64,000 bases of DNA from Echinicola sp. 20G (GTDB lineage Bacteria; Bacteroidota; Bacteroidia; Cytophagales; Cyclobacteriaceae), in the NCBI RefSeq assembly GCF_015533855.1, contig NZ_AP024154.1, positions 809,001 to 873,000 of the forward strand, read 5' to 3'. The notes beneath the pieces are model-generated. The model was not told the DNA's origin, ran no database searches, and saw nothing but the letters and a program-made list of their open reading frames with translations. Below, in pieces: positions 1 to 64,000 of the stretch. The stretch's first letter is position 1, and every line of letters starts with the position of its first letter. The translations under genes and the position numbers were made by a program.

Positions 1-421
1 CATGGAGAGAACCGTCTGCAGAGTGAAGTCGATACATAAAACTACCAAAGCTTAAATCACTAATAACCCCTCCTTTGGGTGAGCCATTTAAAGGCTCAAC
101 CAGTTGGCTTCTATGGGTTATCAAGAATCCTGCTTCTGTAAGATCTTCCAAAGAAGGGACAGTAATGGTTACCACAAAATTATCATTATCAATTTCTACG
201 TTGGTCCCACTCAATATTACCCTTCTAATCCCTGTAGTTTCTTGATCATTATTATAGTATTCGGAAAGATGAAAATCGTCTTTCACTTCATATTCAAAAA
301 TTTGGACGTTCTGGATAAAGGCCTGATCTCCCCATTGCGCTAAATCCATATCTATTCTTGGATCGCAGGAACAAAATATCCCCGATAAACCTGTCAATAA
401 TATTAAAATGTATTTTTTCAT
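1..421 (-). CDS. Lipoprotein downstream of SusD, 3' part cut by window edge
   Basis: The minus strand is open from an ATG at 421 to the left edge of the window, giving 140 residues of an unfinished protein. It begins with MKKYILILLTGLSG and a lipobox-like segment ending at Cys19 followed by Asp, so it is an exported lipoprotein. The rest is beta-strand-like with no motif I recognise. It starts 24 nt after the SusD gene on the same strand, so it is the third gene of the SusC-SusD operon, where accessory surface lipoproteins (SusE/SusF-like or DUF-type glycan-binding proteins) usually lie. The specific family and ligand are unknown. Confidence 0.7.
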   Translation of the reverse strand, partial: MKKYILILLTGLSGIFCSCDPRIDMDLAQWGDQAFIQNVQIFEYEVKDDFHLSEYYNNDQETTGIRRVILSGTNVEIDNDNFVVTITVPSLEDLTEAGFLITHRSQLVEPLNGSPKGGVISDLSFGSFMYRLHSADGSLH

Positions 422-444
422 GACTTTTTGATTAAAATTTTCGA

Positions 445-2346
445 TTAAAACCATCCTGGATTTTGCTCAAGGGTTACTCCTCCTTTGCTCTGATAAATCT
501 CAATTTCTTGGGTACCTATAGGGGATAAATAATCCCTTTCTGGAGCTACAAATCCTCCATCCCCGGAATTTCCAAAATCTGCATTATTAAAGAATGGATT
601 AAAATAGTTTCCAGTCTCATCTAGCCCAAAGTTGTTTCCTTCCAATAATTTCACATCATTCAATCCTACCCATTGAAATCCTTCTTGCTCAATTATGCCA
701 TTCTCATCATTCCAATATGAAATAAACTCAGCTGCATGAGCTCCCAATGGTTTGAAGCCATTAAATACTTCATCCAAGGCTGCCCATCTTCTAATATCAT
801 CCCAACGGAAACCTTCCAGAGCCAACTCAACCCTTCGCTCCCTACGAATTTCATTAAGGATATTGGATGCATCTGGATCAAAGCCATCTTTTGTGGAATA
901 GGTTACTGGCCAAGAATTGATTGTCGCTAAATTCATTTCCGGCATACCTGCCCTTTGGCGAATCACATTCACACTTTTATCCAAGTCGTCCTGAGTGATT
1001 TCTCCCAATATGGCTCTTGCCTCTGCAAAATTTAATAGGGCTTCTGCATAACGCATGATCAAATCGGAAGTTTCACCGTTTCTCCACTCAGTGACATCAA
1101 ATAACACCCCTTTCCATGGTCTATAACCTGTAGGTGAAGGTTGGCGTTGTTGATTTTGTATCAAACCTGGGTAGCTTGATCTGTAGGCATGTTGCGAACC
1201 TCCAGTTTGATCATTGGCAACATCGAATGCATCATAAAATCTAACGGTATTCCCCTCCAGATCAACTGGCCTTGCCCAAATGGTTTGAGATAGTCGTGGG
1301 TCTTTATTTTGCCCCAATGATCTCAAACTGCTTTCATCATATGTCATGCTGGAAATTTCTGATGGTAGGCCATCAGACATCAGGAAAGCATCAACCAACT
1401 GCTTGGTAATCCCCAAGCCTGTCCCTTCATTATAATTTCCATAAACATTATGAGTAAGGGATGCTGCCTGACTAAATACACGATAAAAGAATGCCCCAGA
1501 AATTCCGGAATAGTCCTTTTGTTGAAAAAGATCTACCAGACTTCCTTGATAGATATTACTTCCCTGATGATCAATAAGTAATTCACCTGCCTCTACAGCT
1601 TCCTGTAAAAATCCTGAACCATCTTTACCTTCAACAGCAAATGGAGTACCCTTTTTTCCATGGTAATATTCCCAACTTCCCTCAAATAGCCCAACACGTG
1701 TCTTTAGTAAAAGAGCTGCTTCCTTATTGATCCTCCCTACACCAGCGTCCGATTTCCAGGATAAATTTACGATCGCTGAATCCAAATCCTTGATGATCTG
1801 AGAAGCTACCACATCCCTCTCATCTCTTGGTTTGTAGAGTTCATCACTACCAATATTGAGTGACTTGGTGATAATTGGAACCCCTCCGTATGTGCTCAAA
1901 AGATCAAAGTAAACCACTGCCCTGGTAAAAAAAGCTTCTCCTGTATATTGCCTTGATAAAACATCCCTGGGCACCTTGTAAGTATTTTCAAGTAAATAGT
2001 TCGCTCTTCGGATAAATCCATAATGCCCATCCCAGCCAATTGAACCAGGAGCAGCACCAGAAACTCCCCTGGTGTTTATTCTACCCGCTGGGCCTGAAGA
2101 CACCAAGTTATCCGTACCGTTTTCTAAATTGAGAACCCTGTTGTTTCCCATTGTCCTTAAAAGCATATTATTGTCATAAAAAGCATTGACATAGCTCTTC
2201 AGATCACTCGAACTTGTAAAAAAACCATCTTCACTGAAGCTGTCCAAAGGTTGCAAGTTTAAAAAATCATCATCGCAGGCAGGAGTGACAATACTTAGCG
2301 CGATTAAAGCGATATATAATATGATATAATTTTTCATCGTCATCAT
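445..2346 (-). CDS. RagB/SusD family nutrient-binding outer-membrane lipoprotein
   Basis: The protein has 633 residues, normal for SusD/RagB. It begins with a signal peptide and the lipobox TPAC followed by an acidic stretch (DDD), which in Bacteroidota often marks surface-exposed lipoproteins. Family landmarks include the early LxxLxxFxEDGFFTS segment, the helical middle (TGEAFFTRAVVYFDLLSTYG), and the C-terminal segment with RRERRVELALEGFRWDDIRRW. It caps the SusC transporter and presents ligand to it. The gene lies 13 nt downstream of susC on the same strand. Two starts are possible, at 2346 or three codons later at 2337; the second gives a more typical signal peptide. The substrate cannot be read from sequence. 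Confidence 0.95.
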   Translation of the reverse strand: MMTMKNYIILYIALIALSIVTPACDDDFLNLQPLDSFSEDGFFTSSSDLKSYVNAFYDNNMLLRTMGNNRVLNLENGTDNLVSSGPAGRINTRGVSGAAPGSIGWDGHYGFIRRANYLLENTYKVPRDVLSRQYTGEAFFTRAVVYFDLLSTYGGVPIITKSLNIGSDELYKPRDERDVVASQIIKDLDSAIVNLSWKSDAGVGRINKEAALLLKTRVGLFEGSWEYYHGKKGTPFAVEGKDGSGFLQEAVEAGELLIDHQGSNIYQGSLVDLFQQKDYSGISGAFFYRVFSQAASLTHNVYGNYNEGTGLGITKQLVDAFLMSDGLPSEISSMTYDESSLRSLGQNKDPRLSQTIWARPVDLEGNTVRFYDAFDVANDQTGGSQHAYRSSYPGLIQNQQRQPSPTGYRPWKGVLFDVTEWRNGETSDLIMRYAEALLNFAEARAILGEITQDDLDKSVNVIRQRAGMPEMNLATINSWPVTYSTKDGFDPDASNILNEIRRERRVELALEGFRWDDIRRWAALDEVFNGFKPLGAHAAEFISYWNDENGIIEQEGFQWVGLNDVKLLEGNNFGLDETGNYFNPFFNNADFGNSGDGGFVAPERDYLSPIGTQEIEIYQSKGGVTLEQNPGWF

Positions 2347-2359
2347 CTTTTAAGTTTCT

Positions 2360-5300
2360 TTAAAATCCTACATTTAGCCCAAATGAAACGGTCCTTGAAG
2401 TTGGGTAACCGCTTACACCATTTCTGATCAGCGTAGGGTCCAGCTTTAACCATGAATTATTATAGATAAAACCAATATTTTCGATTGAAGCATTTAACGA
2501 TGCGCGTTTGAGGCCAATACGGCTAATCAGTTCCTGATTGAAAGCATAGGTCAGGTTGATATTCTTGATTCGTAAATTCGAAAGGTTGAGCATATAATGA
2601 TCATTGGCCTGATTTGTATTTTTACCATTTTGGTAAACTCTAGGGAAGAATGCATCAGGAGTATCTACCGTCCAATACCCTAAATCTTGATGAAGGTCAT
2701 ATGCAGTCCTTGAAGACCAGCCTGTAGTGGAAGCATGTCCCATTGCGTTTGTATTGCTCACCCACTGTGTTTCTTGCCCAACCCCATCTAAAAACGCTGA
2801 AAAACTGAAATTCTTCCATCCTAAATTCAAGAAAACACCATATTTGTATCGAGGATAACTATAGCCCAAAAGCTCTCTATCCCCTTGGGCAAACCAATAT
2901 CCCCCAGACCCGTTACCAATGATACCATCCCCGTCCAAGTCTTTATAATAGACATCCCCAGGGAAATAAAAGCCATTTCCATTGGCTACCCAATCAGTCA
3001 TATTTTCAGAATTTTGGGCAATTCCTTCGAACCTTTGACCATATACCTGTCCAAAAACTTCACCTGGGGTCCAAGTTCCATTTCTGAGACCAGCATCATT
3101 TCCTGGACCATACTCCACCACATAACCGATATAGTCTGACAATATACCTCGGACACCATATCTCAAGGGAGACCCATTAATATTAAATGCTTCATCTTCC
3201 CAATCGAGAGAAACTTCCCAACCTCTTGTTTCCGTTACCGCATTGTTGGCCCTTGGTACAGGCGTGCCCAATACAACCGGTAGTTGTTCAGCAACACCTA
3301 ACGCATCATAGGTCGTTCTTTGATACCAATGGTAATCGATTTTCAACCTGCTTTGAAATAAACCAGCTTCAATCCCAAAACCTATTGACTGTGGTTTTTC
3401 CCATGTTCTATCAGATCTGGCTAAAGGAGGAGATGTTACGTAAGGCTGCTGAGATCCCTCTATAATCGATCTTGTCGTTGGGTTGGTCCCAAATACCGGT
3501 TGATAGGTATACAAGTCCTCGTTATCATTAGTACTTCCATTACCGTTTACATCCAACCGTTGGTTTCCCAGTTTACCCCATGAACCTGTCAGCTTAAATA
3601 CATTGACTATCTCTTTTGCTGGCCAAAAATCTTCCATTGCTACATTATACCCTGCCGATACGGAAGGAAAAAATGACCATCTCGACTCAGGTGCAAACCT
3701 TGATGAGCCATCGTACCGTCCATTAAAATCCAACAAGTACTTACTTTGATAATTATAACTTGCCCTTAGGTAAACCCCTCTAGTGGCCCACTCATACAAG
3801 CTTTCTGTCATGGAATAATTAGCACCATAAGCATTGCTCAGAACAGGAAAATCCCTACTATAGAGCTCCCTTCTACTGTTATTAATTGCATTATATCTGT
3901 TGTGCTCTTGCTGGGCCCCAACAAGAAACAACATATGGTGATCATCAATATCCTTCTTGTATTCTACATTGAAATCAGCTTGATAATAATGTCTATTCGC
4001 TTCCAATCTATCCAATTGGTCATAGGCAGCGGACCTGGCCGATCTTCTAAAGGTTCCGTCTCCTTGATCAACCATGACCTCAAAAGTAGTAACACGATTG
4101 TTATTATAGGTGATATTTCTTGAGTATTGCCCTCTAATGGTCATTCCCTCCATTGGTTTGATTACCAAATTTGGGGACATCCAAAGTTCATCTTCATTAC
4201 TTTCAAAAGTACCCTGCAATCCATCAAAAACCGGAAAAGCACTCAACCAATGGTAGTTGCCATCTGGGTTTTTTATGGGAACATTAGGAAAGTAGCTGAT
4301 ATTATTCCACAGATTTCCATCAGAACCTGCAGTTCCAGCTGCTCCCCTGTAATTTGGTCGTGTAGTTCTAATATTAGAATAACGAATATTCAACCCCACA
4401 TTCATCCATTTATTTATATCCGTATCTACTTTTAACATCGCATTGTAACGGGAAAACTTATCCAAATCGGTATTGTACACCCCTTCTTTTGAATTGTAAC
4501 CTAATCCCAAATAATAGGTTGTACTTTTGTCTCCACCTGAAATTGTTAGATTATGGGTTGCATTAACGGAATGATTTTTAAATGCTTCTCCCACATAGTC
4601 TGTATTTGAATGGGCATAGTTGTGTGCCTCCCACCTCATATCATCTTCTGCATTCCCACCATCACGTTCACCAATCCTACTATTATTGGGGATTTCTCCT
4701 GCCAAATATCTTCTAATATTATCAATGGTAGACTGGGGATAGAATCCTGTTACCTGCTGGGAATTGTAAAAAGCATCATTCATATCCAAAGCAAAATCCA
4801 ATGAGTTTTGGGTATGTGGTAACATAAATGGAGAGTTGATCTGAACATTGGTAGAGTAACCCACCTGCATTGGACTTCCTTTTTGTCCCTTTTTTGTTGT
4901 GATCACAATAACACCAAAAGGAGCCCTGGAACCATAAATAGCCGATGCTGCTGCATCTTTCAATACTGAAATCGATTCGACATCATTTGGGTTGACCGTA
5001 TTAATATCCTGTTCTACCCCATCTACCAGTATCAATGGGGACTGAGTGGTACCCAAGCCGGTAAAGCCTCTGATATTCAGGTTAGCTGTTGCATCTGGGG
5101 CTCCAGATGTCAGGTTTACGTTTAGACCAGGCACTGCCCCTTCCAGCATTTCTGCAACTGACCTGACGGGCCTGTTCTCCAATACTTTTGGGTTTACCAT
5201 TTCAACAGCCGCAGTCAAGTTGGATTTCTTTTTGGTTCCATACCCAACCACTACGACTTCATCCAATCCCTGAAAATCTTCCTCTAACTTAACTTCAACT

Positions 5301-5905
5301 TCACTCTGATTTGAAATCTCTATTTCTTGGGTCTTATACCCTACAAAAGAGATAACCAATATTCCTCCTTCATCAGGAACCTCTACCGAAAAGTTCCCGT
5401 CTATATCTGAAACGGTTCCTCTTGTAGATCCTTTCACCAATACCGTTACACCTGGGATAGGTTCATTGGTAGAACTGGAAACTATCTTTCCAGAGACCGT
5501 AAACTCTCGGATTGCATATTCTATGATACTTGAGCCTGGATTGGCTTTATTAACGCTGATATTACGATTTACCTGTTTGAATTTTAATTGCTTCTCCTTG
5601 GCAATTTGAACCAATATATCCTCGACACTTTGTCTTTGCTTCTCCAAACTAAACCGATCAGATAAGAAAGGATCCGTTTTGTCATAAACAAATGTGAATG
5701 GGGTTTTTGATTCCAAATCCTTAAATAGATCTTCAAGCTTTATATTATTAAAGCCGACATTGACACTTACTTCTTTCATGCTTTTGACACTTTGGGCATT
5801 GGAATCCGTGGCCCATAGCATATTTACAAATAACACCTGCATAAACAGCCCAATTATAGAATAGGTAAATCCCATGAGCAATAGTTTTAGTACTCTTTTT
5901 TTCAT
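2360..5905 (-). CDS. SusC/RagA family TonB-linked outer-membrane transporter with STN domain
   Basis: I chose the ATG at 5905 (MKKRVLKLL, 1181 residues) because it begins a normal signal peptide; the frame is open upstream to an ATG at 5953. Domain order in the longer numbering: signal sequence to about 54; an STN domain at about 60-136; a carboxypeptidase-regulatory-like domain at about 150-224; the SusC signature DEVVVVGYGT at 231-240; the plug to about 360; then the beta barrel to a terminal Phe. With SusD it imports a ligand using TonB energy. The STN domain is the part that in FecA-type systems signals to a FecR anti-sigma factor, and a FecR/sigma pair lies directly upstream. Confidence 0.95.
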   Translation of the reverse strand: MKKRVLKLLLMGFTYSIIGLFMQVLFVNMLWATDSNAQSVKSMKEVSVNVGFNNIKLEDLFKDLESKTPFTFVYDKTDPFLSDRFSLEKQRQSVEDILVQIAKEKQLKFKQVNRNISVNKANPGSSIIEYAIREFTVSGKIVSSSTNEPIPGVTVLVKGSTRGTVSDIDGNFSVEVPDEGGILVISFVGYKTQEIEISNQSEVEVKLEEDFQGLDEVVVVGYGTKKKSNLTAAVEMVNPKVLENRPVRSVAEMLEGAVPGLNVNLTSGAPDATANLNIRGFTGLGTTQSPLILVDGVEQDINTVNPNDVESISVLKDAAASAIYGSRAPFGVIVITTKKGQKGSPMQVGYSTNVQINSPFMLPHTQNSLDFALDMNDAFYNSQQVTGFYPQSTIDNIRRYLAGEIPNNSRIGERDGGNAEDDMRWEAHNYAHSNTDYVGEAFKNHSVNATHNLTISGGDKSTTYYLGLGYNSKEGVYNTDLDKFSRYNAMLKVDTDINKWMNVGLNIRYSNIRTTRPNYRGAAGTAGSDGNLWNNISYFPNVPIKNPDGNYHWLSAFPVFDGLQGTFESNEDELWMSPNLVIKPMEGMTIRGQYSRNITYNNNRVTTFEVMVDQGDGTFRRSARSAAYDQLDRLEANRHYYQADFNVEYKKDIDDHHMLFLVGAQQEHNRYNAINNSRRELYSRDFPVLSNAYGANYSMTESLYEWATRGVYLRASYNYQSKYLLDFNGRYDGSSRFAPESRWSFFPSVSAGYNVAMEDFWPAKEIVNVFKLTGSWGKLGNQRLDVNGNGSTNDNEDLYTYQPVFGTNPTTRSIIEGSQQPYVTSPPLARSDRTWEKPQSIGFGIEAGLFQSRLKIDYHWYQRTTYDALGVAEQLPVVLGTPVPRANNAVTETRGWEVSLDWEDEAFNINGSPLRYGVRGILSDYIGYVVEYGPGNDAGLRNGTWTPGEVFGQVYGQRFEGIAQNSENMTDWVANGNGFYFPGDVYYKDLDGDGIIGNGSGGYWFAQGDRELLGYSYPRYKYGVFLNLGWKNFSFSAFLDGVGQETQWVSNTNAMGHASTTGWSSRTAYDLHQDLGYWTVDTPDAFFPRVYQNGKNTNQANDHYMLNLSNLRIKNINLTYAFNQELISRIGLKRASLNASIENIGFIYNNSWLKLDPTLIRNGVSGYPTSRTVSFGLNVGF

Positions 5906-6011
5906 ATTTTTGAATGGTTTTATTGTTTTAAGAAAGGCAATTGAACTTCTCATTTACCGTATTGATTGGCAGATCAATACGGTATTTCTTTTCATAGGCT
6001 AGATCGTTTTT

Positions 6012-7034
6012 TCAATTAAACATCAGTATCAATTTCTTGTCATCCAGTTCATATTCAAAATCCTTATTATAGGAAACCGCATCCAGGATATTCGATAAAT
6101 ATTCATTTTTGAAAGTTCCCTTTAGGTTCCAGTTTTGATCAGGAACTCCCTTGATTTCTACACTTACACCATACCACCTGCTGATTTCCTTTACAAAACC
6201 TGAAAGGTCCGTTCCATCAAAAATCAATTCCCCATTTCTCCATAAGATGGCCTTATCAAATGTATTTGCATCATTTTCTTTGCTGAACTCATGAAATGCA
6301 TTTAGAGATTTAAGATAGGTCAGGCCTTTCCCGGGTGTTAGGGCGAGCTCTTTCTCATAACCCTTCTTATGATTTTTTACTTTGACAGCTCCTTCCAATA
6401 GTGCCACGCTTAATCTATCATCTTCTTTAAAAGCATGAACATTGAACTCTGTGCCCAAAACTTCCACCTCGAGGTCTTCAACTTTTACTACAAAAGGTCT
6501 ACTTGTGTCAGTTACTATATCAAAAAATGCTTCACCCTCAAGTGTTACAAACCTACCAGAGTCCGAAAAATGCTCCGGGTAAGAAAGTTTGCTTTCCGCA
6601 TTGAGCCAAACTTTGGAACCATCCGGTAACTGAAATTGGGACTTTTGTCCTTTTGGGTTTGATTTGTGGACCTTCGTAAGTGAAATAGGTTGGATTGCTT
6701 CCTCCTGCTTGTTGAAAAATATGATGGATAAGACCAAAATTGCTACCAATGATGCGGCCACACCATAACTTGTCCTCCTAATATCCCAACTTCCTCTTCT
6801 TCTCTTAGCCCCTTCGCTTAAATATTGTTCCCAAATTTTCCTTTTTTGATCCTCGTGATTGATCAGCTTATTGTCCTCGAGGTCAGTATGCCAAAAAGCC
6901 TGGAGTTTTTCAAACTCATATTGGTTGCTATGATCCTTTTTCACCCAGTCGTACACAGCCTTCTTTTCAGAAGAAGAGGCATTTCCTTGAAAAAATCTGA
7001 TTAATAAAATTTCTATATCTTGGTTCTTGTCCAT
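6012..7034 (-). CDS. FecR family anti-sigma factor
   Basis: A 340-residue single-pass membrane protein. The N-terminal cytoplasmic part (about 1-88) would bind the ECF sigma factor. A transmembrane helix lies at about 89-107, followed by a FecR domain at about 125-235 (LPDGSKVWLNAESKLSYPE, FVTLEGEAFFDV-like segments) and a C-terminal DUF4974-type domain at about 265-338. In this family the periplasmic part contacts the STN domain of a loaded TonB receptor and then releases the sigma factor. The gene sits between the ECF sigma gene and susC, all on the minus strand, which fits a ligand-inducible regulatory cascade for this SUS locus. Confidence 0.93.
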   Translation of the reverse strand: MDKNQDIEILLIRFFQGNASSSEKKAVYDWVKKDHSNQYEFEKLQAFWHTDLEDNKLINHEDQKRKIWEQYLSEGAKRRRGSWDIRRTSYGVAASLVAILVLSIIFFNKQEEAIQPISLTKVHKSNPKGQKSQFQLPDGSKVWLNAESKLSYPEHFSDSGRFVTLEGEAFFDIVTDTSRPFVVKVEDLEVEVLGTEFNVHAFKEDDRLSVALLEGAVKVKNHKKGYEKELALTPGKGLTYLKSLNAFHEFSKENDANTFDKAILWRNGELIFDGTDLSGFVKEISRWYGVSVEIKGVPDQNWNLKGTFKNEYLSNILDAVSYNKDFEYELDDKKLILMFN

Positions 7035-7178
7035 GAAGTCATAATATCTCGATCAATATTAAAGACAACAGTTTCCAATAAAACCCGTAATGAAAATTTA
7101 ACTTTTTTTACTTTTTCAGAAAAAAATTAAGAATGGAACTACAAACACAAAAAAATATCCTTTCTATATATTCCTGTA

Positions 7179-7790
7179 CTAAAGAAACAATGACAGAAAC
7201 CGTTGATTTGAAACTAAAATCCTTCCTTGATATTCATCATAAAATTGTTGGAGGGTACCCCTTAAATCCGTAATGGCCAGTTTTAAGTGCACTTCAACCG
7301 TCCTCTCTGATATTTCCAATATCTCTGCCACCTCTTTGTAGGACAAATTCTCATCTTTTACCATTTTGAAAACCAACCTTCTTTTGGGTGGTAAGTTTGC
7401 AATCACCCGGTTGAGTTCCCTTTTTAAATCTCCATTGATCATCTTCTTTTCAGGGTCTGAAATATCGGGGATAAGATAATCCTGTATATCATCAATACTT
7501 ATTTTTCCTTTTTCCCTTGAGGAAGCCTTAATCGAATTCAGGGCCCTATTTTTAACCATTTTGAAAAGATACCCTTCAAAATTCTCAATTTGGAGTAAGC
7601 CTTCCCTTTTCTGAAGTAATTTTAAAATCACCTCGGAAACTACCTCTTCTGCCTGTTGGTAATTGGGTAAAAACAACAAAGCTAAATTGATAAGTCTAGT
7701 GTGATAGTGGTCAAAGAAAACCGAAAAAGCCTTCTCATCATTTTTTTCCACTATCTTTTTTAATATATGATTAAGCCTTATTGGGTTCAT
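7179..7790 (-). CDS. RNA polymerase ECF-type sigma-70 factor
   Basis: A 203-residue protein with sigma region 2 at about 20-85 (FEGYLFKMVKNRALNSIK) and region 4 at about 135-185 (ANLPPKRRLVFKMVKDENLSYKE, then a helix-turn-helix with ERTVEVHL). This is the Bacteroidota ECF subgroup paired with FecR proteins. It is the first gene of the minus-strand run sigma-FecR-SusC-SusD-lipoprotein. It should activate the susC promoter when FecR is triggered. The C-terminal tail after region 4 is about 15 residues longer than usual. Confidence 0.92.
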   Translation of the reverse strand: MNPIRLNHILKKIVEKNDEKAFSVFFDHYHTRLINLALLFLPNYQQAEEVVSEVILKLLQKREGLLQIENFEGYLFKMVKNRALNSIKASSREKGKISIDDIQDYLIPDISDPEKKMINGDLKRELNRVIANLPPKRRLVFKMVKDENLSYKEVAEILEISERTVEVHLKLAITDLRGTLQQFYDEYQGRILVSNQRFLSLFL

Positions 7791-8084
7791 TGTTTTTCAG
7801 GAATAAGCTTTGCGATGAAATAGATGGAATAATTGTATAGAACTGAGATTCAATCCAGAACTAAATATAGACCATTTGACCTAAAAAACAAATTTATTCT
7901 AAAATTCTTTCATAAAACCAAATATGTAATGATATGCCATAACTACAGTACCGGAGAGAATCTTGCTTTCAGTTTTCCTCGGACACTTTTGGAAAACCTT
8001 GCTACATTGTTCATTTTGTCCAACACTTGGTTTACAATTTTCAATTAAAATTATATCAACCTATTTCATAACATAACCGTGAAC

Positions 8085-9221
8085 TTATAGCGAACTGTCG
8101 TCCACCCGACTACCAGCTGGCATTCCTATCAATTCGTAATTGGTGCTTCTTCCTCCTGCTGCTTCTTTTTGCAAGATCCCTTTCTCAATAAGGTCGTTAA
8201 TATCCCTAACTGCTGAATCTTTAGAGCACTTTGCAATCTTTGCCCATTTGGACGAGGTTAATTTCCCGTCAAAACCATCCATTAGCCTATTCAATAATTT
8301 TCTTTGTCGGTCGTTTATTGGAGTATCTATGTGCTTCAGCCAAAAATCAGCTTTGAACAAGACTTTTGAAAGTATTAAATCCGTGGACCTTAAAGCGTTG
8401 ATCAAACAGTTTAAAAACCAAACAATCCAATCAGTTATATCCAAATTCCCCTTTTGCGTTTTTTCCAATATCTCATAATACTGTTTTCTTTCCAACCGGA
8501 CTTGGGCAGACATACTGTAAAAACGTTGGTTACTTTTGTCAGCTTGCGCCAACAGCATATCCGTCAATGCTCTGGTAATTCTTCCATTTCCATCTTCAAA
8601 AGGGTGGATGGTCACAAACCATAAATGGGCGATTGCTGCTTTCATTACCAAGTCCATTTTACTGTTGTTGAACCAATATAGAAATCGGGTCATTTCTTTT
8701 TCAACCAGGTTGGAATCAGGCGCTTGAAAATGAACCCTTTCTTTCCCCATTGCCCCGGATACAACCTGCATAGGACCAGTAGTATCTTTTCTCCAATCTG
8801 CTACGGTAATTTTGTACATCCCACTTCTTCCTGTGGGAAACAATGCAGCATGCCAGTCAAAAAGCCTGTCAGCTGTCAATGGGTCAAAGCATCTTTGGGT
8901 AGCGTCAAGCATCATTTCTACTACTCCTTCTACACTTCTTTCAGCATCCACCGCTCCTGCTATTTCCATTCCCAATCTACGAGCAATTGATGAACGCACT
9001 TGGTCGGGGTCAAGGAATTCGCCTTCTATCTCCGATGATTTTAATACATCAAGGGTCAATGTATCAAGTAGCGCCTCATTTCTCAAATCGAAGCCTAATG
9101 TTTCCATTTTTCCAATAAGTCTACCCTGTAAATTTCTTGCCTCACTTAACAGGTCCAAGAAGTCATTACTGTTCCAGGTAAATTCCGGCCAATTATCTTT
9201 TTGATGTATAAAAGCTCTCAT
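8085..9221 (-). CDS. Fic family protein (AMP-transferase) with DUF4172 N-terminus and winged-helix C-terminus
   Basis: A 378-residue Fic protein. The catalytic loop HPFEDGNGR is intact at 206-214 with the essential His206. The inhibitory motif SSEIEG is at 62-67, which in class II Fic enzymes places a Glu in the active site and keeps the enzyme silent. The N-terminal region (about 5-80) resembles DUF4172, and residues about 305-365 look like a winged helix. The enzyme would transfer AMP from ATP to hydroxyl side chains of a target protein; the target is unknown. It stands alone, not with a separate antitoxin. A promoter and repeated hexamers precede it, so self-repression through the winged helix is plausible. 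Confidence 0.92.
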   Translation of the reverse strand: MRAFIHQKDNWPEFTWNSNDFLDLLSEARNLQGRLIGKMETLGFDLRNEALLDTLTLDVLKSSEIEGEFLDPDQVRSSIARRLGMEIAGAVDAERSVEGVVEMMLDATQRCFDPLTADRLFDWHAALFPTGRSGMYKITVADWRKDTTGPMQVVSGAMGKERVHFQAPDSNLVEKEMTRFLYWFNNSKMDLVMKAAIAHLWFVTIHPFEDGNGRITRALTDMLLAQADKSNQRFYSMSAQVRLERKQYYEILEKTQKGNLDITDWIVWFLNCLINALRSTDLILSKVLFKADFWLKHIDTPINDRQRKLLNRLMDGFDGKLTSSKWAKIAKCSKDSAVRDINDLIEKGILQKEAAGGRSTNYELIGMPAGSRVDDSSL

Positions 9222-9234
9222 TCAATGCATTATT

Positions 9235-9317
9235 TGCAACGAAAATAACCTTTATTCGATTCTAATCAAAATTAATCGTTGCGTATTTTGCATCAAATAG
9301 CAGCCTTATTCGTTGCA
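9235..9317 (-). promoter_or_regulatory. fic promoter with three operator-like hexamers
   Basis: On the minus strand a -33 TTTG (9297-9294) is followed after exactly 19 nt by a -7 box TAATTTTG (9274-9267), the Bacteroidota consensus, about 45 nt before the fic start. The hexamer CGTTGC occurs at 9277-9282 inside the spacer and at 9311-9316, and inverted as GCAACG at 9236-9241. The outer two are part of a 9-bp inverted repeat (TGCAACGAA and TTCGTTGCA). Placement across the promoter suggests a repressor site. Confidence 0.6.
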
Positions 9318-9772
9318 GGGTCGCCTCTTTTGCTATTGACTAATGTTTTTTTCAAGTTGCTACAAATTGTCAACCCCTGACCTGGTGTAACTTGCAATTG
9401 CCCTCTTATATTCCAACGAATTTATAATAGGAAGCACTGGGTTCAGAAGTAGTTGATTTGTTTCTATCAATAGCTGCTTGAGGATTGCTAATTATTATTA
9501 TAATCTATTTTATCTTTTTCGTCAGGCCATCTAAAATTCTATTCTTTTTCACTTACTTTATAAATCTATTTTCCGGAAATCTCTTTTTATTTTAAAGTTC
9601 CGTCTTTAAGAATTGAATCTATTTTACGACCCGTACAATTCTTACGGTACAAGAGTTACGATGGGTATTAATTCAGAAAAATACTTTCTCCAAACACTTT
9701 AAATTTAAGACAGGCTAATCAGTATCTTTATTTCAAACTAGCCAAAGTAGAGCCATTTCAAAAATCAACCCG
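9318..9772. other. Intergenic region before the AraC gene
   Basis: AT-rich, no open frame of note. It holds a GTAC-rich imperfect palindrome (9640-9654), described separately, which resembles another at 14936. Otherwise I see nothing. Confidence 0.5.
9640..9654. repeat. GTAC-rich imperfect palindrome, copy 1
   Basis: The 15-mer TCTTACGGTACAAGA has inverted TCTT/AAGA ends around TACGGTA, and is flanked by GTAC and TACGA units between 9626 and 9670. The surrounding order (TTGAATCT, palindrome cluster, AATTCNGAAA) matches the element at 14912-14985. Confidence 0.45.
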
Positions 9773-10618
9773 ATGAGACAGCTACCTGTTCAGAAACTAT
9801 TAAAGGAGGAATATGCGAAAATCCTTCCCTTACATCAGCACCTAACAGACTATTCTGACATTCTCCACCGTCATGATCATTACGAATTTATTCTTTGCTC
9901 TGCTGGATTAGGAAAACATTCAATTGATTTCAAAACCCTTGAGATCAAACCACATCGCCTTTATTTTGTAAGGAAAGGTCAGGTTCACATTATTGAAAAA
10001 TTTGAAAGAGACGGATGGTTAATTCTTTTTGGGGAGGAGCTCTTTAACCGATTTCTAAAAATTCATCCAAAGGAGGCATTGAATGGGATTCTCAATCCCT
10101 TTTCATCATTTCCTTACATCGATCTGGAAGAAAGTTTATTGAGGATCTTTGATCTATTGATTGAACAGTTAAAAACTGAATTAGCTAAAGAAAAACAGGA
10201 TTTTGACATCATTCTCCACTATGTATCGATTGCATTGCTTTATGCCAATAGAGCGCAGATCGTCCAACATCCATCTGAATCCCTCGACATTACAAATCGT
10301 AAATTATTTGGTGAACTTAAGCAACTCATTGAAGAAAAATACAAAGAACAGCATTTGGCATCTTATTATGCCAAAGCATTAAATTCCGACATCAAAAAAA
10401 TAAACAGAATTTGTCGTGATGCTGCTGGTACTACACTATTTGGTTTATTACAGGAACGATTAATCACCGAATGCAAGATAGAACTTTACTTATCATCGAA
10501 AACCATTAAGGAAATTTCTTACGAAATGGGCTTTAATGATCCAGCTTTTTTTGGGAGATTTTTCAAAAGACATACAGGATATACTCCACTTCAATTTAGA
10601 AATAAAAGGATTTTTTAA
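9773..10618 (+). CDS. AraC family transcriptional regulator
   Basis: A 281-residue protein with an N-terminal cupin-like sensing region (HRHDHYEFILCSAG at about 33-46, then LYFVRKGQVHIIE) and a C-terminal AraC double helix-turn-helix (about 185-278). The second HTH has the family pattern IKEISYEMGFNDPAFFGRFFKRHTG. It is followed 59 nt downstream by an exporter gene on the same strand, which it probably controls. The effector is unknown. Confidence 0.9.
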   Translation: MRQLPVQKLLKEEYAKILPLHQHLTDYSDILHRHDHYEFILCSAGLGKHSIDFKTLEIKPHRLYFVRKGQVHIIEKFERDGWLILFGEELFNRFLKIHPKEALNGILNPFSSFPYIDLEESLLRIFDLLIEQLKTELAKEKQDFDIILHYVSIALLYANRAQIVQHPSESLDITNRKLFGELKQLIEEKYKEQHLASYYAKALNSDIKKINRICRDAAGTTLFGLLQERLITECKIELYLSSKTIKEISYEMGFNDPAFFGRFFKRHTGYTPLQFRNKRIF

Positions 10619-10677
10619 GCCATACTTTACCCGAAATGTACCATAAAGCAATGTTATGATTCAAATAATTTTGCAAG

Positions 10678-11670
10678 ATGGAAGCATACAAACAATCACA
10701 AAAAGGAATCATCTGGGGAATCTCAGCTTCCTTTTTCCTCTCTTTCACTTTTCTGATCAATAGTTTAATTGCTAACTCAGGTGGAAATTGGGCATGGACG
10801 GCCAATTTGAGAACCCTTTTTTTAATCCCAATTTTGGGTGTAGTTCTTTTTCTTACAAAGCAACTTCTTCCTTTGGCGGGTGCTTTGAAACAAGAATTCT
10901 GGCTCTTCGCAAAATGGGGAACAATTGGTTTTGGTATCCTATATACTTTTATTTCAATCGCATCCCTGTATTCTCCTGGATGGATGGTAGCAGCTACTTT
11001 TCAAATAAATATTGTGGCCGGTATATTACTGGCCCCATTGATCTATAAAGATCACCGTCGAAAAATTCCCAAACGCTCAGTTTATCTGTCCCTACTCATA
11101 CTAGTGGGCGTTTTGGTCATGCAATTAGAAAACTTTGAAAATCTAAGCTCATGGCAGAATGTTTCCATCAGCTTTTGCCTGGTTCTTGTCGGCGCAATCG
11201 TATGGCCTTTAGCCAATAGAAAACTGATGGTAAAACTGGAGGAGAAAAACCTACAGTTAAATGCCACTCAAAGAGTCTTGGGAATGAGTGTCGGATGTAT
11301 CCCTTTGCTTTTAATGCTAGCTTTAGTAGGTTATAATCAATCTGGTTTTCCTCCCACATCTCAACTGGAAGCATCTTTTTATTCGGCTCTTTTTTCAGGA
11401 TTTCTAGGAGGCGTCTCTTTTTACTTTGCAACCCAGATGGTTCATTCTCAACCTGTTTCTTTAGCCGCCATCGAAGCTACTCAGGTTTTGGAAATTGTTT
11501 TCACGCTATTGGGTGAAATTATTCTATTGGGGACTTCTGTTCCTGGAAAATTTGGAATAGCGGGAATTGCAATTGTAGTAGCAGGACTAGCACTACATTT
11601 TGTGAATGCACTGAAAAAATCGAAGCAAGTGGAATCCAATACGATCGCATTTTTTGCGAAAACAAATTGA
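10678..11670 (+). CDS. Drug/metabolite transporter superfamily permease (EmrE-type multidrug family)
   Basis: A 330-residue membrane protein with about ten hydrophobic segments in two repeated halves, the DMT/EamA arrangement. The wording of the segments (WGISASFFLSFTFLINSL, WANLRTLFLIP-like, ATQVLEIVFTLLGEI) resembles the ten-TM multidrug-resistance efflux family of Bacillota and Bacteroidota. It would move a small molecule across the inner membrane. The adjacent AraC gene is the likely regulator. The substrate cannot be stated. Confidence 0.8.
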   Translation: MEAYKQSQKGIIWGISASFFLSFTFLINSLIANSGGNWAWTANLRTLFLIPILGVVLFLTKQLLPLAGALKQEFWLFAKWGTIGFGILYTFISIASLYSPGWMVAATFQINIVAGILLAPLIYKDHRRKIPKRSVYLSLLILVGVLVMQLENFENLSSWQNVSISFCLVLVGAIVWPLANRKLMVKLEEKNLQLNATQRVLGMSVGCIPLLLMLALVGYNQSGFPPTSQLEASFYSALFSGFLGGVSFYFATQMVHSQPVSLAAIEATQVLEIVFTLLGEIILLGTSVPGKFGIAGIAIVVAGLALHFVNALKKSKQVESNTIAFFAKTN

Positions 11671-11833
11671 AATAGACTAACTGGCAATAAATTTTCCACC
11701 CTCATTTATTTTAATATCAATTCCAATTTTTCTTTTTTGAGTTTTCAATGAACCTTGATAAAACAATTGCGGTTTGAGCAACCTCTCAAGCCACAATTGT
11801 TATTATGGTTGTATACCGTTATTATTTTTTTAC

Positions 11834-12703
11834 TTAGATTATATAAGTCTTTTTCAAAAATCCCCTGACTGAAACAGGTTCTCGCCCCAATATATTAGAT
11901 AAATCCTTAGTGGGATGGTCAAAATAACCGTTCTTTACCTGGTTTGCAAACCCCAGGTTAGCTTGAATGTACATTTCAGGGATATCCGCTTCTTTACTTT
12001 GTTGTTCGTAGGTTTCAGAATCAATTGGATTGTATTCCAGATTTTTACCCGTCAATTCAGATAATATTTCCATAACCTCATTGAAACCTACTGAAGCAGT
12101 ACCTCCAAATTCATACGTCTTATGATCATGTTCATTTTTGGATAATACTTTGGCTGAGCCAATAGCCATATCTTGTCTTGTAGCAAATGAAAGCTTTCCG
12201 TTACCCATTGGCATTGCATATCCTTCAGTTAAAACCTTCTCACCTAATATCATTGGTAAGGATTCCATATAAGGTGCATTGCGAAGTATGGTATAGTTTA
12301 AACCGGATTGTTTAATAGCCTCTTCGGTTAAGGCGTGCATATCAGCAGTACCTTCAGGATTATTCTTACCTAGTGACTTTTCACCTTGTGTACTTGTATA
12401 TACTATACTTTTAACGTTGCTATTTACTGCTGCATCAATAACATTTTTATGAACTGTAAAATCTTGTGCTGCTTCGTGAGTAGATACAAAGAAAAGGGTT
12501 TTAATACCATTGAAAGCTTTTAGCAAGGACTCCTTATTGGCATATTCACCAATTCTTACTTCAACCCCCAATGCGGCAATCTCCTTAGTTTTGTCACTTA
12601 CTTTACGAGTTAATACTGCTATTTCGGATGCTGACTTTTCTTTTAATAGTTCTGTTAAGGTCAAATAACCTAAATGACCTGTTGCTCCTGTTATTAGTAT
12701 CAT
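11834..12703 (-). CDS. NmrA/QorB-like NAD(P)-binding SDR
   Basis: A 289-residue atypical short-chain dehydrogenase. The N-terminal nucleotide-binding loop TGATGHLG (5-12) and the pattern LFFVSTHEAAQ, IVYTSTQGEKS, YTILRNAPYMESL match the NmrA-like family that includes NAD(P)H:quinone oxidoreductase 2 (QorB/YtfG). The classical YxxxK triad is not evident, as usual for NmrA types. It ends 23 nt before nothing on its left and follows the DsbA-like gene by 23 nt on the same strand, so the two form an operon divergent from a TetR gene. A quinone or azo-compound reductase role is an inference. Confidence 0.82.
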   Translation of the reverse strand: MILITGATGHLGYLTLTELLKEKSASEIAVLTRKVSDKTKEIAALGVEVRIGEYANKESLLKAFNGIKTLFFVSTHEAAQDFTVHKNVIDAAVNSNVKSIVYTSTQGEKSLGKNNPEGTADMHALTEEAIKQSGLNYTILRNAPYMESLPMILGEKVLTEGYAMPMGNGKLSFATRQDMAIGSAKVLSKNEHDHKTYEFGGTASVGFNEVMEILSELTGKNLEYNPIDSETYEQQSKEADIPEMYIQANLGFANQVKNGYFDHPTKDLSNILGREPVSVRGFLKKTYII

Positions 12704-12726
12704 GATTTTATATAATTTAAAGTTGA

Positions 12727-13611
12727 TTATTGTTTATTTGGAACCTCACAGCCATTTTCATCACAGGTATAACCAGATGGGCTTTTGCTAATTAAAGATT
12801 TGTAAGGACCATAATCTTTTAAAATTCCTGAGAGTGTCTCTTTAAATACCTCTTTAGGTTGTGCCCCAGATAGTGAGTATTTTTTATTAATTACAAAATA
12901 CGGTACGCCACGTAGGCCATTATTAATACCTTCTTGTATTTCCGATTTGATTTCAGCTCTATATTGGTCGCTTTTCAACATGGCTAAAGTTTCTTCTTTT
13001 GAGATACCAAATTCTTCACCTAATTCTGTCAACACATTTGGGTCTGCTATATTTTTAGCCTCCAAATAGGAAGCTTCAAAAAGTCGCTTTGCCATTGCTT
13101 TGCCATGACCTCTTTGTTTGGCCATATAAGCCAACCGGTGTGCATCCATGGTATTGACCATTATTACAGCGTCCATGTGTAGTTCCAAATTTGCACTACT
13201 AGCCATATCCTCTATGTATTTTGACTTTTTTCTGGCTTCCTCTAAACTGAAACCGCTTTGCTTAGCGATTTCATTTACGGTAAAAGCTCCTTGTAGTGTA
13301 GGGTTTGACTGAAAACTCTTGTATACCACTGTGGCATTGATACCTAAATCAGCAATCGCATTATCAAGGTTGGCTTCCCCTATATAACACCACGGACATA
13401 GGTAATCTGACCACACTTCTACAAGTACGGTATTATCTTCATTTATTGCGGTTTCTGTTATTTTGTTTTCAGTGATCATCATTTCTTGATTTTGATTATT
13501 GGACTGTGCTGTTACTTTAAAAAAGGCGATTGAACCAATGACAATGGTGCAAATTCCAATTAAGGAAACTGCATTTAGTCTATTCTTTTTATATACTTTT
13601 ATCAATTTCAT
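12727..13611 (-). CDS. DsbA family (FrnE-like) thiol-disulfide oxidoreductase, membrane-anchored
   Basis: A 294-residue protein. Residues about 14-34 form a hydrophobic signal or anchor. The thioredoxin-fold part begins at about 62 with EVWSDYLCPWCYIGEA; the active-site pair is Cys72 and Cys75. The FrnE/2-hydroxychromene isomerase-like pattern continues with YKSFQSNPT and RGVPYFVINKKYSLSGAQ (cis-Pro loop). FrnE proteins are usually cytoplasmic; the added N-terminal segment places this one in the periplasm. It lies in an operon with the NmrA-like reductase and opposite a TetR gene, consistent with a stress-induced redox pair. Confidence 0.88.
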   Translation of the reverse strand: MKLIKVYKKNRLNAVSLIGICTIVIGSIAFFKVTAQSNNQNQEMMITENKITETAINEDNTVLVEVWSDYLCPWCYIGEANLDNAIADLGINATVVYKSFQSNPTLQGAFTVNEIAKQSGFSLEEARKKSKYIEDMASSANLELHMDAVIMVNTMDAHRLAYMAKQRGHGKAMAKRLFEASYLEAKNIADPNVLTELGEEFGISKEETLAMLKSDQYRAEIKSEIQEGINNGLRGVPYFVINKKYSLSGAQPKEVFKETLSGILKDYGPYKSLISKSPSGYTCDENGCEVPNKQ

Positions 13612-13802
13612 CTTATGGATTTAGAGTGTTTAGTAGTTAATACTCTTTGAATTATCACACAAAAATAGACAGATGTTTATTTATCAACAAGTGTTTATTT
13701 ATCTTTGCAGAAAGATTTAAGAAATTATAGATTAGATATGTTGCTTAATGAACATTTTAAAGATATCTGTTGAATAATACCGCATAGAAAACACAATGAA
13801 AA
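13612..13802. promoter_or_regulatory. Divergent promoter region between DsbA-like and TetR genes, with 12-bp direct repeats
   Basis: A 12-bp sequence TGTTTATTTATC occurs twice in direct orientation at 13674-13685 and 13692-13703 (18-bp period). A plus-strand -7 box TATCTTTG lies at 13700-13707 and a minus-strand -7 box TATTTTTG at 13667-13660; the latter has a TTG 17 nt further upstream. The repeats overlap both promoters, so they are good candidate sites for the TetR protein. Confidence 0.6.
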
Positions 13803-14342
13803 ATGGACAGAAGAGTTAAAAAATCGAGACAGGCTTTATTTGATGCTTTTACGAAATTGATGGTTGAACATCCTTTTCAAAAGTTATCTATTGCGATGGT
13901 CACAAAAGAAGCTGATGTAAATAGAGGTACATTTTACCTTCATTTTAAGGATAAATTTGAGTTACGAGAACAATGCATTGATATGCATCTTACACAACTC
14001 ATGACCAGTTGCGCAGGTGGAAGTAAAGAAGAGTTTACGTCTAAAAAAGCCATGCTGACCACCTTTGATTATTTGAATGCTAATGCTGCTTTTTATAAAG
14101 TGATGCTTACCGGAGAGGACAATACTTTCTTTCGGAAAAGAATGGAAGAAATTTTAAAAGTTGGATTAAGTGATTTCATTGAAAGCAAGACATTTAAAGA
14201 CCCTATCGACAAAGAAATTATGATGCAGGCTACAATTTCAGCAGGTGCAGGTTTAATTGAGTGGTGGCTAACAACCAAAAATGAACTTGATCCAGGTTAT
14301 TTGGTGGAACGGTTTTGGGATATTATTTATGTTGAGCGGTAA
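13803..14342 (+). CDS. TetR/AcrR family transcriptional regulator
   Basis: A 179-residue regulator. The N-terminal helix-turn-helix is clear (FQKLSIAMVTKEADVNRGTFYLHFKDK, about 25-51). The C-terminal ligand domain resembles the YfaA/TetR_C_33-type in Bacillota and Bacteroidota (NANAAFYKVMLTGED). It is divergent from the DsbA-like and NmrA-like genes, with paired direct repeats between them, so it probably represses both directions until it binds a ligand. Confidence 0.9.
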   Translation: MDRRVKKSRQALFDAFTKLMVEHPFQKLSIAMVTKEADVNRGTFYLHFKDKFELREQCIDMHLTQLMTSCAGGSKEEFTSKKAMLTTFDYLNANAAFYKVMLTGEDNTFFRKRMEEILKVGLSDFIESKTFKDPIDKEIMMQATISAGAGLIEWWLTTKNELDPGYLVERFWDIIYVER

Positions 14343-14476
14343 TTTTTAATATTTGACCAGAAAGAAAAACTAGACTTGAAATCGCAGTTTACAAATAACA
14401 GAACATTAACATTTGAAAAACTCATGCCAAAATTCTTGTTCTATTCAAATGGATTTGGAATACAGGTGAAGAAGTG

Positions 14477-14646
14477 AAAAGGGGGACAAAATGGAGGACG
14501 AAAAGGGGGACAAATTTGAGTCATTTGGAACCAATTGGAATTGAATTGAATCAAATTTATTACACAAACTACATCAGGAACCCTATAAAACACAAAAAGT
14601 TGAACACAAAGGCTCAACTAATTGTTTAGTAGCGGGAACTGGACTA
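14477..14646. repeat. Integration junction 1: arm-type repeats plus initiator-tRNA 3' fragment
   Basis: This 170-nt segment matches 37489-37658: the first 78 nt are identical, the next 24 differ, and the last 68 differ at two positions. It contains GGGGGAC, GGAGGAC and GGGGGAC at 14481, 14493 and 14505 (12-bp period), a minus-strand hairpin AGTTGA/TCAACT (14598-14619) followed by a T run as behind a tRNA, and the 19-bp core TAGTAGCGGGAACTGGACT (14627-14645). The core is identical to 56663-56681, the 3' end of the initiator tRNA. More repeats lie to the right at 14683 and 14695. Confidence 0.85.
14593..14619 (-). terminator. tRNA-type terminator in junction 1
   Basis: On the minus strand AGTTGA (14619-14614), a 10-nt loop, TCAACT (14603-14598) and then TTTTT. 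It sits just after the tRNA 3' fragment, where a tRNA terminator would be. Confidence 0.5.
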
Positions 14647-14772
14647 TTTAAAACAACTGAAAAACAGTATCTTATATAAAAAGGGGGACAAATAGGGGGA
14701 CAGGTTCATTTTGGTTTTATAGCTCTAAATTTATTTGAATCGTATTATTCTAAAGCGGCTCATAATGCCAAT

Positions 14773-14814
14773 AAAGGCCATTTTTCAATTCGAATTTTTG
14801 AATGGTCTTTTTTC
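14773..14814 (+). terminator. Orphan intrinsic terminator
   Basis: AAAGGCCATT (14773-14782) pairs with AATGGTCTTT (14801-14810) with one G-U pair, followed by a T-rich run. No plus-strand gene directly precedes it. Confidence 0.5.
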
Positions 14815-14924
14815 TTTTTGATGTAAAAAGCAGCAAATCGGCCTACTTGAATAAGGACAATTTTCAGAAAACGAACCTTTGATTTAGGATTGAATTCATT
14901 TGCATGCTTTTGAATCTCATTTCC

Positions 14925-14970
14925 ACTTCGTAAAACTCGTACGGTACGAGGGGTACGAGCCGTACGAAGT
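14925..14970. repeat. Nested GTAC-rich palindrome, copy 2
   Basis: ACTTCGTA (14925-14932) pairs with TACGAAGT (14963-14970), and inside it lies CTCGTACGGTACGAG (14936-14950), a 7-bp inverted repeat around one G. Repeated GTACGA units continue to 14977. It resembles the element at 9626-9670. Confidence 0.6.
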
Positions 14971-15108
14971 GTACGAATTCTGAAATTTTGTATACCTGAA
15001 CTCTTATCTAGATTTTCATATTTTAACCATAACTAAGATATTTGATAACCTCAGAAAAATAGCAAAGAACAAACCGCTTAACCTAGCTTTGAGCCAATAT
15101 TAATTACG

Positions 15109-15294
15109 TTGATACATACTTCCAAGGAGGAAAACTTTTGTAAACCTATAGCAAAAATATTTATAACAGGATACACGGAGGGTTTTGTTTTTTTGGCAGC
15201 ACAGTCCCTTTTAGGAAAAGGACATGAAGTTCATCTACATGCCCGAAATAGGCAAAAAGCTGCAGATCTTATCTCAAGAATGCATTTAAGCTGA
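15109..15294 (+). pseudogene. Truncated SDR remnant (N-terminal Rossmann fragment)
   Basis: A 61-codon frame whose residues about 16-55 look like the first beta-alpha-beta of a short-chain dehydrogenase (KIFITGYTEGF, then GHEVHLHARNRQKAADL). In intact relatives the loop is TGxxxGLG; here the Gly pattern is spoiled and the frame ends just after the second strand, running into the 3' end of the converging AraC gene. The rest of the enzyme is missing. It lies at the left edge of island A, where deletions are common. It is probably non-functional. Confidence 0.6.
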
Positions 15295-16131
15295 GTTCCT
15301 GTGGATTTTCCTAAATGCCAGAGGATTCATACCCATACCCTTTTTGAAAAATTTATTAAGGTGACTTTCATCTGAAAAACCCAATGAGTATGCAATTTCA
15401 CCAATTCTAAGGTCGCTGTGTTTTAATCGGTGTTCGATTAGCTGTAGCCTGTAGTTGGTAATGTAATTTTGTAGGCTTATTTCTGCGTGTTTTTTAAAGT
15501 ATCTACCGAGATACGATTCGGAAATTCCAAATTCATCACTAATTGTTTTAGCTCTGATTTTATCCGGTTCATAAATATGCTTATGAATGTACTGTAAAAT
15601 ATCCATGATTTTTCCTTCCGTGTGATCCCCTACTGTTTCCGGCAGATATTTGGCAATGTTGCGCGCTACCACAACAATCATGGTGTTTACCAAATGCTCG
15701 ATCAATTCCCTATTGTAGAGGTCTCTATTTACGTATTCCCGGATAATGGCATCCACCATTGGTTTTACCAATTGTTTGTCGGTTTGATTTTTTAAAATAC
15801 AACCCGGTTTATGACTTACATTCTGTAATATATATTCAAGTTGTTCGACTTTATCTTTCCATAAGCCACTTTCCTTAATGTAAATATCAGTAAACCTCAA
15901 AAAGAAAAAGGTAGTGGTGGTTTCAATATCAAAAGAATGGCAGTCTTGGGGTGTAATCAGGAACATATGTCCCGGGTGGTAGTCAAATTTATTTTGATTG
16001 ATACACTGCTTACCAGTTCCCTCCATTATATAGACCAGTTCAAAGAACATGTGAGAATGTTCCAGTTTAGGACATTCATCAAGCGTTTTGGTAACAATTT
16101 CAAATTGTTGATATAATGCTTCTCGATTCAT
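15286..16131 (-). CDS. AraC family transcriptional regulator (divergent from the long redox operon)
   Basis: A 281-residue regulator from the ATG at 16131. The frame is open to an upstream ATG at 16152, but a -7 box (TATATTTG, 16157-16150) overlaps that start, so the downstream one is preferred. It has an N-terminal cupin half (HSHMFFELVYIMEGTGKQ, then HPGHMFLITPQDCHSF) and a C-terminal AraC double HTH (about 180-275, IGEIAYSLGFSDESHLNKFFKK). It is transcribed away from the run beginning with the quinone oxidoreductase gene and is the obvious candidate activator of that run. Confidence 0.9.
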   Translation of the reverse strand: MNREALYQQFEIVTKTLDECPKLEHSHMFFELVYIMEGTGKQCINQNKFDYHPGHMFLITPQDCHSFDIETTTTFFFLRFTDIYIKESGLWKDKVEQLEYILQNVSHKPGCILKNQTDKQLVKPMVDAIIREYVNRDLYNRELIEHLVNTMIVVVARNIAKYLPETVGDHTEGKIMDILQYIHKHIYEPDKIRAKTISDEFGISESYLGRYFKKHAEISLQNYITNYRLQLIEHRLKHSDLRIGEIAYSLGFSDESHLNKFFKKGMGMNPLAFRKIHRNSA

Positions 16132-16149
16132 GGTTTTTAAAATAGAGTA

Positions 16150-16211
16150 CAAATATACTGATTAATGGATTAAAGGTACAATAAAAGTGGTCTTTATTAG
16201 GTATATTTTTG
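16150..16211. promoter_or_regulatory. Divergent promoters between AraC gene and redox operon
   Basis: A minus-strand -7 box TATATTTG (16157-16150) serves the AraC gene, and a plus-strand -7 box TATTTTTG (16204-16211) lies 24 nt before the oxidoreductase start. Clear -33 boxes are missing, which fits promoters needing an activator. Confidence 0.5.
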
Positions 16212-16235
16212 CTTTATAATTAAAAGTATTTACTA

Positions 16236-17183
16236 ATGAAAGCTATTATTATAGAAAAACCGGGAGATGTGGGCTCAATGAAAATAGTCTCCATAAAAAA
16301 GCCTTTGATACAAAAAGATGAAGTACTCATAAAAACCAAAGCCATTGGGATAAATCCTGTAGATGTGAAAAGCAGGGCCGGTAAGGGGGTGTATGGGCGC
16401 CTGAAAGATATTCATCCGCTTATTTTAGGATGGGATATATCGGGTGTGGTAGTTGAAGTAGGAGATGCTGTGACAGATTTTAGTATAGGAGATGAAGTGT
16501 TTGGCATGGTCAATTTTCCAGGCCATGGTCAAGCTTATGCAGAATATGTAGCGGCTCCCGCATATCATTTAGCATTGAAACCTAGCAATATAAGTCATAT
16601 AGATGCAGCAGCTACAACACTTGCTGCACTTACAGCCTTTCAGGCCATGACACATCAATTTTCTATTAAGCCAGGGAATAGAGTTCTAATCCATGCTGCT
16701 TCCGGAGGTGTAGGTCACTTTGCTGTTCAATTAGCTAAGCACTTTGGAGCCTATGTAATCGGTACTTCGTCTGCAGCAAACCGCGAATTTGTACTAGGAC
16801 TGGGAGCCGATGAACATATTGACTATCGTTCTAAGAAGTTTGAAGAAGCAACATCGGATATTGATTTTGTACTGGATACCATAGGAGGTCAAAACATTGA
16901 CCGTTCACTTGAGGTGGTAAAGCCGGGAGGAACCATCATTAGTATACCTACTGGCCTTAATGCAGAAGTAACACAAAAAGCAAAGAATAAAGGAGTAAAT
17001 GGATTTTTCTTTCTGGTTCAGTCAAACGGCACTGATATGAAGGCGCTAGCGAAATTATTGGAAGACGGATATTTGAAACCACACTTGTCAGCAAGCTTTC
17101 CATTCGTTGAAATGACAAAAGCCCATGAACTCCAAGAAACCGGACATGTAATTGGAAAGCTGGTAGTAACTCTTGATGATTAA
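16236..17183 (+). CDS. NADP-dependent zinc-less alcohol dehydrogenase / quinone oxidoreductase (MDR family)
   Basis: A 315-residue medium-chain dehydrogenase/reductase. It has the GroES-like N-terminal part (GINPVDVKSRAGKG, LGWDISGVVVEVG) and a Rossmann domain with the nucleotide loop ASGGVGHFAVQLAKHFGAYVIG at about 152-173. The zinc-binding cysteines of classical alcohol dehydrogenases are absent, as in quinone oxidoreductases. It would reduce quinones or alpha,beta-unsaturated carbonyls with NADPH in the cytoplasm. It is the first gene of the long plus-strand run and lies opposite an AraC regulator. Confidence 0.9.
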   Translation: MKAIIIEKPGDVGSMKIVSIKKPLIQKDEVLIKTKAIGINPVDVKSRAGKGVYGRLKDIHPLILGWDISGVVVEVGDAVTDFSIGDEVFGMVNFPGHGQAYAEYVAAPAYHLALKPSNISHIDAAATTLAALTAFQAMTHQFSIKPGNRVLIHAASGGVGHFAVQLAKHFGAYVIGTSSAANREFVLGLGADEHIDYRSKKFEEATSDIDFVLDTIGGQNIDRSLEVVKPGGTIISIPTGLNAEVTQKAKNKGVNGFFFLVQSNGTDMKALAKLLEDGYLKPHLSASFPFVEMTKAHELQETGHVIGKLVVTLDD

Positions 17184-17202
17184 TATTCAACTAAATGATG
17201 AA

Positions 17203-18729
17203 ATGAAAAATCACATAATAATTTTATTGTCTTTGATTACTTTAAGTATTTCAATAAATGAAAAAGCATTTGGGCAAAATGGATCTCTTGAAATCATCGC
17301 AGAATTGCCTATCAGACCCGGTGATGTTGCTGTTTCTAAATCCGGGCGCGTTTTTGCCACCATCCATAGTCTTGGAAGTAGAAACCTTCAGTTGATTGAA
17401 ATTAAGGGCAGAAACCGATTTGAACCCTTTCCAAGCAAATCCCTCCAAAAGAATGAAAATCCAGCAAGTGACCAATCTCTGGATTCACCTTTGGGGTTGA
17501 TCTTTGACAAAGAAGATAGACTTTGGGTGATTGACATGGGGCAAGAGCTTGGTAAAACCAGACTTTGGTGTTTTGATATTGATCAAAAGAAAGTTCTTAG
17601 AAAAATCGAGCTACCCGAAAGTGTTGCCCCTAAAGGCAGCTTTATACAGGATGTAGCTATTGATTATGAACACCAATGGGCGTATCTGGCTGACATCAAC
17701 AATCCAGGAATTATAGCACTGGACATGGCCACCGAAACTGCCCGAAGATTTGGTGGGGCTAAAGAGCTGGAAGCCGAAGATATCGATATGGTGATCGATG
17801 GCGAGTTGGTTTATTTTGGTGGGAAACCGGCCCGTGTAGCTGTCGATCCAATAACCATCAGCCTTGATGGTAATACAGTTTTTTTTGGAGCAATGAATGG
17901 AACCAACTGGTATAGTCTGGACGCACAGCTTTTTCGTGAAGGAGCGAGTGATGAGTCCATTCAAAAGAGTATTGTACGCTTGGGGGTAAAACCGATAAGT
18001 GACGGAGCATCTTCTGATGGTTTGGGCAACCACTATTTTACGGATCTTACTGCACATGCTATCACTCGATTAAATCCGGATGGAACGCTGGAACACATCA
18101 TACAGGATGATCGCTTGAAGTGGCCGGACAATGCCTATCTTGCTTCAGACGGCTCTTTTTATATTTCGGTTAATCAGCTAAATACCACACCTGCATTTAC
18201 AGGAGGGGAAGATGAAGGTAAACCGCCTTATTACATTTATCGCTTTAAACCTCAGTCACACAATAATGATATTCCTGTACCTGACCGAGTTTCAATTGAT
18301 GGCGGACTATCAATTAAAGAAGGCAATAAGCTAAAAGAAACAGCCTTGTATTTCTATGCTTTCTGGAATACAGGAAAGCAGGAATATCTGGACAGAGCTA
18401 TCTCGGAGAAGTTTATCGATAGAACCCTCCCGGAAGGTCGCCCACAGGGGCCGGAGGGGCCAAGATTTGCCTCCGATGCATTCAGAAAGGCCGTGCCGGA
18501 TTTGAGATGCGAGGTCAAGGATTTACTTATAACAAAGGATAAGGTAACTATTCGAATGGTGTTTAGAGGAACTCACCTGGGAGCATTTGCAGGAGTGGCA
18601 CCAAGTGGAAAACCCATTGAGTTTAACGCTATCGACATCCTTAGAATTGAAGAAGGAAAAATTGTTGAAAACTGGCATTTGGAAGATAACCTCAGCCTAT
18701 TTCAGCAACTGGGAGTCGTGAAGCTTTAA
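17203..18729 (+). CDS. Secreted MRJP/yellow-type beta-propeller fused to a SnoaL-like domain
   Basis: A 508-residue protein from the ATG at 17203, which gives a clean signal peptide ending near AFGQ; an in-frame start at 17173 overlaps the previous gene. Residues about 25-365 resemble the major royal jelly protein/yellow propeller (SPLGLIFDKEDRLWVIDMG, FIQDVAIDYEHQWAYLADINNPGI split by normal spacing, ending in a KWPDN segment). Residues about 375-505 resemble a SnoaL-like ester-cyclase fold (ETALYFYAFWNTGK, PSGKPIEFNAIDILRIEEGKI). I have not seen this pairing as a standard architecture. It would act in the periplasm or outside the cell; substrate unknown. Confidence 0.78.
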   Translation: MKNHIIILLSLITLSISINEKAFGQNGSLEIIAELPIRPGDVAVSKSGRVFATIHSLGSRNLQLIEIKGRNRFEPFPSKSLQKNENPASDQSLDSPLGLIFDKEDRLWVIDMGQELGKTRLWCFDIDQKKVLRKIELPESVAPKGSFIQDVAIDYEHQWAYLADINNPGIIALDMATETARRFGGAKELEAEDIDMVIDGELVYFGGKPARVAVDPITISLDGNTVFFGAMNGTNWYSLDAQLFREGASDESIQKSIVRLGVKPISDGASSDGLGNHYFTDLTAHAITRLNPDGTLEHIIQDDRLKWPDNAYLASDGSFYISVNQLNTTPAFTGGEDEGKPPYYIYRFKPQSHNNDIPVPDRVSIDGGLSIKEGNKLKETALYFYAFWNTGKQEYLDRAISEKFIDRTLPEGRPQGPEGPRFASDAFRKAVPDLRCEVKDLLITKDKVTIRMVFRGTHLGAFAGVAPSGKPIEFNAIDILRIEEGKIVENWHLEDNLSLFQQLGVVKL

Positions 18730-18765
18730 GGTTCCTATTTACAATTATTAAAACATTTTAAAATC

Positions 18766-19302
18766 ATGGAAAAATATCTAATTCCAGGCAGGGACGATGT
18801 GTCTGCCAGCGATCAGGTGTTGTTTGACACCTTAGAAAAAGGCATTGGCTTTGTACCTAATCTGTATGCTTACTATGCGAAAAACGCCACAGCTCTTTCA
18901 GATCTGTTGACACTGGAAAATAGAAAATCCAGCCTGAATGCCAAAGAAAAGGAAATAGTCAATTTGGTGGTGAGCCAGTACAATGGCTGCAAGTATTGTG
19001 TTTCAGCGCATACACAACTGGCATTGAAAAGAGGGTTTAATGATGAACAAATACTGGAGATACGAAAAGGGTCAGCAACCTTTGATACCAAACTTCATGC
19101 ATTGGCCGTATTTTCCCTTGAATTAGCCTCCAATAACGGACAGGTTTCCGAAGCAATTAAGGATGATTTCTTTAACGCTGGATATTCTGAAGCTAACATG
19201 ATCGATGTGGTAGTACTAGCGGGAGGACGAACCATTGCTAACTACATACATAACCTTGTTGGATTTGAGATTGACTGGCCTTTGGCTCCAGGACTTGAGT
19301 AG
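18766..19302 (+). CDS. Carboxymuconolactone decarboxylase / AhpD-like peroxidase-related protein
   Basis: A 178-residue cytoplasmic protein with the AhpD-type redox motif NGCKYCVSAHT (Cys75, Cys78, His82). Members of this family use the Cys pair and a nearby His to reduce peroxides or act as disulfide reductases. It lies 36 nt downstream of the MRJP fusion gene within the redox run. The length is typical of the uncharacterised peroxidase-related branch. Confidence 0.9.
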   Translation: MEKYLIPGRDDVSASDQVLFDTLEKGIGFVPNLYAYYAKNATALSDLLTLENRKSSLNAKEKEIVNLVVSQYNGCKYCVSAHTQLALKRGFNDEQILEIRKGSATFDTKLHALAVFSLELASNNGQVSEAIKDDFFNAGYSEANMIDVVVLAGGRTIANYIHNLVGFEIDWPLAPGLE

Positions 19303-19323
19303 TCATTACTGAACATCATTATT

Positions 19324-20307
19324 ATGAAAGGAACAACACATTATTTTTTAATTGCCTTGATTTTAGGTTTCACTCTGACATTCATAACGTCATGTGGTGA
19401 AGAGCATAGAAATGAGATAAAGAACGAGCAACAACCTACGTCAGCAGTATCACACTGGCCCAATGGGGCACGTCTGGTTGTTTCATTCTCTATGCAGTTT
19501 GAAACGGGGGGGCAGCCAGAGGGTGCCGAAAGCCCTTTTTCAAATAATCCGTTACCATCAGGATCTCCAGACCTTCCCGCAGAGAGCTGGTTTCGCTACG
19601 GAGGTAAAGAGGGTATTTACAGGATGCTGAAGCTTTGGGAAAAGCATGACATAAAGGTGACTTCCCATGTAGTAGGAGAAGCGGCGGTTAAATATCCAGA
19701 AGTAGCCAAGGCTATTGCCTCTGGTGGTCATGAAATCGCTGCTCATGGCATTGCCTGGGATGATCAGTGGAATATGACGTATGAAGAGGAGTTGGCCTTT
19801 GTGAAAAAGGGAATCGATACAGTGGAATCGATTACCGGAAGGCGTGGACGAGGATACAATGCCAACTGGTTGCGCAGAGGTCCGAATACGCTGAAAGTGC
19901 TTCAGGATTTGGATTTTCTTTACCATATCGATGACTTGAGTCGTGATGAACCCTTTATAACCAAGGTGAGAGGTGAGAATTTTGTGATCATTCCCTACAC
20001 CTTGCGCAACAATGACATAGTGAACATAGAAGGCAAAAGCTGGAGCCCCGATCAGTTTCTGGCACAACTTAAGGCAGAGTTTGATCAATTATATGTGGAA
20101 GGAGCAAGTCAGCGTAGAATGATGAGCGTGAGCCTCCATGATCGAATAGGAGGAACCCCTGCAGTGGTGCATGTTGTGGATGAATTTATCCAATATGCAA
20201 AATCTCATGAGGGGGTGGTCTTTATGCGGAAGGATGATATAGCGGAATTGGTGAAAAATGACCCTCATACACCTGTGGATAATTCTGAAAGGGAATTTAA
20301 CCGATAA
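19324..20307 (+). CDS. Polysaccharide deacetylase family lipoprotein
   Basis: A 327-residue protein with a lipoprotein signal peptide ending in the lipobox TSC (Cys24). The NodB-like fold is suggested by the segments SWFRYGGKEGIYRMLKLW, GGHEIAAHGIAWDD (His pair of the metal site) and RGRGYNANWLRRG, most like the PuuE-type allantoinase/deacetylase group rather than chitin deacetylases. It would act at the cell envelope on an N-acyl substrate. Its 3' end overlaps the start of the next frame. Confidence 0.85.
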   Translation: MKGTTHYFLIALILGFTLTFITSCGEEHRNEIKNEQQPTSAVSHWPNGARLVVSFSMQFETGGQPEGAESPFSNNPLPSGSPDLPAESWFRYGGKEGIYRMLKLWEKHDIKVTSHVVGEAAVKYPEVAKAIASGGHEIAAHGIAWDDQWNMTYEEELAFVKKGIDTVESITGRRGRGYNANWLRRGPNTLKVLQDLDFLYHIDDLSRDEPFITKVRGENFVIIPYTLRNNDIVNIEGKSWSPDQFLAQLKAEFDQLYVEGASQRRMMSVSLHDRIGGTPAVVHVVDEFIQYAKSHEGVVFMRKDDIAELVKNDPHTPVDNSEREFNR

Positions 20308-21520
20308 GTATTCAAACGTTTTGCAAAACACGAAAGTTATACCGCAAGATCATCAGGGAGTTAGTACACTCCTGGCATTTGCCCTCATACCTTTAGGCGG
20401 GCTTGCAACAGATATATTTATTCCTTCGCTACCTGCAATGGCTGACTCTTTTGGGGTTTCTCAAGCAGCCGTACAGGGCTTGATCATGGTGTTTATGATT
20501 AGTTTGGGGTTTAGTCAGGTATTTGCAGGAAGTGTCCTGGATAGCTTCGGCAGATACCGTATCAATTTGTTTTGTTTGCTGGTCTTTACCCTAGCTAGCT
20601 ATGGGATTACGTTGCAGTCGGATATTACCCTGATTTATTTGTCGCGGATTGTGCAAGGTCTTTCGGTCTCTCTGATCATTGTCGGTCGCAGGGCTTATTT
20701 TGTGGATGTTTATTCTGGAGAGCGCCTAAAAAATTACACCAGTCTATTCTCGATCATTTGGGCAGCTGCACCCATAATCGCTCCTTTTATCGGGGGATAT
20801 TTACAACAAGGGTATGGATGGGAATCGAATTTTTATTTTCTAGGCGTTCTTACCACTATCATCCTGATCCTTGAAATAATATACGGAGGCGAGTCATTAA
20901 CTGTGAAATCACCTTTCCGTGGCAGGAGCTTATTAAATACCTATAAAAACATGTTATCCACCCCGGATTTTAGTCTAGGTATACTTATAGTAGGGTTGAG
21001 CTATTCTCTTTTAGTGATTTATGGTATTTCCAGTCCCTTTATTATTGAGCATGTATATCACTTCTCTGCAGTAATAACCGGGTATAGTTCGCTGGCATCC
21101 GGGGCAGCACTCATGACCGGAGGTATTGTTTCGAAATTAATGATCCGATATCCCTTTCATCGCAAACTGATGATGGGGTCTATTCTTTCCGTTGTTGTTG
21201 GAGTTTTGATGTGCATGGTCTCCAAATTCTACAGCAATATTTATACACTCATTAGTCTAACTCTGGCATTGCATTTATTATCAGGCTTTCTGTTCAATAA
21301 TGTTTATGCCTACTGTTTGAGACGGTTTTCTACTAATGCCGGAACAGCCAGTGGGCTTACCGGAGGTGGTATTTATATAGTGAGTTCTATCCTGATTTTT
21401 GGAGTCATTAGGTTGGTCAGCATCGAGGGTCAATTAATCCTCGCTCTGGTCAATCTTGTATTGGTAGTGCTTATGTGTTTCACGGTGTACTTCTATTTGA
21501 AAAAGGCAAAAAGTTATTAG
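20258..21520 (+). CDS. MFS transporter, Bcr/CflA-like drug-resistance family
   Basis: A membrane protein with twelve hydrophobic segments. The first (STLLAFALIPLGGLATDIFIPSL split here as two parts) and the loop DSFGRYRINLFCLLVF are typical of Bcr/CflA exporters, with RIVQGLSVS as the family signature after TM4. The ATG at 20258 (420 residues) overlaps the deacetylase gene by 50 nt; a TTG at 20321 would give 399 residues and a more usual N-terminus. It exports a small molecule by proton antiport. Its place in the run suggests efflux of the toxic compound that the neighbouring enzymes handle. Confidence 0.85.
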   Translation: MTLIHLWIILKGNLTDKYSNVLQNTKVIPQDHQGVSTLLAFALIPLGGLATDIFIPSLPAMADSFGVSQAAVQGLIMVFMISLGFSQVFAGSVLDSFGRYRINLFCLLVFTLASYGITLQSDITLIYLSRIVQGLSVSLIIVGRRAYFVDVYSGERLKNYTSLFSIIWAAAPIIAPFIGGYLQQGYGWESNFYFLGVLTTIILILEIIYGGESLTVKSPFRGRSLLNTYKNMLSTPDFSLGILIVGLSYSLLVIYGISSPFIIEHVYHFSAVITGYSSLASGAALMTGGIVSKLMIRYPFHRKLMMGSILSVVVGVLMCMVSKFYSNIYTLISLTLALHLLSGFLFNNVYAYCLRRFSTNAGTASGLTGGGIYIVSSILIFGVIRLVSIEGQLILALVNLVLVVLMCFTVYFYLKKAKSY

Positions 21521-21631
21521 GTCCAGCAGAACCCTACACCTTACTTCATCATACATCCTCAATCAGACGGTTGAGTGGGTACTTAGAAAAGCTGGTTCAA
21601 CAAGTGGAATAAAAAATAAACATAAAAGAAT

Positions 21632-22204
21632 ATGATACGCATGATTACATTATTAGCCCGATTGCAACCGAAGTTTATATATGTTCTTCGGATTGCCGTC
21701 TTTATCGTCATGGGGTGGATTGGCGGCCTAAAAGCTTTTCAGTATGAAGCTGATGGTATTGTCCCATTTGTAGCCAATAGTCCTTTGATGAGTTTTTTTT
21801 ACGATCATCCGGATCAGTATCAGGAACATAAAAATAAGGAAGGGGAGCATGTACCGGCAAATATTGAATGGCATTTGGGAAATGGCACTTACACCTTTTC
21901 CTATTTTCTGGGAGCCTTTATTGTTTTCCTGGGCTTTCTCAATCTCTTGGGAATTTGGTTCAAAGAGGTAGGGTTAATTGCCGGACTCCTGACTGTTGGG
22001 ATGTCTCTGGTAACACTTTCATTTCTTATCACTACACCAGAAGCATACGTCCCAAATCTGGGTGGAGAAAATTTCGGATTTCCTTATTTGTCTGGTGCTG
22101 GCAGGTTGGTGATCAAGGATGTGATCATGTTAGGCGCTGGTTTGGTGTTGGCTTCTGAATCAGCAGCTCAATTTGTGTCTGGCCCAACTCCAAAAACCTA
22201 CTAA
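21632..22204 (+). CDS. DUF417 inner-membrane protein (RclC/YkgB-like)
   Basis: A 190-residue membrane protein with about four hydrophobic segments and the conserved DUF417 wording: YEADGIVPFVANSPLMSFFY, WHLGNGTY, TLSFLITTPE, GFPYLSGAGRLVIKD. In Escherichia coli RclC belongs to the reactive-chlorine resistance operon rclABC. A possible start three codons later exists. The presence of this protein points to hypochlorous acid or related oxidants as the stress handled by the run. Confidence 0.9.
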   Translation: MIRMITLLARLQPKFIYVLRIAVFIVMGWIGGLKAFQYEADGIVPFVANSPLMSFFYDHPDQYQEHKNKEGEHVPANIEWHLGNGTYTFSYFLGAFIVFLGFLNLLGIWFKEVGLIAGLLTVGMSLVTLSFLITTPEAYVPNLGGENFGFPYLSGAGRLVIKDVIMLGAGLVLASESAAQFVSGPTPKTY

Positions 22205-22205
22205 T

Positions 22206-22526
22206 ATGAGATCAGGATTAAAAGGAATCATACTTTTTGTAATTGCAGTTTTTCTACTGGCAACCAGTAAAAAAGACCTGTTGACCAGCAGTATTCAGGA
22301 ATGGCGCATTCGCAGGAAAATGATTTATGATGCATCTGAAAGCCAGCGTGAATTGGTGTTCGATCGAAAATCTCTGGAGTATGATAGTATCCACCAGCAA
22401 TTTAAAAATCCTGAATTGTACTTTGAAATCGTTCGACTTGGTTCCATTGATTTCAAAAAACACATGAGCTCCAATAAAAGAATAGAAGATAGTTCAACTG
22501 CTGAAAATGCATCAGAAAGCAACTAA
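22206..22526 (+). CDS. Small single-pass membrane protein, unknown
   Basis: A 106-residue protein starting at the ATG one base after the DUF417 stop (a longer TTG start exists inside that gene). Residues about 5-23 form one transmembrane or signal segment; the rest is charged, with a helical stretch (SIQEWRIRRKMIYDASESQ). I do not recognise a family. No flavinylation motif of the RnfG/FMN-binding type is visible. It overlaps the ApbE gene by 20 nt, so it is probably translated together with it. Confidence 0.65.
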   Translation: MRSGLKGIILFVIAVFLLATSKKDLLTSSIQEWRIRRKMIYDASESQRELVFDRKSLEYDSIHQQFKNPELYFEIVRLGSIDFKKHMSSNKRIEDSSTAENASESN

Positions 22527-23433
22527 TAAGTACTTGACCGAGACGCGGTTCATGTTTTACTGTCATGTAAAAATCAAGATCCCGCTTTCGTCCTCTGCAT
22601 CGGACATCATTGATCATTGTTTTGATCTGATGGATGATATTGACAGAAGTTACAATTCATATTCTGCAGGATCTCATTTTGATCGAATCAATAAAAATCC
22701 CGGGGAGTGGATAACAGTAGATAATAACACTATTTGGTTATTGAATGAACTCAATAGAATTCGCGACTTGACAAAGGGTATTTACAACATAGAAGTGATG
22801 CCATTGCTGAGAACTTGGGGATTTTATCAGGAGCAAGGATTAAACTTACCTCAACAGCGTGAGATTGATCAAATACTGGACAGAATTGGAAAAAAGGGAT
22901 TAGAAATGAATGGTAATCAAGTCGGAATCTGCAAAGGAACTGAATTGGTCACGGGCTCCTTTATCAAAGCTTTTGCAGTAGATCAGGTAGTTGATTTCTT
23001 GAGAAATGAAGGAGTTACTGATGCTATGATCAATGCAGGTGGAAGTACCATCTATGCGATGAATGATGAAGACCATCAAGACTGGAAAGTCAACATTCCT
23101 CATCCAACTTTACCTCATCATAATTGGCTCGAATTACCACTTCGGAATAGCTGCCTGTCCCTATCGGGGCGAAAGAACCATTTTATAGAAATCAATAACA
23201 AAAGTTATAGTCATGTGATCAATGCCAAAACAGGTTATCCCTCATCCAACCATCAGGCTGTCACCATTACACAATCGGCATTTAAGGGTGATATTCTTTC
23301 TACAGCAATTATGGCCAACGATCAGGATCTTCAAATAAATAAGAAACTGGAACAGGCCTTTGAGGGGCAATTTTCTTATTACGTGGTTCCTGAAAATGTA
23401 TCAGATGACGCTCCCAATTTCATCGTGTGTTGA
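22507..23433 (+). CDS. apbE: ApbE family FAD:protein FMN transferase
   Basis: A 308-residue protein with ApbE landmarks: the N-terminal SYNSYSAGSHFDRINKN, the GSFIKAFAVDQVVDFLR helix, the DAMINAGGSTIYAMN loop and the C-terminal SHVINAKTGYPS. ApbE attaches FMN covalently to Thr in proteins such as RnfD and RnfG. Most ApbE proteins are exported; this one starts at once with cytoplasmic-looking sequence and has no visible signal peptide. It overlaps the preceding gene by 20 nt and the RnfC gene by 7 nt. The RnfD protein two genes on is the likely substrate. Confidence 0.92.
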   Translation: MHQKATNKYLTETRFMFYCHVKIKIPLSSSASDIIDHCFDLMDDIDRSYNSYSAGSHFDRINKNPGEWITVDNNTIWLLNELNRIRDLTKGIYNIEVMPLLRTWGFYQEQGLNLPQQREIDQILDRIGKKGLEMNGNQVGICKGTELVTGSFIKAFAVDQVVDFLRNEGVTDAMINAGGSTIYAMNDEDHQDWKVNIPHPTLPHHNWLELPLRNSCLSLSGRKNHFIEINNKSYSHVINAKTGYPSSNHQAVTITQSAFKGDILSTAIMANDQDLQINKKLEQAFEGQFSYYVVPENVSDDAPNFIVC

Positions 23434-24695
23434 ATCAATTGAAGAATATGTTATTCATTCCAGACAAAAAACATTACTACAAAAACAACGACCTTTCGGA
23501 CTTTGCTACTCCCAAGAAGTTGCACATGCCCTTATTCGGATTTAAATCTCCTCTTGAACTCCTGGTGAGTAAAGGTCAACGTGTATTGAAATATCAGCAA
23601 CTGGCACATAAAGAAGGCCTATTTGGAAGTAGTGTTCATGCTCCGGTATCTGGCGTAGTTGGAGATGTCCTGACCATTGATGAATGGGATTATCTGGAAG
23701 TGTTTAATGATTTTCTAAATGAAAGTGAGGTTCCTTCCCCAATGAACCCGGAAGCCATTTCGATTCCGGAATTCAGACAAATATTGCAGGGTTTTGGCAT
23801 TGAAGGAAGCGGAGGGGCCAGGTTTCCTTCTACGGCTAAATATGCTATAGAAGCTGGTGATGTGGAAACTCTAATTATCAATGGAGCTGAGTGTGAACCT
23901 TATCTAATGGCAGATTATGCACTGATGAAAAACTATGCCCAAGAGTTGGCTCTATGCATTGCATTTATACAAAGACTCTTTAAAATCCCCAAAGCCATCA
24001 TTGGCATTGAAAATCAGCACAGAAACCTGAAACCCATTTTGGAGAAAGCATTGACTAATGAGGAAGTTATAGGTGGTGTGAAACTTCTTTCAGATTTTTA
24101 CCCGCAGGGTGGAGAGTTACAACTCATCAAATCTGTAACGGGGAAAACACTTAAGAAAGGAAGTATTCCTGCCAAAGCTGGAGTTATAGTCAATAATGTT
24201 GCCACCATCTACGCCATTTACAGGGCTGTATTTAAAGGTATTCCATACACAGAACGAATTGTTACACTATTTGATGAAGCATCCCAAAAAGGCAGGAACT
24301 ATTGGGTGCCAATTGGGATGCCTGTTTCAGCTATTTCAGATCATTTCTTCCGCCCTACATCAGAGCACTTTTCTTTGGTTATTGGTGGCCCCATGATGGG
24401 GCGATCCGTCCAGGACGAAGGCATGGCCATTCATAAAGGAAGTGGCGGAATCCTAAGTCTATACAAGTCATCTTATCAATCAGAAAACTGTATCGGCTGT
24501 GGTTATTGTGCTGATGTATGTCCTCAGAATCTGCTTCCAATGGAGTTTTCAAAAAATGTTGAAAAGCAGGATATAAACCAGTTACAAAACTACTATTTAC
24601 AAGACTGCATAGAATGTGGAGCGTGTGCCTATATATGTCCATCGCGGATTCCATTGGTTCAGGATATCAGAGAAGGTAAAAGATTAATGTTATGA
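23427..24695 (+). CDS. rnfC: RnfC-like NADH-binding iron-sulfur subunit
   Basis: A 422-residue protein. It has the N-terminal barrel-like part (HAPVSGVVGDV), the Complex I 51-kDa-like FMN/NADH region (GIEGSGGARFPSTAKY, INGAECEPYLMADYALM, QGGELQLIKSVTGK) and two 4Fe-4S clusters near the C-terminus (CIGCGYCADVCPQ and CIECGACAYICPS). It would oxidise NADH and feed electrons to RnfD at the inner membrane. The start is GTG at 23427 overlapping apbE, or ATG at 23448. Its stop overlaps the rnfD start by ATGA. RnfA, B, E and G are not present in the cluster. Confidence 0.92.
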   Translation: MLNQLKNMLFIPDKKHYYKNNDLSDFATPKKLHMPLFGFKSPLELLVSKGQRVLKYQQLAHKEGLFGSSVHAPVSGVVGDVLTIDEWDYLEVFNDFLNESEVPSPMNPEAISIPEFRQILQGFGIEGSGGARFPSTAKYAIEAGDVETLIINGAECEPYLMADYALMKNYAQELALCIAFIQRLFKIPKAIIGIENQHRNLKPILEKALTNEEVIGGVKLLSDFYPQGGELQLIKSVTGKTLKKGSIPAKAGVIVNNVATIYAIYRAVFKGIPYTERIVTLFDEASQKGRNYWVPIGMPVSAISDHFFRPTSEHFSLVIGGPMMGRSVQDEGMAIHKGSGGILSLYKSSYQSENCIGCGYCADVCPQNLLPMEFSKNVEKQDINQLQNYYLQDCIECGACAYICPSRIPLVQDIREGKRLML

Positions 24696-25762
24696 ATTCA
24701 TCACCTTTTATATCCGCTTCAAGCAGTACCAGATCGGTTATGATTGATGTGATCATTGCCTTATTGCCACTCTTAGTCATCGCCTTGTGGGCTTTTGGAG
24801 AGCGGGCATTTGTTGTAGTGATAAGCTGCATTCTTAGCTGTTTGCTTGTTAATGTATTGAGTGGCTATGTCATACTGAATAAAAGCAAAGTCTCAATGGA
24901 TGGTTCTGCAATCATCACCGGGATATTACTTGCATTTACCCTTTCACCATTGACTCCCTGGTATGTCTGTGTGTTTGGAGGATCAATGGCTATTCTATTT
25001 GGGAAAATTCTTTGGGGAGGGTTGGGCAAAAATCGGTTTAATCCGGCTCTGGTTGGTAGAGAGTTTATGACGGCCTTTTTTCCATTTATCATGAATGGAG
25101 GAAGTCTATGGGATACAGGATTATATGTTAACAATATAGATCCAGGTGAGTATAAGATTTTCCTCAGTGGGCACTTCAGTACGATCATCTATAACCCTAC
25201 AGGAGCCTTGGGCGAATACTCTCTGGTGGCTATCAGTCTTGGTGGCATTTATCTTTTGATTCGGAATAGAATCAGCTGGCATATTCCATTTACATTTCTG
25301 GTTACTCTAAGTCTCGTCCAAAGCTTATTACCCATAGGAAACACCATACAGTTCTCTACAGGTGGAGTACTATTAGGCGCTGTTTTTATGGCTACAGATA
25401 TGCCTACCAGTCCGACACACCGAAATGCCAAACTGTATTTTGGGATGATGTTGGGCCTGGTTATCTCCTTGTTGTTATACAGTGGTGTTCATCATGTCTA
25501 TTTATCCTATGGTATTTTGATTATGAATGCCTTCATGAAGCAGATAGGTGAAGTAATGAAGCCAAATGCGTGGGGACATAGCTTCCAAAAGGATACTTTA
25601 GAAAAAATCGGTCAAACTAGCTTTCATATTTTATTGATCACTTTTTCTGTTATCAGCCTTCACAAAGCTGATGTAATCAACTGGCTGATCTTCGGATATG
25701 CCGGGTATATGCTGTTCAAATTTTACGATCAGACTCAATTCAAAACAAGAGCATTATTTTAA
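24692..25762 (+). CDS. rnfD: RnfD/NqrB-like membrane flavoprotein subunit
   Basis: A 356-residue membrane protein with about nine hydrophobic segments. Family signatures include GGLGKNRFNPALVGREF (110-125) and the FMN-attachment region VFMATDMPTSPTH (231-243), with Thr242 the likely flavinylated residue by analogy with RnfD and NqrB. With RnfC it could carry electrons from cytoplasmic NADH through the membrane. Without RnfA, B, E and G it cannot be a normal ion-pumping Rnf complex. It is translationally coupled to rnfC and followed after 11 nt by an exported nitroreductase gene. Confidence 0.92.
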   Translation: MNSSPFISASSSTRSVMIDVIIALLPLLVIALWAFGERAFVVVISCILSCLLVNVLSGYVILNKSKVSMDGSAIITGILLAFTLSPLTPWYVCVFGGSMAILFGKILWGGLGKNRFNPALVGREFMTAFFPFIMNGGSLWDTGLYVNNIDPGEYKIFLSGHFSTIIYNPTGALGEYSLVAISLGGIYLLIRNRISWHIPFTFLVTLSLVQSLLPIGNTIQFSTGGVLLGAVFMATDMPTSPTHRNAKLYFGMMLGLVISLLLYSGVHHVYLSYGILIMNAFMKQIGEVMKPNAWGHSFQKDTLEKIGQTSFHILLITFSVISLHKADVINWLIFGYAGYMLFKFYDQTQFKTRALF

Positions 25763-25773
25763 AATCAAATCTT

Positions 25774-26421
25774 ATGAGAAACCTCATTTTCATTTCACTT
25801 CTATGCTGCATGGTGCTGTCCTGTCAGGAAGCCCCAGTGACCAAAATCTACAACGGAGAAGCCAAATCGGCTATCCTGGACAACATGCTTACCAGGCGAG
25901 CCATCAGGAAGTACACGCCCCAAACAGTAAGTAACGCCCAGATTGATACCCTGATGAAATATGCCATCTATGCCCCGTCATCGCTGAATAAGCAGCCCTG
26001 GCAAATCAGGGTGGTGAAAAACGAGCAGTGGTTGACAGAGCTGAATAATCGGTTTTTAGCCTACGCTGAAGGCAAGACATTTCAGGGAAGTGCTGCGCAT
26101 TACAAAGAACCAGGGTTTAGTATTTTTCACGATGCACCAGTATTCATCGTTATTGCCAGAGATAAAAACAATCCAGTAAGCAGTCTTGATTGTGGCATTA
26201 TCCTACAAAACATACTATTAGCTGCTCATGCCACAGGGTTAGGAACCTGCCCATTGGGCACTGTGGTTCCGGTGATGAACAGACCCGAAAACCGGGATTT
26301 ACTAGAAGCTCTGAATATCCCTGAAGACTATGATGTAGCCATTAATGTGGCTTTGGGCTACTCCGCGGAAAATCCTCCAGTGAAGCAGCGCTATGCTGAT
26401 AAAATCAAAATAATTGAGTAA
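25774..26421 (+). CDS. Nitroreductase family FMN protein with lipoprotein signal
   Basis: A 215-residue protein. The first 16 residues are a lipoprotein signal peptide with the lipobox VLSC (Cys17), so the enzyme is predicted to sit in the envelope. The nitroreductase fold follows: LTRRAIRKYTPQTVS (FMN phosphate-binding Arg residues), YAPSSLNKQPWQIRVV, and GLGTCPLGTVVPVM. Nitroreductases normally use cytoplasmic NAD(P)H, which is not available outside the inner membrane. Its position directly after rnfC-rnfD suggests that the Rnf pair supplies electrons instead. Substrates may be quinones, nitro compounds or chlorinated species. Confidence 0.88.
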   Translation: MRNLIFISLLCCMVLSCQEAPVTKIYNGEAKSAILDNMLTRRAIRKYTPQTVSNAQIDTLMKYAIYAPSSLNKQPWQIRVVKNEQWLTELNNRFLAYAEGKTFQGSAAHYKEPGFSIFHDAPVFIVIARDKNNPVSSLDCGIILQNILLAAHATGLGTCPLGTVVPVMNRPENRDLLEALNIPEDYDVAINVALGYSAENPPVKQRYADKIKIIE

Positions 26422-26426
26422 AAGTT

Positions 26427-27230
26427 ATGAGAACATACCATAGAAAGATCATTTGCCTTTCACTTTTAATCCTATCTGTTTCATGTCAAGATCAGCCAAC
26501 AGAAATCAATTCAAAACAGACCTCCTCAAGTGATAAAATCTGGCATTACTCGATTCTTGATGCCATGCGAAGAGGAATCTATGAGGGAACGAATACAGTA
26601 AAAGAGCTGAAGGCTCATGGAGATTTTGGTCTGGGCACTTTCAATCACCTAAATGGGGAACTTGTCGCATTAGATGGTGTCATCTATCGTATTCCTCCTT
26701 CTGGTGAAGTGGAAGTTGCTCCAGATACCATGATTTCACCTTTTACCTCTTTGAGCTTTTTTAATGCAGATACAACAATGACCTTTCCTTTTACTGGTGA
26801 TTTCGAAGATTTAAAGAGAAATATTGAAGGAATTCTGCCCTCCAGAAATGTTCCATATGCCATAAAAGTTCGAAGTCAATGGTCTGAAATCACTGTAGGT
26901 GGTGCAAAACCCGTTGAAACCACAGACACCACAGAATTAGCTGTTTTAATGAAGTCAAGACCACAATATCAGGCTGAAAATATCCAAGGAATGATGATCG
27001 GTTTTTTTACACCTTCCCTAATGAGTAATGTGGACCTATCACCGTTTCATTTCCATTTTCTATCCGAAGACAAAAAGTTTGCAGGTCACTTGATAAAAGG
27101 TTCAATCTTAAATGCTGAGCTTCACATCCAGATTGATTCAAAAGACGGATACGAAATTGAGTTGCTCAATCAAAACCGCAGATATCGTAACCTCAACTTT
27201 AAAACTACTAAGGAAGCAGCTAATTACTAA
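26427..27230 (+). CDS. Alpha-acetolactate decarboxylase-like lipoprotein
   Basis: A 267-residue protein with a lipoprotein signal (lipobox VSC, Cys20). The mature part matches acetolactate decarboxylase (BudA/AlsD): GDFGLGTFNHLNGELVALDG, then PFHFHFLSEDKKFAGHL, which holds the His residues of the zinc site. The enzyme normally turns acetolactate into acetoin in the cytosol or, in some bacilli, outside. Export as a lipoprotein next to a redox cluster is unusual. It follows the nitroreductase gene by 5 nt and is the last gene of the run. Confidence 0.85.
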   Translation: MRTYHRKIICLSLLILSVSCQDQPTEINSKQTSSSDKIWHYSILDAMRRGIYEGTNTVKELKAHGDFGLGTFNHLNGELVALDGVIYRIPPSGEVEVAPDTMISPFTSLSFFNADTTMTFPFTGDFEDLKRNIEGILPSRNVPYAIKVRSQWSEITVGGAKPVETTDTTELAVLMKSRPQYQAENIQGMMIGFFTPSLMSNVDLSPFHFHFLSEDKKFAGHLIKGSILNAELHIQIDSKDGYEIELLNQNRRYRNLNFKTTKEAANY

Positions 27231-27250
27231 ACCATTCAGTTTGATACGCT

Positions 27251-27310
27251 CAACAAAGCAAACTTGACATTCTCAACAAAGCTTTGATTTAGAGCTTGTT
27301 CTAATTTTGC
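27251..27310 (+). promoter_or_regulatory. Promoter with 10-bp direct repeats before SDR gene
   Basis: TCAACAAAGC occurs at 27251-27260 and 27274-27283 (23-bp period), the second running into the palindrome CAAAGCTTTG. A -7 box TAATTTTG follows at 27303-27310, 20 nt before the SDR start. A TTTG at 27284-27287 is only 15 nt upstream, closer than usual. Confidence 0.45.
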
Positions 27311-27329
27311 TATATAAATTTATAATAAA

Positions 27330-28202
27330 ATGGAAACAAAAAGTAAAGTTTGGTTCGTGACCGGAAGCGGGAATGGCCTTGGAAGAAATATTGTAGAAAC
27401 AGCTTTAAAATCCGGACATCAAGTGGTAGCCACTGCTCGGAAAGTTGAACAGTTATCATACCTTAAATCTGTGTATGGAGATCAGATACTTGTTGAAAAT
27501 TTGGATGTTACAATCGAAGCTCAGGCCAAAGAAGTAGTTAGCAAAAGCATGAAACAATTTGGTCGTATAGATGTGCTGGTAAACAATGCCGGATATGGTG
27601 ATAACAGGCCATTTGAGCAAATGCCTGCAGAGGATTTTCGCAAACTAGTTGAGACGTGTTTTTTTGGTGTGGTTACACTTACCCGCGAGGTTTTGCCTTT
27701 TATGAGAAACCAACGTAGGGGCCACATTATCCAAATATCTTCAGGTGGTGGAAGAATGGCTGTAGCAGGCCAGGCGGCTTATCATGCTTCCAAATGGGCA
27801 ATTGGCGGCTTTACAGAAGGGCTGGCTCAAGAAACCGCTCCTTTTAATGTAAAAGTTACAGCTCTAGAGCCCGGAGGCATGCGTACCAACTGGGGGAAAC
27901 GAGCTTATGCAGAGTCCATAGAACTATTGCCCGAATATGAATCTACAGTAGGAAACACCATTAAGTTTCTTGAAAATTATTGGGGAAATGAGAATAGTGA
28001 TCCTCAAAAGGTGGCTGAAATCATCCTTAAAGTGAGTGAAGCAGATGAAGTCCCCCCTCACATTTTGATTGGAAGTGATTCTTATAACCTGGTAAAAGAA
28101 GCAAGTATTAAAAGATGGGAAGAAGCTGAAAAGTGGAAAGATTTAAGCTTTTATGCTGATTTCGGGAATGAAATGGTTCTTCCAGAATTGATGAAGAAGT
28201 AA
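27330..28202 (+). CDS. Short-chain dehydrogenase/reductase
   Basis: A 290-residue classical SDR: cofactor loop TGSGNGLG (11-18), NNAG motif (VLVNNAGYG), catalytic Ser in QISSGGG and Tyr/Lys in YHASK. It is of the type annotated as oxidoreductases acting on carbonyl substrates, NADP-preferring by the Arg after the second strand (ATARK). It has its own promoter and is followed by a small membrane protein and an AraC regulator on the same strand. Confidence 0.9.
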   Translation: METKSKVWFVTGSGNGLGRNIVETALKSGHQVVATARKVEQLSYLKSVYGDQILVENLDVTIEAQAKEVVSKSMKQFGRIDVLVNNAGYGDNRPFEQMPAEDFRKLVETCFFGVVTLTREVLPFMRNQRRGHIIQISSGGGRMAVAGQAAYHASKWAIGGFTEGLAQETAPFNVKVTALEPGGMRTNWGKRAYAESIELLPEYESTVGNTIKFLENYWGNENSDPQKVAEIILKVSEADEVPPHILIGSDSYNLVKEASIKRWEEAEKWKDLSFYADFGNEMVLPELMKK

Positions 28203-28229
28203 GTAATCTTTAACAATAGGTAGGATGCT

Positions 28230-28787
28230 ATGAGTTATTTACATGCCATCCTACCCTTATATAAAATTTCCATGGTTGAAGAAATTCATAATTATTATAC
28301 TGCGGAGAAAGTAGGAATACCGTATGTGGTTCTTACTGGTATACTTCTCGTGGTTGCTGCCATTTTGATTCTTTTCAAGGCCTCAGCTCACCCTTTATCC
28401 AAAGGGCTTTCAACAGGTCTTTTAATCTCAGGAGTACTTCTCATTATTATTATTCTTTCAAACAAGTATTACAATGATAGAATGATCAAGAAGCTTCCGG
28501 ATCGTATCCATGAAACTGAATCGGAATTACAACAATCTGAAATACAAAGAATGGAAAAAGTGATGAATATTTCTTTTCGCTATTCATTCTTAGGGTTTGC
28601 TGGATTTATCACCATCCTAACATGGCTGATGGTTATTACCTCCAGTTATTTCTGGAAAGGATTTTTTATAGGACTCTTGTTTTTGGTATTGCCGATATTA
28701 ATAGCCGACACCTATAATTCAAAAAGAAATAAGGAATACCTGGATTCTTTGATAACTAATCAGAGAAGAATCAGTAAGTATATTTAA
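28230..28787 (+). CDS. Membrane protein of unknown function
   Basis: A 185-residue protein with four hydrophobic segments in two pairs (about 30-48, 60-78, 118-138, 142-160) separated by a charged helical loop (RIHETESELQQSEIQRME). A second possible start, the ATG at 28272, would remove 14 residues. I do not recognise the family. It lies between the SDR and an AraC gene on the same strand. Confidence 0.7.
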   Translation: MSYLHAILPLYKISMVEEIHNYYTAEKVGIPYVVLTGILLVVAAILILFKASAHPLSKGLSTGLLISGVLLIIIILSNKYYNDRMIKKLPDRIHETESELQQSEIQRMEKVMNISFRYSFLGFAGFITILTWLMVITSSYFWKGFFIGLLFLVLPILIADTYNSKRNKEYLDSLITNQRRISKYI

Positions 28788-28820
28788 TGATGGAAAAACG
28801 CATTTCTCAAAGCTTAGGAA

Positions 28821-29621
28821 ATGGATAAAAGAGAAGCAAAGTTCGCTGAAATTGTTCAGGCATGTATAGATGACAAGGATTTTAAAACTGAAGCAATTCC
28901 GGAATATCACACTTTAATACGGGTTCTTTCTGGAGAAATGAAGATTGTTTCGGCGGAAGAATCATACACTTTTGGACCTGGTGAAATTTTACTTGTCCCA
29001 CGCAATCAATTATGCATGGTGATCAAACGTCCCAAGGATGACATCCCTTACAAATCAATTGCAATAGCCTTTAAAACGGAAAGGCTAAAAGCCTATTATT
29101 CGAAAGTTGATTTGAAAACATCGCTAATACCTATTAAAAAAATACTGTCCTACCCTCCTCATGCTTTACTTGAAAGTTATTTCGCTTCACTTGAGCCCTA
29201 TTTTGAATTAAAAAGTCAACTACCTGAGGAAATTACAAAATTGAAAATAAAAGAGGGTATTGGGATTTTGCGGTCCATCTATCCAGGTATAGACGGTCTA
29301 TTGGCTGATTTTTCCGAACCAGGGAAGGTCGACCTCAAAGACTATATGGAAAAGAATTACATGTTCAATATGCCTCTGGATAAATTTAGTTATTTGACAG
29401 GACGCAGTTTAGCTACATTTAATCGTGATTTTCGCAAAGCTTTTCAAACACCTCCCCAACGGTGGTTAATTCAAAAAAGACTTCAATTAGCTTACCATCT
29501 TCTGAAAGAAAATAACAAAAAACCCATTGAAGTTTATATTGAGTCAGGCTTTGAAAACCTCTCACATTTTTCTTATTTGTTTAAAAAGACTTTTGGACAT
29601 TCACCATCTCAACTAATTTGA
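28821..29621 (+). CDS. AraC family regulator (ExsA-like N-terminal domain)
   Basis: A 266-residue regulator with an N-terminal cupin-like part (YTFGPGEILLVPRNQLCMV) and a C-terminal AraC HTH pair (about 170-265, IEVYIESGFENLSHFSYLFKKTFG). It belongs to the short-winged AraC type with an ExsA-like N-terminus common in Bacteroidota. It probably controls the SDR and membrane gene before it. Confidence 0.87.
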   Translation: MDKREAKFAEIVQACIDDKDFKTEAIPEYHTLIRVLSGEMKIVSAEESYTFGPGEILLVPRNQLCMVIKRPKDDIPYKSIAIAFKTERLKAYYSKVDLKTSLIPIKKILSYPPHALLESYFASLEPYFELKSQLPEEITKLKIKEGIGILRSIYPGIDGLLADFSEPGKVDLKDYMEKNYMFNMPLDKFSYLTGRSLATFNRDFRKAFQTPPQRWLIQKRLQLAYHLLKENNKKPIEVYIESGFENLSHFSYLFKKTFGHSPSQLI

Positions 29622-29702
29622 TATTTTTTAAAAATTAATACCCTGTTAATCAGATAGTTAAGTGTATTTTGAAAATAATTGGAAAAATTTAAAGATTTTA
29701 TT

Positions 29703-29733
29703 TTGTACTATTCAGTACAATAATATATATTTG
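29703..29733 (+). promoter_or_regulatory. TetR operator 1 and promoter of the tetR gene
   Basis: The inverted repeat TTGTACT-N4-AGTACAA (29703-29720) covers the -33 TTTG. The -7 box TATATTTG follows at 29726-29733, 20 nt after the TTTG. The same operator architecture recurs before the next two transcription units. Confidence 0.75.
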
Positions 29734-29752
29734 AACTATCAATTAGATAAAA

Positions 29753-30331
29753 ATGGCAGGAAGACCCAAAATATTCAATGAAGAAGAAGCACTCGACAAG
29801 GCCATTACGGTCTTTTGGGAAAAAGGCTATGAAAATGCCTCTGCAGAAGATTTGTTGAAAGCTATGGGAATTGGGAAGGGAAGTTTTTATAATGCCTATA
29901 AAGGAGGTAAGCAAGAGTTGTTTGAAAAGTCAATAAAAAGAGTGGGAAGTCATTATTTAAATGACTTTAAAAAGAACATCAAAAATTCCGAACAGCCAGT
30001 TGAAGAAATTAGAAAGTTCTTTTATTCAGTTGCTGACCCTAATACACAATTTGGCAAGTTTGGCTGTTATTTTGTGAACGCTGTACTCCAGGTGGAAGAT
30101 AATGAGTTGAAATGTATAGCAGCAAATCAACTGGATGTGGTCAAGGAAATATTCATGGAGGCTATTGATAGGGAAAAATCTGCAGGAAAACTAACCACAA
30201 AAATTTCAACCCCATTATTGGGTTTGCACTTACAAAATTTATGGGCTGGTATCAACGTAACACGGAATGTGGTGAATACCAAAGCAGAACTTAAAGAACT
30301 AATAAAAATGAATTTAGAAATATTGAATTAA
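29753..30331 (+). CDS. TetR/AcrR family regulator of the OsmC-esterase-SDR group
   Basis: A 192-residue regulator with the N-terminal HTH (GYENASAEDLLKAMGIGKGS, FYNAYKGGK) of the AcuR/NemR-like branch; the C-terminal part has CYFVNAVLQ with a Cys near the middle. NemR and relatives sense electrophiles by Cys modification, so a similar mechanism is possible. The operator TTGTACY-N4-AGTACAR occurs before this gene, before the OsmC gene and before the hydrolase gene, which makes autoregulation and control of both units likely. Confidence 0.9.
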   Translation: MAGRPKIFNEEEALDKAITVFWEKGYENASAEDLLKAMGIGKGSFYNAYKGGKQELFEKSIKRVGSHYLNDFKKNIKNSEQPVEEIRKFFYSVADPNTQFGKFGCYFVNAVLQVEDNELKCIAANQLDVVKEIFMEAIDREKSAGKLTTKISTPLLGLHLQNLWAGINVTRNVVNTKAELKELIKMNLEILN

Positions 30332-30348
30332 AAAAAATTTAAAGAATT

Positions 30349-30366
30349 TTGTACCGTTTAGTACAA
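30349..30366. promoter_or_regulatory. TetR operator 2
   Basis: TTGTACC-N4-AGTACAA, 33 nt before the OsmC-family gene. Same arms and spacer as operator 1 with one arm mismatch. Confidence 0.7.
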
Positions 30367-30398
30367 TATTAAACTCACATTTATCAAACTTTATTACA

Positions 30399-30812
30399 AT
30401 GAAAAGAAAAGCAACAGCCCTATGGAATGGGGATATTAAAACAGGTAGCGGACATCTGTCCACCGAAAGCACTATACTGAATAAAACCCAGTATTCCTTT
30501 AGTAGCCGCTTCTCTGAGGGAGCAGGTACGAATCCAGAAGAATTGCTTGCAGCAGCACACGCAGGATGTTTTACAATGAAACTTGACCTTGATCTAACCA
30601 ATGCTGGATTCAAAGTAGACTATCTTAATACTGAATCTACCATTACACTAGAGAACGGAAGAATTACACTATCAGAACTAGTCTTGAAAGCCAAGATTTC
30701 TGCCATAACTAATGAAGAGTTTCAGAAAATAGCAAAAAATGCAGAGGAAACCTGCCCCGTAAGTAACGCATTTAGCTTTAAAATAAAATTAAGTGCAACC
30801 TTAATTCCTTAA
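30399..30812 (+). CDS. OsmC/Ohr family peroxidase
   Basis: A 137-residue OsmC-type protein with both active-site cysteines, Cys57 (AAHAGCFTM) and Cys119 (AEETCPVS). Such enzymes reduce organic hydroperoxides with the Cys pair. The length and the motif GTNPEELLAAAHA place it in the OsmC rather than the Ohr branch. It lies between two copies of the TetR operator, so it is probably part of that regulon. Confidence 0.92.
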   Translation: MKRKATALWNGDIKTGSGHLSTESTILNKTQYSFSSRFSEGAGTNPEELLAAAHAGCFTMKLDLDLTNAGFKVDYLNTESTITLENGRITLSELVLKAKISAITNEEFQKIAKNAEETCPVSNAFSFKIKLSATLIP

Positions 30813-30853
30813 ACGAATATCGATTCAAAAACAAGTTTTTTTTTAAATCAATT

Positions 30854-30871
30854 TTGTACCAAAAAGTACAG
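30854..30871. promoter_or_regulatory. TetR operator 3
   Basis: TTGTACC-N4-AGTACAG, 17 nt before the alpha/beta-hydrolase gene. One arm position differs from perfect symmetry. Confidence 0.65.
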
Positions 30872-30887
30872 TATAAAAATCAAAATC

Positions 30888-31940
30888 ATGAAAACAAGAA
30901 AATTTATTTCAATCTTAATCGCAATCATAATGAATACATCTTTGTCACATGCACAGAATATTTCCGCGGAGAAAGATCCCAATATAGATCCACAGATCAG
31001 GGAATTTCTGAAAGCTTTAAATAACAGCGGCGGAAAACCATTAGAGACACTTAGTCCAAAAGAGGCAAGGCAGGTTTTGGTTAATGCCCAACAATCAGTG
31101 GAAGTTGATTATTCAGGAATTGAAGAGTCTGAAAAAACAATTACACAAGATGGCGAAACTATAAACATACACATTGTTAAGCCTATTAATGCTGATTCAA
31201 ATCCCCCAGTATTCATGTTCTTTCACGGAGGAGGATGGATTCTTGGAGACTACCCTACTCATAGAAGATTAGTAAGAGACCTTGTAGTAAAAAGTGGAGC
31301 AGTAGCCGTATTCCCAGATTATACGCCCTCACCAGAGGCCCAATATCCAAAAGCAATCAATCAAGCATATGCTGCTACAAAATGGGTTGCAAAAAATGGA
31401 ACTCAGATTGGTGTAGATGGCAATCGTCTTGCAGTGGTGGGAAATAGTGTAGGTGGAAATATGGCTGCAGTAGTAGCACTGATGGCGAAAGATAAAGGAA
31501 CTCCTACCATAAAACAGCAAATTTTACTCTGGCCGGTAACAGACTCCGATTTTTCTAGGACTTCCTATAAGTCTTTTGGAGAAGAGCGATTTCTAACTAC
31601 CAGTTTGATGAAGTGGATGTGGGACAACTATACCAAAGATGCCAACGAACGGCAGCAAAAGTATGCAACTCCGATACACACTACAATCGAAGAGTTGAAA
31701 GATCTACCACCTGCTTTGGTTCAAACTGCTGAAAATGATATTCTTCGCGATGAGGGTGAAGCGTATGCCAGAAAAATGGGTGAGGCTGGGGTGCCAGTTA
31801 CACTTACTCGCTATCAGGGACTCATCCATGATTATGGTCTACTCAACCCACTTGCACATATTCCGGCGATCCAAACAGCAATTTTACAAGCTGCCATAGT
31901 ACTTAAAGAGGGATTAAACACTCCTAGCTCCACTAAATAA
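30888..31940 (+). CDS. Exported alpha/beta hydrolase (hormone-sensitive-lipase type)
   Basis: A 350-residue protein with a signal peptide ending near SHAQ (about 23). The HSL family motifs are the oxyanion loop HGGG at 113-116 and the nucleophile elbow GNSVGG with Ser187; the acid and His are in AENDILRDEG and GLIHDYG. It would hydrolyse small esters in the periplasm. It follows the third TetR operator and precedes two SDR genes with short gaps. Confidence 0.88.
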   Translation: MKTRKFISILIAIIMNTSLSHAQNISAEKDPNIDPQIREFLKALNNSGGKPLETLSPKEARQVLVNAQQSVEVDYSGIEESEKTITQDGETINIHIVKPINADSNPPVFMFFHGGGWILGDYPTHRRLVRDLVVKSGAVAVFPDYTPSPEAQYPKAINQAYAATKWVAKNGTQIGVDGNRLAVVGNSVGGNMAAVVALMAKDKGTPTIKQQILLWPVTDSDFSRTSYKSFGEERFLTTSLMKWMWDNYTKDANERQQKYATPIHTTIEELKDLPPALVQTAENDILRDEGEAYARKMGEAGVPVTLTRYQGLIHDYGLLNPLAHIPAIQTAILQAAIVLKEGLNTPSSTK

Positions 31941-31961
31941 CAACCATAAATCAAAAACGAA

Positions 31962-32783
31962 ATGAAGACTATTTTTATAACAGGAGCTTCTCGCGGGTTC
32001 GGAAGGCTCTGGACAGAAGCTCTATTACAAAGAGGTGATCAGGTGATAGCAACTGCTAGAAACCTAACAGATCTTGAAGGCTTAAAAAAACAATACAAAG
32101 ATCGGTTTCTTCCTCTTCAACTAGATGTTACTGACCGCATAGCTACAATTGAGACTGTTAACAAGGCTCTAAAATATTTTGGAAAAATTGATGTCTTAAT
32201 AAACAATGCTGGGTACGGTCTATTTGGAACAGTTGAGGAAACGACAGAAGATCAAGCCAGGGCACAAATGGAGACCAACTTCTTCGGCTTACTATGGGTA
32301 ACTCAAGCGATACTACCCGTAATGCGAGCACAAAAAAGTGGTCATATCATACAGATCTCCAGTTTCCTTGGACTCACCACATTGCCAATGCTAGGACTAT
32401 ACAATGCATCAAAATTTGCAGTGGAAGGACTCAGTGAGACACTTGCATCGGAGGTAGCTCATCAGAACATTAAAATTACACTGATAGAACCCAATGGATA
32501 TGCCACAGATTGGGCCGGAGCCTCTGCGGTACAAACCGAAAACGGGATCACAGATTATCAGCCTGTTAGGGATGCTTTTACAACTGCCGGAGAAGATGCT
32601 TCCACTTGGGGGAAACCAATAGCTACTGTTCAACCCGTTCTTGAATTGATCGACAACCCAGAACCACCACTTCGCTTATTGTTTGGTAAAGTAGCCTACG
32701 ATGCGGTTGAACGATCACTAACTTGTAGACTTAAGGAAATCCATCATTGGAAAGATGTGAGCATTAAAGCTCACGGTCATTGA
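31962..32783 (+). CDS. Short-chain dehydrogenase/reductase, tandem copy 1
   Basis: A 273-residue SDR with TGASRGFG (7-14), NNAGYG and YNASK. It is the first of two adjacent paralogues; the 80 nucleotides after the start codon are nearly the same in both (MKTIFITGASRGFGRLW), which shows a tandem duplication. It lies 21 nt after the hydrolase gene and probably shares the TetR-controlled transcript. Confidence 0.9.
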   Translation: MKTIFITGASRGFGRLWTEALLQRGDQVIATARNLTDLEGLKKQYKDRFLPLQLDVTDRIATIETVNKALKYFGKIDVLINNAGYGLFGTVEETTEDQARAQMETNFFGLLWVTQAILPVMRAQKSGHIIQISSFLGLTTLPMLGLYNASKFAVEGLSETLASEVAHQNIKITLIEPNGYATDWAGASAVQTENGITDYQPVRDAFTTAGEDASTWGKPIATVQPVLELIDNPEPPLRLLFGKVAYDAVERSLTCRLKEIHHWKDVSIKAHGH

Positions 32784-32813
32784 AAATTATAAAACAACAA
32801 AAATTAAAGATAT

Positions 32814-33635
32814 ATGAAAACGATTTTTATAACAGGAGCATCACGAGGATTTGGAAGACTTTGGACAGAAGCGCTATTGCAAAGAGGTGATCGAGTGATT
32901 GCGACTTCAAGAAATGTTTCAAACTTTAGTGATTTAAAAGAGCTGTATCCTGAAACATTTGTACCAGTAGCTCTAGATATCACAAATAGAAAAGAAGTTT
33001 TTGAAACAGTAAAAAACGCACATTCGCATTGGGGTTCTCTGGATGTTGTCATCAATAATGCAGGCTATGGGGTATTTGGAGCAACGGAGGAACTTTCAGA
33101 AAAAGACTCAAAAGAAGTCGTTAATGTAAACCTCTTCGGTACTTTGTGGGTAACACAGGCTGTTTTGCCATTTTTCAGATCTCAGGGAAATGGCCACCTT
33201 ATCCAATTATCCAGTGTATTAGGCCTCTGGGCCCTTCCAACCCTTGGATTATACAGTGCTACCAAATTCGCAGTCGAAGGACTAACTGAGGCGCTCGCTC
33301 AAGAGGTTGAACACTTTGGTATCCATTTAACTTTAGTAGAGCCAAATGGTTATGCAACGAATTTTGCCGGTGATTCTGCTGTATTGAGTCAGCCTATTCC
33401 CGACTATGAGCCTGTAAGAATTGCTTTGGCAGCTAATGAGGGAATGCAAGCCTCTGCAACCGGAATACCAGAAGCAACAGTTCCGGCATTACTTCAGCTA
33501 ATTGATTCTGAAAATCCTCCTCTAAGATATTTTTTGGGCAAAGTTGGTCTTCAAAAAACCAAACAAGTCTATGCTGAAAGATTGTCTGAATGGGAGAAAT
33601 ACAATCAAGTAGCTATTGATGCACATGGCAAATAG
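32814..33635 (+). CDS. Short-chain dehydrogenase/reductase, tandem copy 2
   Basis: A 273-residue paralogue of the preceding gene, same length and with the same N-terminus, but diverged in the substrate-binding C-terminal half. Catalytic motifs are intact (NNAGYG, QLSSVLG, YSATK). It is the last gene before a strong bidirectional terminator. Confidence 0.9.
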   Translation: MKTIFITGASRGFGRLWTEALLQRGDRVIATSRNVSNFSDLKELYPETFVPVALDITNRKEVFETVKNAHSHWGSLDVVINNAGYGVFGATEELSEKDSKEVVNVNLFGTLWVTQAVLPFFRSQGNGHLIQLSSVLGLWALPTLGLYSATKFAVEGLTEALAQEVEHFGIHLTLVEPNGYATNFAGDSAVLSQPIPDYEPVRIALAANEGMQASATGIPEATVPALLQLIDSENPPLRYFLGKVGLQKTKQVYAERLSEWEKYNQVAIDAHGK

Positions 33636-33654
33636 CAGCCAGATTCCTATATAT

Positions 33655-33688
33655 AAAAAGGAAGGAGACCTGTTCTCCTTCCTTTTTT
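33655..33688. terminator. Bidirectional intrinsic terminator
   Basis: An 11-bp perfect stem AAGGAAGGAGA / TCTCCTTCCTT with loop CCTGT, with an A run before and a T run after. It separates the SDR gene from the converging AraC gene. Confidence 0.85.
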
Positions 33689-34592
33689 ATTGTTTCAATT
33701 TCTTGAATCCACTTGGGGTATACCCCGTTTTAGACTTGAATAGTTTCGAAAAATGTGAAGGATATTCAAATCCAAGTTCATAGGCTATCTCATTCATTGA
33801 TTTTGAAGTTCCCCATAGCATCATTTTCGCACGATGGATAAGTTGCAAATGGATGTATTCCTGCGTGGTTTTTCCAGTATATTTCTTGAGTAAATCAGAT
33901 AAATAATAAGAGGACAAATTTAATTGAGAAGCGAAGAATTCCACATCAGGAATTCCTGTCTCCACCAAAGATTGATCAAAATGTTCCACAAGAAGTTTTT
34001 CAAATCTTTGTACAAAATCATGGTTCACCGAGCTCCTTGTTAAAAATTGTCGATCGTAGAATCTTCGACAATAGTTTAATAAGAGTTGTAAATTATCTAA
34101 AATCAATTGTCGAGTATGATGATCAAGAGTATTGGATAACTCATTTTCAATTTTTCTTAGACAATCATTGATAGTAGTTTTTTCATCTTCAGAAAGGAAT
34201 AACGCCTCATTTGATCCATATTGGAAAAAGGAATAATCTGTCATTCTTTTTCCCAAATCTGAACCATTTAAAAAGTCAGGATGAAAAAACAACCCCCATC
34301 CACTTTCCAACTCCATATTTTTACTTGAAGAGGTTACTTGGTTTGGAGCTGTAAAAACCATCGTACCCTCATCAAAATCATAATGCGACTGGCCATACTG
34401 AATGGCCCCCTTATAAGTTTTGAGAAAAATGGCATAGCATCCCAGACGGTATAGTTGATCTGATACATTAGTAATTGATCGATGCACCCTCGTCAAATCA
34501 ATAACCGTTAACATTGGATGTTTAGGAGCTCCATAGCCATAGAAGCGATGGAGCTCATTAATACTTTTAATATCCTCGAACAAACTACTCAT
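33687..34592 (-). CDS. AraC family transcriptional regulator
   Basis: A 301-residue regulator with an AraC-binding-like N-terminus (about 30-150) and the C-terminal HTH pair (about 200-299, MNEIAYELGFEYPSHFSKLFKSKTG). Its ATG follows the stop of the SDR gene without any intervening base, so the two are translationally coupled in one minus-strand operon. Confidence 0.9.
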   Translation of the reverse strand: MSSLFEDIKSINELHRFYGYGAPKHPMLTVIDLTRVHRSITNVSDQLYRLGCYAIFLKTYKGAIQYGQSHYDFDEGTMVFTAPNQVTSSSKNMELESGWGLFFHPDFLNGSDLGKRMTDYSFFQYGSNEALFLSEDEKTTINDCLRKIENELSNTLDHHTRQLILDNLQLLLNYCRRFYDRQFLTRSSVNHDFVQRFEKLLVEHFDQSLVETGIPDVEFFASQLNLSSYYLSDLLKKYTGKTTQEYIHLQLIHRAKMMLWGTSKSMNEIAYELGFEYPSHFSKLFKSKTGYTPSGFKKLKQ

Positions 34593-35408
34593 TTAATTAA
34601 TGAAATAATTTCTAACAGTGTCAAGTAAATCGCTGTCATTGCAATTTGATTTCAAGTCCGCATAAAAAAAGGCATCTTCTCCAACTAAATATCGCAATAG
34701 ATTCTTTTGATCTGTAGATGCAGCATAAATTGCTTCTGCAACATCCTCGGGGCTTGCCTTTTCTAAGTGAGCTGTAGGTTGTCCATATCTTTCAAAAAAA
34801 CCAGCCATTAATGGATTGTATGACTCAATTTTATTATTTACCAACTCCAGTCCATTTCTAAAATTGGTGTGTACGCCACCTGGTTCAATTAATTTGACTA
34901 GGATATTGAATTTAACTAATTCATGTGAAAGAGCCTCAGAAAATCCCTCAACCGCAAATTTGGAACTGGCATACAAACTAGTAAAAGGTAGACCAATTAT
35001 TCCTCCAAAAGATGAAATATTGACAATTACACCCTCCCCATTTTTACGCATATGAGGAAGTACAGCTTGCGTCACAGCCATCATACCAAAAACATTTACT
35101 TCAAACTGATTTAGTATTTGCTTTTGTGTTGCAGACTCGAATACCCCCATTAGCCCATATCCGGCATTATTGACTAACACGTCAATTTTCCCAAATTTTT
35201 CTATTCCGGACTCAACAGCTTCAGCTATTGAATACTGATTTTGAACATCCAGCGCTGTGACAAGTAGGTTTTCGAGGCTACTGAGCTCTTGCTCCTTATC
35301 TGGTGTTCGCATTGTTGCGATTACATTCCAACCTTTTGAATGAAATAGTTTTGAGGTTTGCTTACCCAATCCCGATGATGCTCCTGTAATTAAAATTGTT
35401 TTTGCCAT
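34593..35408 (-). CDS. Short-chain dehydrogenase/reductase
   Basis: A 271-residue SDR with TGASSGLG (7-14), NNAGYG, NISSFGG and YASSK. It is the first gene of a minus-strand pair with the AraC regulator. The upstream gap of 138 nt to the HxlR gene holds its promoter, but I see no perfect -7 box. Confidence 0.9.
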   Translation of the reverse strand: MAKTILITGASSGLGKQTSKLFHSKGWNVIATMRTPDKEQELSSLENLLVTALDVQNQYSIAEAVESGIEKFGKIDVLVNNAGYGLMGVFESATQKQILNQFEVNVFGMMAVTQAVLPHMRKNGEGVIVNISSFGGIIGLPFTSLYASSKFAVEGFSEALSHELVKFNILVKLIEPGGVHTNFRNGLELVNNKIESYNPLMAGFFERYGQPTAHLEKASPEDVAEAIYAASTDQKNLLRYLVGEDAFFYADLKSNCNDSDLLDTVRNYFIN

Positions 35409-35546
35409 TTTGTTATTTTTTTGGCAAAGTTCCTTACTCTTGATAGCCTAAGCCTATATGAATTAAGAAAGGTTTTATACTTTTTACGGATTGTAATTAT
35501 ATAAATATCAAGTCATAGAGATTCTAAAAAATAAGATAGCAGGATT

Positions 35547-35936
35547 TTATGTTGTGCCAATTCGCTTAACTGACCAATCATACAAGGTAGAAAGAACGAC
35601 CTTCAATCCCCTACCAGTATCAGTCAGGCTATATTCTACTTTTGGTGGTACAACTGGGAAAACTTTACGGTTAATTAAATTAGCCTCCAACAACTTTTTT
35701 AATGTCTGAGTAAGCATTTTAGGAGAGATGCCTTCAATCTGCCTTAATAATTCACTTGTACGTTTGTCACCTTGCATCAAAGAAAGTAAGATAAGTAAGG
35801 TCCATTTATCTGACAATAGCATAACCGACTGATGAAGGATGCAAGTTTCATCCATGATCATCGAATCATCAGAAAGATTCATAATTTTTTCAAATAATGA
35901 AAAATCATTTTTGCTGTTTATTCCATTTTCACTCAT
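35547..35936 (-). CDS. HxlR family transcriptional regulator
   Basis: A 129-residue winged-helix regulator with the HxlR pattern: Cys in DETCILHQSVMLLSDKWTLL, RTSELLRQIEGISPKMLTQTLKKL, and VEYSLTDTGRGL. In family members such as HypR and YodB that N-terminal Cys senses quinones, hypochlorite or aldehydes. It is divergent from a metallo-beta-lactamase-fold gene, and the shared upstream region has several symmetric repeats. Sensing of electrophiles fits the rest of island A. Confidence 0.92.
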   Translation of the reverse strand: MSENGINSKNDFSLFEKIMNLSDDSMIMDETCILHQSVMLLSDKWTLLILLSLMQGDKRTSELLRQIEGISPKMLTQTLKKLLEANLINRKVFPVVPPKVEYSLTDTGRGLKVVLSTLYDWSVKRIGTT

Positions 35937-35960
35937 TCTTTACTTTTGGGTTACTATCAC

Positions 35961-36019
35961 ACTTTAAAGTACCTTATTTCTTTAGTATAGATTCTTTAGT
36001 ACGTTTGTTTCAAACAAAC
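35961..36019. promoter_or_regulatory. Symmetric and direct repeats between HxlR and MBL genes
   Basis: ACTTTAAAGT (35961-35970) is a perfect 10-bp palindrome. TTCTTTAGTA occurs twice directly at 35978-35987 and 35992-36001 (14-bp period). GTTTGTTTCAAACAAAC (36003-36019) has 8-bp arms around one C. These are candidate HxlR sites, with the last only 10 nt from the MBL start. Confidence 0.55.
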
Positions 36020-36028
36020 AACAAATCA

Positions 36029-36901
36029 ATGAATCAGGTTTCAAATTCTCACCGCCAAACTGCAACATTTCAATGGAGAATTGGAGAGGCTAAAGTAACA
36101 GTAATCAATGATGGTCACTTTCAGACAACATTTAATTATTTCACCCATTCTTCAGAAAACGAAATTAAAGAAATCTTATATGGTTCCTTCAGGCCTTCCC
36201 CCCCTATATTGACGACAAATATTTTTCTTATCGAAATGGAAGATCAATCCCCTATTCTTATTGATACTGGCATGGGAACTATTGCAGGTCCAGAAATTTC
36301 TGGTAATCTCCTTCATTCTTTAAGATCAATTGAGGTTTCGCCCGAAAGCATTGGAACGATACTATTGACGCATCTTCACGGAGACCACTTCTACGGATTG
36401 ATTGATGAAAAGGGCAATAAGTCTTTCCCAAATGCTGACATTTGGGTCTCAGAAAAGGAACTTTCTTATTGGCTAGACCAGAACCATTCAAATGTAGTTG
36501 ATCAACAAAATGCTGAATTAATTAAAATGGCATTAAAACAATACAATAAGCTAAAGGGTACAGAAGAGGAAGAGATAATTCCTGGAATCAATCCTTATTC
36601 ATTACCCGGCCACACACCTGGACACACAGGATTTCTACTGAGATCAAAAAATGAACAGCTCCTATTTTGTGCAGATTTATTAACTATTCCATCAATTCAA
36701 TCTGCTTCTCCTACAATTGGCTTTGCAACAGATGTTGATTACAATTTGGCAGTAAAGACTAGAATAGAAACATTAACTATGGCATCTGAAAAACGACTTC
36801 TTTTGGCTGGAGCACATTTTGAATTCCCGAGTCTACATTATGTGAAAATAGAAAATAAAGGCTTTAGACTAATACCTAAACAGTTTTTCAATTTTAATTA
36901 A
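36029..36901 (+). CDS. Metallo-beta-lactamase-fold hydrolase
   Basis: A 290-residue protein from the ATG at 36029; the longer open frame from 35897 would overlap the HxlR gene and its operator and is rejected. The metal motif HLHGDH is at 115-120, with further ligands in PGHTPGHTGF and the CADLLT segment. Members include lactonases and thiolesterases such as glyoxalase II. Divergence from HxlR suggests an aldehyde- or quinone-related role. It is the last clear gene of island A. Confidence 0.88.
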   Translation: MNQVSNSHRQTATFQWRIGEAKVTVINDGHFQTTFNYFTHSSENEIKEILYGSFRPSPPILTTNIFLIEMEDQSPILIDTGMGTIAGPEISGNLLHSLRSIEVSPESIGTILLTHLHGDHFYGLIDEKGNKSFPNADIWVSEKELSYWLDQNHSNVVDQQNAELIKMALKQYNKLKGTEEEEIIPGINPYSLPGHTPGHTGFLLRSKNEQLLFCADLLTIPSIQSASPTIGFATDVDYNLAVKTRIETLTMASEKRLLLAGAHFEFPSLHYVKIENKGFRLIPKQFFNFN

Positions 36902-37122
36902 ACTAATGTGTCGGTTACAATAAATCGAATACTCCCCAGATTTAAATTTCTTTTTTTTAACTGAAAGAGGAGAATATTTCTTACACAAAGGATATGCATA
37001 GATTTTGGTTATCAATTAGGAATAATGAAGGTTATCAGAACCTAATTAAGCTATCTATTTATATAAATTCATCTTTACTCATTTAAACTTTTATTCACAA
37101 CAGCTTTGAATCCTAACCGTAA

Positions 37123-37327
37123 ATGAGTGAAGTAAACCTCTACAAAACCAACTGATTATGTGGTCAGTAATGAAATTTTAGGAACACTTTTTATCAGCTT
37201 TATCGCTCTGATCGGGACTTTGGGTGCGGAAAATCCCTTTTCTATTTTTGCTGTAGTCTGGGGGATGGATTATATATATCTTCAGTTTGCGGTCAAAAAG
37301 AAAAGAAGAACTAAAAACAACAGCTAA
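37123..37327 (+). pseudogene. Small membrane protein frame broken by a 1-nt shift
   Basis: An ATG at 37123 opens MSEVNLYKTN and stops at once. Removing one A of the run at 37144-37147 would join it to a second frame that runs from DYVVSNEILG through two hydrophobic stretches to a basic end (KKKRRTKNNS) at 37327. Alternatively a GTG at 37160 would start a 55-residue protein. The family is unknown. Confidence 0.35.
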
Positions 37328-37488
37328 CCATTAGCTTCTATTTATTCAAACATTAAATGAAGGCTTCCCTTTCTGGCAAATTCAAATCCATTTGAATGAT
37401 TTCGATACGATCTCTTTGACTTTCACAACCTACCGAGCGATCGCACATCACCTATACATTCCAAAAATTGAGTGACAATACAGTTCAA

Positions 37489-37658
37489 AAAAGGGGGACA
37501 AAATGGAGGACGAAAAGGGGGACAAATTTGAGTCATTTGGAACCAATTGGAATTGAATTGAATCAATTTTACCTAACAAGATGCATTAACAACCCTATAA
37601 AACACAAAAAGTTGAACACAAAGGTTCAACTAATTGTTTAGTAGCGGGAACTGGGCTA
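37489..37658. repeat. Integration junction 2: arm-type repeats plus initiator-tRNA 3' fragment
   Basis: This is the second copy of the 170-nt segment at 14477. It has GGGGGAC, GGAGGAC, GGGGGAC at 37493, 37505 and 37517, a minus-strand hairpin with 7-bp arms GTTGAAC/GTTCAAC (37611-37630) and the core TAGTAGCGGGAACTGGGCT (37639-37657), which differs from the tRNA by one base. It lies 182 nt before the integrase gene and marks the left end of island B and the right end of island A. Confidence 0.88.
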
Positions 37659-37773
37659 CATACCTTTTATTTTCATTTTTCTCTATTTTACTATTTATAC
37701 TGTTTGAATGTATTTCAGTGCATTTTTAAAGTAAAATCCAGTTAGTAATGATTCGAATGGATTAAAGAAAAGT

Positions 37774-37792
37774 GTCCCCTAAACCGTCCCCC
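37774..37792. other. Arm-type integrase-binding repeats, left end of island B
   Basis: GTCCCCT and GTCCCCC at 37774 and 37786, 12-bp period, 48 nt before the integrase start. They match the pair at the other end, 56603 and 56615. Confidence 0.6.
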
Positions 37793-37839
37793 AAATTTTT
37801 TAAATGTTTATATTTAGCTATTGATAATCGGAATGAAAC

Positions 37840-39171
37840 ATGGCCAAATACAAGCTCTACTTACGTGACAAATCTAAAGATGGGGAAACTCCAATCACTC
37901 TTTTTGTCAACTACAATGGGAAACGTCTAAAATACCCCACTGGCAAATCCATTCATCCCAAACTATGGAATGATAATACGCAACAAATAAGGGTAGTCAA
38001 AACCTATCCAAATGCAAAATCTGTCAACAATACGCTATCCAATATTGTGATGTCAGCTCAAAAGTCATTTGAATTATTGGAAAGTCAGCTTCACAGAATC
38101 CCTACCACCGAAGAGCTCAAGGAGCAAATAGATTTAGAACTAAGTCGGAGTAATGAAGAAGTCGACACCGAACGCCTTCCAACGTTTTTAGAGCTTTTTG
38201 ACCGATTTATTGAGGAATCGAAAAATGGCTTGCGGTTAACTTCTTCCGGGAAACGCTTTGATAAACGATCAATTCAGAAGTACCAAACTGTTCAAAAAAG
38301 CCTTGTCAAATTCAACAAACGATATAACCTAACATTTGAAAGTATTGACAAAAACTTTTACAGCAAGTATGTGGACCAGTTAAATAGGAAAGAGACTAAA
38401 CTAAAAGATGGAAAAGAGATTGTTACCAAGCCTAGCTTCTCCTTAAATAACGTTGGCAAATATATTCAAGTTATCAAAACCTTTCTTAATTATGCGACTG
38501 AAAATGGATACAATTCAAACCTATACTATCAGTCTAGGCAATTCAAAGCATACAAAGTACCTGGTTTCAGCATATACCTCAATGAGGAGGAGATCAAGAA
38601 ATTATACGAAAAAAATCTTAGTAAAACACCAGCCTTGGAACGTGTACGTGATCTGTTTATCGTAGGTTGTTGGACTGGTTTAAGATTTTCAGATTTCACA
38701 AGCATCAAACCTGAAAATATTGAAGGAAACTTTCTAAAAATTACCACCTTTAAGACGAATGAAAAAGTGGTAATCCCTATTCATTATATGGTTCGAGACA
38801 TCATGGCCAAATACGAAGGAAAATATCCCAACAGCCTACCTCCTGCCATTAGTAATCAAAAAATGAATAGTTACCTGAAAGAAATTGCTAAAAAGCTTGA
38901 TTGCTTTAAAACTTCCATAGATGCTGAATCCACTAAAGGAGGTCTTAGGGTTACCGAGAAAAAGCATAAATGGGAATTGATAACTACACATACAGCTAGA
39001 AGATCGTTTGCAACTAACGTCTACAAAAGTGGTTTTCCAGCGATTAGCTTAATGAAAATCACTGGTCATAGAACGGAAAAAGCTTTTTTACTTTATATTA
39101 AAGTCACTCCAGAGGAAAATGCCAAACAGCTTTTGGAGCATTGGAATAAACGTGCAGTTAAAGCAATTTAA
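37840..39171 (+). CDS. Tyrosine recombinase/integrase
   Basis: A 443-residue site-specific recombinase. The N-terminal part (about 1-95) is the arm-binding domain of Bacteroidota integrases (GETPITLFVNYNGKRLKYPTG), followed by a SAM-like core-binding domain (about 113-235) and the catalytic domain. Catalytic residues are visible: Arg282 (TGLRFSDF), His384 and Arg387 (HTARRSF), His410 (TGHRT) and the nucleophile Tyr419 (LLYIKV). It would integrate and excise island B at the initiator tRNA. The gene lies next to the tRNA core repeat at 37639, as usual for tRNA-targeting elements. It overlaps none but abuts the next gene by one base. Confidence 0.96.
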   Translation: MAKYKLYLRDKSKDGETPITLFVNYNGKRLKYPTGKSIHPKLWNDNTQQIRVVKTYPNAKSVNNTLSNIVMSAQKSFELLESQLHRIPTTEELKEQIDLELSRSNEEVDTERLPTFLELFDRFIEESKNGLRLTSSGKRFDKRSIQKYQTVQKSLVKFNKRYNLTFESIDKNFYSKYVDQLNRKETKLKDGKEIVTKPSFSLNNVGKYIQVIKTFLNYATENGYNSNLYYQSRQFKAYKVPGFSIYLNEEEIKKLYEKNLSKTPALERVRDLFIVGCWTGLRFSDFTSIKPENIEGNFLKITTFKTNEKVVIPIHYMVRDIMAKYEGKYPNSLPPAISNQKMNSYLKEIAKKLDCFKTSIDAESTKGGLRVTEKKHKWELITTHTARRSFATNVYKSGFPAISLMKITGHRTEKAFLLYIKVTPEENAKQLLEHWNKRAVKAI

Positions 39172-39172
39172 T

Positions 39173-40006
39173 ATGGGAGTTTACACATTTGAAGATTGGT
39201 TAAAAGGAGTCAAAGAACCTAATAGTCCTTTTTGGGAGCTCGAATGGCATAATGGCATTGTTTCTTTTAATCCAGCAAAAAATAAAATTGCAGAAGCGAG
39301 AAGACAAGCGTTTTTTAATTTAGTTCAAATGCATTACGAATGGCATTGGCCCCTCATCGAAAATTCTTTTCCTCAAAACCTAGAAAGTGAAGAAAAAATA
39401 TTTCTTGCCAATCAAGAATTATCAAGGCATTCGAAAATTGTGGAAGGTTTCGGCTTAGAAAAAATTCTGAGGGGCCCTACTGATGTAGATTTAGAATTCA
39501 TAGATGGAGAATTATATAACAGAATAAAAAAAATAATTCATGAAAACTACTCAGAACTAAAGGATAAAAAGGAAATTATTTTTAACAGTAAGAAGTATAA
39601 TAGTGTGAAAGGAATAATTACTGTAGATGATATAAACTTAAAAGCCCATTTAGCACATAAACTTTCAAAAAGCCTTAAAACTTGGATTGAAGAAAACTCA
39701 CTTCCTCCTAGGGATCAAGAATTATTAAACAGCCTACAACAGAAACTTTGTATTTTATATGAATTAGGTATTCTTGATCTACTTGACAACAGGTTTAATA
39801 ATAAAAACTGTAATGCTCGAGGACCGGTTACTGAAAAAGCGAAACTGCTAGATACAATTTTGAATGTTGGAAAACATGAAAGAATTAGATCAGAACTAAG
39901 CAAGAAGGGTTTCCTTAAATCAAAATCAGCCAATAGAGAAGCTATAAAATTTTTAAATAATCGTGGACTAACCAACCAAAAATTAATTGATCCAGACGAA
40001 AATTAA
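39173..40006 (+). CDS. Unknown protein linked to the integrase
   Basis: A 277-residue protein from the ATG one base after the integrase stop; a longer frame starts inside the integrase gene. It is charged and mostly helical, beginning MGVYTFEDWLKGVKEPNS, with a Trp-rich N-terminal part (FWELEWHNGI, HYEWHWPLIE) and a C-terminal helix-turn-helix-like stretch (ARGPVTEKAKLLDTILNVGK). I recognise no family. Close coupling with the integrase suggests a role in mobility or in control of the element. Confidence 0.7.
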   Translation: MGVYTFEDWLKGVKEPNSPFWELEWHNGIVSFNPAKNKIAEARRQAFFNLVQMHYEWHWPLIENSFPQNLESEEKIFLANQELSRHSKIVEGFGLEKILRGPTDVDLEFIDGELYNRIKKIIHENYSELKDKKEIIFNSKKYNSVKGIITVDDINLKAHLAHKLSKSLKTWIEENSLPPRDQELLNSLQQKLCILYELGILDLLDNRFNNKNCNARGPVTEKAKLLDTILNVGKHERIRSELSKKGFLKSKSANREAIKFLNNRGLTNQKLIDPDEN

Positions 40007-40078
40007 AAAAGTTGTGGAGGCCACAAAAAAGCCGCAGATATAACTTTATCACTTTTGAGTAAATCAAACTCAAAAGCT

Positions 40079-40357
40079 ATGAAAATTGTGTTAACAACCA
40101 CTGAAGAACTAAATCAACTAATTAACGAAGCTGTATCGAGCGCAGTTCGCAAAATCCCTCTACAACAAACAATACCACCTAATGAGAAATTTCTTAGTAG
40201 GAAAGAAGCTGCTGAAAAGCTACGTATTTCATTAGTAACTCTTAATGATTACAGCAAAAGAGGGCTTGTCAAATCATTTTTGATTGGAGGCAGGGTCCTA
40301 TACAAGGACAAGGATTTAGAAGCTTGTCTCCATGAGGTAAAGCCTGTCAAATATTAA
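40079..40357 (+). CDS. Excisionase/MerR-like helix-turn-helix protein
   Basis: A 92-residue protein from the ATG at 40079; a TTG start eight codons upstream is possible. Its C-terminal half is the HTH_17 excisionase-type domain (LSRKEAAEKLRISLVTLNDYSKRG, then GGRVLYKDKDLEACL). In tRNA-targeting elements such proteins bend the att sites to favour excision or act as AlpA-type activators. The place two genes after the integrase fits both. Confidence 0.88.
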   Translation: MKIVLTTTEELNQLINEAVSSAVRKIPLQQTIPPNEKFLSRKEAAEKLRISLVTLNDYSKRGLVKSFLIGGRVLYKDKDLEACLHEVKPVKY

Positions 40358-40361
40358 AATA

Positions 40362-40538
40362 ATGATGGGTTTCAAAAAAGCTTTGTCAGGAGAAGTAGCT
40401 TCATTTGGCAAATACTATTCAATTTTCTGGCAGTGTAGGGACATAGGTCATATGATTCCTCATATACAAAGGGAATTGGAACAACATTCTGAAATACTTT
40501 TCTTATTTGGAGAGGAGGCCATAGCCTTATGGATTTAA
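40362..40538 (+). CDS. Small frame coupled to the following gene
   Basis: A 58-codon frame from two adjacent ATGs, beginning MMGFKKALSGEVASFGKYY and ending in EEAIALWI. It starts 5 nt after the HTH gene and its stop overlaps the start of the next gene (ATGGATTTAA). No family recognised. The tight spacing is the only evidence that it is translated. Confidence 0.5.
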   Translation: MMGFKKALSGEVASFGKYYSIFWQCRDIGHMIPHIQRELEQHSEILFLFGEEAIALWI

Positions 40539-40942
40539 ATTCACCAAAACCCTCTTCCCCTTGTTTTGTAGCTAAGTACAAATTAAAAGAAAGATGTTTT
40601 AATATTGAAGACTTTAGAACGTGTAATCTTGATGCCAATGACACAATCCAAATATTAAACTTTCTGCCCGAACAGCTCAAATTGATTCATTTCACTTCGA
40701 AAACCAAGAAAGGGCTTGTCAGTAATGGCTTCAATCCTGGGAACAGTCTTTTTTTTATCCCATTGTATTTCTTATTAAGGAAAGACGAATACCTGTCTTT
40801 ACGAAATCCTTTTTTACCCTCCACTGGACTTAATTATATGATTAAGGTCTTAATTAATGAGAGAAAAGCCATCCTATTACTGGAATTTTACGAAAGCTTT
40901 CCTGTCTCTAGTATAATAAAATATGAAAGGAGGATTCCATGA
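40529..40942 (+). CDS. Unknown protein upstream of the replication-like gene
   Basis: A 137-residue protein with a central amphipathic region (DTIQILNFLPEQLKLIHF) and a hydrophobic stretch (NSLFFIPLYFLLRKDEYLSL). No family recognised. It overlaps the preceding small frame by 10 nt and the next gene by ATGA, so the three are translationally coupled. Confidence 0.65.
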   Translation: MDLNSPKPSSPCFVAKYKLKERCFNIEDFRTCNLDANDTIQILNFLPEQLKLIHFTSKTKKGLVSNGFNPGNSLFFIPLYFLLRKDEYLSLRNPFLPSTGLNYMIKVLINERKAILLLEFYESFPVSSIIKYERRIP

Positions 40943-41850
40943 TAGATGACGTGTTACTAGTTATGGACATAACACCTCCAAAGGAGGTGATTAATGGAAC
41001 CAAACAGCCCTTCATTTGGAAAGACCTCATATTTGCCCCTTCGTTTAGGAAAGACTGTGTCATAAAATACACTGCCACATGGAAAAATTTAAAGTTAGAA
41101 ATATGGTATGACCAGCTTAAAGTCAATAACTCGTGGCACAAATTTTACCATGGGAATAATTATAGTGACTATACCTTCGAGGATATCAAGCAGACTATTG
41201 AACTATTTGTTGAAAAATTTGGACTAAATTTTCTAAAAGCTTCAATTAAGAAACTAACCATTGGATGTAACCTTTCTATTAATTCAAATAAATACTACCC
41301 ACGGTGTATTTCATTAGGCACCACATTTTTTCAAGAGATGAGAGGGGGAAATACCCATGTAGTTTATGGGCAATATGCAAAGCAAACCAACATAAAATTC
41401 AAGATTTATGACAAGCAATATGAGGTCAAAATTCATAATAGGGAAAAAATTGTACCCACGCTTAGAGTGGAACAGGAAATGAACATGAATTATATCAGAA
41501 AAAGGAAAGATACATCAATTAGGATCTACACCCCTTCTGACCTTCTTCAAAGAGATTGGCTTGTTGATGTCATATTTGAATTAACGCTGCAAACTGATAG
41601 GATTAACTTCAGTGGTGACTTACCTATAGAAAAGTCAGACTCTTTAATCGAATCGGAAATAAAAATTTTAATGGGAAATCTTCAGTATAGGAAAATAATT
41701 AAGACAAAAGCTTCTCCAAAGACCTATCAAAAAAGAGTTAAAATTTATGACAAAATGCTTGAAAATTATGAGGTTAAAAAGGCGAGCGACAGGCTTTCAC
41801 GCTTAGTTGGAAATAAAATGAATTTATTGGCAGGTCCAAATATGGGGTAA
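40939..41850 (+). CDS. Putative replication initiation protein (Cri/Rep-like)
   Basis: A 303-residue protein. The order KLTIGCNLSINSN, a central KFKIYDKQYEVKIHNR and LRVEQEMNM resembles rolling-circle or filamentous-phage-type replication initiators (phage Cri/RstA-like), in which a YDK segment and an LRxE segment are typical. The catalytic Tyr cannot be identified with certainty. Directly downstream, three palindromic repeats form an origin-like cluster. In phage satellites a replication gene and its origin sit between integrase and terminase genes, as here. A different DNA-binding role is possible. Confidence 0.55.
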   Translation: MIDDVLLVMDITPPKEVINGTKQPFIWKDLIFAPSFRKDCVIKYTATWKNLKLEIWYDQLKVNNSWHKFYHGNNYSDYTFEDIKQTIELFVEKFGLNFLKASIKKLTIGCNLSINSNKYYPRCISLGTTFFQEMRGGNTHVVYGQYAKQTNIKFKIYDKQYEVKIHNREKIVPTLRVEQEMNMNYIRKRKDTSIRIYTPSDLLQRDWLVDVIFELTLQTDRINFSGDLPIEKSDSLIESEIKILMGNLQYRKIIKTKASPKTYQKRVKIYDKMLENYEVKKASDRLSRLVGNKMNLLAGPNMG

Positions 41851-41987
41851 AACTTACCCTAAAATTAAAGGTGTGAATATTTCAAAATTCCCAGTAAAAT
41901 TTACCCATTATTTAGAAAATTCAGTAATGCGTAATAAAAGAAGAATTCAAACTTGTAATATACCATAAAATTAAGGTAAGATTTACC
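41846..41987. repeat. Palindromic iterons, candidate origin or operator cluster
   Basis: Three 13-mers of the form RGTAA-N3-TTACC lie between the replication-like and terminase genes: GGTAA-AAC-TTACC (41846-41858), AGTAA-AAT-TTACC (41893-41905), GGTAA-GAT-TTACC (41975-41987). A longer unit also recurs: ACCCTAAAATTAAAGGT (41856-41872) and ACCATAAAATTAAGGT (41962-41977). The last palindrome ends 11 nt before the terminase start. Confidence 0.6.
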
Positions 41988-41998
41988 ATTTCATAAAA

Positions 41999-42448
41999 AT
42001 GAAAACAGTCATACAAATTGAGTCCAAAACAATATTTCTTACCTCTAAGGAGGTTCGCTTTGTCCACCACTACTTGAGTGATGCAAAAATGAATGCCACC
42101 ACCGCAGCAAAATTGGCAGGGTACAGTAACCGTACAGCTGGACAACAAGGATATGAAAACATGAAAAAACCTGAAATTTTGGAATATATCCAGTTCAAAG
42201 CTAAACCAATTTTACAGCAGCTAGAAGTAACACGTGAGAAACTATTACAGGAATTAGCCAATATTGCCTTTTCTAACATCGGAGATGTAACTACACCAGA
42301 CTGGACTCTGAAGGATCTTAATGAAATAAATCCTGATATTATAGGAGCCGTAAAATCTATAAGGAAAAATAACAACGGTTATAAGGTTACTTTTCATGAT
42401 AAGCTGGCAGCACTCACTCTCTTGTTGAAACTATGTAACGACATATAA
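41999..42448 (+). CDS. Phage terminase small subunit (orphan)
   Basis: A 149-residue protein with the Terminase_2 pattern: LTSKEVRFVHHYLSDAKMN, ATTAAKLAGYSNRTAGQQGY, PEILEYIQFKAKP, EKLLQELANIAFSNIGDV. The small subunit recognises the DNA to be packaged and hands it to the large terminase. No large subunit, portal or capsid gene is in the window. In PICI-type satellites an orphan TerS redirects a helper phage to package the island. This gene is the main reason for calling island B satellite-like. Confidence 0.88.
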   Translation: MKTVIQIESKTIFLTSKEVRFVHHYLSDAKMNATTAAKLAGYSNRTAGQQGYENMKKPEILEYIQFKAKPILQQLEVTREKLLQELANIAFSNIGDVTTPDWTLKDLNEINPDIIGAVKSIRKNNNGYKVTFHDKLAALTLLLKLCNDI

Positions 42449-42666
42449 ATCAAATCAGTTTTTATAAAAAAAAAACAGATATACCCTAATTCAGGATCAT
42501 TATAACACAATTAATTCACTATAAATAGGCCATGTCTGCTTTACATTTTTCACTAATTGGTACTCTAAAAAGATATAATTATTTACTTTTTTCACCATTT
42601 AAAAGTTATTAATCTAATATTCAGTAAATTACTGTTCCTCATCACATTTTAAACTTTATTTTAGGT

Positions 42667-43062
42667 ATGAGTATGACAAATTTTGACCATTCAACACTTG
42701 CTTTACCTCAAACCACACTATCTGCAAGGGAAAATGAGCTAATATATCGATTGCACTTTAATCCCAACCAGTCATACGAGAAGGGCAAAAGACATAAGTT
42801 TATCATTAGACTAGAAATCAAACCAAATAACAAATTCACTAAAGAACAAACAGATCAATTCTCAATTAGATTTTTTTCGTTTGATCTCTTTCACACTGAA
42901 AATAGTGAAGAATTAAAATTTTTCTCATTTCGCAATAAAAGAGATGCACTAATTGAATTTGAATGCATCGCTAAAAATAGTGGCCCTACACAAATTTTCA
43001 TTAACTGTTTTCACAATGTTTTCTCATTCCATCGTGAAAAACACACCATTAATATTATTTAA
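42667..43062 (+). CDS. Unknown beta-rich protein of the CHAT module
   Basis: A 131-residue protein with alternating hydrophobic strands (KFIIRLEIKPN, QFSIRFFSFDLF, QIFINCFHNVFSF), looking like a beta-sandwich. No family recognised. Its stop is 4 nt before the CHAT protease start, so the two are co-translated. In NTP-independent and NTP-dependent conflict systems, CHAT proteases often sit with or contain similar beta domains. It may be a sensor or adaptor; this is an inference. Confidence 0.6.
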   Translation: MSMTNFDHSTLALPQTTLSARENELIYRLHFNPNQSYEKGKRHKFIIRLEIKPNNKFTKEQTDQFSIRFFSFDLFHTENSEELKFFSFRNKRDALIEFECIAKNSGPTQIFINCFHNVFSFHREKHTINII

Positions 43063-43066
43063 CTTC

Positions 43067-44170
43067 ATGGATGATTTTTATGTTGTAACAATAAAACATA
43101 TTTCTTACAGTATAATAGAAACTTATGATGAAAGAAATAGTGTTTTAAACATTCTTTTCATGAAGAAATCTGATGATGGTAAAAATCCTACCAGGTGGCA
43201 AATTGATATAAGAGATACTGGAGAACTGAATAATTTAGAAGGCAGTAAAAGGCAACTTTACAGAAAATTAGAAGAAATAACCATTGATTTATATGAAAAG
43301 AATAATAGAGCTACAAATAGTAAGCTAATAGATTTAAATCGAATAGGGGTATATTTATTTAACCAGTTATTTAGTAAACTGGGAGAGCAAGTAAAGTACG
43401 ATCAATCAATAAAAGAATTATTTCTCCCCTCTTTGATAAATCAAAAAATTCATGTTGTATCATCCCATTTTAAAATCGAATATAAGTTACTGAACAATGG
43501 GTTACGTAAAAGTCAAACATCTGATTATGAAAGTTTTTTAGGCAATAAATACATTTTTCTTTTTGATTTATACAATGTAATGACTCAAAATACAACAAAT
43601 GCCCCAAACAAAGATCCTTCAAATATTAAAATCAAACTTATTCATCATAATGAATTTGAAAACCTTGATAATATCCTTGATTTTCAAGTAGAAAAATACG
43701 ACCGTTCTCTTCCTATAAGACGATTCATTGAGAATGGAGAATTCGATATATTACATTTAGCTTGCCATATAAAAAGTAATAGCAAATTCAAATCCCCTAA
43801 ACCAAATGAATATATTTTGGATTTTGGAGACACTTTTTTAACACATTTTGACATTTTGGAATGTAAAAAGTTAGGCGGTAAAGTAGTTTTTATAAGTGCG
43901 TGTAATTCAGGCTTTGGAATAGACACCGACTATTGTTTGGTTGAAGACATATTATCCAAAGCTAATGCTTCCACTGTAATAGGAACGAGCGATAGAATTC
44001 TTAGTAAATTTGCGACTGAATTTGCTAGTGAATTCTGGAAAAACGTAATAAGATATAATGGATATTTAGATGAGGCCTTACACTTTACTACTCATGATTT
44101 TATTAAAAACAGTAAAGGGTGGGGAGGAGTGATATATAAAGTGTATGGTAAAAACACAATTTTTAACTAA
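43067..44170 (+). CDS. CHAT-domain caspase-like protease
   Basis: A 367-residue protein from the ATG at 43067; the open frame begins earlier but overlaps the previous gene. The C-terminal half is a CHAT domain with the catalytic pair His234 (FDILHLACHIKS) and Cys279 (VVFISACNSGFG). Before it lie about 200 residues with alternating helices and strands (QLYRKLEEITIDLYEKNN). CHAT proteases in bacteria act in defence, for example the Craspase partner Csx29 and gasdermin-activating proteases, and in peptide-based signalling. No gasdermin or CRISPR effector is visible here. The next gene encodes a small Pepco-like protein. Confidence 0.85.
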   Translation: MDDFYVVTIKHISYSIIETYDERNSVLNILFMKKSDDGKNPTRWQIDIRDTGELNNLEGSKRQLYRKLEEITIDLYEKNNRATNSKLIDLNRIGVYLFNQLFSKLGEQVKYDQSIKELFLPSLINQKIHVVSSHFKIEYKLLNNGLRKSQTSDYESFLGNKYIFLFDLYNVMTQNTTNAPNKDPSNIKIKLIHHNEFENLDNILDFQVEKYDRSLPIRRFIENGEFDILHLACHIKSNSKFKSPKPNEYILDFGDTFLTHFDILECKKLGGKVVFISACNSGFGIDTDYCLVEDILSKANASTVIGTSDRILSKFATEFASEFWKNVIRYNGYLDEALHFTTHDFIKNSKGWGGVIYKVYGKNTIFN

Positions 44171-44183
44171 AGACCTTTTAATT

Positions 44184-44486
44184 ATGAAGGATAATTCGAT
44201 TAATATTTTTTATAATGAAGAGCTATTCAGAGATGGTTCTCCAACAATAAGATCTATTCGACAAATTGATCTAGACACACTTGCAAATGAATTAAGTGAA
44301 TTTAAAAATAAATTAAGGTTAGTCTTTGGAAAAGAAGAGACAAGTAATTCTCCATACGAGCTAGATGAAATTACAGTTTTAGCCGAAATTTCTTCGGAAG
44401 GGAAAGTTGGTTTATTAGGAACTGGCGCCTCTGTCGCAGCAAAAGCAAGCTTAACTTTCAAATTTAAAAAAGTAAAAACTACTTAA
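44184..44486 (+). CDS. Small Pepco-like domain protein
   Basis: A 100-residue protein from the ATG 14 nt after the CHAT stop (an ATG at 44145 overlaps the CHAT gene). The C-terminal part YELDEITVLAEISSEGKVGLL followed by GTGASVAAKASLTFKFKK has the pattern I associate with the peptidase-co-occurring (Pepco) domain reported next to CHAT and trypsin-like peptidases in conflict systems. The assignment is from memory of the motif. It may be the substrate or the regulator of the protease. Confidence 0.6.
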   Translation: MKDNSINIFYNEELFRDGSPTIRSIRQIDLDTLANELSEFKNKLRLVFGKEETSNSPYELDEITVLAEISSEGKVGLLGTGASVAAKASLTFKFKKVKTT

Positions 44487-44541
44487 ACTAGATTAAAACA
44501 ATCCAAAGTATTTTAAGAAATTACACTTTTTTACTTAGATT

Positions 44542-44575
44542 TATGTTTTTACAACATAGTACTTTTTCGAAAAAG
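44542..44575. promoter_or_regulatory. Two palindromes directly before hsdR
   Basis: TATGTT-N5-AACATA (44542-44558) and the perfect 14-bp palindrome CTTTTTCGAAAAAG (44562-44575) end one base before the hsdR start codon. The second occupies the place of a ribosome-binding site. They could be an operator or an RNA hairpin that blocks translation. Confidence 0.55.
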
Positions 44576-44576
44576 C

Positions 44577-47378
44577 ATGGATTTTGTCAATCAGAACCCG
44601 GAGCAAATAGCCAGAGACCAGATAGACAGCTTGCTGGAGAAAGCTGGTTGGTTGGTGCAATCAAAAAACAAGGTCAACCTCTCTGCTGCCAAAGGTATTG
44701 CTGTACGGGAATACCAAACCGATTCAGGTCCAGCAGACTACGTTTTATTCGTGGATAAAAAACCTCTAGGAATCATTGAAGCGAAAAGGGAAGAAGAAGG
44801 ACTAAAACTAACCACTGTTGAAGACCAATCAAAAAGATATGCTCACGGAAAGCTGAAATACCTTAATAATGATCCTTTACCTTTTGCATACGAAAGTACT
44901 GGTGTTTTAACTCGATTTACGGATTACCGTGATCCAAAGCCCAGGTCAAGACCAGTATTCCATTTTCATAAACCTAAGACCTTACAGGAATGGGCTAGCA
45001 CACAGCAAACGCTAAGGAAAAAGCTAACCCTTATGCCAGTGCTCCCAATTGACGGGCTTAGACCCGCACAGATTGGCGCCATTCAAAACCTTGAAAAATC
45101 CTTTAAGCACAACCATCCCAAAGCACTTATCCAAATGGCTACTGGGGCCGGAAAGACCTTTACTGCCTGTACCTTTATTTATCGGTTGCTGAAACATGCA
45201 AATGCTAAGCGGGTCTTATTTCTAGTGGATACCAAAAATCTAGGAGAGCAAGCAGAGCAGGAATTCCTTAAATTGCAACCCTCAGATGATAACCGAAAAT
45301 TTACCGAACTGTACAATGTACAACGACTAAGCTCCAGTTATATCGCATCAGACAGCCAAGTATGTATTTCTACCATTCAACGCCTTTATTCTATACTTAA
45401 AGGGGAAGAACTGGAGGAAGAGGCTGAAAAGGAGAATCCCAACGAACAATCCTGGCAATGGCAGAAAAAAGATCCTGTTCCAGTAGAGTATTCTAATGAT
45501 AATCCTATTGAGCAGTTTGACTTTATTGTTATTGATGAATGCCATCGTTCCATCTATAATCTTTGGAAACAAGTATTGGACTATTATGATGCATTTCTGA
45601 TCGGACTAACCGCCACTCCTGACAAAAGGACTTTCGGTTTCTTTGATGAGAATGTGGTAAGTGAATACACCTATGAACAATCTGTATTAGATGGGGTAAA
45701 TGTACCCTATGATGTTTTCACCATTGAAACCGAAATCTCCAAGGGAGGAGGAAGAATTGAGGCCAAAGAGTACGTGGACAAACGGGAGAAACTCACCCGT
45801 AAAAAACGTTGGGAACGACTGGATGAAGACTATGAGTATACCTCTAAAAAGCTTGATAAGGATGTGGTCTCCCCTAGTCAAATACGAACCATTATTAGGG
45901 CTTTCAAAGATAGCCTTCCTAACATATTCTCAGACCGCTTTGATGAAAAGGGAGAATTTGAGGTGCCAAAAACCCTGATATTCGCCAAAACTGATAGCCA
46001 TGCTGATGACATCATCCAGATAGTCCGAGAAGAATTTGCAGAAGGAAACGATTTCTGCAAAAAGGTAACCTATAAAATCGATGAAGACCCAAAATCTGTA
46101 TTAAACCGTTTCCGTAATTCCTGGGCTCCTAGGATCGCTGTAACAGTGGACATGATCGCTACAGGTACAGATGTAAAGCCCTTGGAAGTGCTATTGTTTA
46201 TGCGTGATGTAAAGAGTACCAACTATTTTGAACAGATGAAAGGCCGTGGTACCCGTACCATCAAGTTTGATGACCTCAAAAAAGTGACCCGAACAGCAAA
46301 ACATACCAAAACCCACTTTGTGATCGTGGATGCCATCGGGGCGACCAAATCTAAAAAAACAGATAGCCGACCGCTTGAACGAAAGCCTGGTGTACCTTTA
46401 AAGGATTTGCTCGGAGCAGTGGCTATGGGTGTGCAGGATGAGGACTTGTTTACCTCTCTTGCCAATCGCCTGATACGACTGGAAAAGCAGCTCACAGAAG
46501 CGGAAAAAGAAAAATATAAAGAGCATACAGAAGGCACCAGTATGAAAGGAGTAGCTTCCTCCCTATTGGCCGCTTATGATCCTGATATCCTTGAAGACAA
46601 ACTGGAACAAAGGATTGGGGAAATCGCTCCAGAAAACCGATCGCCTGAACTTATAGAAAACACCAAAAGCACCATCAGAGAAGAACTGATGTCCAAAGCT
46701 TCGTCTTTCTTTAATGGAGGAATCAATGAGTATATTGAGAATGTCCGAAAAGTACATGATCAGATCATTGATACCATCAATCAAGATGCATTACTAAAAG
46801 CAGAATGGGACAGTTTTAGCAAGGATAAAGCCCAAGATGTGGTAAAGGACTTCAAAGATTATATAGAGTCCCACAAAGAAGAAATAACGGCTTTACGGCT
46901 TTTTTACGGTCAACCCTACCAAAGAAGGGAGCTGACCTTCAAAATGACTAAAGACTTACTGGAAAAGCTGAAACTGGAAAAACCCTTACTTGCCCCTCAT
47001 TATGTATGGGAAGCATATAACCAACTTGAGGAAGTGAAAGGCCATTCCCCAAAAAATGAATTGGTCGTCTTGGTTTCCCTTGTTCGAAGGGTCTGTGGAA
47101 TAGACAGCCAACTTACCCCTTATCCCAAAATGGTGGACAAGCACTTTCAAGAGTGGATATTTAAGCAAAATGCCGGAAAGCACAATAAGTTCACCGAAGA
47201 ACAAATGCAGTGGCTCCGCATGCTTAAAGACCATATTGCTACCAGCTTTCATGTGGATATAGAAGACCTGGACTATACCCCATTTGATGCCCAAGGGGGC
47301 AGAGGGAAGATGTGGCAGCTCTTTGGGGAGGAGATGAATACGGTTATTGAGGAATTAAATGAGGCTTTAATAGCGTAA
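44577..47378 (+). CDS. hsdR: Type I restriction enzyme R subunit (EcoEI-type)
   Basis: A 933-residue restriction subunit. The N-terminal nuclease has the PD-(D/E)xK residues Asp54, Glu68 and Lys70 (GPADYVLF...GIIEAKRE). The helicase follows with Walker A TGAGKT at 189-194, the Walker B box DECH at 320-323 and motif VI GRGTRT. The C-terminal part matches the EcoEI_R_C type. It translocates DNA with ATP and cuts unmodified foreign DNA when bound to HsdM and HsdS, which are encoded 5 kb downstream. It is the first gene of the restriction locus. Confidence 0.95.
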   Translation: MDFVNQNPEQIARDQIDSLLEKAGWLVQSKNKVNLSAAKGIAVREYQTDSGPADYVLFVDKKPLGIIEAKREEEGLKLTTVEDQSKRYAHGKLKYLNNDPLPFAYESTGVLTRFTDYRDPKPRSRPVFHFHKPKTLQEWASTQQTLRKKLTLMPVLPIDGLRPAQIGAIQNLEKSFKHNHPKALIQMATGAGKTFTACTFIYRLLKHANAKRVLFLVDTKNLGEQAEQEFLKLQPSDDNRKFTELYNVQRLSSSYIASDSQVCISTIQRLYSILKGEELEEEAEKENPNEQSWQWQKKDPVPVEYSNDNPIEQFDFIVIDECHRSIYNLWKQVLDYYDAFLIGLTATPDKRTFGFFDENVVSEYTYEQSVLDGVNVPYDVFTIETEISKGGGRIEAKEYVDKREKLTRKKRWERLDEDYEYTSKKLDKDVVSPSQIRTIIRAFKDSLPNIFSDRFDEKGEFEVPKTLIFAKTDSHADDIIQIVREEFAEGNDFCKKVTYKIDEDPKSVLNRFRNSWAPRIAVTVDMIATGTDVKPLEVLLFMRDVKSTNYFEQMKGRGTRTIKFDDLKKVTRTAKHTKTHFVIVDAIGATKSKKTDSRPLERKPGVPLKDLLGAVAMGVQDEDLFTSLANRLIRLEKQLTEAEKEKYKEHTEGTSMKGVASSLLAAYDPDILEDKLEQRIGEIAPENRSPELIENTKSTIREELMSKASSFFNGGINEYIENVRKVHDQIIDTINQDALLKAEWDSFSKDKAQDVVKDFKDYIESHKEEITALRLFYGQPYQRRELTFKMTKDLLEKLKLEKPLLAPHYVWEAYNQLEEVKGHSPKNELVVLVSLVRRVCGIDSQLTPYPKMVDKHFQEWIFKQNAGKHNKFTEEQMQWLRMLKDHIATSFHVDIEDLDYTPFDAQGGRGKMWQLFGEEMNTVIEELNEALIA

Positions 47379-47385
47379 TTTTTAT

Positions 47386-48645
47386 ATGACAACTAAAGAA
47401 TTTCGAGAATTAATATCAGAATCTAAAAACAAAGATCTTTTCTTTGAACAGGAAGCAAAATTATATTTCCCACAAACTGGCATAGATAGGGAATTTAAAA
47501 ATATTCCAGCCTTTCATGAGTATCTGATGAATCAGATATCAGGCCTAAAGGGTTTAGGCGATAATATTCCTGATGAATTTCAACGTACCATAACACATTT
47601 TAAAAATCAGTCAGAACGAATAGAATATTTTGCTAAAAATAGTGGTAATCGTCCACCACATCAATTCAAAAGCAATTGGAATAATGTAAGAAATATTATC
47701 CCCAGTAATGAAAATATATTTGAATTTGATGCTCCCATAACTGATTTCTTGTTAGACATATTTGTAAATAAGAATCTATATTATACAGGTGCACTTCATT
47801 ACATGGTTGGAAAGATAAGCGCTGGGGGAATTCAAGAAAGAAAATATTTGAATGGCCTGCTTCTTGGTTATGAATACTTTCAGAAAGGAGAAACCGAAAT
47901 CTCCAAAAGAAGAACGAATGAGAAATCATCATTGACCAAGCTTAGAAAGACAATGGACTCCTATAAATCTGACGCAGAAAAGGAGTTTATTGAACTTTCT
48001 ACCAAATTAAAAGAAGAGTTTGATGAAAGAAATCAGGAAATACTTGAACTGAAGGAAGGAAACAAAACTTCTTATGAAGAGTGGTTCAGTAAAACTTCCG
48101 ACTCATTTGACACTTTTAATTCCGAATCCAAAAAACGTATTAACGATCTGGAGGAACTTTACAAGAGTAAGTTATCTCTCGAAGCCCCTGCTAAATACTG
48201 GAATGACCGTGCAACTAAACTTAAAACTGAAGGCTATAAGTGGTTGGCGGCACTAGTTGTAATCACCATTATAAGTGCAGGGATATTAACCTACTCACTT
48301 AATCTCTTAGCGGATGGAGTTTTAAAAGAAATTTTCAAGGACACTGCCAGTGCTATAAAATGGTCAGTAATTTTTATTACCATTGTATCCCTTTTGGCAT
48401 TTTTGATAAAAACCTTTTCCAAAATGACCTTTAGTACCTTTCATATGGCCCGTGATGCGGAGGAAAGAGAACAGTTAACCTATGTCTATCTGGCCATGAA
48501 AGAAAAACAGTCCATTGATGAAACGGAAAGACACTTGATTATGCAATCGCTTTTTAGCAGGGTGGACACAGGATTACTTAAAGATGATGCATCCCCAACC
48601 ATGCCAGGGAATATTGTTGATAAATTTATTTCTGGAGCGAGATAA
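47386..48645 (+). CDS. Membrane-anchored coiled-coil protein (DUF6161-like) in the restriction locus
   Basis: A 419-residue protein. The N-terminal half (1-165) is globular, residues about 165-280 form a long coiled coil (ISKRRTNEKSSLTKLRKTM onwards), and two transmembrane helices lie at about 288-308 and 326-344. A cytoplasmic tail follows. Such proteins are seen within type I restriction loci of Bacteroidota; I associate it with DUF6161 but cannot confirm that. It follows hsdR by 7 nt. A membrane anchor in a restriction locus suggests a separate abortive or injection-blocking function. Confidence 0.6.
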   Translation: MTTKEFRELISESKNKDLFFEQEAKLYFPQTGIDREFKNIPAFHEYLMNQISGLKGLGDNIPDEFQRTITHFKNQSERIEYFAKNSGNRPPHQFKSNWNNVRNIIPSNENIFEFDAPITDFLLDIFVNKNLYYTGALHYMVGKISAGGIQERKYLNGLLLGYEYFQKGETEISKRRTNEKSSLTKLRKTMDSYKSDAEKEFIELSTKLKEEFDERNQEILELKEGNKTSYEEWFSKTSDSFDTFNSESKKRINDLEELYKSKLSLEAPAKYWNDRATKLKTEGYKWLAALVVITIISAGILTYSLNLLADGVLKEIFKDTASAIKWSVIFITIVSLLAFLIKTFSKMTFSTFHMARDAEEREQLTYVYLAMKEKQSIDETERHLIMQSLFSRVDTGLLKDDASPTMPGNIVDKFISGAR

Positions 48646-48742
48646 ATAAAAGCTGAGCGAGTATGGAACTAAACAAAACAAAATAGTAATTTACATATAG
48701 AGAACAAGCATCTGGTTTGTATTTTTAGGGATTAGAAATAAC

Positions 48743-49414
48743 ATGGAATTCGAAAATAAACTTAAAATAGGAATAGGAATCTACACAGTTTCCAAGATAG
48801 CTACCATACTTCGACAACCATATGCGAAAGTAAATCGATGGGTAAAAGAGTATTGGGATGGGAAACTTGGGGCCCAATTTCAAAGCAGGTACTCCTGGGA
48901 AGTGGACAAATCCAAAGCCGTAAGCTTCCATACCTTGATAGAATTCTATGTAATGGTTCAGTTTGCTGAGGCAGGTGTCCAAACAAAAAAAGTTTTGCAA
49001 GCACATTTGGAGCTTTCCAAACTATTTAACACCGCTTTCCCATTTGCCCAGAAAAAAGTTATTGATGGCATTCGAACTGATGGATGCAGGGTGTATGTTC
49101 AGCACGAAGGGGGGACCGTTTCTCTGGATGGCACCAAGCAGCTGAATCTTGATTTTATAGCGCTGTTTTTTAAAAAACTAGAGTTTGATGCAGATCAACT
49201 AGCATCTGGCTTTTGGCCCATGGGTAAAGAAAAATCGATATTTATCGACCCCAAGCGTAAATTTGGACATCCTGTCATCGATGGACATAATATCTATCCA
49301 GAAACAATTTTTTCTCACTTCCAAGCAGGGGATCCAGTGGAGTATATCGCTTATGTCTATGACCTGACAGAAAAACAAGTCAAGGATGCCCTCGAATTTT
49401 GTAAAGCGGCATGA
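48743..49414 (+). CDS. DUF433-type antitoxin
   Basis: A 223-residue protein. The N-terminal half is helical with a MerR-like DNA-binding look (YTVSKIATILRQPYAKVNRW). The C-terminal 50 residues match DUF433 (GHPVIDGHNIYPETIFSHF, then AYVYDLTEKQVKDALEFCKAA), the antitoxin of VapBC45-type pairs. Its stop overlaps the next start by ATGA. It would neutralise the PIN-like toxin and repress the pair. Confidence 0.85.
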   Translation: MEFENKLKIGIGIYTVSKIATILRQPYAKVNRWVKEYWDGKLGAQFQSRYSWEVDKSKAVSFHTLIEFYVMVQFAEAGVQTKKVLQAHLELSKLFNTAFPFAQKKVIDGIRTDGCRVYVQHEGGTVSLDGTKQLNLDFIALFFKKLEFDADQLASGFWPMGKEKSIFIDPKRKFGHPVIDGHNIYPETIFSHFQAGDPVEYIAYVYDLTEKQVKDALEFCKAA

Positions 49415-49830
49415 CCATCATTTACCTAGACGAAAATATGCCACGCCATTTGGCCGAAGGATTCCATACTTTACAGGCCCCTGAAGGACTTAAAACAGGT
49501 AATAAAATAGAAGTAAAATATATCCCCAAAGAATTTGGCCTAGGCGTGAAGGATGTGGATTGGATACCAAAAATTGGTAGGCAAAAAGCCTGTGTAATAA
49601 CCCAAGATATCAATATTAATCGAAAAAGTCATGAATTAAAATTGTATCAAGAACATAGAGTCGGTATGTTTTTCCTTAGAGGACCAAGTAAAAAGAAGGG
49701 CTTAAGTATCTGGGAAATGGTCCAAGCCTTAGCCAAGCAATGGCCTGAAATATCTAAAATAGCCATTCAGGAACCTAAGCCATTTGCCTATCAAATTACA
49801 TTAAAGGGCAAGTTAAAGAGATTACCCTAA
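49411..49830 (+). CDS. PIN-like toxin (DUF5615/VapC45-like)
   Basis: A 139-residue protein of the PIN-like Mut7-C/DUF5615 type: IYLDENMPRHLAEGF with acidic Asp6 and Glu7, and VITQDININRKSHEL with a second acidic residue. It would cleave RNA when freed from the DUF433 antitoxin. It is translated together with the antitoxin (4-nt overlap). The pair lies inside the type I restriction locus, between hsdR and hsdS, where it can stabilise the locus or act if restriction fails. Confidence 0.85.
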   Translation: MTIIYLDENMPRHLAEGFHTLQAPEGLKTGNKIEVKYIPKEFGLGVKDVDWIPKIGRQKACVITQDININRKSHELKLYQEHRVGMFFLRGPSKKKGLSIWEMVQALAKQWPEISKIAIQEPKPFAYQITLKGKLKRLP

Positions 49831-49861
49831 ATTTAAGATCACGATATTGCTGAAATTAATA

Positions 49862-51133
49862 ATGAGAGACAGTTGGATCAATGTTGACCTAGGACATATT
49901 CTTGTTCAATCAAAAGAAAAACATAAGCCCCAAAAAGAAGAAGAGCATTTTTATATTGGTTTAGAGCACATTGAAAAAGGAATAGGTGAATTATGTGGTC
50001 TAAATCGCTTTGAGAAAATCAAAACTGTTAAGAACAAATTTAGCAAAGGACAAATATTATATGGGAAACTTCGACCGTATTTAAACAAAGTCTATCTAGC
50101 GAAGGAGTCTGGGGTTTGCTCTACAGATATTTTAGTGTTTCAGCCGAAAAAAGAAGTCCTCCCTAAGTTTGCTTTACAATATATGTTAAGCAGACAATTT
50201 GTAAATGATATGTCAGCAAACACTAATGGTGTTAATCTCCCAAGAGTCCCTACATCCTTCATTAATAACTACCTATTCCCCCTCCCTCCTCTTCCCGAGC
50301 AGCGGGCGATAGTGGCCAAGATCGAGCAGCTATTTAGCGAGCTGGACAATGGTATCGCCAACCTAAAAACCGCCAAGGAAAAACTTAAGATCTACCGCCA
50401 AGCTGTACTGAAGAAGGCTTTTGAGGGGGAACTGACAAATTCTATTAATAGAATGAAAATAATTCCTTTTGGTGAAGAAATTAAGATTGTAAGCGGTAAT
50501 ACTCCTAAAGGATTAAATGACATTTCATCGTCCGGAAATATTCCTTTTTATAAAGTTAGTGATATGAATCTACCAGGGAATCAAATTGAAATGAAATGCT
50601 CTAAATTAGTCCTAAATGATAATGATATCAAAAAACTTAAAATAAAGATTCATCCAAAAGGAACAGTGATATTTCCAAAAAGGGGTGGTGCAATTTTAAC
50701 AAACAAAAAAAGGATTCTGTCAAAAGATGCTGCATTTGATCTTAATTTAATGGGCGTGATTCCAAATGAAAATTACATTAGCAAATACCTATTCTACTTT
50801 TTTCAGTTACAGGATTTGGGCAAAATATGTGATGGATCTGCTGTTCCTCAAATAAATAACAAAAACATCTCTCCACTAAATCTTCCTAAGTACTCATTAA
50901 AGGAGCAAAATCAAATCGTTGAGGAAATCGAAACCCGACTTTCTGTTTGCGACAATGTATTATCCACTATTGAAGCCAATCTGGAAAAATCAGAATCACT
51001 TCGACAGAGCATTTTAAAAAGGGCTTTTGAGGGGGAACTTCTTGATGAAAAGGAACTGGAAGCTTGTAGGAAAGAAGCTGATTGGGAACCTGCTGAGAAA
51101 CTTTTGGAGAGGATAAATAAAGAGAAAACATAA
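49862..51133 (+). CDS. hsdS: Type I restriction-modification specificity subunit
   Basis: A 423-residue S subunit from the ATG at 49862; a TTG five codons earlier is possible. It has two target-recognition domains (about 1-145 and 200-345), each followed by a conserved coiled-coil spacer: PLPPLPEQRAIVAKIEQLFSEL, then LKIYRQAVLKKAFEGEL, and later SLKEQNQIVEEIETRL with RQSILKRAFEGEL. The two halves bind the two parts of a split DNA site. The duplicated AFEGEL segments are a known place for recombination that changes specificity. Confidence 0.93.
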   Translation: MRDSWINVDLGHILVQSKEKHKPQKEEEHFYIGLEHIEKGIGELCGLNRFEKIKTVKNKFSKGQILYGKLRPYLNKVYLAKESGVCSTDILVFQPKKEVLPKFALQYMLSRQFVNDMSANTNGVNLPRVPTSFINNYLFPLPPLPEQRAIVAKIEQLFSELDNGIANLKTAKEKLKIYRQAVLKKAFEGELTNSINRMKIIPFGEEIKIVSGNTPKGLNDISSSGNIPFYKVSDMNLPGNQIEMKCSKLVLNDNDIKKLKIKIHPKGTVIFPKRGGAILTNKKRILSKDAAFDLNLMGVIPNENYISKYLFYFFQLQDLGKICDGSAVPQINNKNISPLNLPKYSLKEQNQIVEEIETRLSVCDNVLSTIEANLEKSESLRQSILKRAFEGELLDEKELEACRKEADWEPAEKLLERINKEKT

Positions 51134-51145
51134 AAAAGGAAGAAT

Positions 51146-51484
51146 ATGAGTTTTTGGCAAACATTATTCATAGCTGCAATTCCAGCAATATTAACTGGAC
51201 TTATCGCCTACTTTGGAAATCGATTAGATTATCTAAGGTTTCGTTCTGAAACTATGGCTGAAAGAACGGTCAGGTATTATTTAAGCCATAAAGGTTATAC
51301 TGACAGAAAATTCACGACAATTAAAAAATCGATTGGAAGATATAAGGATGATGAACTAAGAAGAATTTTAGTAAGGGCGGGTGCTGAAAGGAGTTATAGA
51401 GGAGAGGAGACTGAGGAAAACGAATATTGGAACTTACTCTCTAGAAAGATGGAAAAAATCCAAAAAAAGAAAAGTAAGACATGA
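51146..51484 (+). CDS. Small single-pass membrane protein in the restriction locus
   Basis: A 112-residue protein with one N-terminal transmembrane helix (TLFIAAIPAILTGLIAYFG, about 6-24) and a basic, winged-helix-like tail (RYYLSHKGYTDRKFTTIKK, DELRRILVRAG). No family recognised. It begins 12 nt after hsdS and overlaps the next gene by ATGA. Confidence 0.65.
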   Translation: MSFWQTLFIAAIPAILTGLIAYFGNRLDYLRFRSETMAERTVRYYLSHKGYTDRKFTTIKKSIGRYKDDELRRILVRAGAERSYRGEETEENEYWNLLSRKMEKIQKKKSKT

Positions 51485-52422
51485 ATATCGGTAAACTTGA
51501 AAAGGTAGATCCCCGACAGCTTTGGTTGGGAGAGGCTTCTGACTTTACACCTTGGCTGGCAAGAGAAAGTAATATCGAATACCTAAGTGAGGTAATTGGT
51601 TTGGAGCTGGAAATAATCAGTGAAGAAAAAAGTGTAGGCCCCTTCCGAGCGGACATTCTTTGTAAAAGCTTAGTGGACGACTCCTATGTCCTAATCGAAA
51701 ATCAACTGGAAAAGACTGACCATACCCATCTGGGCCAGTTAATTACCTATGCTGCTGGACTGGATGCTGTCAAAATTATTTGGATCTCCATTAAATTTAC
51801 GGAAGAGCATAGGGCTGCATTGGATTGGCTCAACAGGCATACGGACGAAAAACTACAGTTTTTTGGAATAGAATTAGAGGTTTACCGTATCGGAGAGTCC
51901 TCCCCAGCCCCATTATTTCAGATGATATCTAAGCCAAACGATTGGTCAAAAGCCGTCACTAGGGCACAAAAAACAGCAGAATTAACCGATACAAAGCTAT
52001 TAAATTTAGAGTTTTGGACTGCCATGAGGGCTCATTTTGAGCAGTCCGGTTCGAAACTTAAATGTCAAAAACCTCAGCCACAGCATTGGACTAACTTTGC
52101 AATAGGCAGGAGTGATTTTAATTTGGCAGCTGTTGCTAGTTTTAGAGATAATTTTGTGAGAGTAGAATTTAACCTACTGGGGCCCAAAGCAAAAGATAGA
52201 TTTGATCTTTTGAAATCTACATATGAGGACAATTCAAGAGAATTTATAGGACAAAATATAGAGTGGCAAAGACTGGATGAAAAAATTGTTTCTATTGTTT
52301 CTCTGACCACTCACATACAGATTTCCGATAAAGAAAACTGGCAAAATCCATTTGATTGGCTCTTATTAACTTTAGTGAAGTTTGACACCTTCTTTAGGAC
52401 AAAAATTAAACAATTACCCTAA
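51481..52422 (+). CDS. DUF4268 protein with PD-(D/E)xK-like nuclease fold
   Basis: A 313-residue protein. The N-terminal part has a nuclease-like pattern FRADILCKSLVDDSYVLIE followed by NQLEKTDHTHLGQLITYA, in which the acidic residues and Gln fit the PD-(D/E)xK variant. The C-terminal half (about 170-310, FWTAMRAHFEQSG, NFAIGRSDFNLA) is the DUF4268 region. It overlaps hsdM by one base (TAATG). Such proteins are frequent beside type I and type IV systems; a role in DNA cleavage is inferred. Confidence 0.8.
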   Translation: MNIGKLEKVDPRQLWLGEASDFTPWLARESNIEYLSEVIGLELEIISEEKSVGPFRADILCKSLVDDSYVLIENQLEKTDHTHLGQLITYAAGLDAVKIIWISIKFTEEHRAALDWLNRHTDEKLQFFGIELEVYRIGESSPAPLFQMISKPNDWSKAVTRAQKTAELTDTKLLNLEFWTAMRAHFEQSGSKLKCQKPQPQHWTNFAIGRSDFNLAAVASFRDNFVRVEFNLLGPKAKDRFDLLKSTYEDNSREFIGQNIEWQRLDEKIVSIVSLTTHIQISDKENWQNPFDWLLLTLVKFDTFFRTKIKQLP

Positions 52423-53936
52423 TGACAGAATCAGGATTAATATCAAAGGTTTGGAATTTTGCCAACGTCTTACGTGATGATGGAGTAGGATATGGAGATT
52501 ATTTGGAGCAGATCACCTATTTGCTTTTTTTGAAGATGGCAGACGAGATGTCCAAACCTCCTTATTCTAAAGAAATCAACTTCCCAAAAGTAAAGGACAC
52601 CGAAGGTAAGGAAATCGAAGATGGACAATATTGCAACTGGGAAACCCTCAGCAAAAAACGTGGAGCAGAACTGGAAGCTTTCTATACCCAAATGCTACGT
52701 TCACTAGGAACGGAAAATGGCATCTTAGGACAGATCTTTACCAAATCCCAGAATAAAATCCAAGACCCTGCTAAATTGCTTAAAGTAATCGATATGATTG
52801 GCAAGGAGCAATGGACCATGGTAGGAGCAGATGTAAAGGGTAATATTTACGAAGGGCTATTGGAAAAAAATGCTGCCGATACCAAAAGTGGCGCAGGGCA
52901 ATACTTTACCCCTAGAGACCTGATCAAGACGATGGTCACTTGTTTGAACCCCCAACCAATGAAATCCATTCATGACCCTTCATGTGGTACAGGTGGTTTT
53001 TTCTTGGCAGCCTATGATCATATTGTATCCCATAATAATCTGAACAGAGAACAAAAGACTTTTCTTAAAAACCGTACCTTCTCTGGCAACGAAATCGTGG
53101 CGGGTACGAGGAGATTATGTCTCATGAACATGTTCCTCCACAATATCGGAGAAATCGACGGAGAGACCTTTATTTCGCCTAATGACGCTTTGATAGCAGA
53201 CGAGGGTATTCGTGTGGATTACGTGCTTGCAAACCCGCCTTTCGGTAAGAAAAGCAGTATGACCATCACCAATGAGGAAGGTGAACAGGAAAAGCAAGAC
53301 CTTAGTTATAACCGCCAGGACTTCTGGGCCACTACTTCAAACAAGCAGTTGAACTTCCTACAGCATATCCGAAGCTTGCTGAAGATTACCGGGGAAGCAG
53401 CAGTTGTTTTACCGGATAATGTACTCTTTGAAGGTGGAGCTGGTGAAACCGTTCGAAAAGAATTACTCAAGACCACTGAACTGCATACTATACTTCGTCT
53501 GCCCACAGGGATTTTCTATGCCCACGGGGTAAAGGCCAATGTACTGTTCTTTGACAATAAGCCGGCATCAAGGGAAGCTTGGACCAAAGACGTGTGGATC
53601 TACGACTACCGTACGAACGTACACCATACTCTGAAAAAGAACCCGATGAAATACGAGGACCTTTCAGAGTTTATGGAACTGTACAATCCCTCCAACAGGG
53701 AATCCAGAAAAGAAACCTGGTCCCAATCCAATCCAGAAGGAAGATGGAAAAAATTTAACTACGAAGAGATCATATCCCGGGACAAAACAAACCTGGACAT
53801 ATTTTGGCTAAAAGATAAAAGCCTGGCTGATTTAGATAACTTGCCGGATCCCGATGAATTGGCAGAAGAGATCATTGAGGACCTTGAGGCTGGGCTGGAA
53901 AGTTTTAGGGAGATTATTGGGGTGTTACATAAATAA
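52422..53936 (+). CDS. hsdM: Type I restriction-modification methyltransferase subunit
   Basis: A 504-residue N6-adenine methyltransferase. The N-terminal helical domain (YGDYLEQITYLLFLKMADEM) is followed by the SAM-binding motif I DPSCGTGG at 185-192 and the catalytic motif NPPF at 271-274. With HsdS it methylates the host recognition site, and with HsdR added it forms the restriction complex. The gene is last in the order hsdR, accessory, toxin-antitoxin, hsdS, accessory, DUF4268, hsdM. Confidence 0.96.
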   Translation: MTESGLISKVWNFANVLRDDGVGYGDYLEQITYLLFLKMADEMSKPPYSKEINFPKVKDTEGKEIEDGQYCNWETLSKKRGAELEAFYTQMLRSLGTENGILGQIFTKSQNKIQDPAKLLKVIDMIGKEQWTMVGADVKGNIYEGLLEKNAADTKSGAGQYFTPRDLIKTMVTCLNPQPMKSIHDPSCGTGGFFLAAYDHIVSHNNLNREQKTFLKNRTFSGNEIVAGTRRLCLMNMFLHNIGEIDGETFISPNDALIADEGIRVDYVLANPPFGKKSSMTITNEEGEQEKQDLSYNRQDFWATTSNKQLNFLQHIRSLLKITGEAAVVLPDNVLFEGGAGETVRKELLKTTELHTILRLPTGIFYAHGVKANVLFFDNKPASREAWTKDVWIYDYRTNVHHTLKKNPMKYEDLSEFMELYNPSNRESRKETWSQSNPEGRWKKFNYEEIISRDKTNLDIFWLKDKSLADLDNLPDPDELAEEIIEDLEAGLESFREIIGVLHK

Positions 53937-53944
53937 AAGATATA

Positions 53945-54562
53945 ATGTCCGTCAAATTTAATTTCAAAAGAGAGTTCGGTTGGAGCGATATTATTGCTTT
54001 GTTGGCTTTCATTCTAGCCATTATTGTGGCAGTTCATGATTTTTTCCCGGATAAGCCTGAACTAATAAAAAGAAATGAAACATTATCTTCAGGGGTATTT
54101 GAGGACTCAGATGGTAAAGTTAAAGCTTTTGGATTTAGCAAAGCAATAATTACCAATGATGGGAATAAACCTGTCACATACCTAGGCATAAAAAAACATG
54201 AGAGATTTGGTTTAATTATGACTAAGGATATTGATGATACTATTACAGAAAATAACACCAATATAAACTTTCTAATTAGTGATCTACCTGAAGATTTTAC
54301 TTTAGAGGACATAAACAAATCCCCTTATATTTTAAAAAGTATCCAAAATAAAGGCTTGGAACATTTGTTCTTTCAAAACATCAAAATTAATCCTGGAGAG
54401 TCAAAAATAATCACACTGATTGTTGTTTTTGATATATTCAATGAAATTAAACCAATTCAAGGTATTTTTTTCAGCCCAGTTTTAGAGTTTTCAGATGGTA
54501 GTAAGTTGGACATGTTTGGATATTTAGATTTCTCTGATTTTAGTAAATTATTCAAAAAATAG
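53945..54562 (+). CDS. Membrane-anchored protein of unknown function
   Basis: A 205-residue protein with one N-terminal transmembrane helix (WSDIIALLAFILAIIVAV, about 12-29) and a mostly beta domain outside or inside the membrane (KAIITNDGNKPVTYLGI, INPGESKIITLIVVF). The domain looks like an immunoglobulin-type sandwich. No family recognised. It follows hsdM by 8 nt. Confidence 0.65.
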   Translation: MSVKFNFKREFGWSDIIALLAFILAIIVAVHDFFPDKPELIKRNETLSSGVFEDSDGKVKAFGFSKAIITNDGNKPVTYLGIKKHERFGLIMTKDIDDTITENNTNINFLISDLPEDFTLEDINKSPYILKSIQNKGLEHLFFQNIKINPGESKIITLIVVFDIFNEIKPIQGIFFSPVLEFSDGSKLDMFGYLDFSDFSKLFKK

Positions 54563-54645
54563 TTTTCCTAAAAAATTATAACGCATGGTTATAAAAAGAA
54601 GCTTAGTGTCAAATCAAGCTAATCATCTCCAAATTTATGCATATC

Positions 54646-55497
54646 ATGAAAGTTTTTCACTACACATCTGGACAAGGCCTATTCGGGATAGCCAATTCAA
54701 ATGAACTTCACTGTTCCAACATAAAATTCATGAATGATTCCTCTGAAGAATTATATGCAGAGCAAGTATTACATGAATTCTTAAGTGATTCAGAAAGAGG
54801 ACAAAAACTATATGAAAAATTTTACAATCAGACCTATCATGATGTGATTTTATATCCTGGGGACAAATTTGTTACATCTTTTTGTAAGGAAAGCGATTCA
54901 CTTTCAATGTGGAATTATTATGCTAGTGGCAATGGATATAATCTTGAGTTCGACCTCCAAGAAATAATAAATTTTAATAAGAAATATGGAATCAGTATTA
55001 AGTTAGTCGAAATGGTTTATAATAAAAATGACCAATCGGATCTATTTAATAGTTTGCTAGAAAAGTCTGAGAAAAAAGCTAGTGAGTATGATAACTTAGA
55101 AGAGTTAAAAAATAGTGCCAAAGATGCTAACAGGTACCGTGAAATTGCACACGCCCAGGATGCTATTTCTGAATCATTTAACAATGAACTTTCAGAAATA
55201 CTTTTATCCTTTAAACATCCAGCCTACGAAAGAGAACAGGAAGTAAGGTTAATAGTTTCAGTATTACCTTGGTTTTTGGATGACTTAAATAATACCAATT
55301 TCAAAGTATCAACCAGTGGTGTATTTGTTGAATACTTGACATTAAAGCTTGATATATCTAACATGCTTAAATCTGTTACTGTACACCCTTTAAACGGTGA
55401 ATTCCACAAATCTGGAGCAAATAAATTTCTATTAACAAAAAGAGAAGGAAAACCAGTAGATGTAAAAGTATCATGTATCCCATTTAGAGAAGTTTAA
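54646..55497 (+). CDS. DUF2971 domain protein
   Basis: A 283-residue protein from the ATG at 54646 (one is also present three codons before). DUF2971 wording: VFHYTSGQGLFGIANSNEL, KFMNDSSEELYAEQVL, FVTSFCKESDSLSMWNYY, KHPAYEREQEVRLIVSV. The family is widespread in accessory regions and has no settled biochemical role; a link to ADP-ribosyltransferase-like folds and to defence loci has been proposed. It is monocistronic or follows the previous gene by 83 nt. Confidence 0.8.
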   Translation: MKVFHYTSGQGLFGIANSNELHCSNIKFMNDSSEELYAEQVLHEFLSDSERGQKLYEKFYNQTYHDVILYPGDKFVTSFCKESDSLSMWNYYASGNGYNLEFDLQEIINFNKKYGISIKLVEMVYNKNDQSDLFNSLLEKSEKKASEYDNLEELKNSAKDANRYREIAHAQDAISESFNNELSEILLSFKHPAYEREQEVRLIVSVLPWFLDDLNNTNFKVSTSGVFVEYLTLKLDISNMLKSVTVHPLNGEFHKSGANKFLLTKREGKPVDVKVSCIPFREV

Positions 55498-55598
55498 ATC
55501 TGATTTACAAATTCACTTCTTCTTACAAGATGAACAGAAAGCATAAACTCCTGGCTTTCTAATTTTCAACCGTTATTAACACAAGTAATTCTCCTTCA

Positions 55599-56573
55599 AT
55601 GATGGAAAAAGAAGAAAATATCGATATCGAAGAAATAACAATTGTCATTTTTGCGAACAGCAAGGCAAAACTAAATCTTCTAGACTTTTCTCAACTGAAT
55701 TTAAGATTTGTAAGTTTAAACTCAACTGATCTAAAAGTATTTCTCTCTAAAACACAGCACGATAAAGATCATTTTGAAGATAGAAACCAAAAGATTTTTG
55801 ATGAGTACAAAGAGAAAAATTTGGATATAGAACTTTTCGCCTTACTACCTATTGATTTAAGTAGAAAAGTAGATGAATCAAGTAAACATTTAATTTACGA
55901 GCTACTTTTAGTTATGTACCCTTCTCACCTTAGGTATTATGCAGAATTATATTTCCAATTAATTGACAAGAATTATCTTTGGTGGGCTGGTTCCACTGAA
56001 TGGCCCATAACTCCCTCTCAGGATTTGAAACCACTTTATTTCCATGATAGCCAAAAAGAACATATTAATGACTTCATTAATATTTACATAAGGCGGAAGG
56101 AAAAATTAAAGTACCTTGAAACAATTATTTCAAGTTATTTACACAGCTTTACAGAATACCAATACAGTCATTTTTCTTTTATTAGTTTGTGTATCTCACT
56201 TGAAGCGACAACCGATGGAAGAAATGAACTAACCTATAGAATTAGAAGAAATTGTGCAATAATATGTGGAAACAGTATTGATTCCTCAAAAAACATATTT
56301 AATGCTGTTGATAAAATATATAAACTAAGATCTTCTATAGTTCATGGCTCTAAATATGATCATGAAAAAGTAGAAAAATTCATGCCTTATTTGAGGAAAC
56401 TAGTATCGAGATTAATAATAGAGTTAATCTCAATAAATCTAAAGGACAAGCATATTTTGAATGGACAAATCACGCAAATTGGATTTGGAAACAAAGAAAA
56501 TTTGTCAGACTCCTACGAATTTTATGAGCCAGACATTCATGCTTTACCAGCTATTAATAACCCACTTGAATAA
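55599..56573 (+). CDS. ApeA-like HEPN domain protein
   Basis: A 324-residue protein. The C-terminal half has the pattern ISLEATTDGRNELTYRIRRN and VDKIYKLRSSIVHGSK. The RSSIVH segment (Arg244 to His249) is the Rx4H signature of HEPN ribonucleases, and the surroundings resemble the ApeA-type HEPN. The N-terminal 190 residues are unknown and may sense a phage component. It is the last gene of island B and sits close to the tRNA, a usual place for defence cargo. Confidence 0.72.
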   Translation: MMEKEENIDIEEITIVIFANSKAKLNLLDFSQLNLRFVSLNSTDLKVFLSKTQHDKDHFEDRNQKIFDEYKEKNLDIELFALLPIDLSRKVDESSKHLIYELLLVMYPSHLRYYAELYFQLIDKNYLWWAGSTEWPITPSQDLKPLYFHDSQKEHINDFINIYIRRKEKLKYLETIISSYLHSFTEYQYSHFSFISLCISLEATTDGRNELTYRIRRNCAIICGNSIDSSKNIFNAVDKIYKLRSSIVHGSKYDHEKVEKFMPYLRKLVSRLIIELISINLKDKHILNGQITQIGFGNKENLSDSYEFYEPDIHALPAINNPLE

Positions 56574-56602
56574 AAATTTACAAAGAATATTTACATAAAA
56601 CC

Positions 56603-56621
56603 GTCCCCCAAACTGTCCCCC
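56603..56621. other. Arm-type integrase-binding repeats, right end of island B
   Basis: GTCCCCC at 56603-56609 and 56615-56621, 12-bp period, same orientation as the pair before the integrase. Confidence 0.6.
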
Positions 56622-56626
56622 AAAAC

Positions 56627-56661
56627 AAAAAAACCCCGAATACTTAACGTATAAGGGGTTT
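56627..56661 (-). terminator. Terminator of the initiator tRNA gene
   Basis: On the minus strand AAACCCC and GGGGTTT form a 7-bp stem with an inner ATAC/GTAT, followed by a T run. It lies 5 nt past the tRNA 3' end. Its sequence differs from the terminators at the two other tRNA 3' fragments, so it was brought in by island B. Confidence 0.8.
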
Positions 56662-56665
56662 GTAG

Positions 56666-56738
<73 letters not shown>

Positions 56739-56820
56739 ATATATCTTTATATTATTTATATCTTTTATCTAAATTAAAGGTGAAGTTAGCGTTTCTGACT
56801 CCCTGTTTCCTTTATTGTGA

Positions 56821-56863
56821 TACAAAGGTACGTAGATATTATGAAAAATCAAGTACCTTTGTA
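56821..56863. promoter_or_regulatory. Divergent promoters of tRNA and era, as an 11-bp inverted repeat
   Basis: TACAAAGGTAC (56821-56831) and GTACCTTTGTA (56853-56863) are perfect inverted copies. Each contains a -7 box TACCTTTG. On the minus strand a TTG (56852-56850) lies exactly 19 nt before its -7 box, giving a full tRNA promoter. On the plus strand the -7 box is 15 nt before era, but no -33 is visible. Confidence 0.65.
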
Positions 56864-56876
56864 AAAAATTATTCAT

Positions 56877-57767
56877 ATGACCGAAAAAACACACAAGGCT
56901 GGTTTCGTTAATATCATCGGAAAACCCAATGTCGGCAAGTCTACATTAATGAATGCCCTTGTAGGTGAGCGACTTTCAATTATTTCATCCAAAGCGCAAA
57001 CAACAAGGCATCGGATTTTGGGATTGATGAACGATGAGAATTATCAAATCGTTTTTTCGGATACCCCTGGCATGCTCAAACCAAAATACGAGCTGCACAA
57101 GAGTATGATGAGCTTTGTAAACCTTTCTTTGGAGGATGCCGATGTCATTGTTTTTGTGACAGACTTATTCGAAACAGAAGATGAGATCCAAGAAGTTATT
57201 GAAAAAATGAATGCTTCAGGAGTACCAATCTTACTAGTGATAAATAAGATTGACCTCTCCAAAGACAATAAACTGGAAGAGACCACCCAATATTGGACAG
57301 AAAGAATCAAAGCGGATACTGTCATCCCTATTTCTGCCACCGAAAATTTTAATATCGAAAGGATATTACAGGAAATCCTTGACCGACTTCCAGTTCATCC
57401 CCCATATTATGACAAAGAGGAACTAACTGACAGACCTGAGCGTTTCTTCGCTTCCGAAATCATCCGGGAAAAGATTTTCACCAATTACAAGAAGGAAATC
57501 CCCTATAGTACCGAGGTGGCTATCGACCAATTTATCGAAGAAGATAAAATCATCAGAATTAGGGCATTGATTTTCGTCGAACGATCTAGTCAGAAAGGCA
57601 TTATTATTGGCGAAAAGGGAAAAGCACTTAAAAAAGTAGGTACAGAAGCAAGAGAAGCGCTCGAATCCTTCTTCAATAAAAAAGTTTTCCTAGAAACCCA
57701 CGTCAAGGTGGAAGATGACTGGAGAAAGAATAAAAATAAATTACGAAAATTTGGTTACGACCAATAA
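56877..57767 (+). CDS. era: GTPase Era
   Basis: A 296-residue GTPase with G1 GKPNVGKST (16-24), G3 DTPG and G4 NKID, followed by a C-terminal KH domain (about 200-295, SQKGIIIGEKGKALKKVG). Era binds the 3' end of 16S rRNA and helps assemble the 30S subunit. It marks ordinary chromosome to the right of the tRNA. The next gene encodes a second ribosome-assembly GTPase, a usual pair in Bacteroidota. Confidence 0.97.
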   Translation: MTEKTHKAGFVNIIGKPNVGKSTLMNALVGERLSIISSKAQTTRHRILGLMNDENYQIVFSDTPGMLKPKYELHKSMMSFVNLSLEDADVIVFVTDLFETEDEIQEVIEKMNASGVPILLVINKIDLSKDNKLEETTQYWTERIKADTVIPISATENFNIERILQEILDRLPVHPPYYDKEELTDRPERFFASEIIREKIFTNYKKEIPYSTEVAIDQFIEEDKIIRIRALIFVERSSQKGIIIGEKGKALKKVGTEAREALESFFNKKVFLETHVKVEDDWRKNKNKLRKFGYDQ

Positions 57768-57785
57768 ATATAAAGCACAAAGAGA

Positions 57786-59099
57786 ATGTCTAACATCGTA
57801 GCAATTGTAGGAAGACCCAATGTAGGTAAATCCACCTTTTTCAACCGACTGGTAGAGGAAAGAAAGGCCATTGAAGATAATGTCAGTGGAGTAACCAGAG
57901 ACCGCCATTATGGCCATGCCCAATGGGGAGGAAAATTCTTCTCAGTCATTGATACTGGTGGGTATGTTACGGGTTCTGAAGATGTATTCGAAGCAGAAAT
58001 CCGAAAACAAGTTAACCTGGCTTTGGAAGAAGCATCTGTTATACTCTTTGTGGTGGACTGTGTAGATGGCCTTACCGATCTGGACAAGGAGTTTGCTAAT
58101 GAACTTCGCAGTTCCAAAAAGCCGATCTACATTGTAGCCAACAAAGCTGATACCCAAGAAAGGGCTTTTATGGCCAATGAGTTCTATGAACTGGGCATTG
58201 GACATGATCAAGTATTTCCTATTGCAGCTGTAAGTGGAAGCGGAACAGGCGATCTCTTGGATGTATTGATCGAAAACTTTGACGATGAAGGAATCGAAGA
58301 CCCTGATGCCGGAATCCCTAAAATCGCCATTCTTGGAAGGCCCAATGTAGGGAAATCCTCCTTCCTCAATGCCTTGCTAGGAACCGAAAGAACCATCGTG
58401 ACCGATGAAGCAGGTACTACCAGAGACACCATCAACTCACACTACACACTTTTCGGAAAAAACTTTATCATCTCTGATACGGCAGGAATCCGTAAAAAAT
58501 CAAGGGTAAAGGAAGATATAGAGTTTTATTCTGTCATGCGCTCTTTGCGCACATTGGAGGACTCTGATGTAATCGTTGTTATGGTCGATGCCACAAGAGG
58601 TTTAGAAGCTCAAGACGTCAACCTAATTTCATTGGCCATCAAAAATAATAAGGGTCTAATGATCATGGTCAATAAATGGGACCTTATCGAAAAAGACCAT
58701 AAGACCATGGACAAGTTTAAGGAAAATATGATGGAGAAATTGGGTGAAAACAAATGGATCCCGATCATATTTACTTCGATGCTTACCAAGCAGCGGATTT
58801 TCCAAGCCATCGAGTTGGCGGTCCAAGTATACGAAAACAAAACCAAGAAGATTTCCACTTCAAAGTTAAACGATCAAATCCTACCGGAGATCGAAAGGTA
58901 TCCGCCACCAGCATGGAAAGGAAAGTACATCAAGATCAAATATATTACACAATTGCCAACCAAAAATCCGGTGTTTGCTTTCTTCTGCAATCTGCCCCAA
59001 TACCTGAAAGCTCCTTACACCAGATATCTAGAAAACAGGATAAGAGAACACTTTGATTTTCAAGGAGTTCCGATCAAAATTACTTATAAGAAAAAGTAA
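57786..59099 (+). CDS. der: Ribosome-associated GTPase Der (EngA)
   Basis: A 437-residue protein with two G domains in tandem, each with GRPNVGKS (9-16 and about 181-188), DTGG and DTAG, NKAD and NKWD, and a C-terminal KH-like domain. It takes part in assembly of the 50S subunit. It is 18 nt downstream of era on the same strand. Confidence 0.97.
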   Translation: MSNIVAIVGRPNVGKSTFFNRLVEERKAIEDNVSGVTRDRHYGHAQWGGKFFSVIDTGGYVTGSEDVFEAEIRKQVNLALEEASVILFVVDCVDGLTDLDKEFANELRSSKKPIYIVANKADTQERAFMANEFYELGIGHDQVFPIAAVSGSGTGDLLDVLIENFDDEGIEDPDAGIPKIAILGRPNVGKSSFLNALLGTERTIVTDEAGTTRDTINSHYTLFGKNFIISDTAGIRKKSRVKEDIEFYSVMRSLRTLEDSDVIVVMVDATRGLEAQDVNLISLAIKNNKGLMIMVNKWDLIEKDHKTMDKFKENMMEKLGENKWIPIIFTSMLTKQRIFQAIELAVQVYENKTKKISTSKLNDQILPEIERYPPPAWKGKYIKIKYITQLPTKNPVFAFFCNLPQYLKAPYTRYLENRIREHFDFQGVPIKITYKKK

Positions 59100-59121
59100 A
59101 AAATATTTTTGATCAAAGTGC

Positions 59122-59151
59122 TTGAATATTTGATAAGCGGTATTACATTTG
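59122..59151 (+). promoter_or_regulatory. Promoter of the small lipoprotein gene
   Basis: A -33 TTG (59122-59124), a 19-nt spacer and a -7 box TACATTTG (59144-59151). Transcription would begin near 59157, which excludes the ATG at 59153 and supports the one at 59177. Confidence 0.75.
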
Positions 59152-59176
59152 CGTGCTTATTTTAAGAATCAAACAC

Positions 59177-59398
59177 ATGAAAAAAGTATTTGTTTTGTTC
59201 GCCCTAGCTGGTCTGGTAATGACCACATCTTGCGGCAAAAAAGAAGTTGAACAAACTGAAGAAATCATCGAGAACCAAGTTGAAGAGACTGAGGAGATCA
59301 TCGATGATTCAGTGGAAGAACTTGATGAAACAGTTGAAGACACTGTAGACTCAGTGGAAGTAACTGTGGAGGAGGTAACCGTAGAAGTTAACGGTTAA
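59177..59398 (+). CDS. Small acidic lipoprotein
   Basis: A 73-residue protein from the ATG at 59177. It has a signal peptide and the lipobox TSC, followed by a strongly acidic, repetitive tail rich in Glu, Val and Thr (EEIIENQVEETEEIIDDSVE and similar). The tail looks like a coiled coil or an extended spacer. No family recognised. It has its own promoter and terminator. Confidence 0.8.
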   Translation: MKKVFVLFALAGLVMTTSCGKKEVEQTEEIIENQVEETEEIIDDSVEELDETVEDTVDSVEVTVEEVTVEVNG

Positions 59399-59428
59399 TC
59401 CATTTACATTTGATTGAAATTTTATGGG

Positions 59429-59457
59429 GAGCACTGAGTAATCGGTGCTCTTTTTTT
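59429..59457 (+). terminator. Intrinsic terminator after the small lipoprotein
   Basis: GAGCAC (59429-59434) and GTGCTC (59445-59450) form a stem followed by seven T. The next gene begins after it. Confidence 0.8.
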
Positions 59458-59474
59458 ATTTTATTAGTGCTGGA

Positions 59475-60095
59475 ATGGAAAAGAATGTCAAATTGGAAAT
59501 ATTGCAAATCTTCAAGCAGCAGGTTCCTGAAAATGCAGTTCAATACTGTTGGGACTTGTGGCATGAAGATCCTTTTCATTTCAAAATCAGCCATTCCCGA
59601 AAAACCAAGCTAGGTGACTTCAGGTACAGGACTGACCAAGAAATCCAAAAGATCACCATAAACCACGACCTGAGCATCTATCAATTTCTTATTACCTATA
59701 TCCATGAGGTGGCCCACCATCGAACTTTTAAAAAATATGGGCTGAAAGTCAAGCCACATGGAATAGAATGGAAAAAAACTTTCCAGCAATTGTTCGCTCC
59801 TCTTTTGTCAGACCTAGTATTCCCAAAGGACATCTTGCTTCCGCTAAAAAGGCACATGCAAAACCCTAAAGCTTCCTCAGGGGCAGACTTTTGGTTGAGC
59901 AAGGAACTACGGAAATATGATTCCTTTCAACACAAAGCCATCTATCTTGATGAAATCAAGATTGGAAGTCAATTTGAAATAAAAGGTCGACAGTTTAAAA
60001 AAGTACAACCCAGGAGAACAAGGGTATTGTGCGAGGAAATCCCCAGTGGAAGGCGCTACCTAATCTCTGGTCATGCTGAGGTTAAGCCCATCTAA
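59475..60095 (+). CDS. SprT-like zinc metalloprotease-fold protein
   Basis: A 206-residue protein from the ATG at 59475; an upstream frame start lies inside the terminator. The SprT signature HEVAHH is at 77-82, with a third ligand His95 (KPHGIEWK). The C-terminal part has a strand-rich domain without the Cys zinc ribbon of eukaryotic SPRTN. The function of bacterial SprT proteins is not settled. It follows the lipoprotein terminator. Confidence 0.85.
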   Translation: MEKNVKLEILQIFKQQVPENAVQYCWDLWHEDPFHFKISHSRKTKLGDFRYRTDQEIQKITINHDLSIYQFLITYIHEVAHHRTFKKYGLKVKPHGIEWKKTFQQLFAPLLSDLVFPKDILLPLKRHMQNPKASSGADFWLSKELRKYDSFQHKAIYLDEIKIGSQFEIKGRQFKKVQPRRTRVLCEEIPSGRRYLISGHAEVKPI

Positions 60096-60193
60096 GATTC
60101 AACATAATCAACCTTTACCCCTCACATACTGTGAAACATTTGATACCTAAAATTAACCTACAATTGACCGTGTGGATTTATAAAGGCCCCCAC

Positions 60194-62077
60194 TTATAAC
60201 AACAGCTTAATCCTTTCGACTTTATTTTGCCATTTAACCTCCAGGATAACAAGTCCAGAACCAAAACCACTTAAAAGCTGATTTACCTTGACATTTAACT
60301 CATCTAACGAGGTTGCAGTAAGCACATTGGTTTGCCTCAAAGAATTATAAGCAGTCAGCTCAATTGGTTCGCCTTCGAACTTACCAGAGTTCACCAAAGA
60401 AAGTTTCACAGGATTGCCTTTTGCTGGATTTGGATAAGCACGCCAAGTATTTTTGGAATTTATGGTCACAGGAACTTCCACAGAAACAGTCTTACTGAAA
60501 CTACTTTCACCATTTGCACCAACTTGTTTGACCCTATAATATAATCTTTCACCAGAAATAGAGAGCTGGTCATCAACAAAAGCATGCGAGCCATTAATAT
60601 CTGGCAAAACAGAACCCACTAATTCAAAAGAATCAACCCCTCCGATAGATCGGTAAACCTCATAGTGAGCAATATTTTCAATACTTAAAACCTTCCAATT
60701 AACTTTCACTTGACGTTCACTTGGAATATAACTCGCTTGAACATCTTCCCAAGAAACAGGTAGTACCATGGCTGACAAACGAATCATTACCAATCCCTTG
60801 CCTCCATCTCCTCCTCCACTGGTCCCTGCACCTCCTCCAGATCCAGTATATACCTCACCATCTCCTCCAACCCCACTAATATTACCATTTCCTCCAATTT
60901 CAGAGCCACCCACAGAGAACAGTAAGTCACCATTATTTTTTCTCCCTGTAGCCCCGCCTCCTGCAGCAAAAACTGAAGGAAGTCCAATCCCTGAAAACCC
61001 ACTAGTTATGGCCACTTCCGTTCCTTCACCTCCAGTCCCAGGGTTGTGCCCACTTGCCCCTCCTCCAGAGCCACCTGCACCGCCTCCACCACCGCCTGCA
61101 CGATTACCACTTCCTCCACTTCTATGACCATCACCTCCACCATTTACACCATTTACACCATTCCCTCCACCAAAGTGCTGTCCACTGGACGCTCCCCCTC
61201 CTCCTCCACTACCACCGTTTTGTCCAGCACCTACTGAAGCGCTGGAAGAAGCAGAACCACCACCTCCTCCTCCTTCAGCTACCAAGCCATTAAAGCTTGA
61301 GTCATTCCCTTTTCCACCTGCTTCCGCATCACTATTTGCACCTAGTCCTCCATCACCTACTACTACTTGATAGCTATTACCAGGCACTAATGTCATAGCC
61401 AAATTATAAATCATTCGTCCAGCACCTCCTCCTCCAGCACTTTCTCCGTAGCCTGCTCCGCCTCCACCGGCAACGATAAGGACGGCTGCATCTTCAAAAT
61501 CATCTGGCATAGTGAATTCTCCATCACAATAAAAAACGTATAAAATTGATTCCCCGTCTTCAGAATAAAAAATATCTGAGCATTCATCATTACTGGATGA
61601 GGTCTCGCAATTTACGTTGATAGTTTGATATGAAATACCCCTACCTTGAATAACTAAATCAATACTATTGCATCCTAAATTTTCAAGTGTTGGGGCAACA
61701 CTGCAATTACTCCACGCATTCCCTCCAGAAATAACTGTTCCACTTCCTCCACCAAGAGGTAAGGGAAAATAATGATCATTACAACCTGCATACCCTTGTA
61801 ATGTGTACAAAACTGGATTGGAACCTGAAAAAGAAATGTTATAGTTAATTTTAAAATCATAATTGTACCCTCCCCCTGTAGAACACTGATCATTATTGAT
61901 AATTACTTCGACCATTTCTAATTCAACAGTTACAGTATAAGTGTCCCCTTCAACAATCACAGTATTGCACTGGGAATATGCTTTACCTACTAACAAATAG
62001 AAAACAGCAATCAATGTAATAAGTACCCTGTAAGGATTATTCTTTCCAGAATAATAATCACGAAATAAACCTGTCAT
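60194..62077 (-). CDS. Glycine-rich secreted protein with T9SS-type C-terminal domain
   Basis: A 627-residue exported protein (signal peptide to about 36, ending AYSQ). Residues about 195-440 are glycine-rich with many GGGGG and GGSG runs. A fibronectin-like region follows (about 450-540, VNWKVLSIENIAHYEVYRS), then a C-terminal sorting-type domain with RAYPNPAKGNPVKLSLV. The last domain directs secretion by the type IX system. It is the downstream of two paralogues in tandem. A role in adhesion or gliding matrix is possible but not shown. Confidence 0.85.
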   Translation of the reverse strand: MTGLFRDYYSGKNNPYRVLITLIAVFYLLVGKAYSQCNTVIVEGDTYTVTVELEMVEVIINNDQCSTGGGYNYDFKINYNISFSGSNPVLYTLQGYAGCNDHYFPLPLGGGSGTVISGGNAWSNCSVAPTLENLGCNSIDLVIQGRGISYQTINVNCETSSSNDECSDIFYSEDGESILYVFYCDGEFTMPDDFEDAAVLIVAGGGGAGYGESAGGGGAGRMIYNLAMTLVPGNSYQVVVGDGGLGANSDAEAGGKGNDSSFNGLVAEGGGGGGSASSSASVGAGQNGGSGGGGGASSGQHFGGGNGVNGVNGGGDGHRSGGSGNRAGGGGGGAGGSGGGASGHNPGTGGEGTEVAITSGFSGIGLPSVFAAGGGATGRKNNGDLLFSVGGSEIGGNGNISGVGGDGEVYTGSGGGAGTSGGGDGGKGLVMIRLSAMVLPVSWEDVQASYIPSERQVKVNWKVLSIENIAHYEVYRSIGGVDSFELVGSVLPDINGSHAFVDDQLSISGERLYYRVKQVGANGESSFSKTVSVEVPVTINSKNTWRAYPNPAKGNPVKLSLVNSGKFEGEPIELTAYNSLRQTNVLTATSLDELNVKVNQLLSGFGSGLVILEVKWQNKVERIKLLL

Positions 62078-62437
62078 AAGCCTTGAACTTAATGTAACTA
62101 AGCAACTAGGTGAATCCGCTTAGCTTAGGGTGATCATTCTTTTCGAAACATGACACAGACTTGGATTACATATTCGTTAAATTAAACCACAAAACCATGT
62201 CATTCAACGACAAATATAACGAAACTCATTTCATAAAAAATAGTTTCTCTCTTATTTTAATCAAATTTTAAATCTTATATTTTGTCTATTATATACATTT
62301 TTAAGCATTTCATTAATAGAAAAATTACAGTTTATTGCATAATTATCTCCATAAAATTTTGATTCGTTATTATTTAAAGCAATTTACTTTTTTAGGTGAA
62401 AAAATAATTTTCTAAAAAAATCTATCATCACATTCCC
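62078..62437. other. Gap between the two glycine-rich genes
   Basis: AT-rich. A minus-strand -7 box TATATTTG (62218-62211) would give a 5' leader of about 130 nt for the downstream paralogue; no -33 box is evident. No terminator seen. Confidence 0.4.
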
Positions 62438-63901
62438 TTAATTCAATATCACTTTTAGATATTCTACTTTTCCTTCCCATTCGATTTCTGTAAGCACTAA
62501 ACCACTTTGGTACGCTAAAAGTATTTCGGCTAATTTGTCATTTAACTCCCAAACTCCCCCAGCCGTAAATTGCTCAGACATATTCAAGCTGTTAATAATT
62601 CTAATGTTGATCTCACCTCCGGTATAGACATCTCCATCCAAGAGACCAATTCGAATATCTTTGGCCATACCTGGATTGGGATAAACTTTCCATGCCCCCT
62701 TCTGCTCTGGTAAATCAGGAATATTCAAAGCGACCGTTTGACTACAAGAAAAACTACCATCCAGGCCTACCTCCTTCACTCTATAATACAGCCTTTGGCC
62801 AAAAAGAGGAAGCTTATGATCCTCAACCTTATACTCAGATGGTTTATCTGACCATCCCACCGCAGGTACTTCATATAATTTCACGAAACTGGACACACCA
62901 TTCTCAGAACGTTCCACTTCAAAATGACTACTCTCCCATTCCTTTGAAGTACTCCAGTGTAATGTAGCTTTCCTATCAGTGTTAGAATACGTAACCTTGA
63001 ATTCATCCCACTGAACAGGTAAAACGGACAAAGTAAATGATAAGCGAACATAACCATCAGCGCCATCTCCAGCCCTAGCTGCATAGCCAGCCCCACCACC
63101 TGATCCAGTATTGGCGGCACCGGAAGAGGCTTCTATAAATATAAATGGACTTGCATTGCCTCCTAAACCTGTAGAACCACCATTACCAGGAACCAAGCCC
63201 ATACCTCCTCCTCCAGCACCAAAAAGACCTCCGGATAATGGAGGACTATACCCACCTCCTCCATTCCCTCCAATTGCAGTTGGAATAAAATCTAGTAAAT
63301 AATAGAATATACCATTCACGCCCTCCCCATGAGCACCACCTCCACCTCCTCCAGCGTCATAATCGTTATCTTCACCGCTTCCACCAGAAAAACCTGCCCC
63401 ACTTTCCCCTCCTGACCCTGCCAAACCTCCTTCGCCTCCCTTACCTCCTGCTGCCGAAATAAAACCAAAGCTTGAACTTCCGCCATTTCCACCATCGGCA
63501 TTTCCAGAAGATCCACCAACTCCGCCAGCACCCACTTTGACGGCAAAAGTAATTCCGGGATTTAACACCGCACTACTTTCTATAACTTGACCTCCGCCAC
63601 CACCGCCAGCACTTGGACTAAGAATATCTCCTCTACCTCCTCCTCCTCCGGCCCCTACCACCAAAATCACTGCATCCACGTGGCCATCATAGCATGGTAA
63701 ACTTGGCATGGTAAAACTCCAATCACCTGGACAAGTAAACTCCACCGTATAGGTATAACTTCCAGTCACCTCATCAGCATCTGGAACTGGAGGAAGTGGA
63801 GGATTCACGCACTGGCCCCAGCAAACGCTGATAAGCATTTTATAGAAAACAACCGCATATACCGGCAGTTTAATTGCTCTCAATGACAAAAACCTCAACA
63901 A
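62438..63901 (-). CDS. Glycine-rich secreted protein with T9SS-type C-terminal domain, paralogue
   Basis: A 487-residue paralogue of the preceding gene with a signal peptide (to about 31), a glycine-rich region at about 75-285 (VVGAGGGGGRGD), a fibronectin-like part with LHWSTSKEWESSHFEVERS, and a C-terminal domain starting KVYPNPGMAKDIRIGL. The middle order is the same as in the neighbour, so they arose by duplication. It begins 99 nt from the right edge of the window. Confidence 0.85.
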   Translation of the reverse strand: MLRFLSLRAIKLPVYAVVFYKMLISVCWGQCVNPPLPPVPDADEVTGSYTYTVEFTCPGDWSFTMPSLPCYDGHVDAVILVVGAGGGGGRGDILSPSAGGGGGGQVIESSAVLNPGITFAVKVGAGGVGGSSGNADGGNGGSSSFGFISAAGGKGGEGGLAGSGGESGAGFSGGSGEDNDYDAGGGGGGAHGEGVNGIFYYLLDFIPTAIGGNGGGGYSPPLSGGLFGAGGGGMGLVPGNGGSTGLGGNASPFIFIEASSGAANTGSGGGAGYAARAGDGADGYVRLSFTLSVLPVQWDEFKVTYSNTDRKATLHWSTSKEWESSHFEVERSENGVSSFVKLYEVPAVGWSDKPSEYKVEDHKLPLFGQRLYYRVKEVGLDGSFSCSQTVALNIPDLPEQKGAWKVYPNPGMAKDIRIGLLDGDVYTGGEINIRIINSLNMSEQFTAGGVWELNDKLAEILLAYQSGLVLTEIEWEGKVEYLKVILN

Positions 63902-64000
63902 TATAATCCTTGAATAAAATGTACTTAAAATGTGTGTGGAAGGAGGGAAATTTACGCTAAACGACGGACAAGCTTCAAATATGATTTTTACTCTGAACGA

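Follow-up and report, generated by a model that had tools for sequence, protein, structure and literature searches.

A putative phage satellite in Echinicola sp. 20G with a rolling-circle-type Rep and an SPP1-type small terminase subunit

Introduction

Satellites that steal phage capsids are best known from Bacillota and Gammaproteobacteria, and a literature search (of titles and the starts of abstracts, with few subscription papers reached) returned none from Bacteroidota. The locus described here, in Echinicola sp. 20G, raises the question of whether such a satellite is present in that phylum and, if so, whether it belongs with the PICIs. It lies within a 64,000-nucleotide stretch of contig NZ_AP024154.1 (positions 809,001 to 873,000; hereafter ‘the window’, in whose coordinates all features are given), for which an initial annotation had proposed a PICI-like satellite core. 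Our analysis indicates that the locus is probably a Bacteroidota phage satellite, in which a rolling-circle replicon is combined with an SPP1-type small terminase subunit (TerS) and which would be packaged by the large terminase subunit (TerL) of a helper phage.

Results

An island inserted at a tRNA-Met gene

Positions 37639–56681 of the window correspond to a 19,024-bp island, delimited by att repeats, that is inserted in a tRNA-Met gene. The tRNA-distal att copy (37639–37657; core TAGTAGCGGGAACTGG) is identical at 18 of 19 nucleotides to the copy at the 3′ end of the tRNA (56663–56681), which overlaps the tRNA-Met gene itself (56665–56738, minus strand). The att core occurs four times (allowing one mismatch) in the 5.79-Mb genome, always inside an array of three islands arranged in tandem at this tRNA, of which the island studied here is the innermost. 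The uninterrupted insertion site is present in a related genome (G008), and in another (G001) the same flanking genes lie within 2.5 kb of the tRNA, so that the site there fits without matching exactly. The island is thus inserted site-specifically, at the 3′ end of tRNA-Met. The same 13 nucleotides (ACCGTCCCCCAAA) are found near the left end (37783–37795) and the right end (56600–56612) of the island, from which we infer possible arm-type sites for the integrase.

The left part of the island encodes a tyrosine recombinase (37840–39171, plus strand; Pfam Phage_integrase 4.5e-12, Arm-DNA-bind_5 9.5e-12, Phage_int_SAM_5 2.5e-9), followed on the same strand by an ORF with no Pfam match above cut-off (39119–40006) and by an HTH_17, excisionase-like DNA-binding protein (40055–40357). 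The last of these matches PF12728 at 4.4e-6, barely above the family cut-off, and the excisionase/regulator family phrog_66 at 9.4e-7; its gene also adjoins the replication gene in all five other TerS-bearing islands described below, and it could be an AlpA-like regulator. A small ORF immediately 5′ of the replication gene (40529–40942, plus strand) has homologues at the corresponding position in the loci L008 (31%) and L046 (26%). No divergent stl/str-like pair is apparent in the ORF list between 37.8 and 42.4 kb, where minus-strand ORFs mostly overlap plus-strand genes.

A rolling-circle-type Rep is paired with TerS in several genera

The next gene (40939–41850, plus strand) encodes a predicted rolling-circle-type replication initiator (Rep), possibly a MOBT-like relaxase. 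Its predicted structure matches rolling-circle initiators, and Y157 is the sole tyrosine invariant across 14 aligned Rep rows. Since the protein has no Pfam match, and searches of its profile against the PDB and of the 14 rows against Pfam gave nothing meaningful by sequence, this putative assignment is drawn solely from fold comparison. No primase or helicase family was found by Pfam in the part of the island from int to terS. A scan of genome contigs with the Rep alignment gave four loci (the window's own genome perhaps having been left out of that scan), and in the Rep tree one lineage (G021) is separate from the others.

Shortly downstream lies a gene for a small terminase subunit of the SPP1/SF6 G1P type (41999–42448, plus strand), matching PF03592 (Terminase_2) at 3.5e-31 over profile positions 1–127 of 141. 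In six of the seven islands compared, which were drawn from at least four genera, TerS and this Rep lie no more than 1.8 kb apart, and in the remaining one (G393) Rep is truncated; TerS is therefore not a chance gene. Gene order varies, three of the six having TerS ahead of xis-rep. The att sites match in the four TerS islands for which both ends were covered, with att-to-att lengths of 19,024, 19,565, 19,464 and 14,132 bp, so that three measure 19.0–19.6 kb. The Rep–TerS pair is thus present in five other islands, and an additional five Cytophagales loci carry int, xis and TerS with no TerL recognised. By profile, TerS is missing from all 11 of the other Rep loci compared, namely G393 and ten more distant ones, and the Rep element as such therefore does not need it.

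These observations bear on the main alternative, that the island is an integrative mobilizable element (IME) whose ‘Rep’ is a MOBT-like relaxase, which moves through a foreign conjugation apparatus and in which TerS is a passenger or a regulator. MOBT relaxases, such as NicK of ICEBs1 and Orf20 of Tn916, are related to rolling-circle initiators of the Rep_trans kind, and the modelled fold of Rep would be compatible with replication and relaxase roles alike. This kinship, the existence of elements with the same int-xis-Rep genes and no TerS, and the lack of a capsid-remodelling gene recognisable by Pfam in the island all speak for a mobilizable element. Against it, TerS stays near Rep in those six islands despite the changing order, and no coupling-protein or other mobilization family is found among the 20 island ORFs scanned with Pfam. 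On balance we consider this alternative unlikely, and a satellite the better reading.

TerS and the adjoining palindromic repeats

Profile searches with TerS identified the SF6 TerS structure 3zqp (E 2.3e-18), and the model of its N-terminal half superimposes on the DNA-binding domain of SF6 TerS (4zc3; TMt 0.94, Foldseek E 3e-3). The C-terminal half, within which the TerL-binding part of the protein would fall, was modelled poorly (pLDDT block means of 41–57 from residue 71). The structural comparison thus bears out the annotation of 41999–42448 as TerS, most directly in the N-terminal half. Among phage and other TerS sequences, five close island TerS form one clade (support 100/95), and the best trees place that of G021 apart from these five. 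A single clade of all six is not rejected (p-AU 0.146) in a test on 56 of the 103 rows, for which every third viral row was kept and two long-branched rows were dropped. The nearest relative of the G021 TerS is that of an 11.2-kb IMG/VR contig with a PICI-like layout (L085).

Between Rep and TerS are three palindromic repeats GTAARAYTTACC (41846–41987; copies at 41847, 41894 and 41976) that are candidates for an origin, an operator or a pac site. The motif GGTAANNNTTACC, with at most one mismatch, has seven matches in the 64 kb where 1.74 are expected, three of them within 142 bp; a count of at least seven was reached in one of 100 shuffles. One other island (L061) has a single copy of GTAANNNTTAC, 78 bp 3′ of Rep, and the remaining four TerS islands have none near Rep or TerS. 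The earlier reading of these repeats as an origin is a putative one, and across the other islands no motif or other palindrome is consistently present near Rep or TerS; all five annotated features (int, excisionase-like gene, replication-like gene, repeats and TerS) were found where they had been placed.

The proximity of the palindromes, immediately 5′ of terS, and the fact that no part of TerS is modelled better than its HTH domain invite the idea that the protein was taken over to regulate by binding DNA or to assist replication (acting, for instance, on those palindromes) and takes no part in packaging. We regard this as improbable, given that its C-terminal region still matches PF03592 and carries invariant positions common to TerS P0011, and that the palindromes recur, as one copy, in a single one of the five other islands.

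Structural genes and a possible helper

As the initial annotation had noted, the island lacks recognisable phage structural and transfer functions: a Pfam scan of its 20 ORFs gave no match to TerL, portal, capsid, tail, lysis or conjugation families. We also assembled a set of at least 31 profiles from all ORFs of at least 350 aa within 3 kb 3′ of viral TerS genes, together with the TerL of the genome's own prophage; because it was built from every such ORF, the set includes non-TerL genes (one of them tape-measure-like), and it missed TerL-like ORFs that are visible by eye in two loci (L175 and L200). This set gave no match in any of the seven islands (about 20 kb being covered for L061 and L063), so that the related copies, like the island itself, are without recognised structural genes. 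Elsewhere in Cytophagales it matched at 16 of 28 other TerS loci within 1.5 kb and at two more within 10 kb. These loci were taken one per genome from 29 of 40 genomes with PF03592 (the window's own being a thirtieth), and one of the 29 (L177), which is the A. hitonicola island, was left out of the 28. Viral TerS relatives in IMG/VR have a large ORF downstream in 64 of 68 cases, as in phages; these were counted among the best 80 of at least 464 related stretches, the other 12 being loci in which the profile missed TerS.

The same genome contains a siphovirus prophage that encodes portal, capsid, protease and tail proteins as well as TerL, and this is a possible helper for the island. Its TerS belongs to PF05119, a family other than the PF03592 of the island. 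TerL was identified in this genome in a 535-aa ORF in which PF03237 gave one match below cut-off and PF03354 scores 5.7e-35, and a statement that the genome has no TerL would therefore be wrong. As a probe for TerL in this genome, phrog_2 was discarded, having given two weak matches (3e-5 and 1.1e-4) and missed the real gene; the first of these matches falls in a gene that by eye looks like PhoH. With three Pfam families, no TerL was recognised in four of the six genomes with TerS islands; this and the difference in TerS family speak against the satellite reading.

Although int, the xis-like gene and TerS are of the sort that prophages carry, it is very improbable that the island is the remnant of a tailed prophage reduced to these three, since the gene set is common to at least four genera with matched att sites in all four islands with both ends, no structural-gene fragment is recognised by Pfam or the profile set, and no relative of Rep was found among the viral sequences searched (none in GenBank phages, and none in IMG/VR contigs searched with one peptide pattern from the Rep alignment, where none of four matching stretches encodes a Rep relative).

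Restriction and other defence genes as cargo

Restriction genes and further defence genes make up most of the remaining cargo; those listed here are on the plus strand. An ORF with no Pfam match (42667–43062) precedes genes for a CHAT-domain protein (42953–44170; PF12770 5.9e-6) and a Pepco-domain protein (44145–44486; PF24393 1.2e-17), neither with a PADLOC match. A type I restriction system is spread over three genes, encoding HsdR (44577–47378; ResIII 1.8e-41, EcoEI_R_C 4.1e-41, PADLOC REase_I 2.3e-50), the specificity subunit HsdS (49847–51133; PF01420 1.2e-21) and the methyltransferase HsdM (52422–53936; N6_Mtase 7e-69, MTase_I 3.5e-189). Interspersed are genes for a DUF6161/AbiZ-like protein (47386–48645; PF19658 2.4e-61, PADLOC AbiZ 7.5e-30), a DUF433 and PIN_10 pair (48743–49830; PF04255 1.2e-12, PF18478 1.3e-21, no PADLOC match) that we infer to be toxin-antitoxin-like, and a DUF4268 protein of candidate defence family PDC-S11 (51481–52422; PF14088 2.8e-23, PDC-S11 7.2e-118); a DUF2971 protein lies further downstream (54637–55497; PF11185 1.6e-10, PDC-S31 1.1e-6). 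Defence-type or restriction genes were recognised by Pfam or PADLOC in this island and in those of G008, L063 and A. hitonicola, and the defence cargo of G021 is weak, consisting of a DNA methylase only. Taken as a whole, 37639–56681 suggests mobile DNA with TerS, Rep and antiviral cargo that travels in borrowed virus shells.

Discussion

The island resembles SaPIs and other PICIs (see PMC10690885 and PMC13376191 for some of these traits) in its integrase, att repeats and excision and replication genes, in having TerS without TerL, in placing its cargo between terS and the opposite end, and in including defence genes in that cargo. Its 19,024 bp fall within the PICI range of about 10–20 kb, and, as in PICIs, an integrase is combined with att repeats at one fixed site in the chromosome. 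It differs in having a Rep of rolling-circle type (by fold) instead of a primase-helicase, in lacking a visible divergent stl/str pair, in the placement of TerS upstream of xis-rep in half of the six islands, and in its host phylum. Because some PICIs are described as using cos sites instead (PMC10690885), TerS without TerL is a typical rather than a required PICI trait. Of the PICI-like core first proposed, then, the satellite reading and the TerS without recognised TerL near Rep are supported; to call it a PICI core in the order known for PICIs overstates the case. Since its Rep is not the usual PICI primase-helicase, we do not file the island as a PICI; it is best read as PICI-like in its way of working, with a replication module of its own.

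Other known elements share some of these features. The PICMIs of Vibrionaceae are likewise small integrated satellites with rolling-circle replication, and are packaged as concatemers in a manner suggestive of headful packaging; according to PMC10803314, that replication was seen by experiment, whereas in our island it is predicted from a fold, and no terS could be identified in PICMI115. The lack of terS or any other packaging-redirection gene sets PICMIs apart from the island, which has a TerS. The same source describes VEIMEs and tycheposons as islands of marine bacterial chromosomes that undergo transduction and of which many are perhaps satellites (PMC10803314). The cfPICIs have capsid, portal and TerL genes of their own, and tailed prophages have structural, TerL and lysis genes; none of these was recognised in the 20 ORFs of the island. 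IMEs with Rep_trans-type relaxases share int, xis, a Rep_trans-like protein and the tRNA site, but the island has no recognised coupling or mobilization partner and its TerS is conserved. The IMG/VR contig L085 shares a PF03592 TerS (7.2e-46), HTH genes and the lack of a TerL visible by eye; it differs in having integrase-like, divergent repressor-like and primase-like ORFs (read by eye) and two ORFs that match one downstream-ORF profile and look like tape measure.

A satellite of this kind might operate as follows. When a helper infects the cell or a prophage is induced, the island would be excised by Int together with the HTH protein, and Rep would generate island concatemers through rolling-circle replication. 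The island TerS would bind a pac site on the island and deliver the concatemeric DNA to the helper TerL, and helper capsids would be filled with island DNA through headful packaging. In a new host the island would integrate at tRNA-Met, where the type I restriction system and the further defence genes that it carries would protect the cell.

We tentatively propose, as a conjecture that could well prove wrong, that in Bacteroidota widespread rolling-circle integrative elements became satellites by taking up TerS on two occasions, at the root of the main clade and in the G021 lineage, with their concatemers feeding the headful packaging of helpers. If true, a PICI-like way of life would have evolved by a second route, through the uptake of TerS by rolling-circle elements. 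A clade of TerS islands in which defence systems accompany a replication module unlike that of PICIs would bring another abundant phylum, the Bacteroidota, into the range of the satellite lifestyle and would offer an explanation for the spread of restriction and defence systems there; such islands would also test whether the capture of TerS alone turns an integrative replicon into a satellite.

A tandem array of islands at tRNA-Met

Island A, which carries TerS, lies in the single 5.79 Mb contig of its host genome, of which the window spans positions 809001–873000. The host belongs to one family, most likely Cyclobacteriaceae, with genomes G319 and G393. The island is bounded by a 19-nt direct repeat (18 positions identical; window 37639 and 56663) that corresponds to the 3' end of tRNA-Met, giving a span of 19,024 bp. 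The sequence ACCGTCCCCCAAA occurs at both ends (37783 and 56600), where its copies represent putative integrase arm sites. Four copies of the att core are present on the contig, at 804603, 823627, 846639 and 865663, the first with one mismatch; a genome-wide search allowing up to one mismatch gave no others. In the congeneric genome G008, DNA left of 804603 directly adjoins DNA right of 865663, and in a further genome (G001) the left-flank genes stop 2.5 kb from the tRNA, consistent with an uninterrupted arrangement. We therefore conclude that ∼61 kb has been inserted as three tandem islands, of which island A adjoins the tRNA.

The ends of the outer islands B and C have counterparts in an array of the related genome G007 (left, window 14681–14958; right, 37436–37654), with 97% identity over the stretch at the tRNA, and profile searches of both found no integrase. 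By eye, island B (window 14627–37639; 23,012 bp) contains metabolic and Rnf-like genes, and island C (contig 804603 to 823627, the latter being window 14627; 19,024 bp) contains SusC/SusD-like genes. The att spacing of island C is exactly that of island A (846639–865663), while their gene content differs; the equal length is probably due to chance.

Gene content and identity of the small terminase

The first 5 kb of island A encode, all on the forward strand, an integrase, an ORF of no assigned role, an HTH_17 excisionase-like gene, a small ORF, Rep (40939–41850) and TerS (41999–42448). The cargo comprises a CHAT and a Pepco protein, a type I restriction system, a DUF6161/AbiZ-like protein, a DUF433/PIN_10 pair, a DUF4268 protein (candidate defence family PDC-S11), a DUF2971 protein and further ORFs without assigned role. 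The initial annotation had described a PICI-like satellite core, and the close grouping of integrase, excisionase-like gene, Rep and TerS without a recognised TerL agrees with that description. PICIs usually carry a primase-type Rep, however, whereas the model of this Rep matches rolling-circle initiators. We therefore use ‘PICI-like’ rather than PICI. An integrative mobilizable element, with ‘Rep’ acting as a MOBT-like relaxase, is an unlikely alternative reading of the same genes.

TerS matches PF03592 (3.5e-31) and is the only such match in its genome at E 1e-3; a seven-row TerS profile retrieves SF6 TerS (3zqp, 2.3e-18). Structure prediction upheld the proposed small-terminase identity for the N-terminal half, which superposes on 4zc3, the DNA-binding domain of SF6 TerS, with TMt 0.94 and rmsd 0.8 (Foldseek E only 3e-3), while the C-terminal half was modelled poorly. 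A protein with this DNA-binding fold might instead act as a regulator or replication helper, a role that we consider quite improbable.

Recurrence of Rep and TerS

We compared seven islands: those of the window, G008, Algoriphagus hitonicola (G319/L062), Cyclobacterium sp. 1_MG-2023 (L061), Rhodonellum psychrophilum (L063), G021 and Pararhodonellum marinum (G393/L064), all inserted at tRNA-Leu(caa) or tRNA-Met(cat). Six, from at least four genera, contain TerS, separated from Rep by 0.15–1.8 kb; in the P. marinum island Rep is shortened to 204 aa and profiles find neither xis nor TerS. The predicted recurrence at tRNA sites in other Cytophagales was thus borne out for the Rep-TerS pairing but not for a fixed gene order: TerS lies 3' of Rep in the window, R. 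psychrophilum and G021, and 5' of xis-Rep in G008, A. hitonicola and L061, indicating that the gene is retained while its location shifts.

Att repeats delimit islands of 19,565 bp (G008), 19,464 bp (A. hitonicola), 14,132 bp (G021; just a 15-nt match) and 18,166 bp (P. marinum); no second att copy was found within the 20 kb examined for each of L061 and L063. Like island A, these islands carry defence-type cargo: HsdM-like and McrBC proteins (G008), MmeI-like and Schlafen/AlbA genes (A. hitonicola), GmrSD (R. psychrophilum), restriction genes recognised only by eye (L061), and a DNA methylase as the sole such gene in G021. Two similar membrane-like ORFs in A. hitonicola (L057/L046, joined coordinates 3645–4382 and 23056–23844), one just outside the island and one inside, may by eye mark a second, older tandem island at this tRNA-Leu.

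Across 390 genomes of the order, Rep is present in 47 and PF03592 in 40; by coordinates in both lists, the two lie within a few kb of each other only in the window's genome and A. hitonicola. No TerS was detected by profile in a further set of 11 Rep loci, consisting of ten distant loci plus, once more, that of P. marinum. One TerS-less locus, L054, has a small ORF between Rep and a tmRNA gene (10381–10635; phrog_15261, unknown function, 2.5e-4).

Terminase context and phylogeny

Among the best 80 of at least 464 IMG/VR loci with related TerS, 68 contain an ORF recognised by the TerS profile; in 64 of them, TerS is followed within 3 kb by an ORF of 350 aa or more. The other four are L112 and L129, with a shorter TerL-like ORF, L095, with TerS at the contig end, and L085, an 11.2-kb (11,182 bp) contig resembling a classical PICI. 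The layout of L085 by eye is an integrase-like end, divergent HTH genes, a primase-like ORF, TerS and then tape-measure-like fragments. No relatives of Rep were found in viral contigs, scanned with one peptide pattern, or in GenBank phages.

Profiles of large ORFs downstream of viral TerS, together with the resident prophage TerL, matched none of the seven islands (about 20 kb covered for each of L061 and L063). Of 28 other TerS loci in Cytophagales, 16 gave a match within 1.5 kb. Two more (G065, G368) matched once 10 kb was read, two (L175, L200) have TerL-like ORFs by eye that the profiles do not match, L188 could be placed neither with nor without TerL, and seven have no TerL recognised within 10 kb. 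Five of these seven (G140, G271, G076, G060, G257) combine int, xis and TerS in one stretch; no int was found in G091 and G117. G257 (DUF6371 with zinc ribbon, AAA_25) and G076 (DUF3987, PriCT_2) carry replication genes that are of primase type or likely so, and in this respect are closer to classical PICIs. Tape-measure-like ORFs in G076 (TMP_3 match below cut-off) and G060 (by eye) suggest that some of these loci may derive from prophages; that island A itself is a prophage remnant is highly improbable. TerS-bearing int/xis loci of this kind, with no TerL recognised, include L205, L207, L209 and L212, with tape-measure-like ORFs in L207 and L209.

TerS of five close islands forms one clade among phage and other sequences (SH-aLRT 97 with 103 rows; 100/95 with 56 rows). 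Its sister is TerS of G140, which belongs to an int-xis element located at tRNA-Asn; no TerL was recognised in that element. The element spans ∼7.5 kb (L201, 7857–15370), and its ORFs at 8284–8916 and 11380–11886 have no Pfam match. TerS of G021 is placed apart, nearest to L085, and a single common clade is unrejected (p-AU 0.146).

A candidate helper and a possible packaging route

The search for a co-resident prophage succeeded: a siphovirus-like prophage with HK97-type head genes lies at approximately 388–423 kb of the same contig (L203, L204; tail-side boundary provisional), with portal, capsid, protease, tail, holin and integrase genes, TerL (PF03354/PF20441) and a TerS of PF05119. It is a possible helper; its TerS and that of the island (PF03592) belong to different families. 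Among seven genomes (the six with TerS islands and G140), PF03354 was found in two, the window's genome and R. psychrophilum, PF04466 in none and PF03237 above cut-off in none. Four of the six TerS-island genomes therefore have no TerL by these families, and there a helper would be external or carry another TerL.

Island A is probably a phage satellite. The data directly support its insertion, its gene content, the fold of Rep, the identity of TerS and the linkage between the two genes; from these we propose the following route. If induced, it would replicate as a rolling-circle replicon, which can yield concatemers, and TerS would recruit a TerL for its packaging; SPP1-type TerS proteins serve headful packaging of concatemers (SPP1/SF6). 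The satellite PICMI115 likewise replicates by rolling circle and is packaged as a concatemer; unlike in island A, no terS was identified in it (PMC10803314). With concatemers expected from rolling-circle replication, an SPP1-type TerS for headful packaging and this precedent, the combination of Rep and TerS is coherent.
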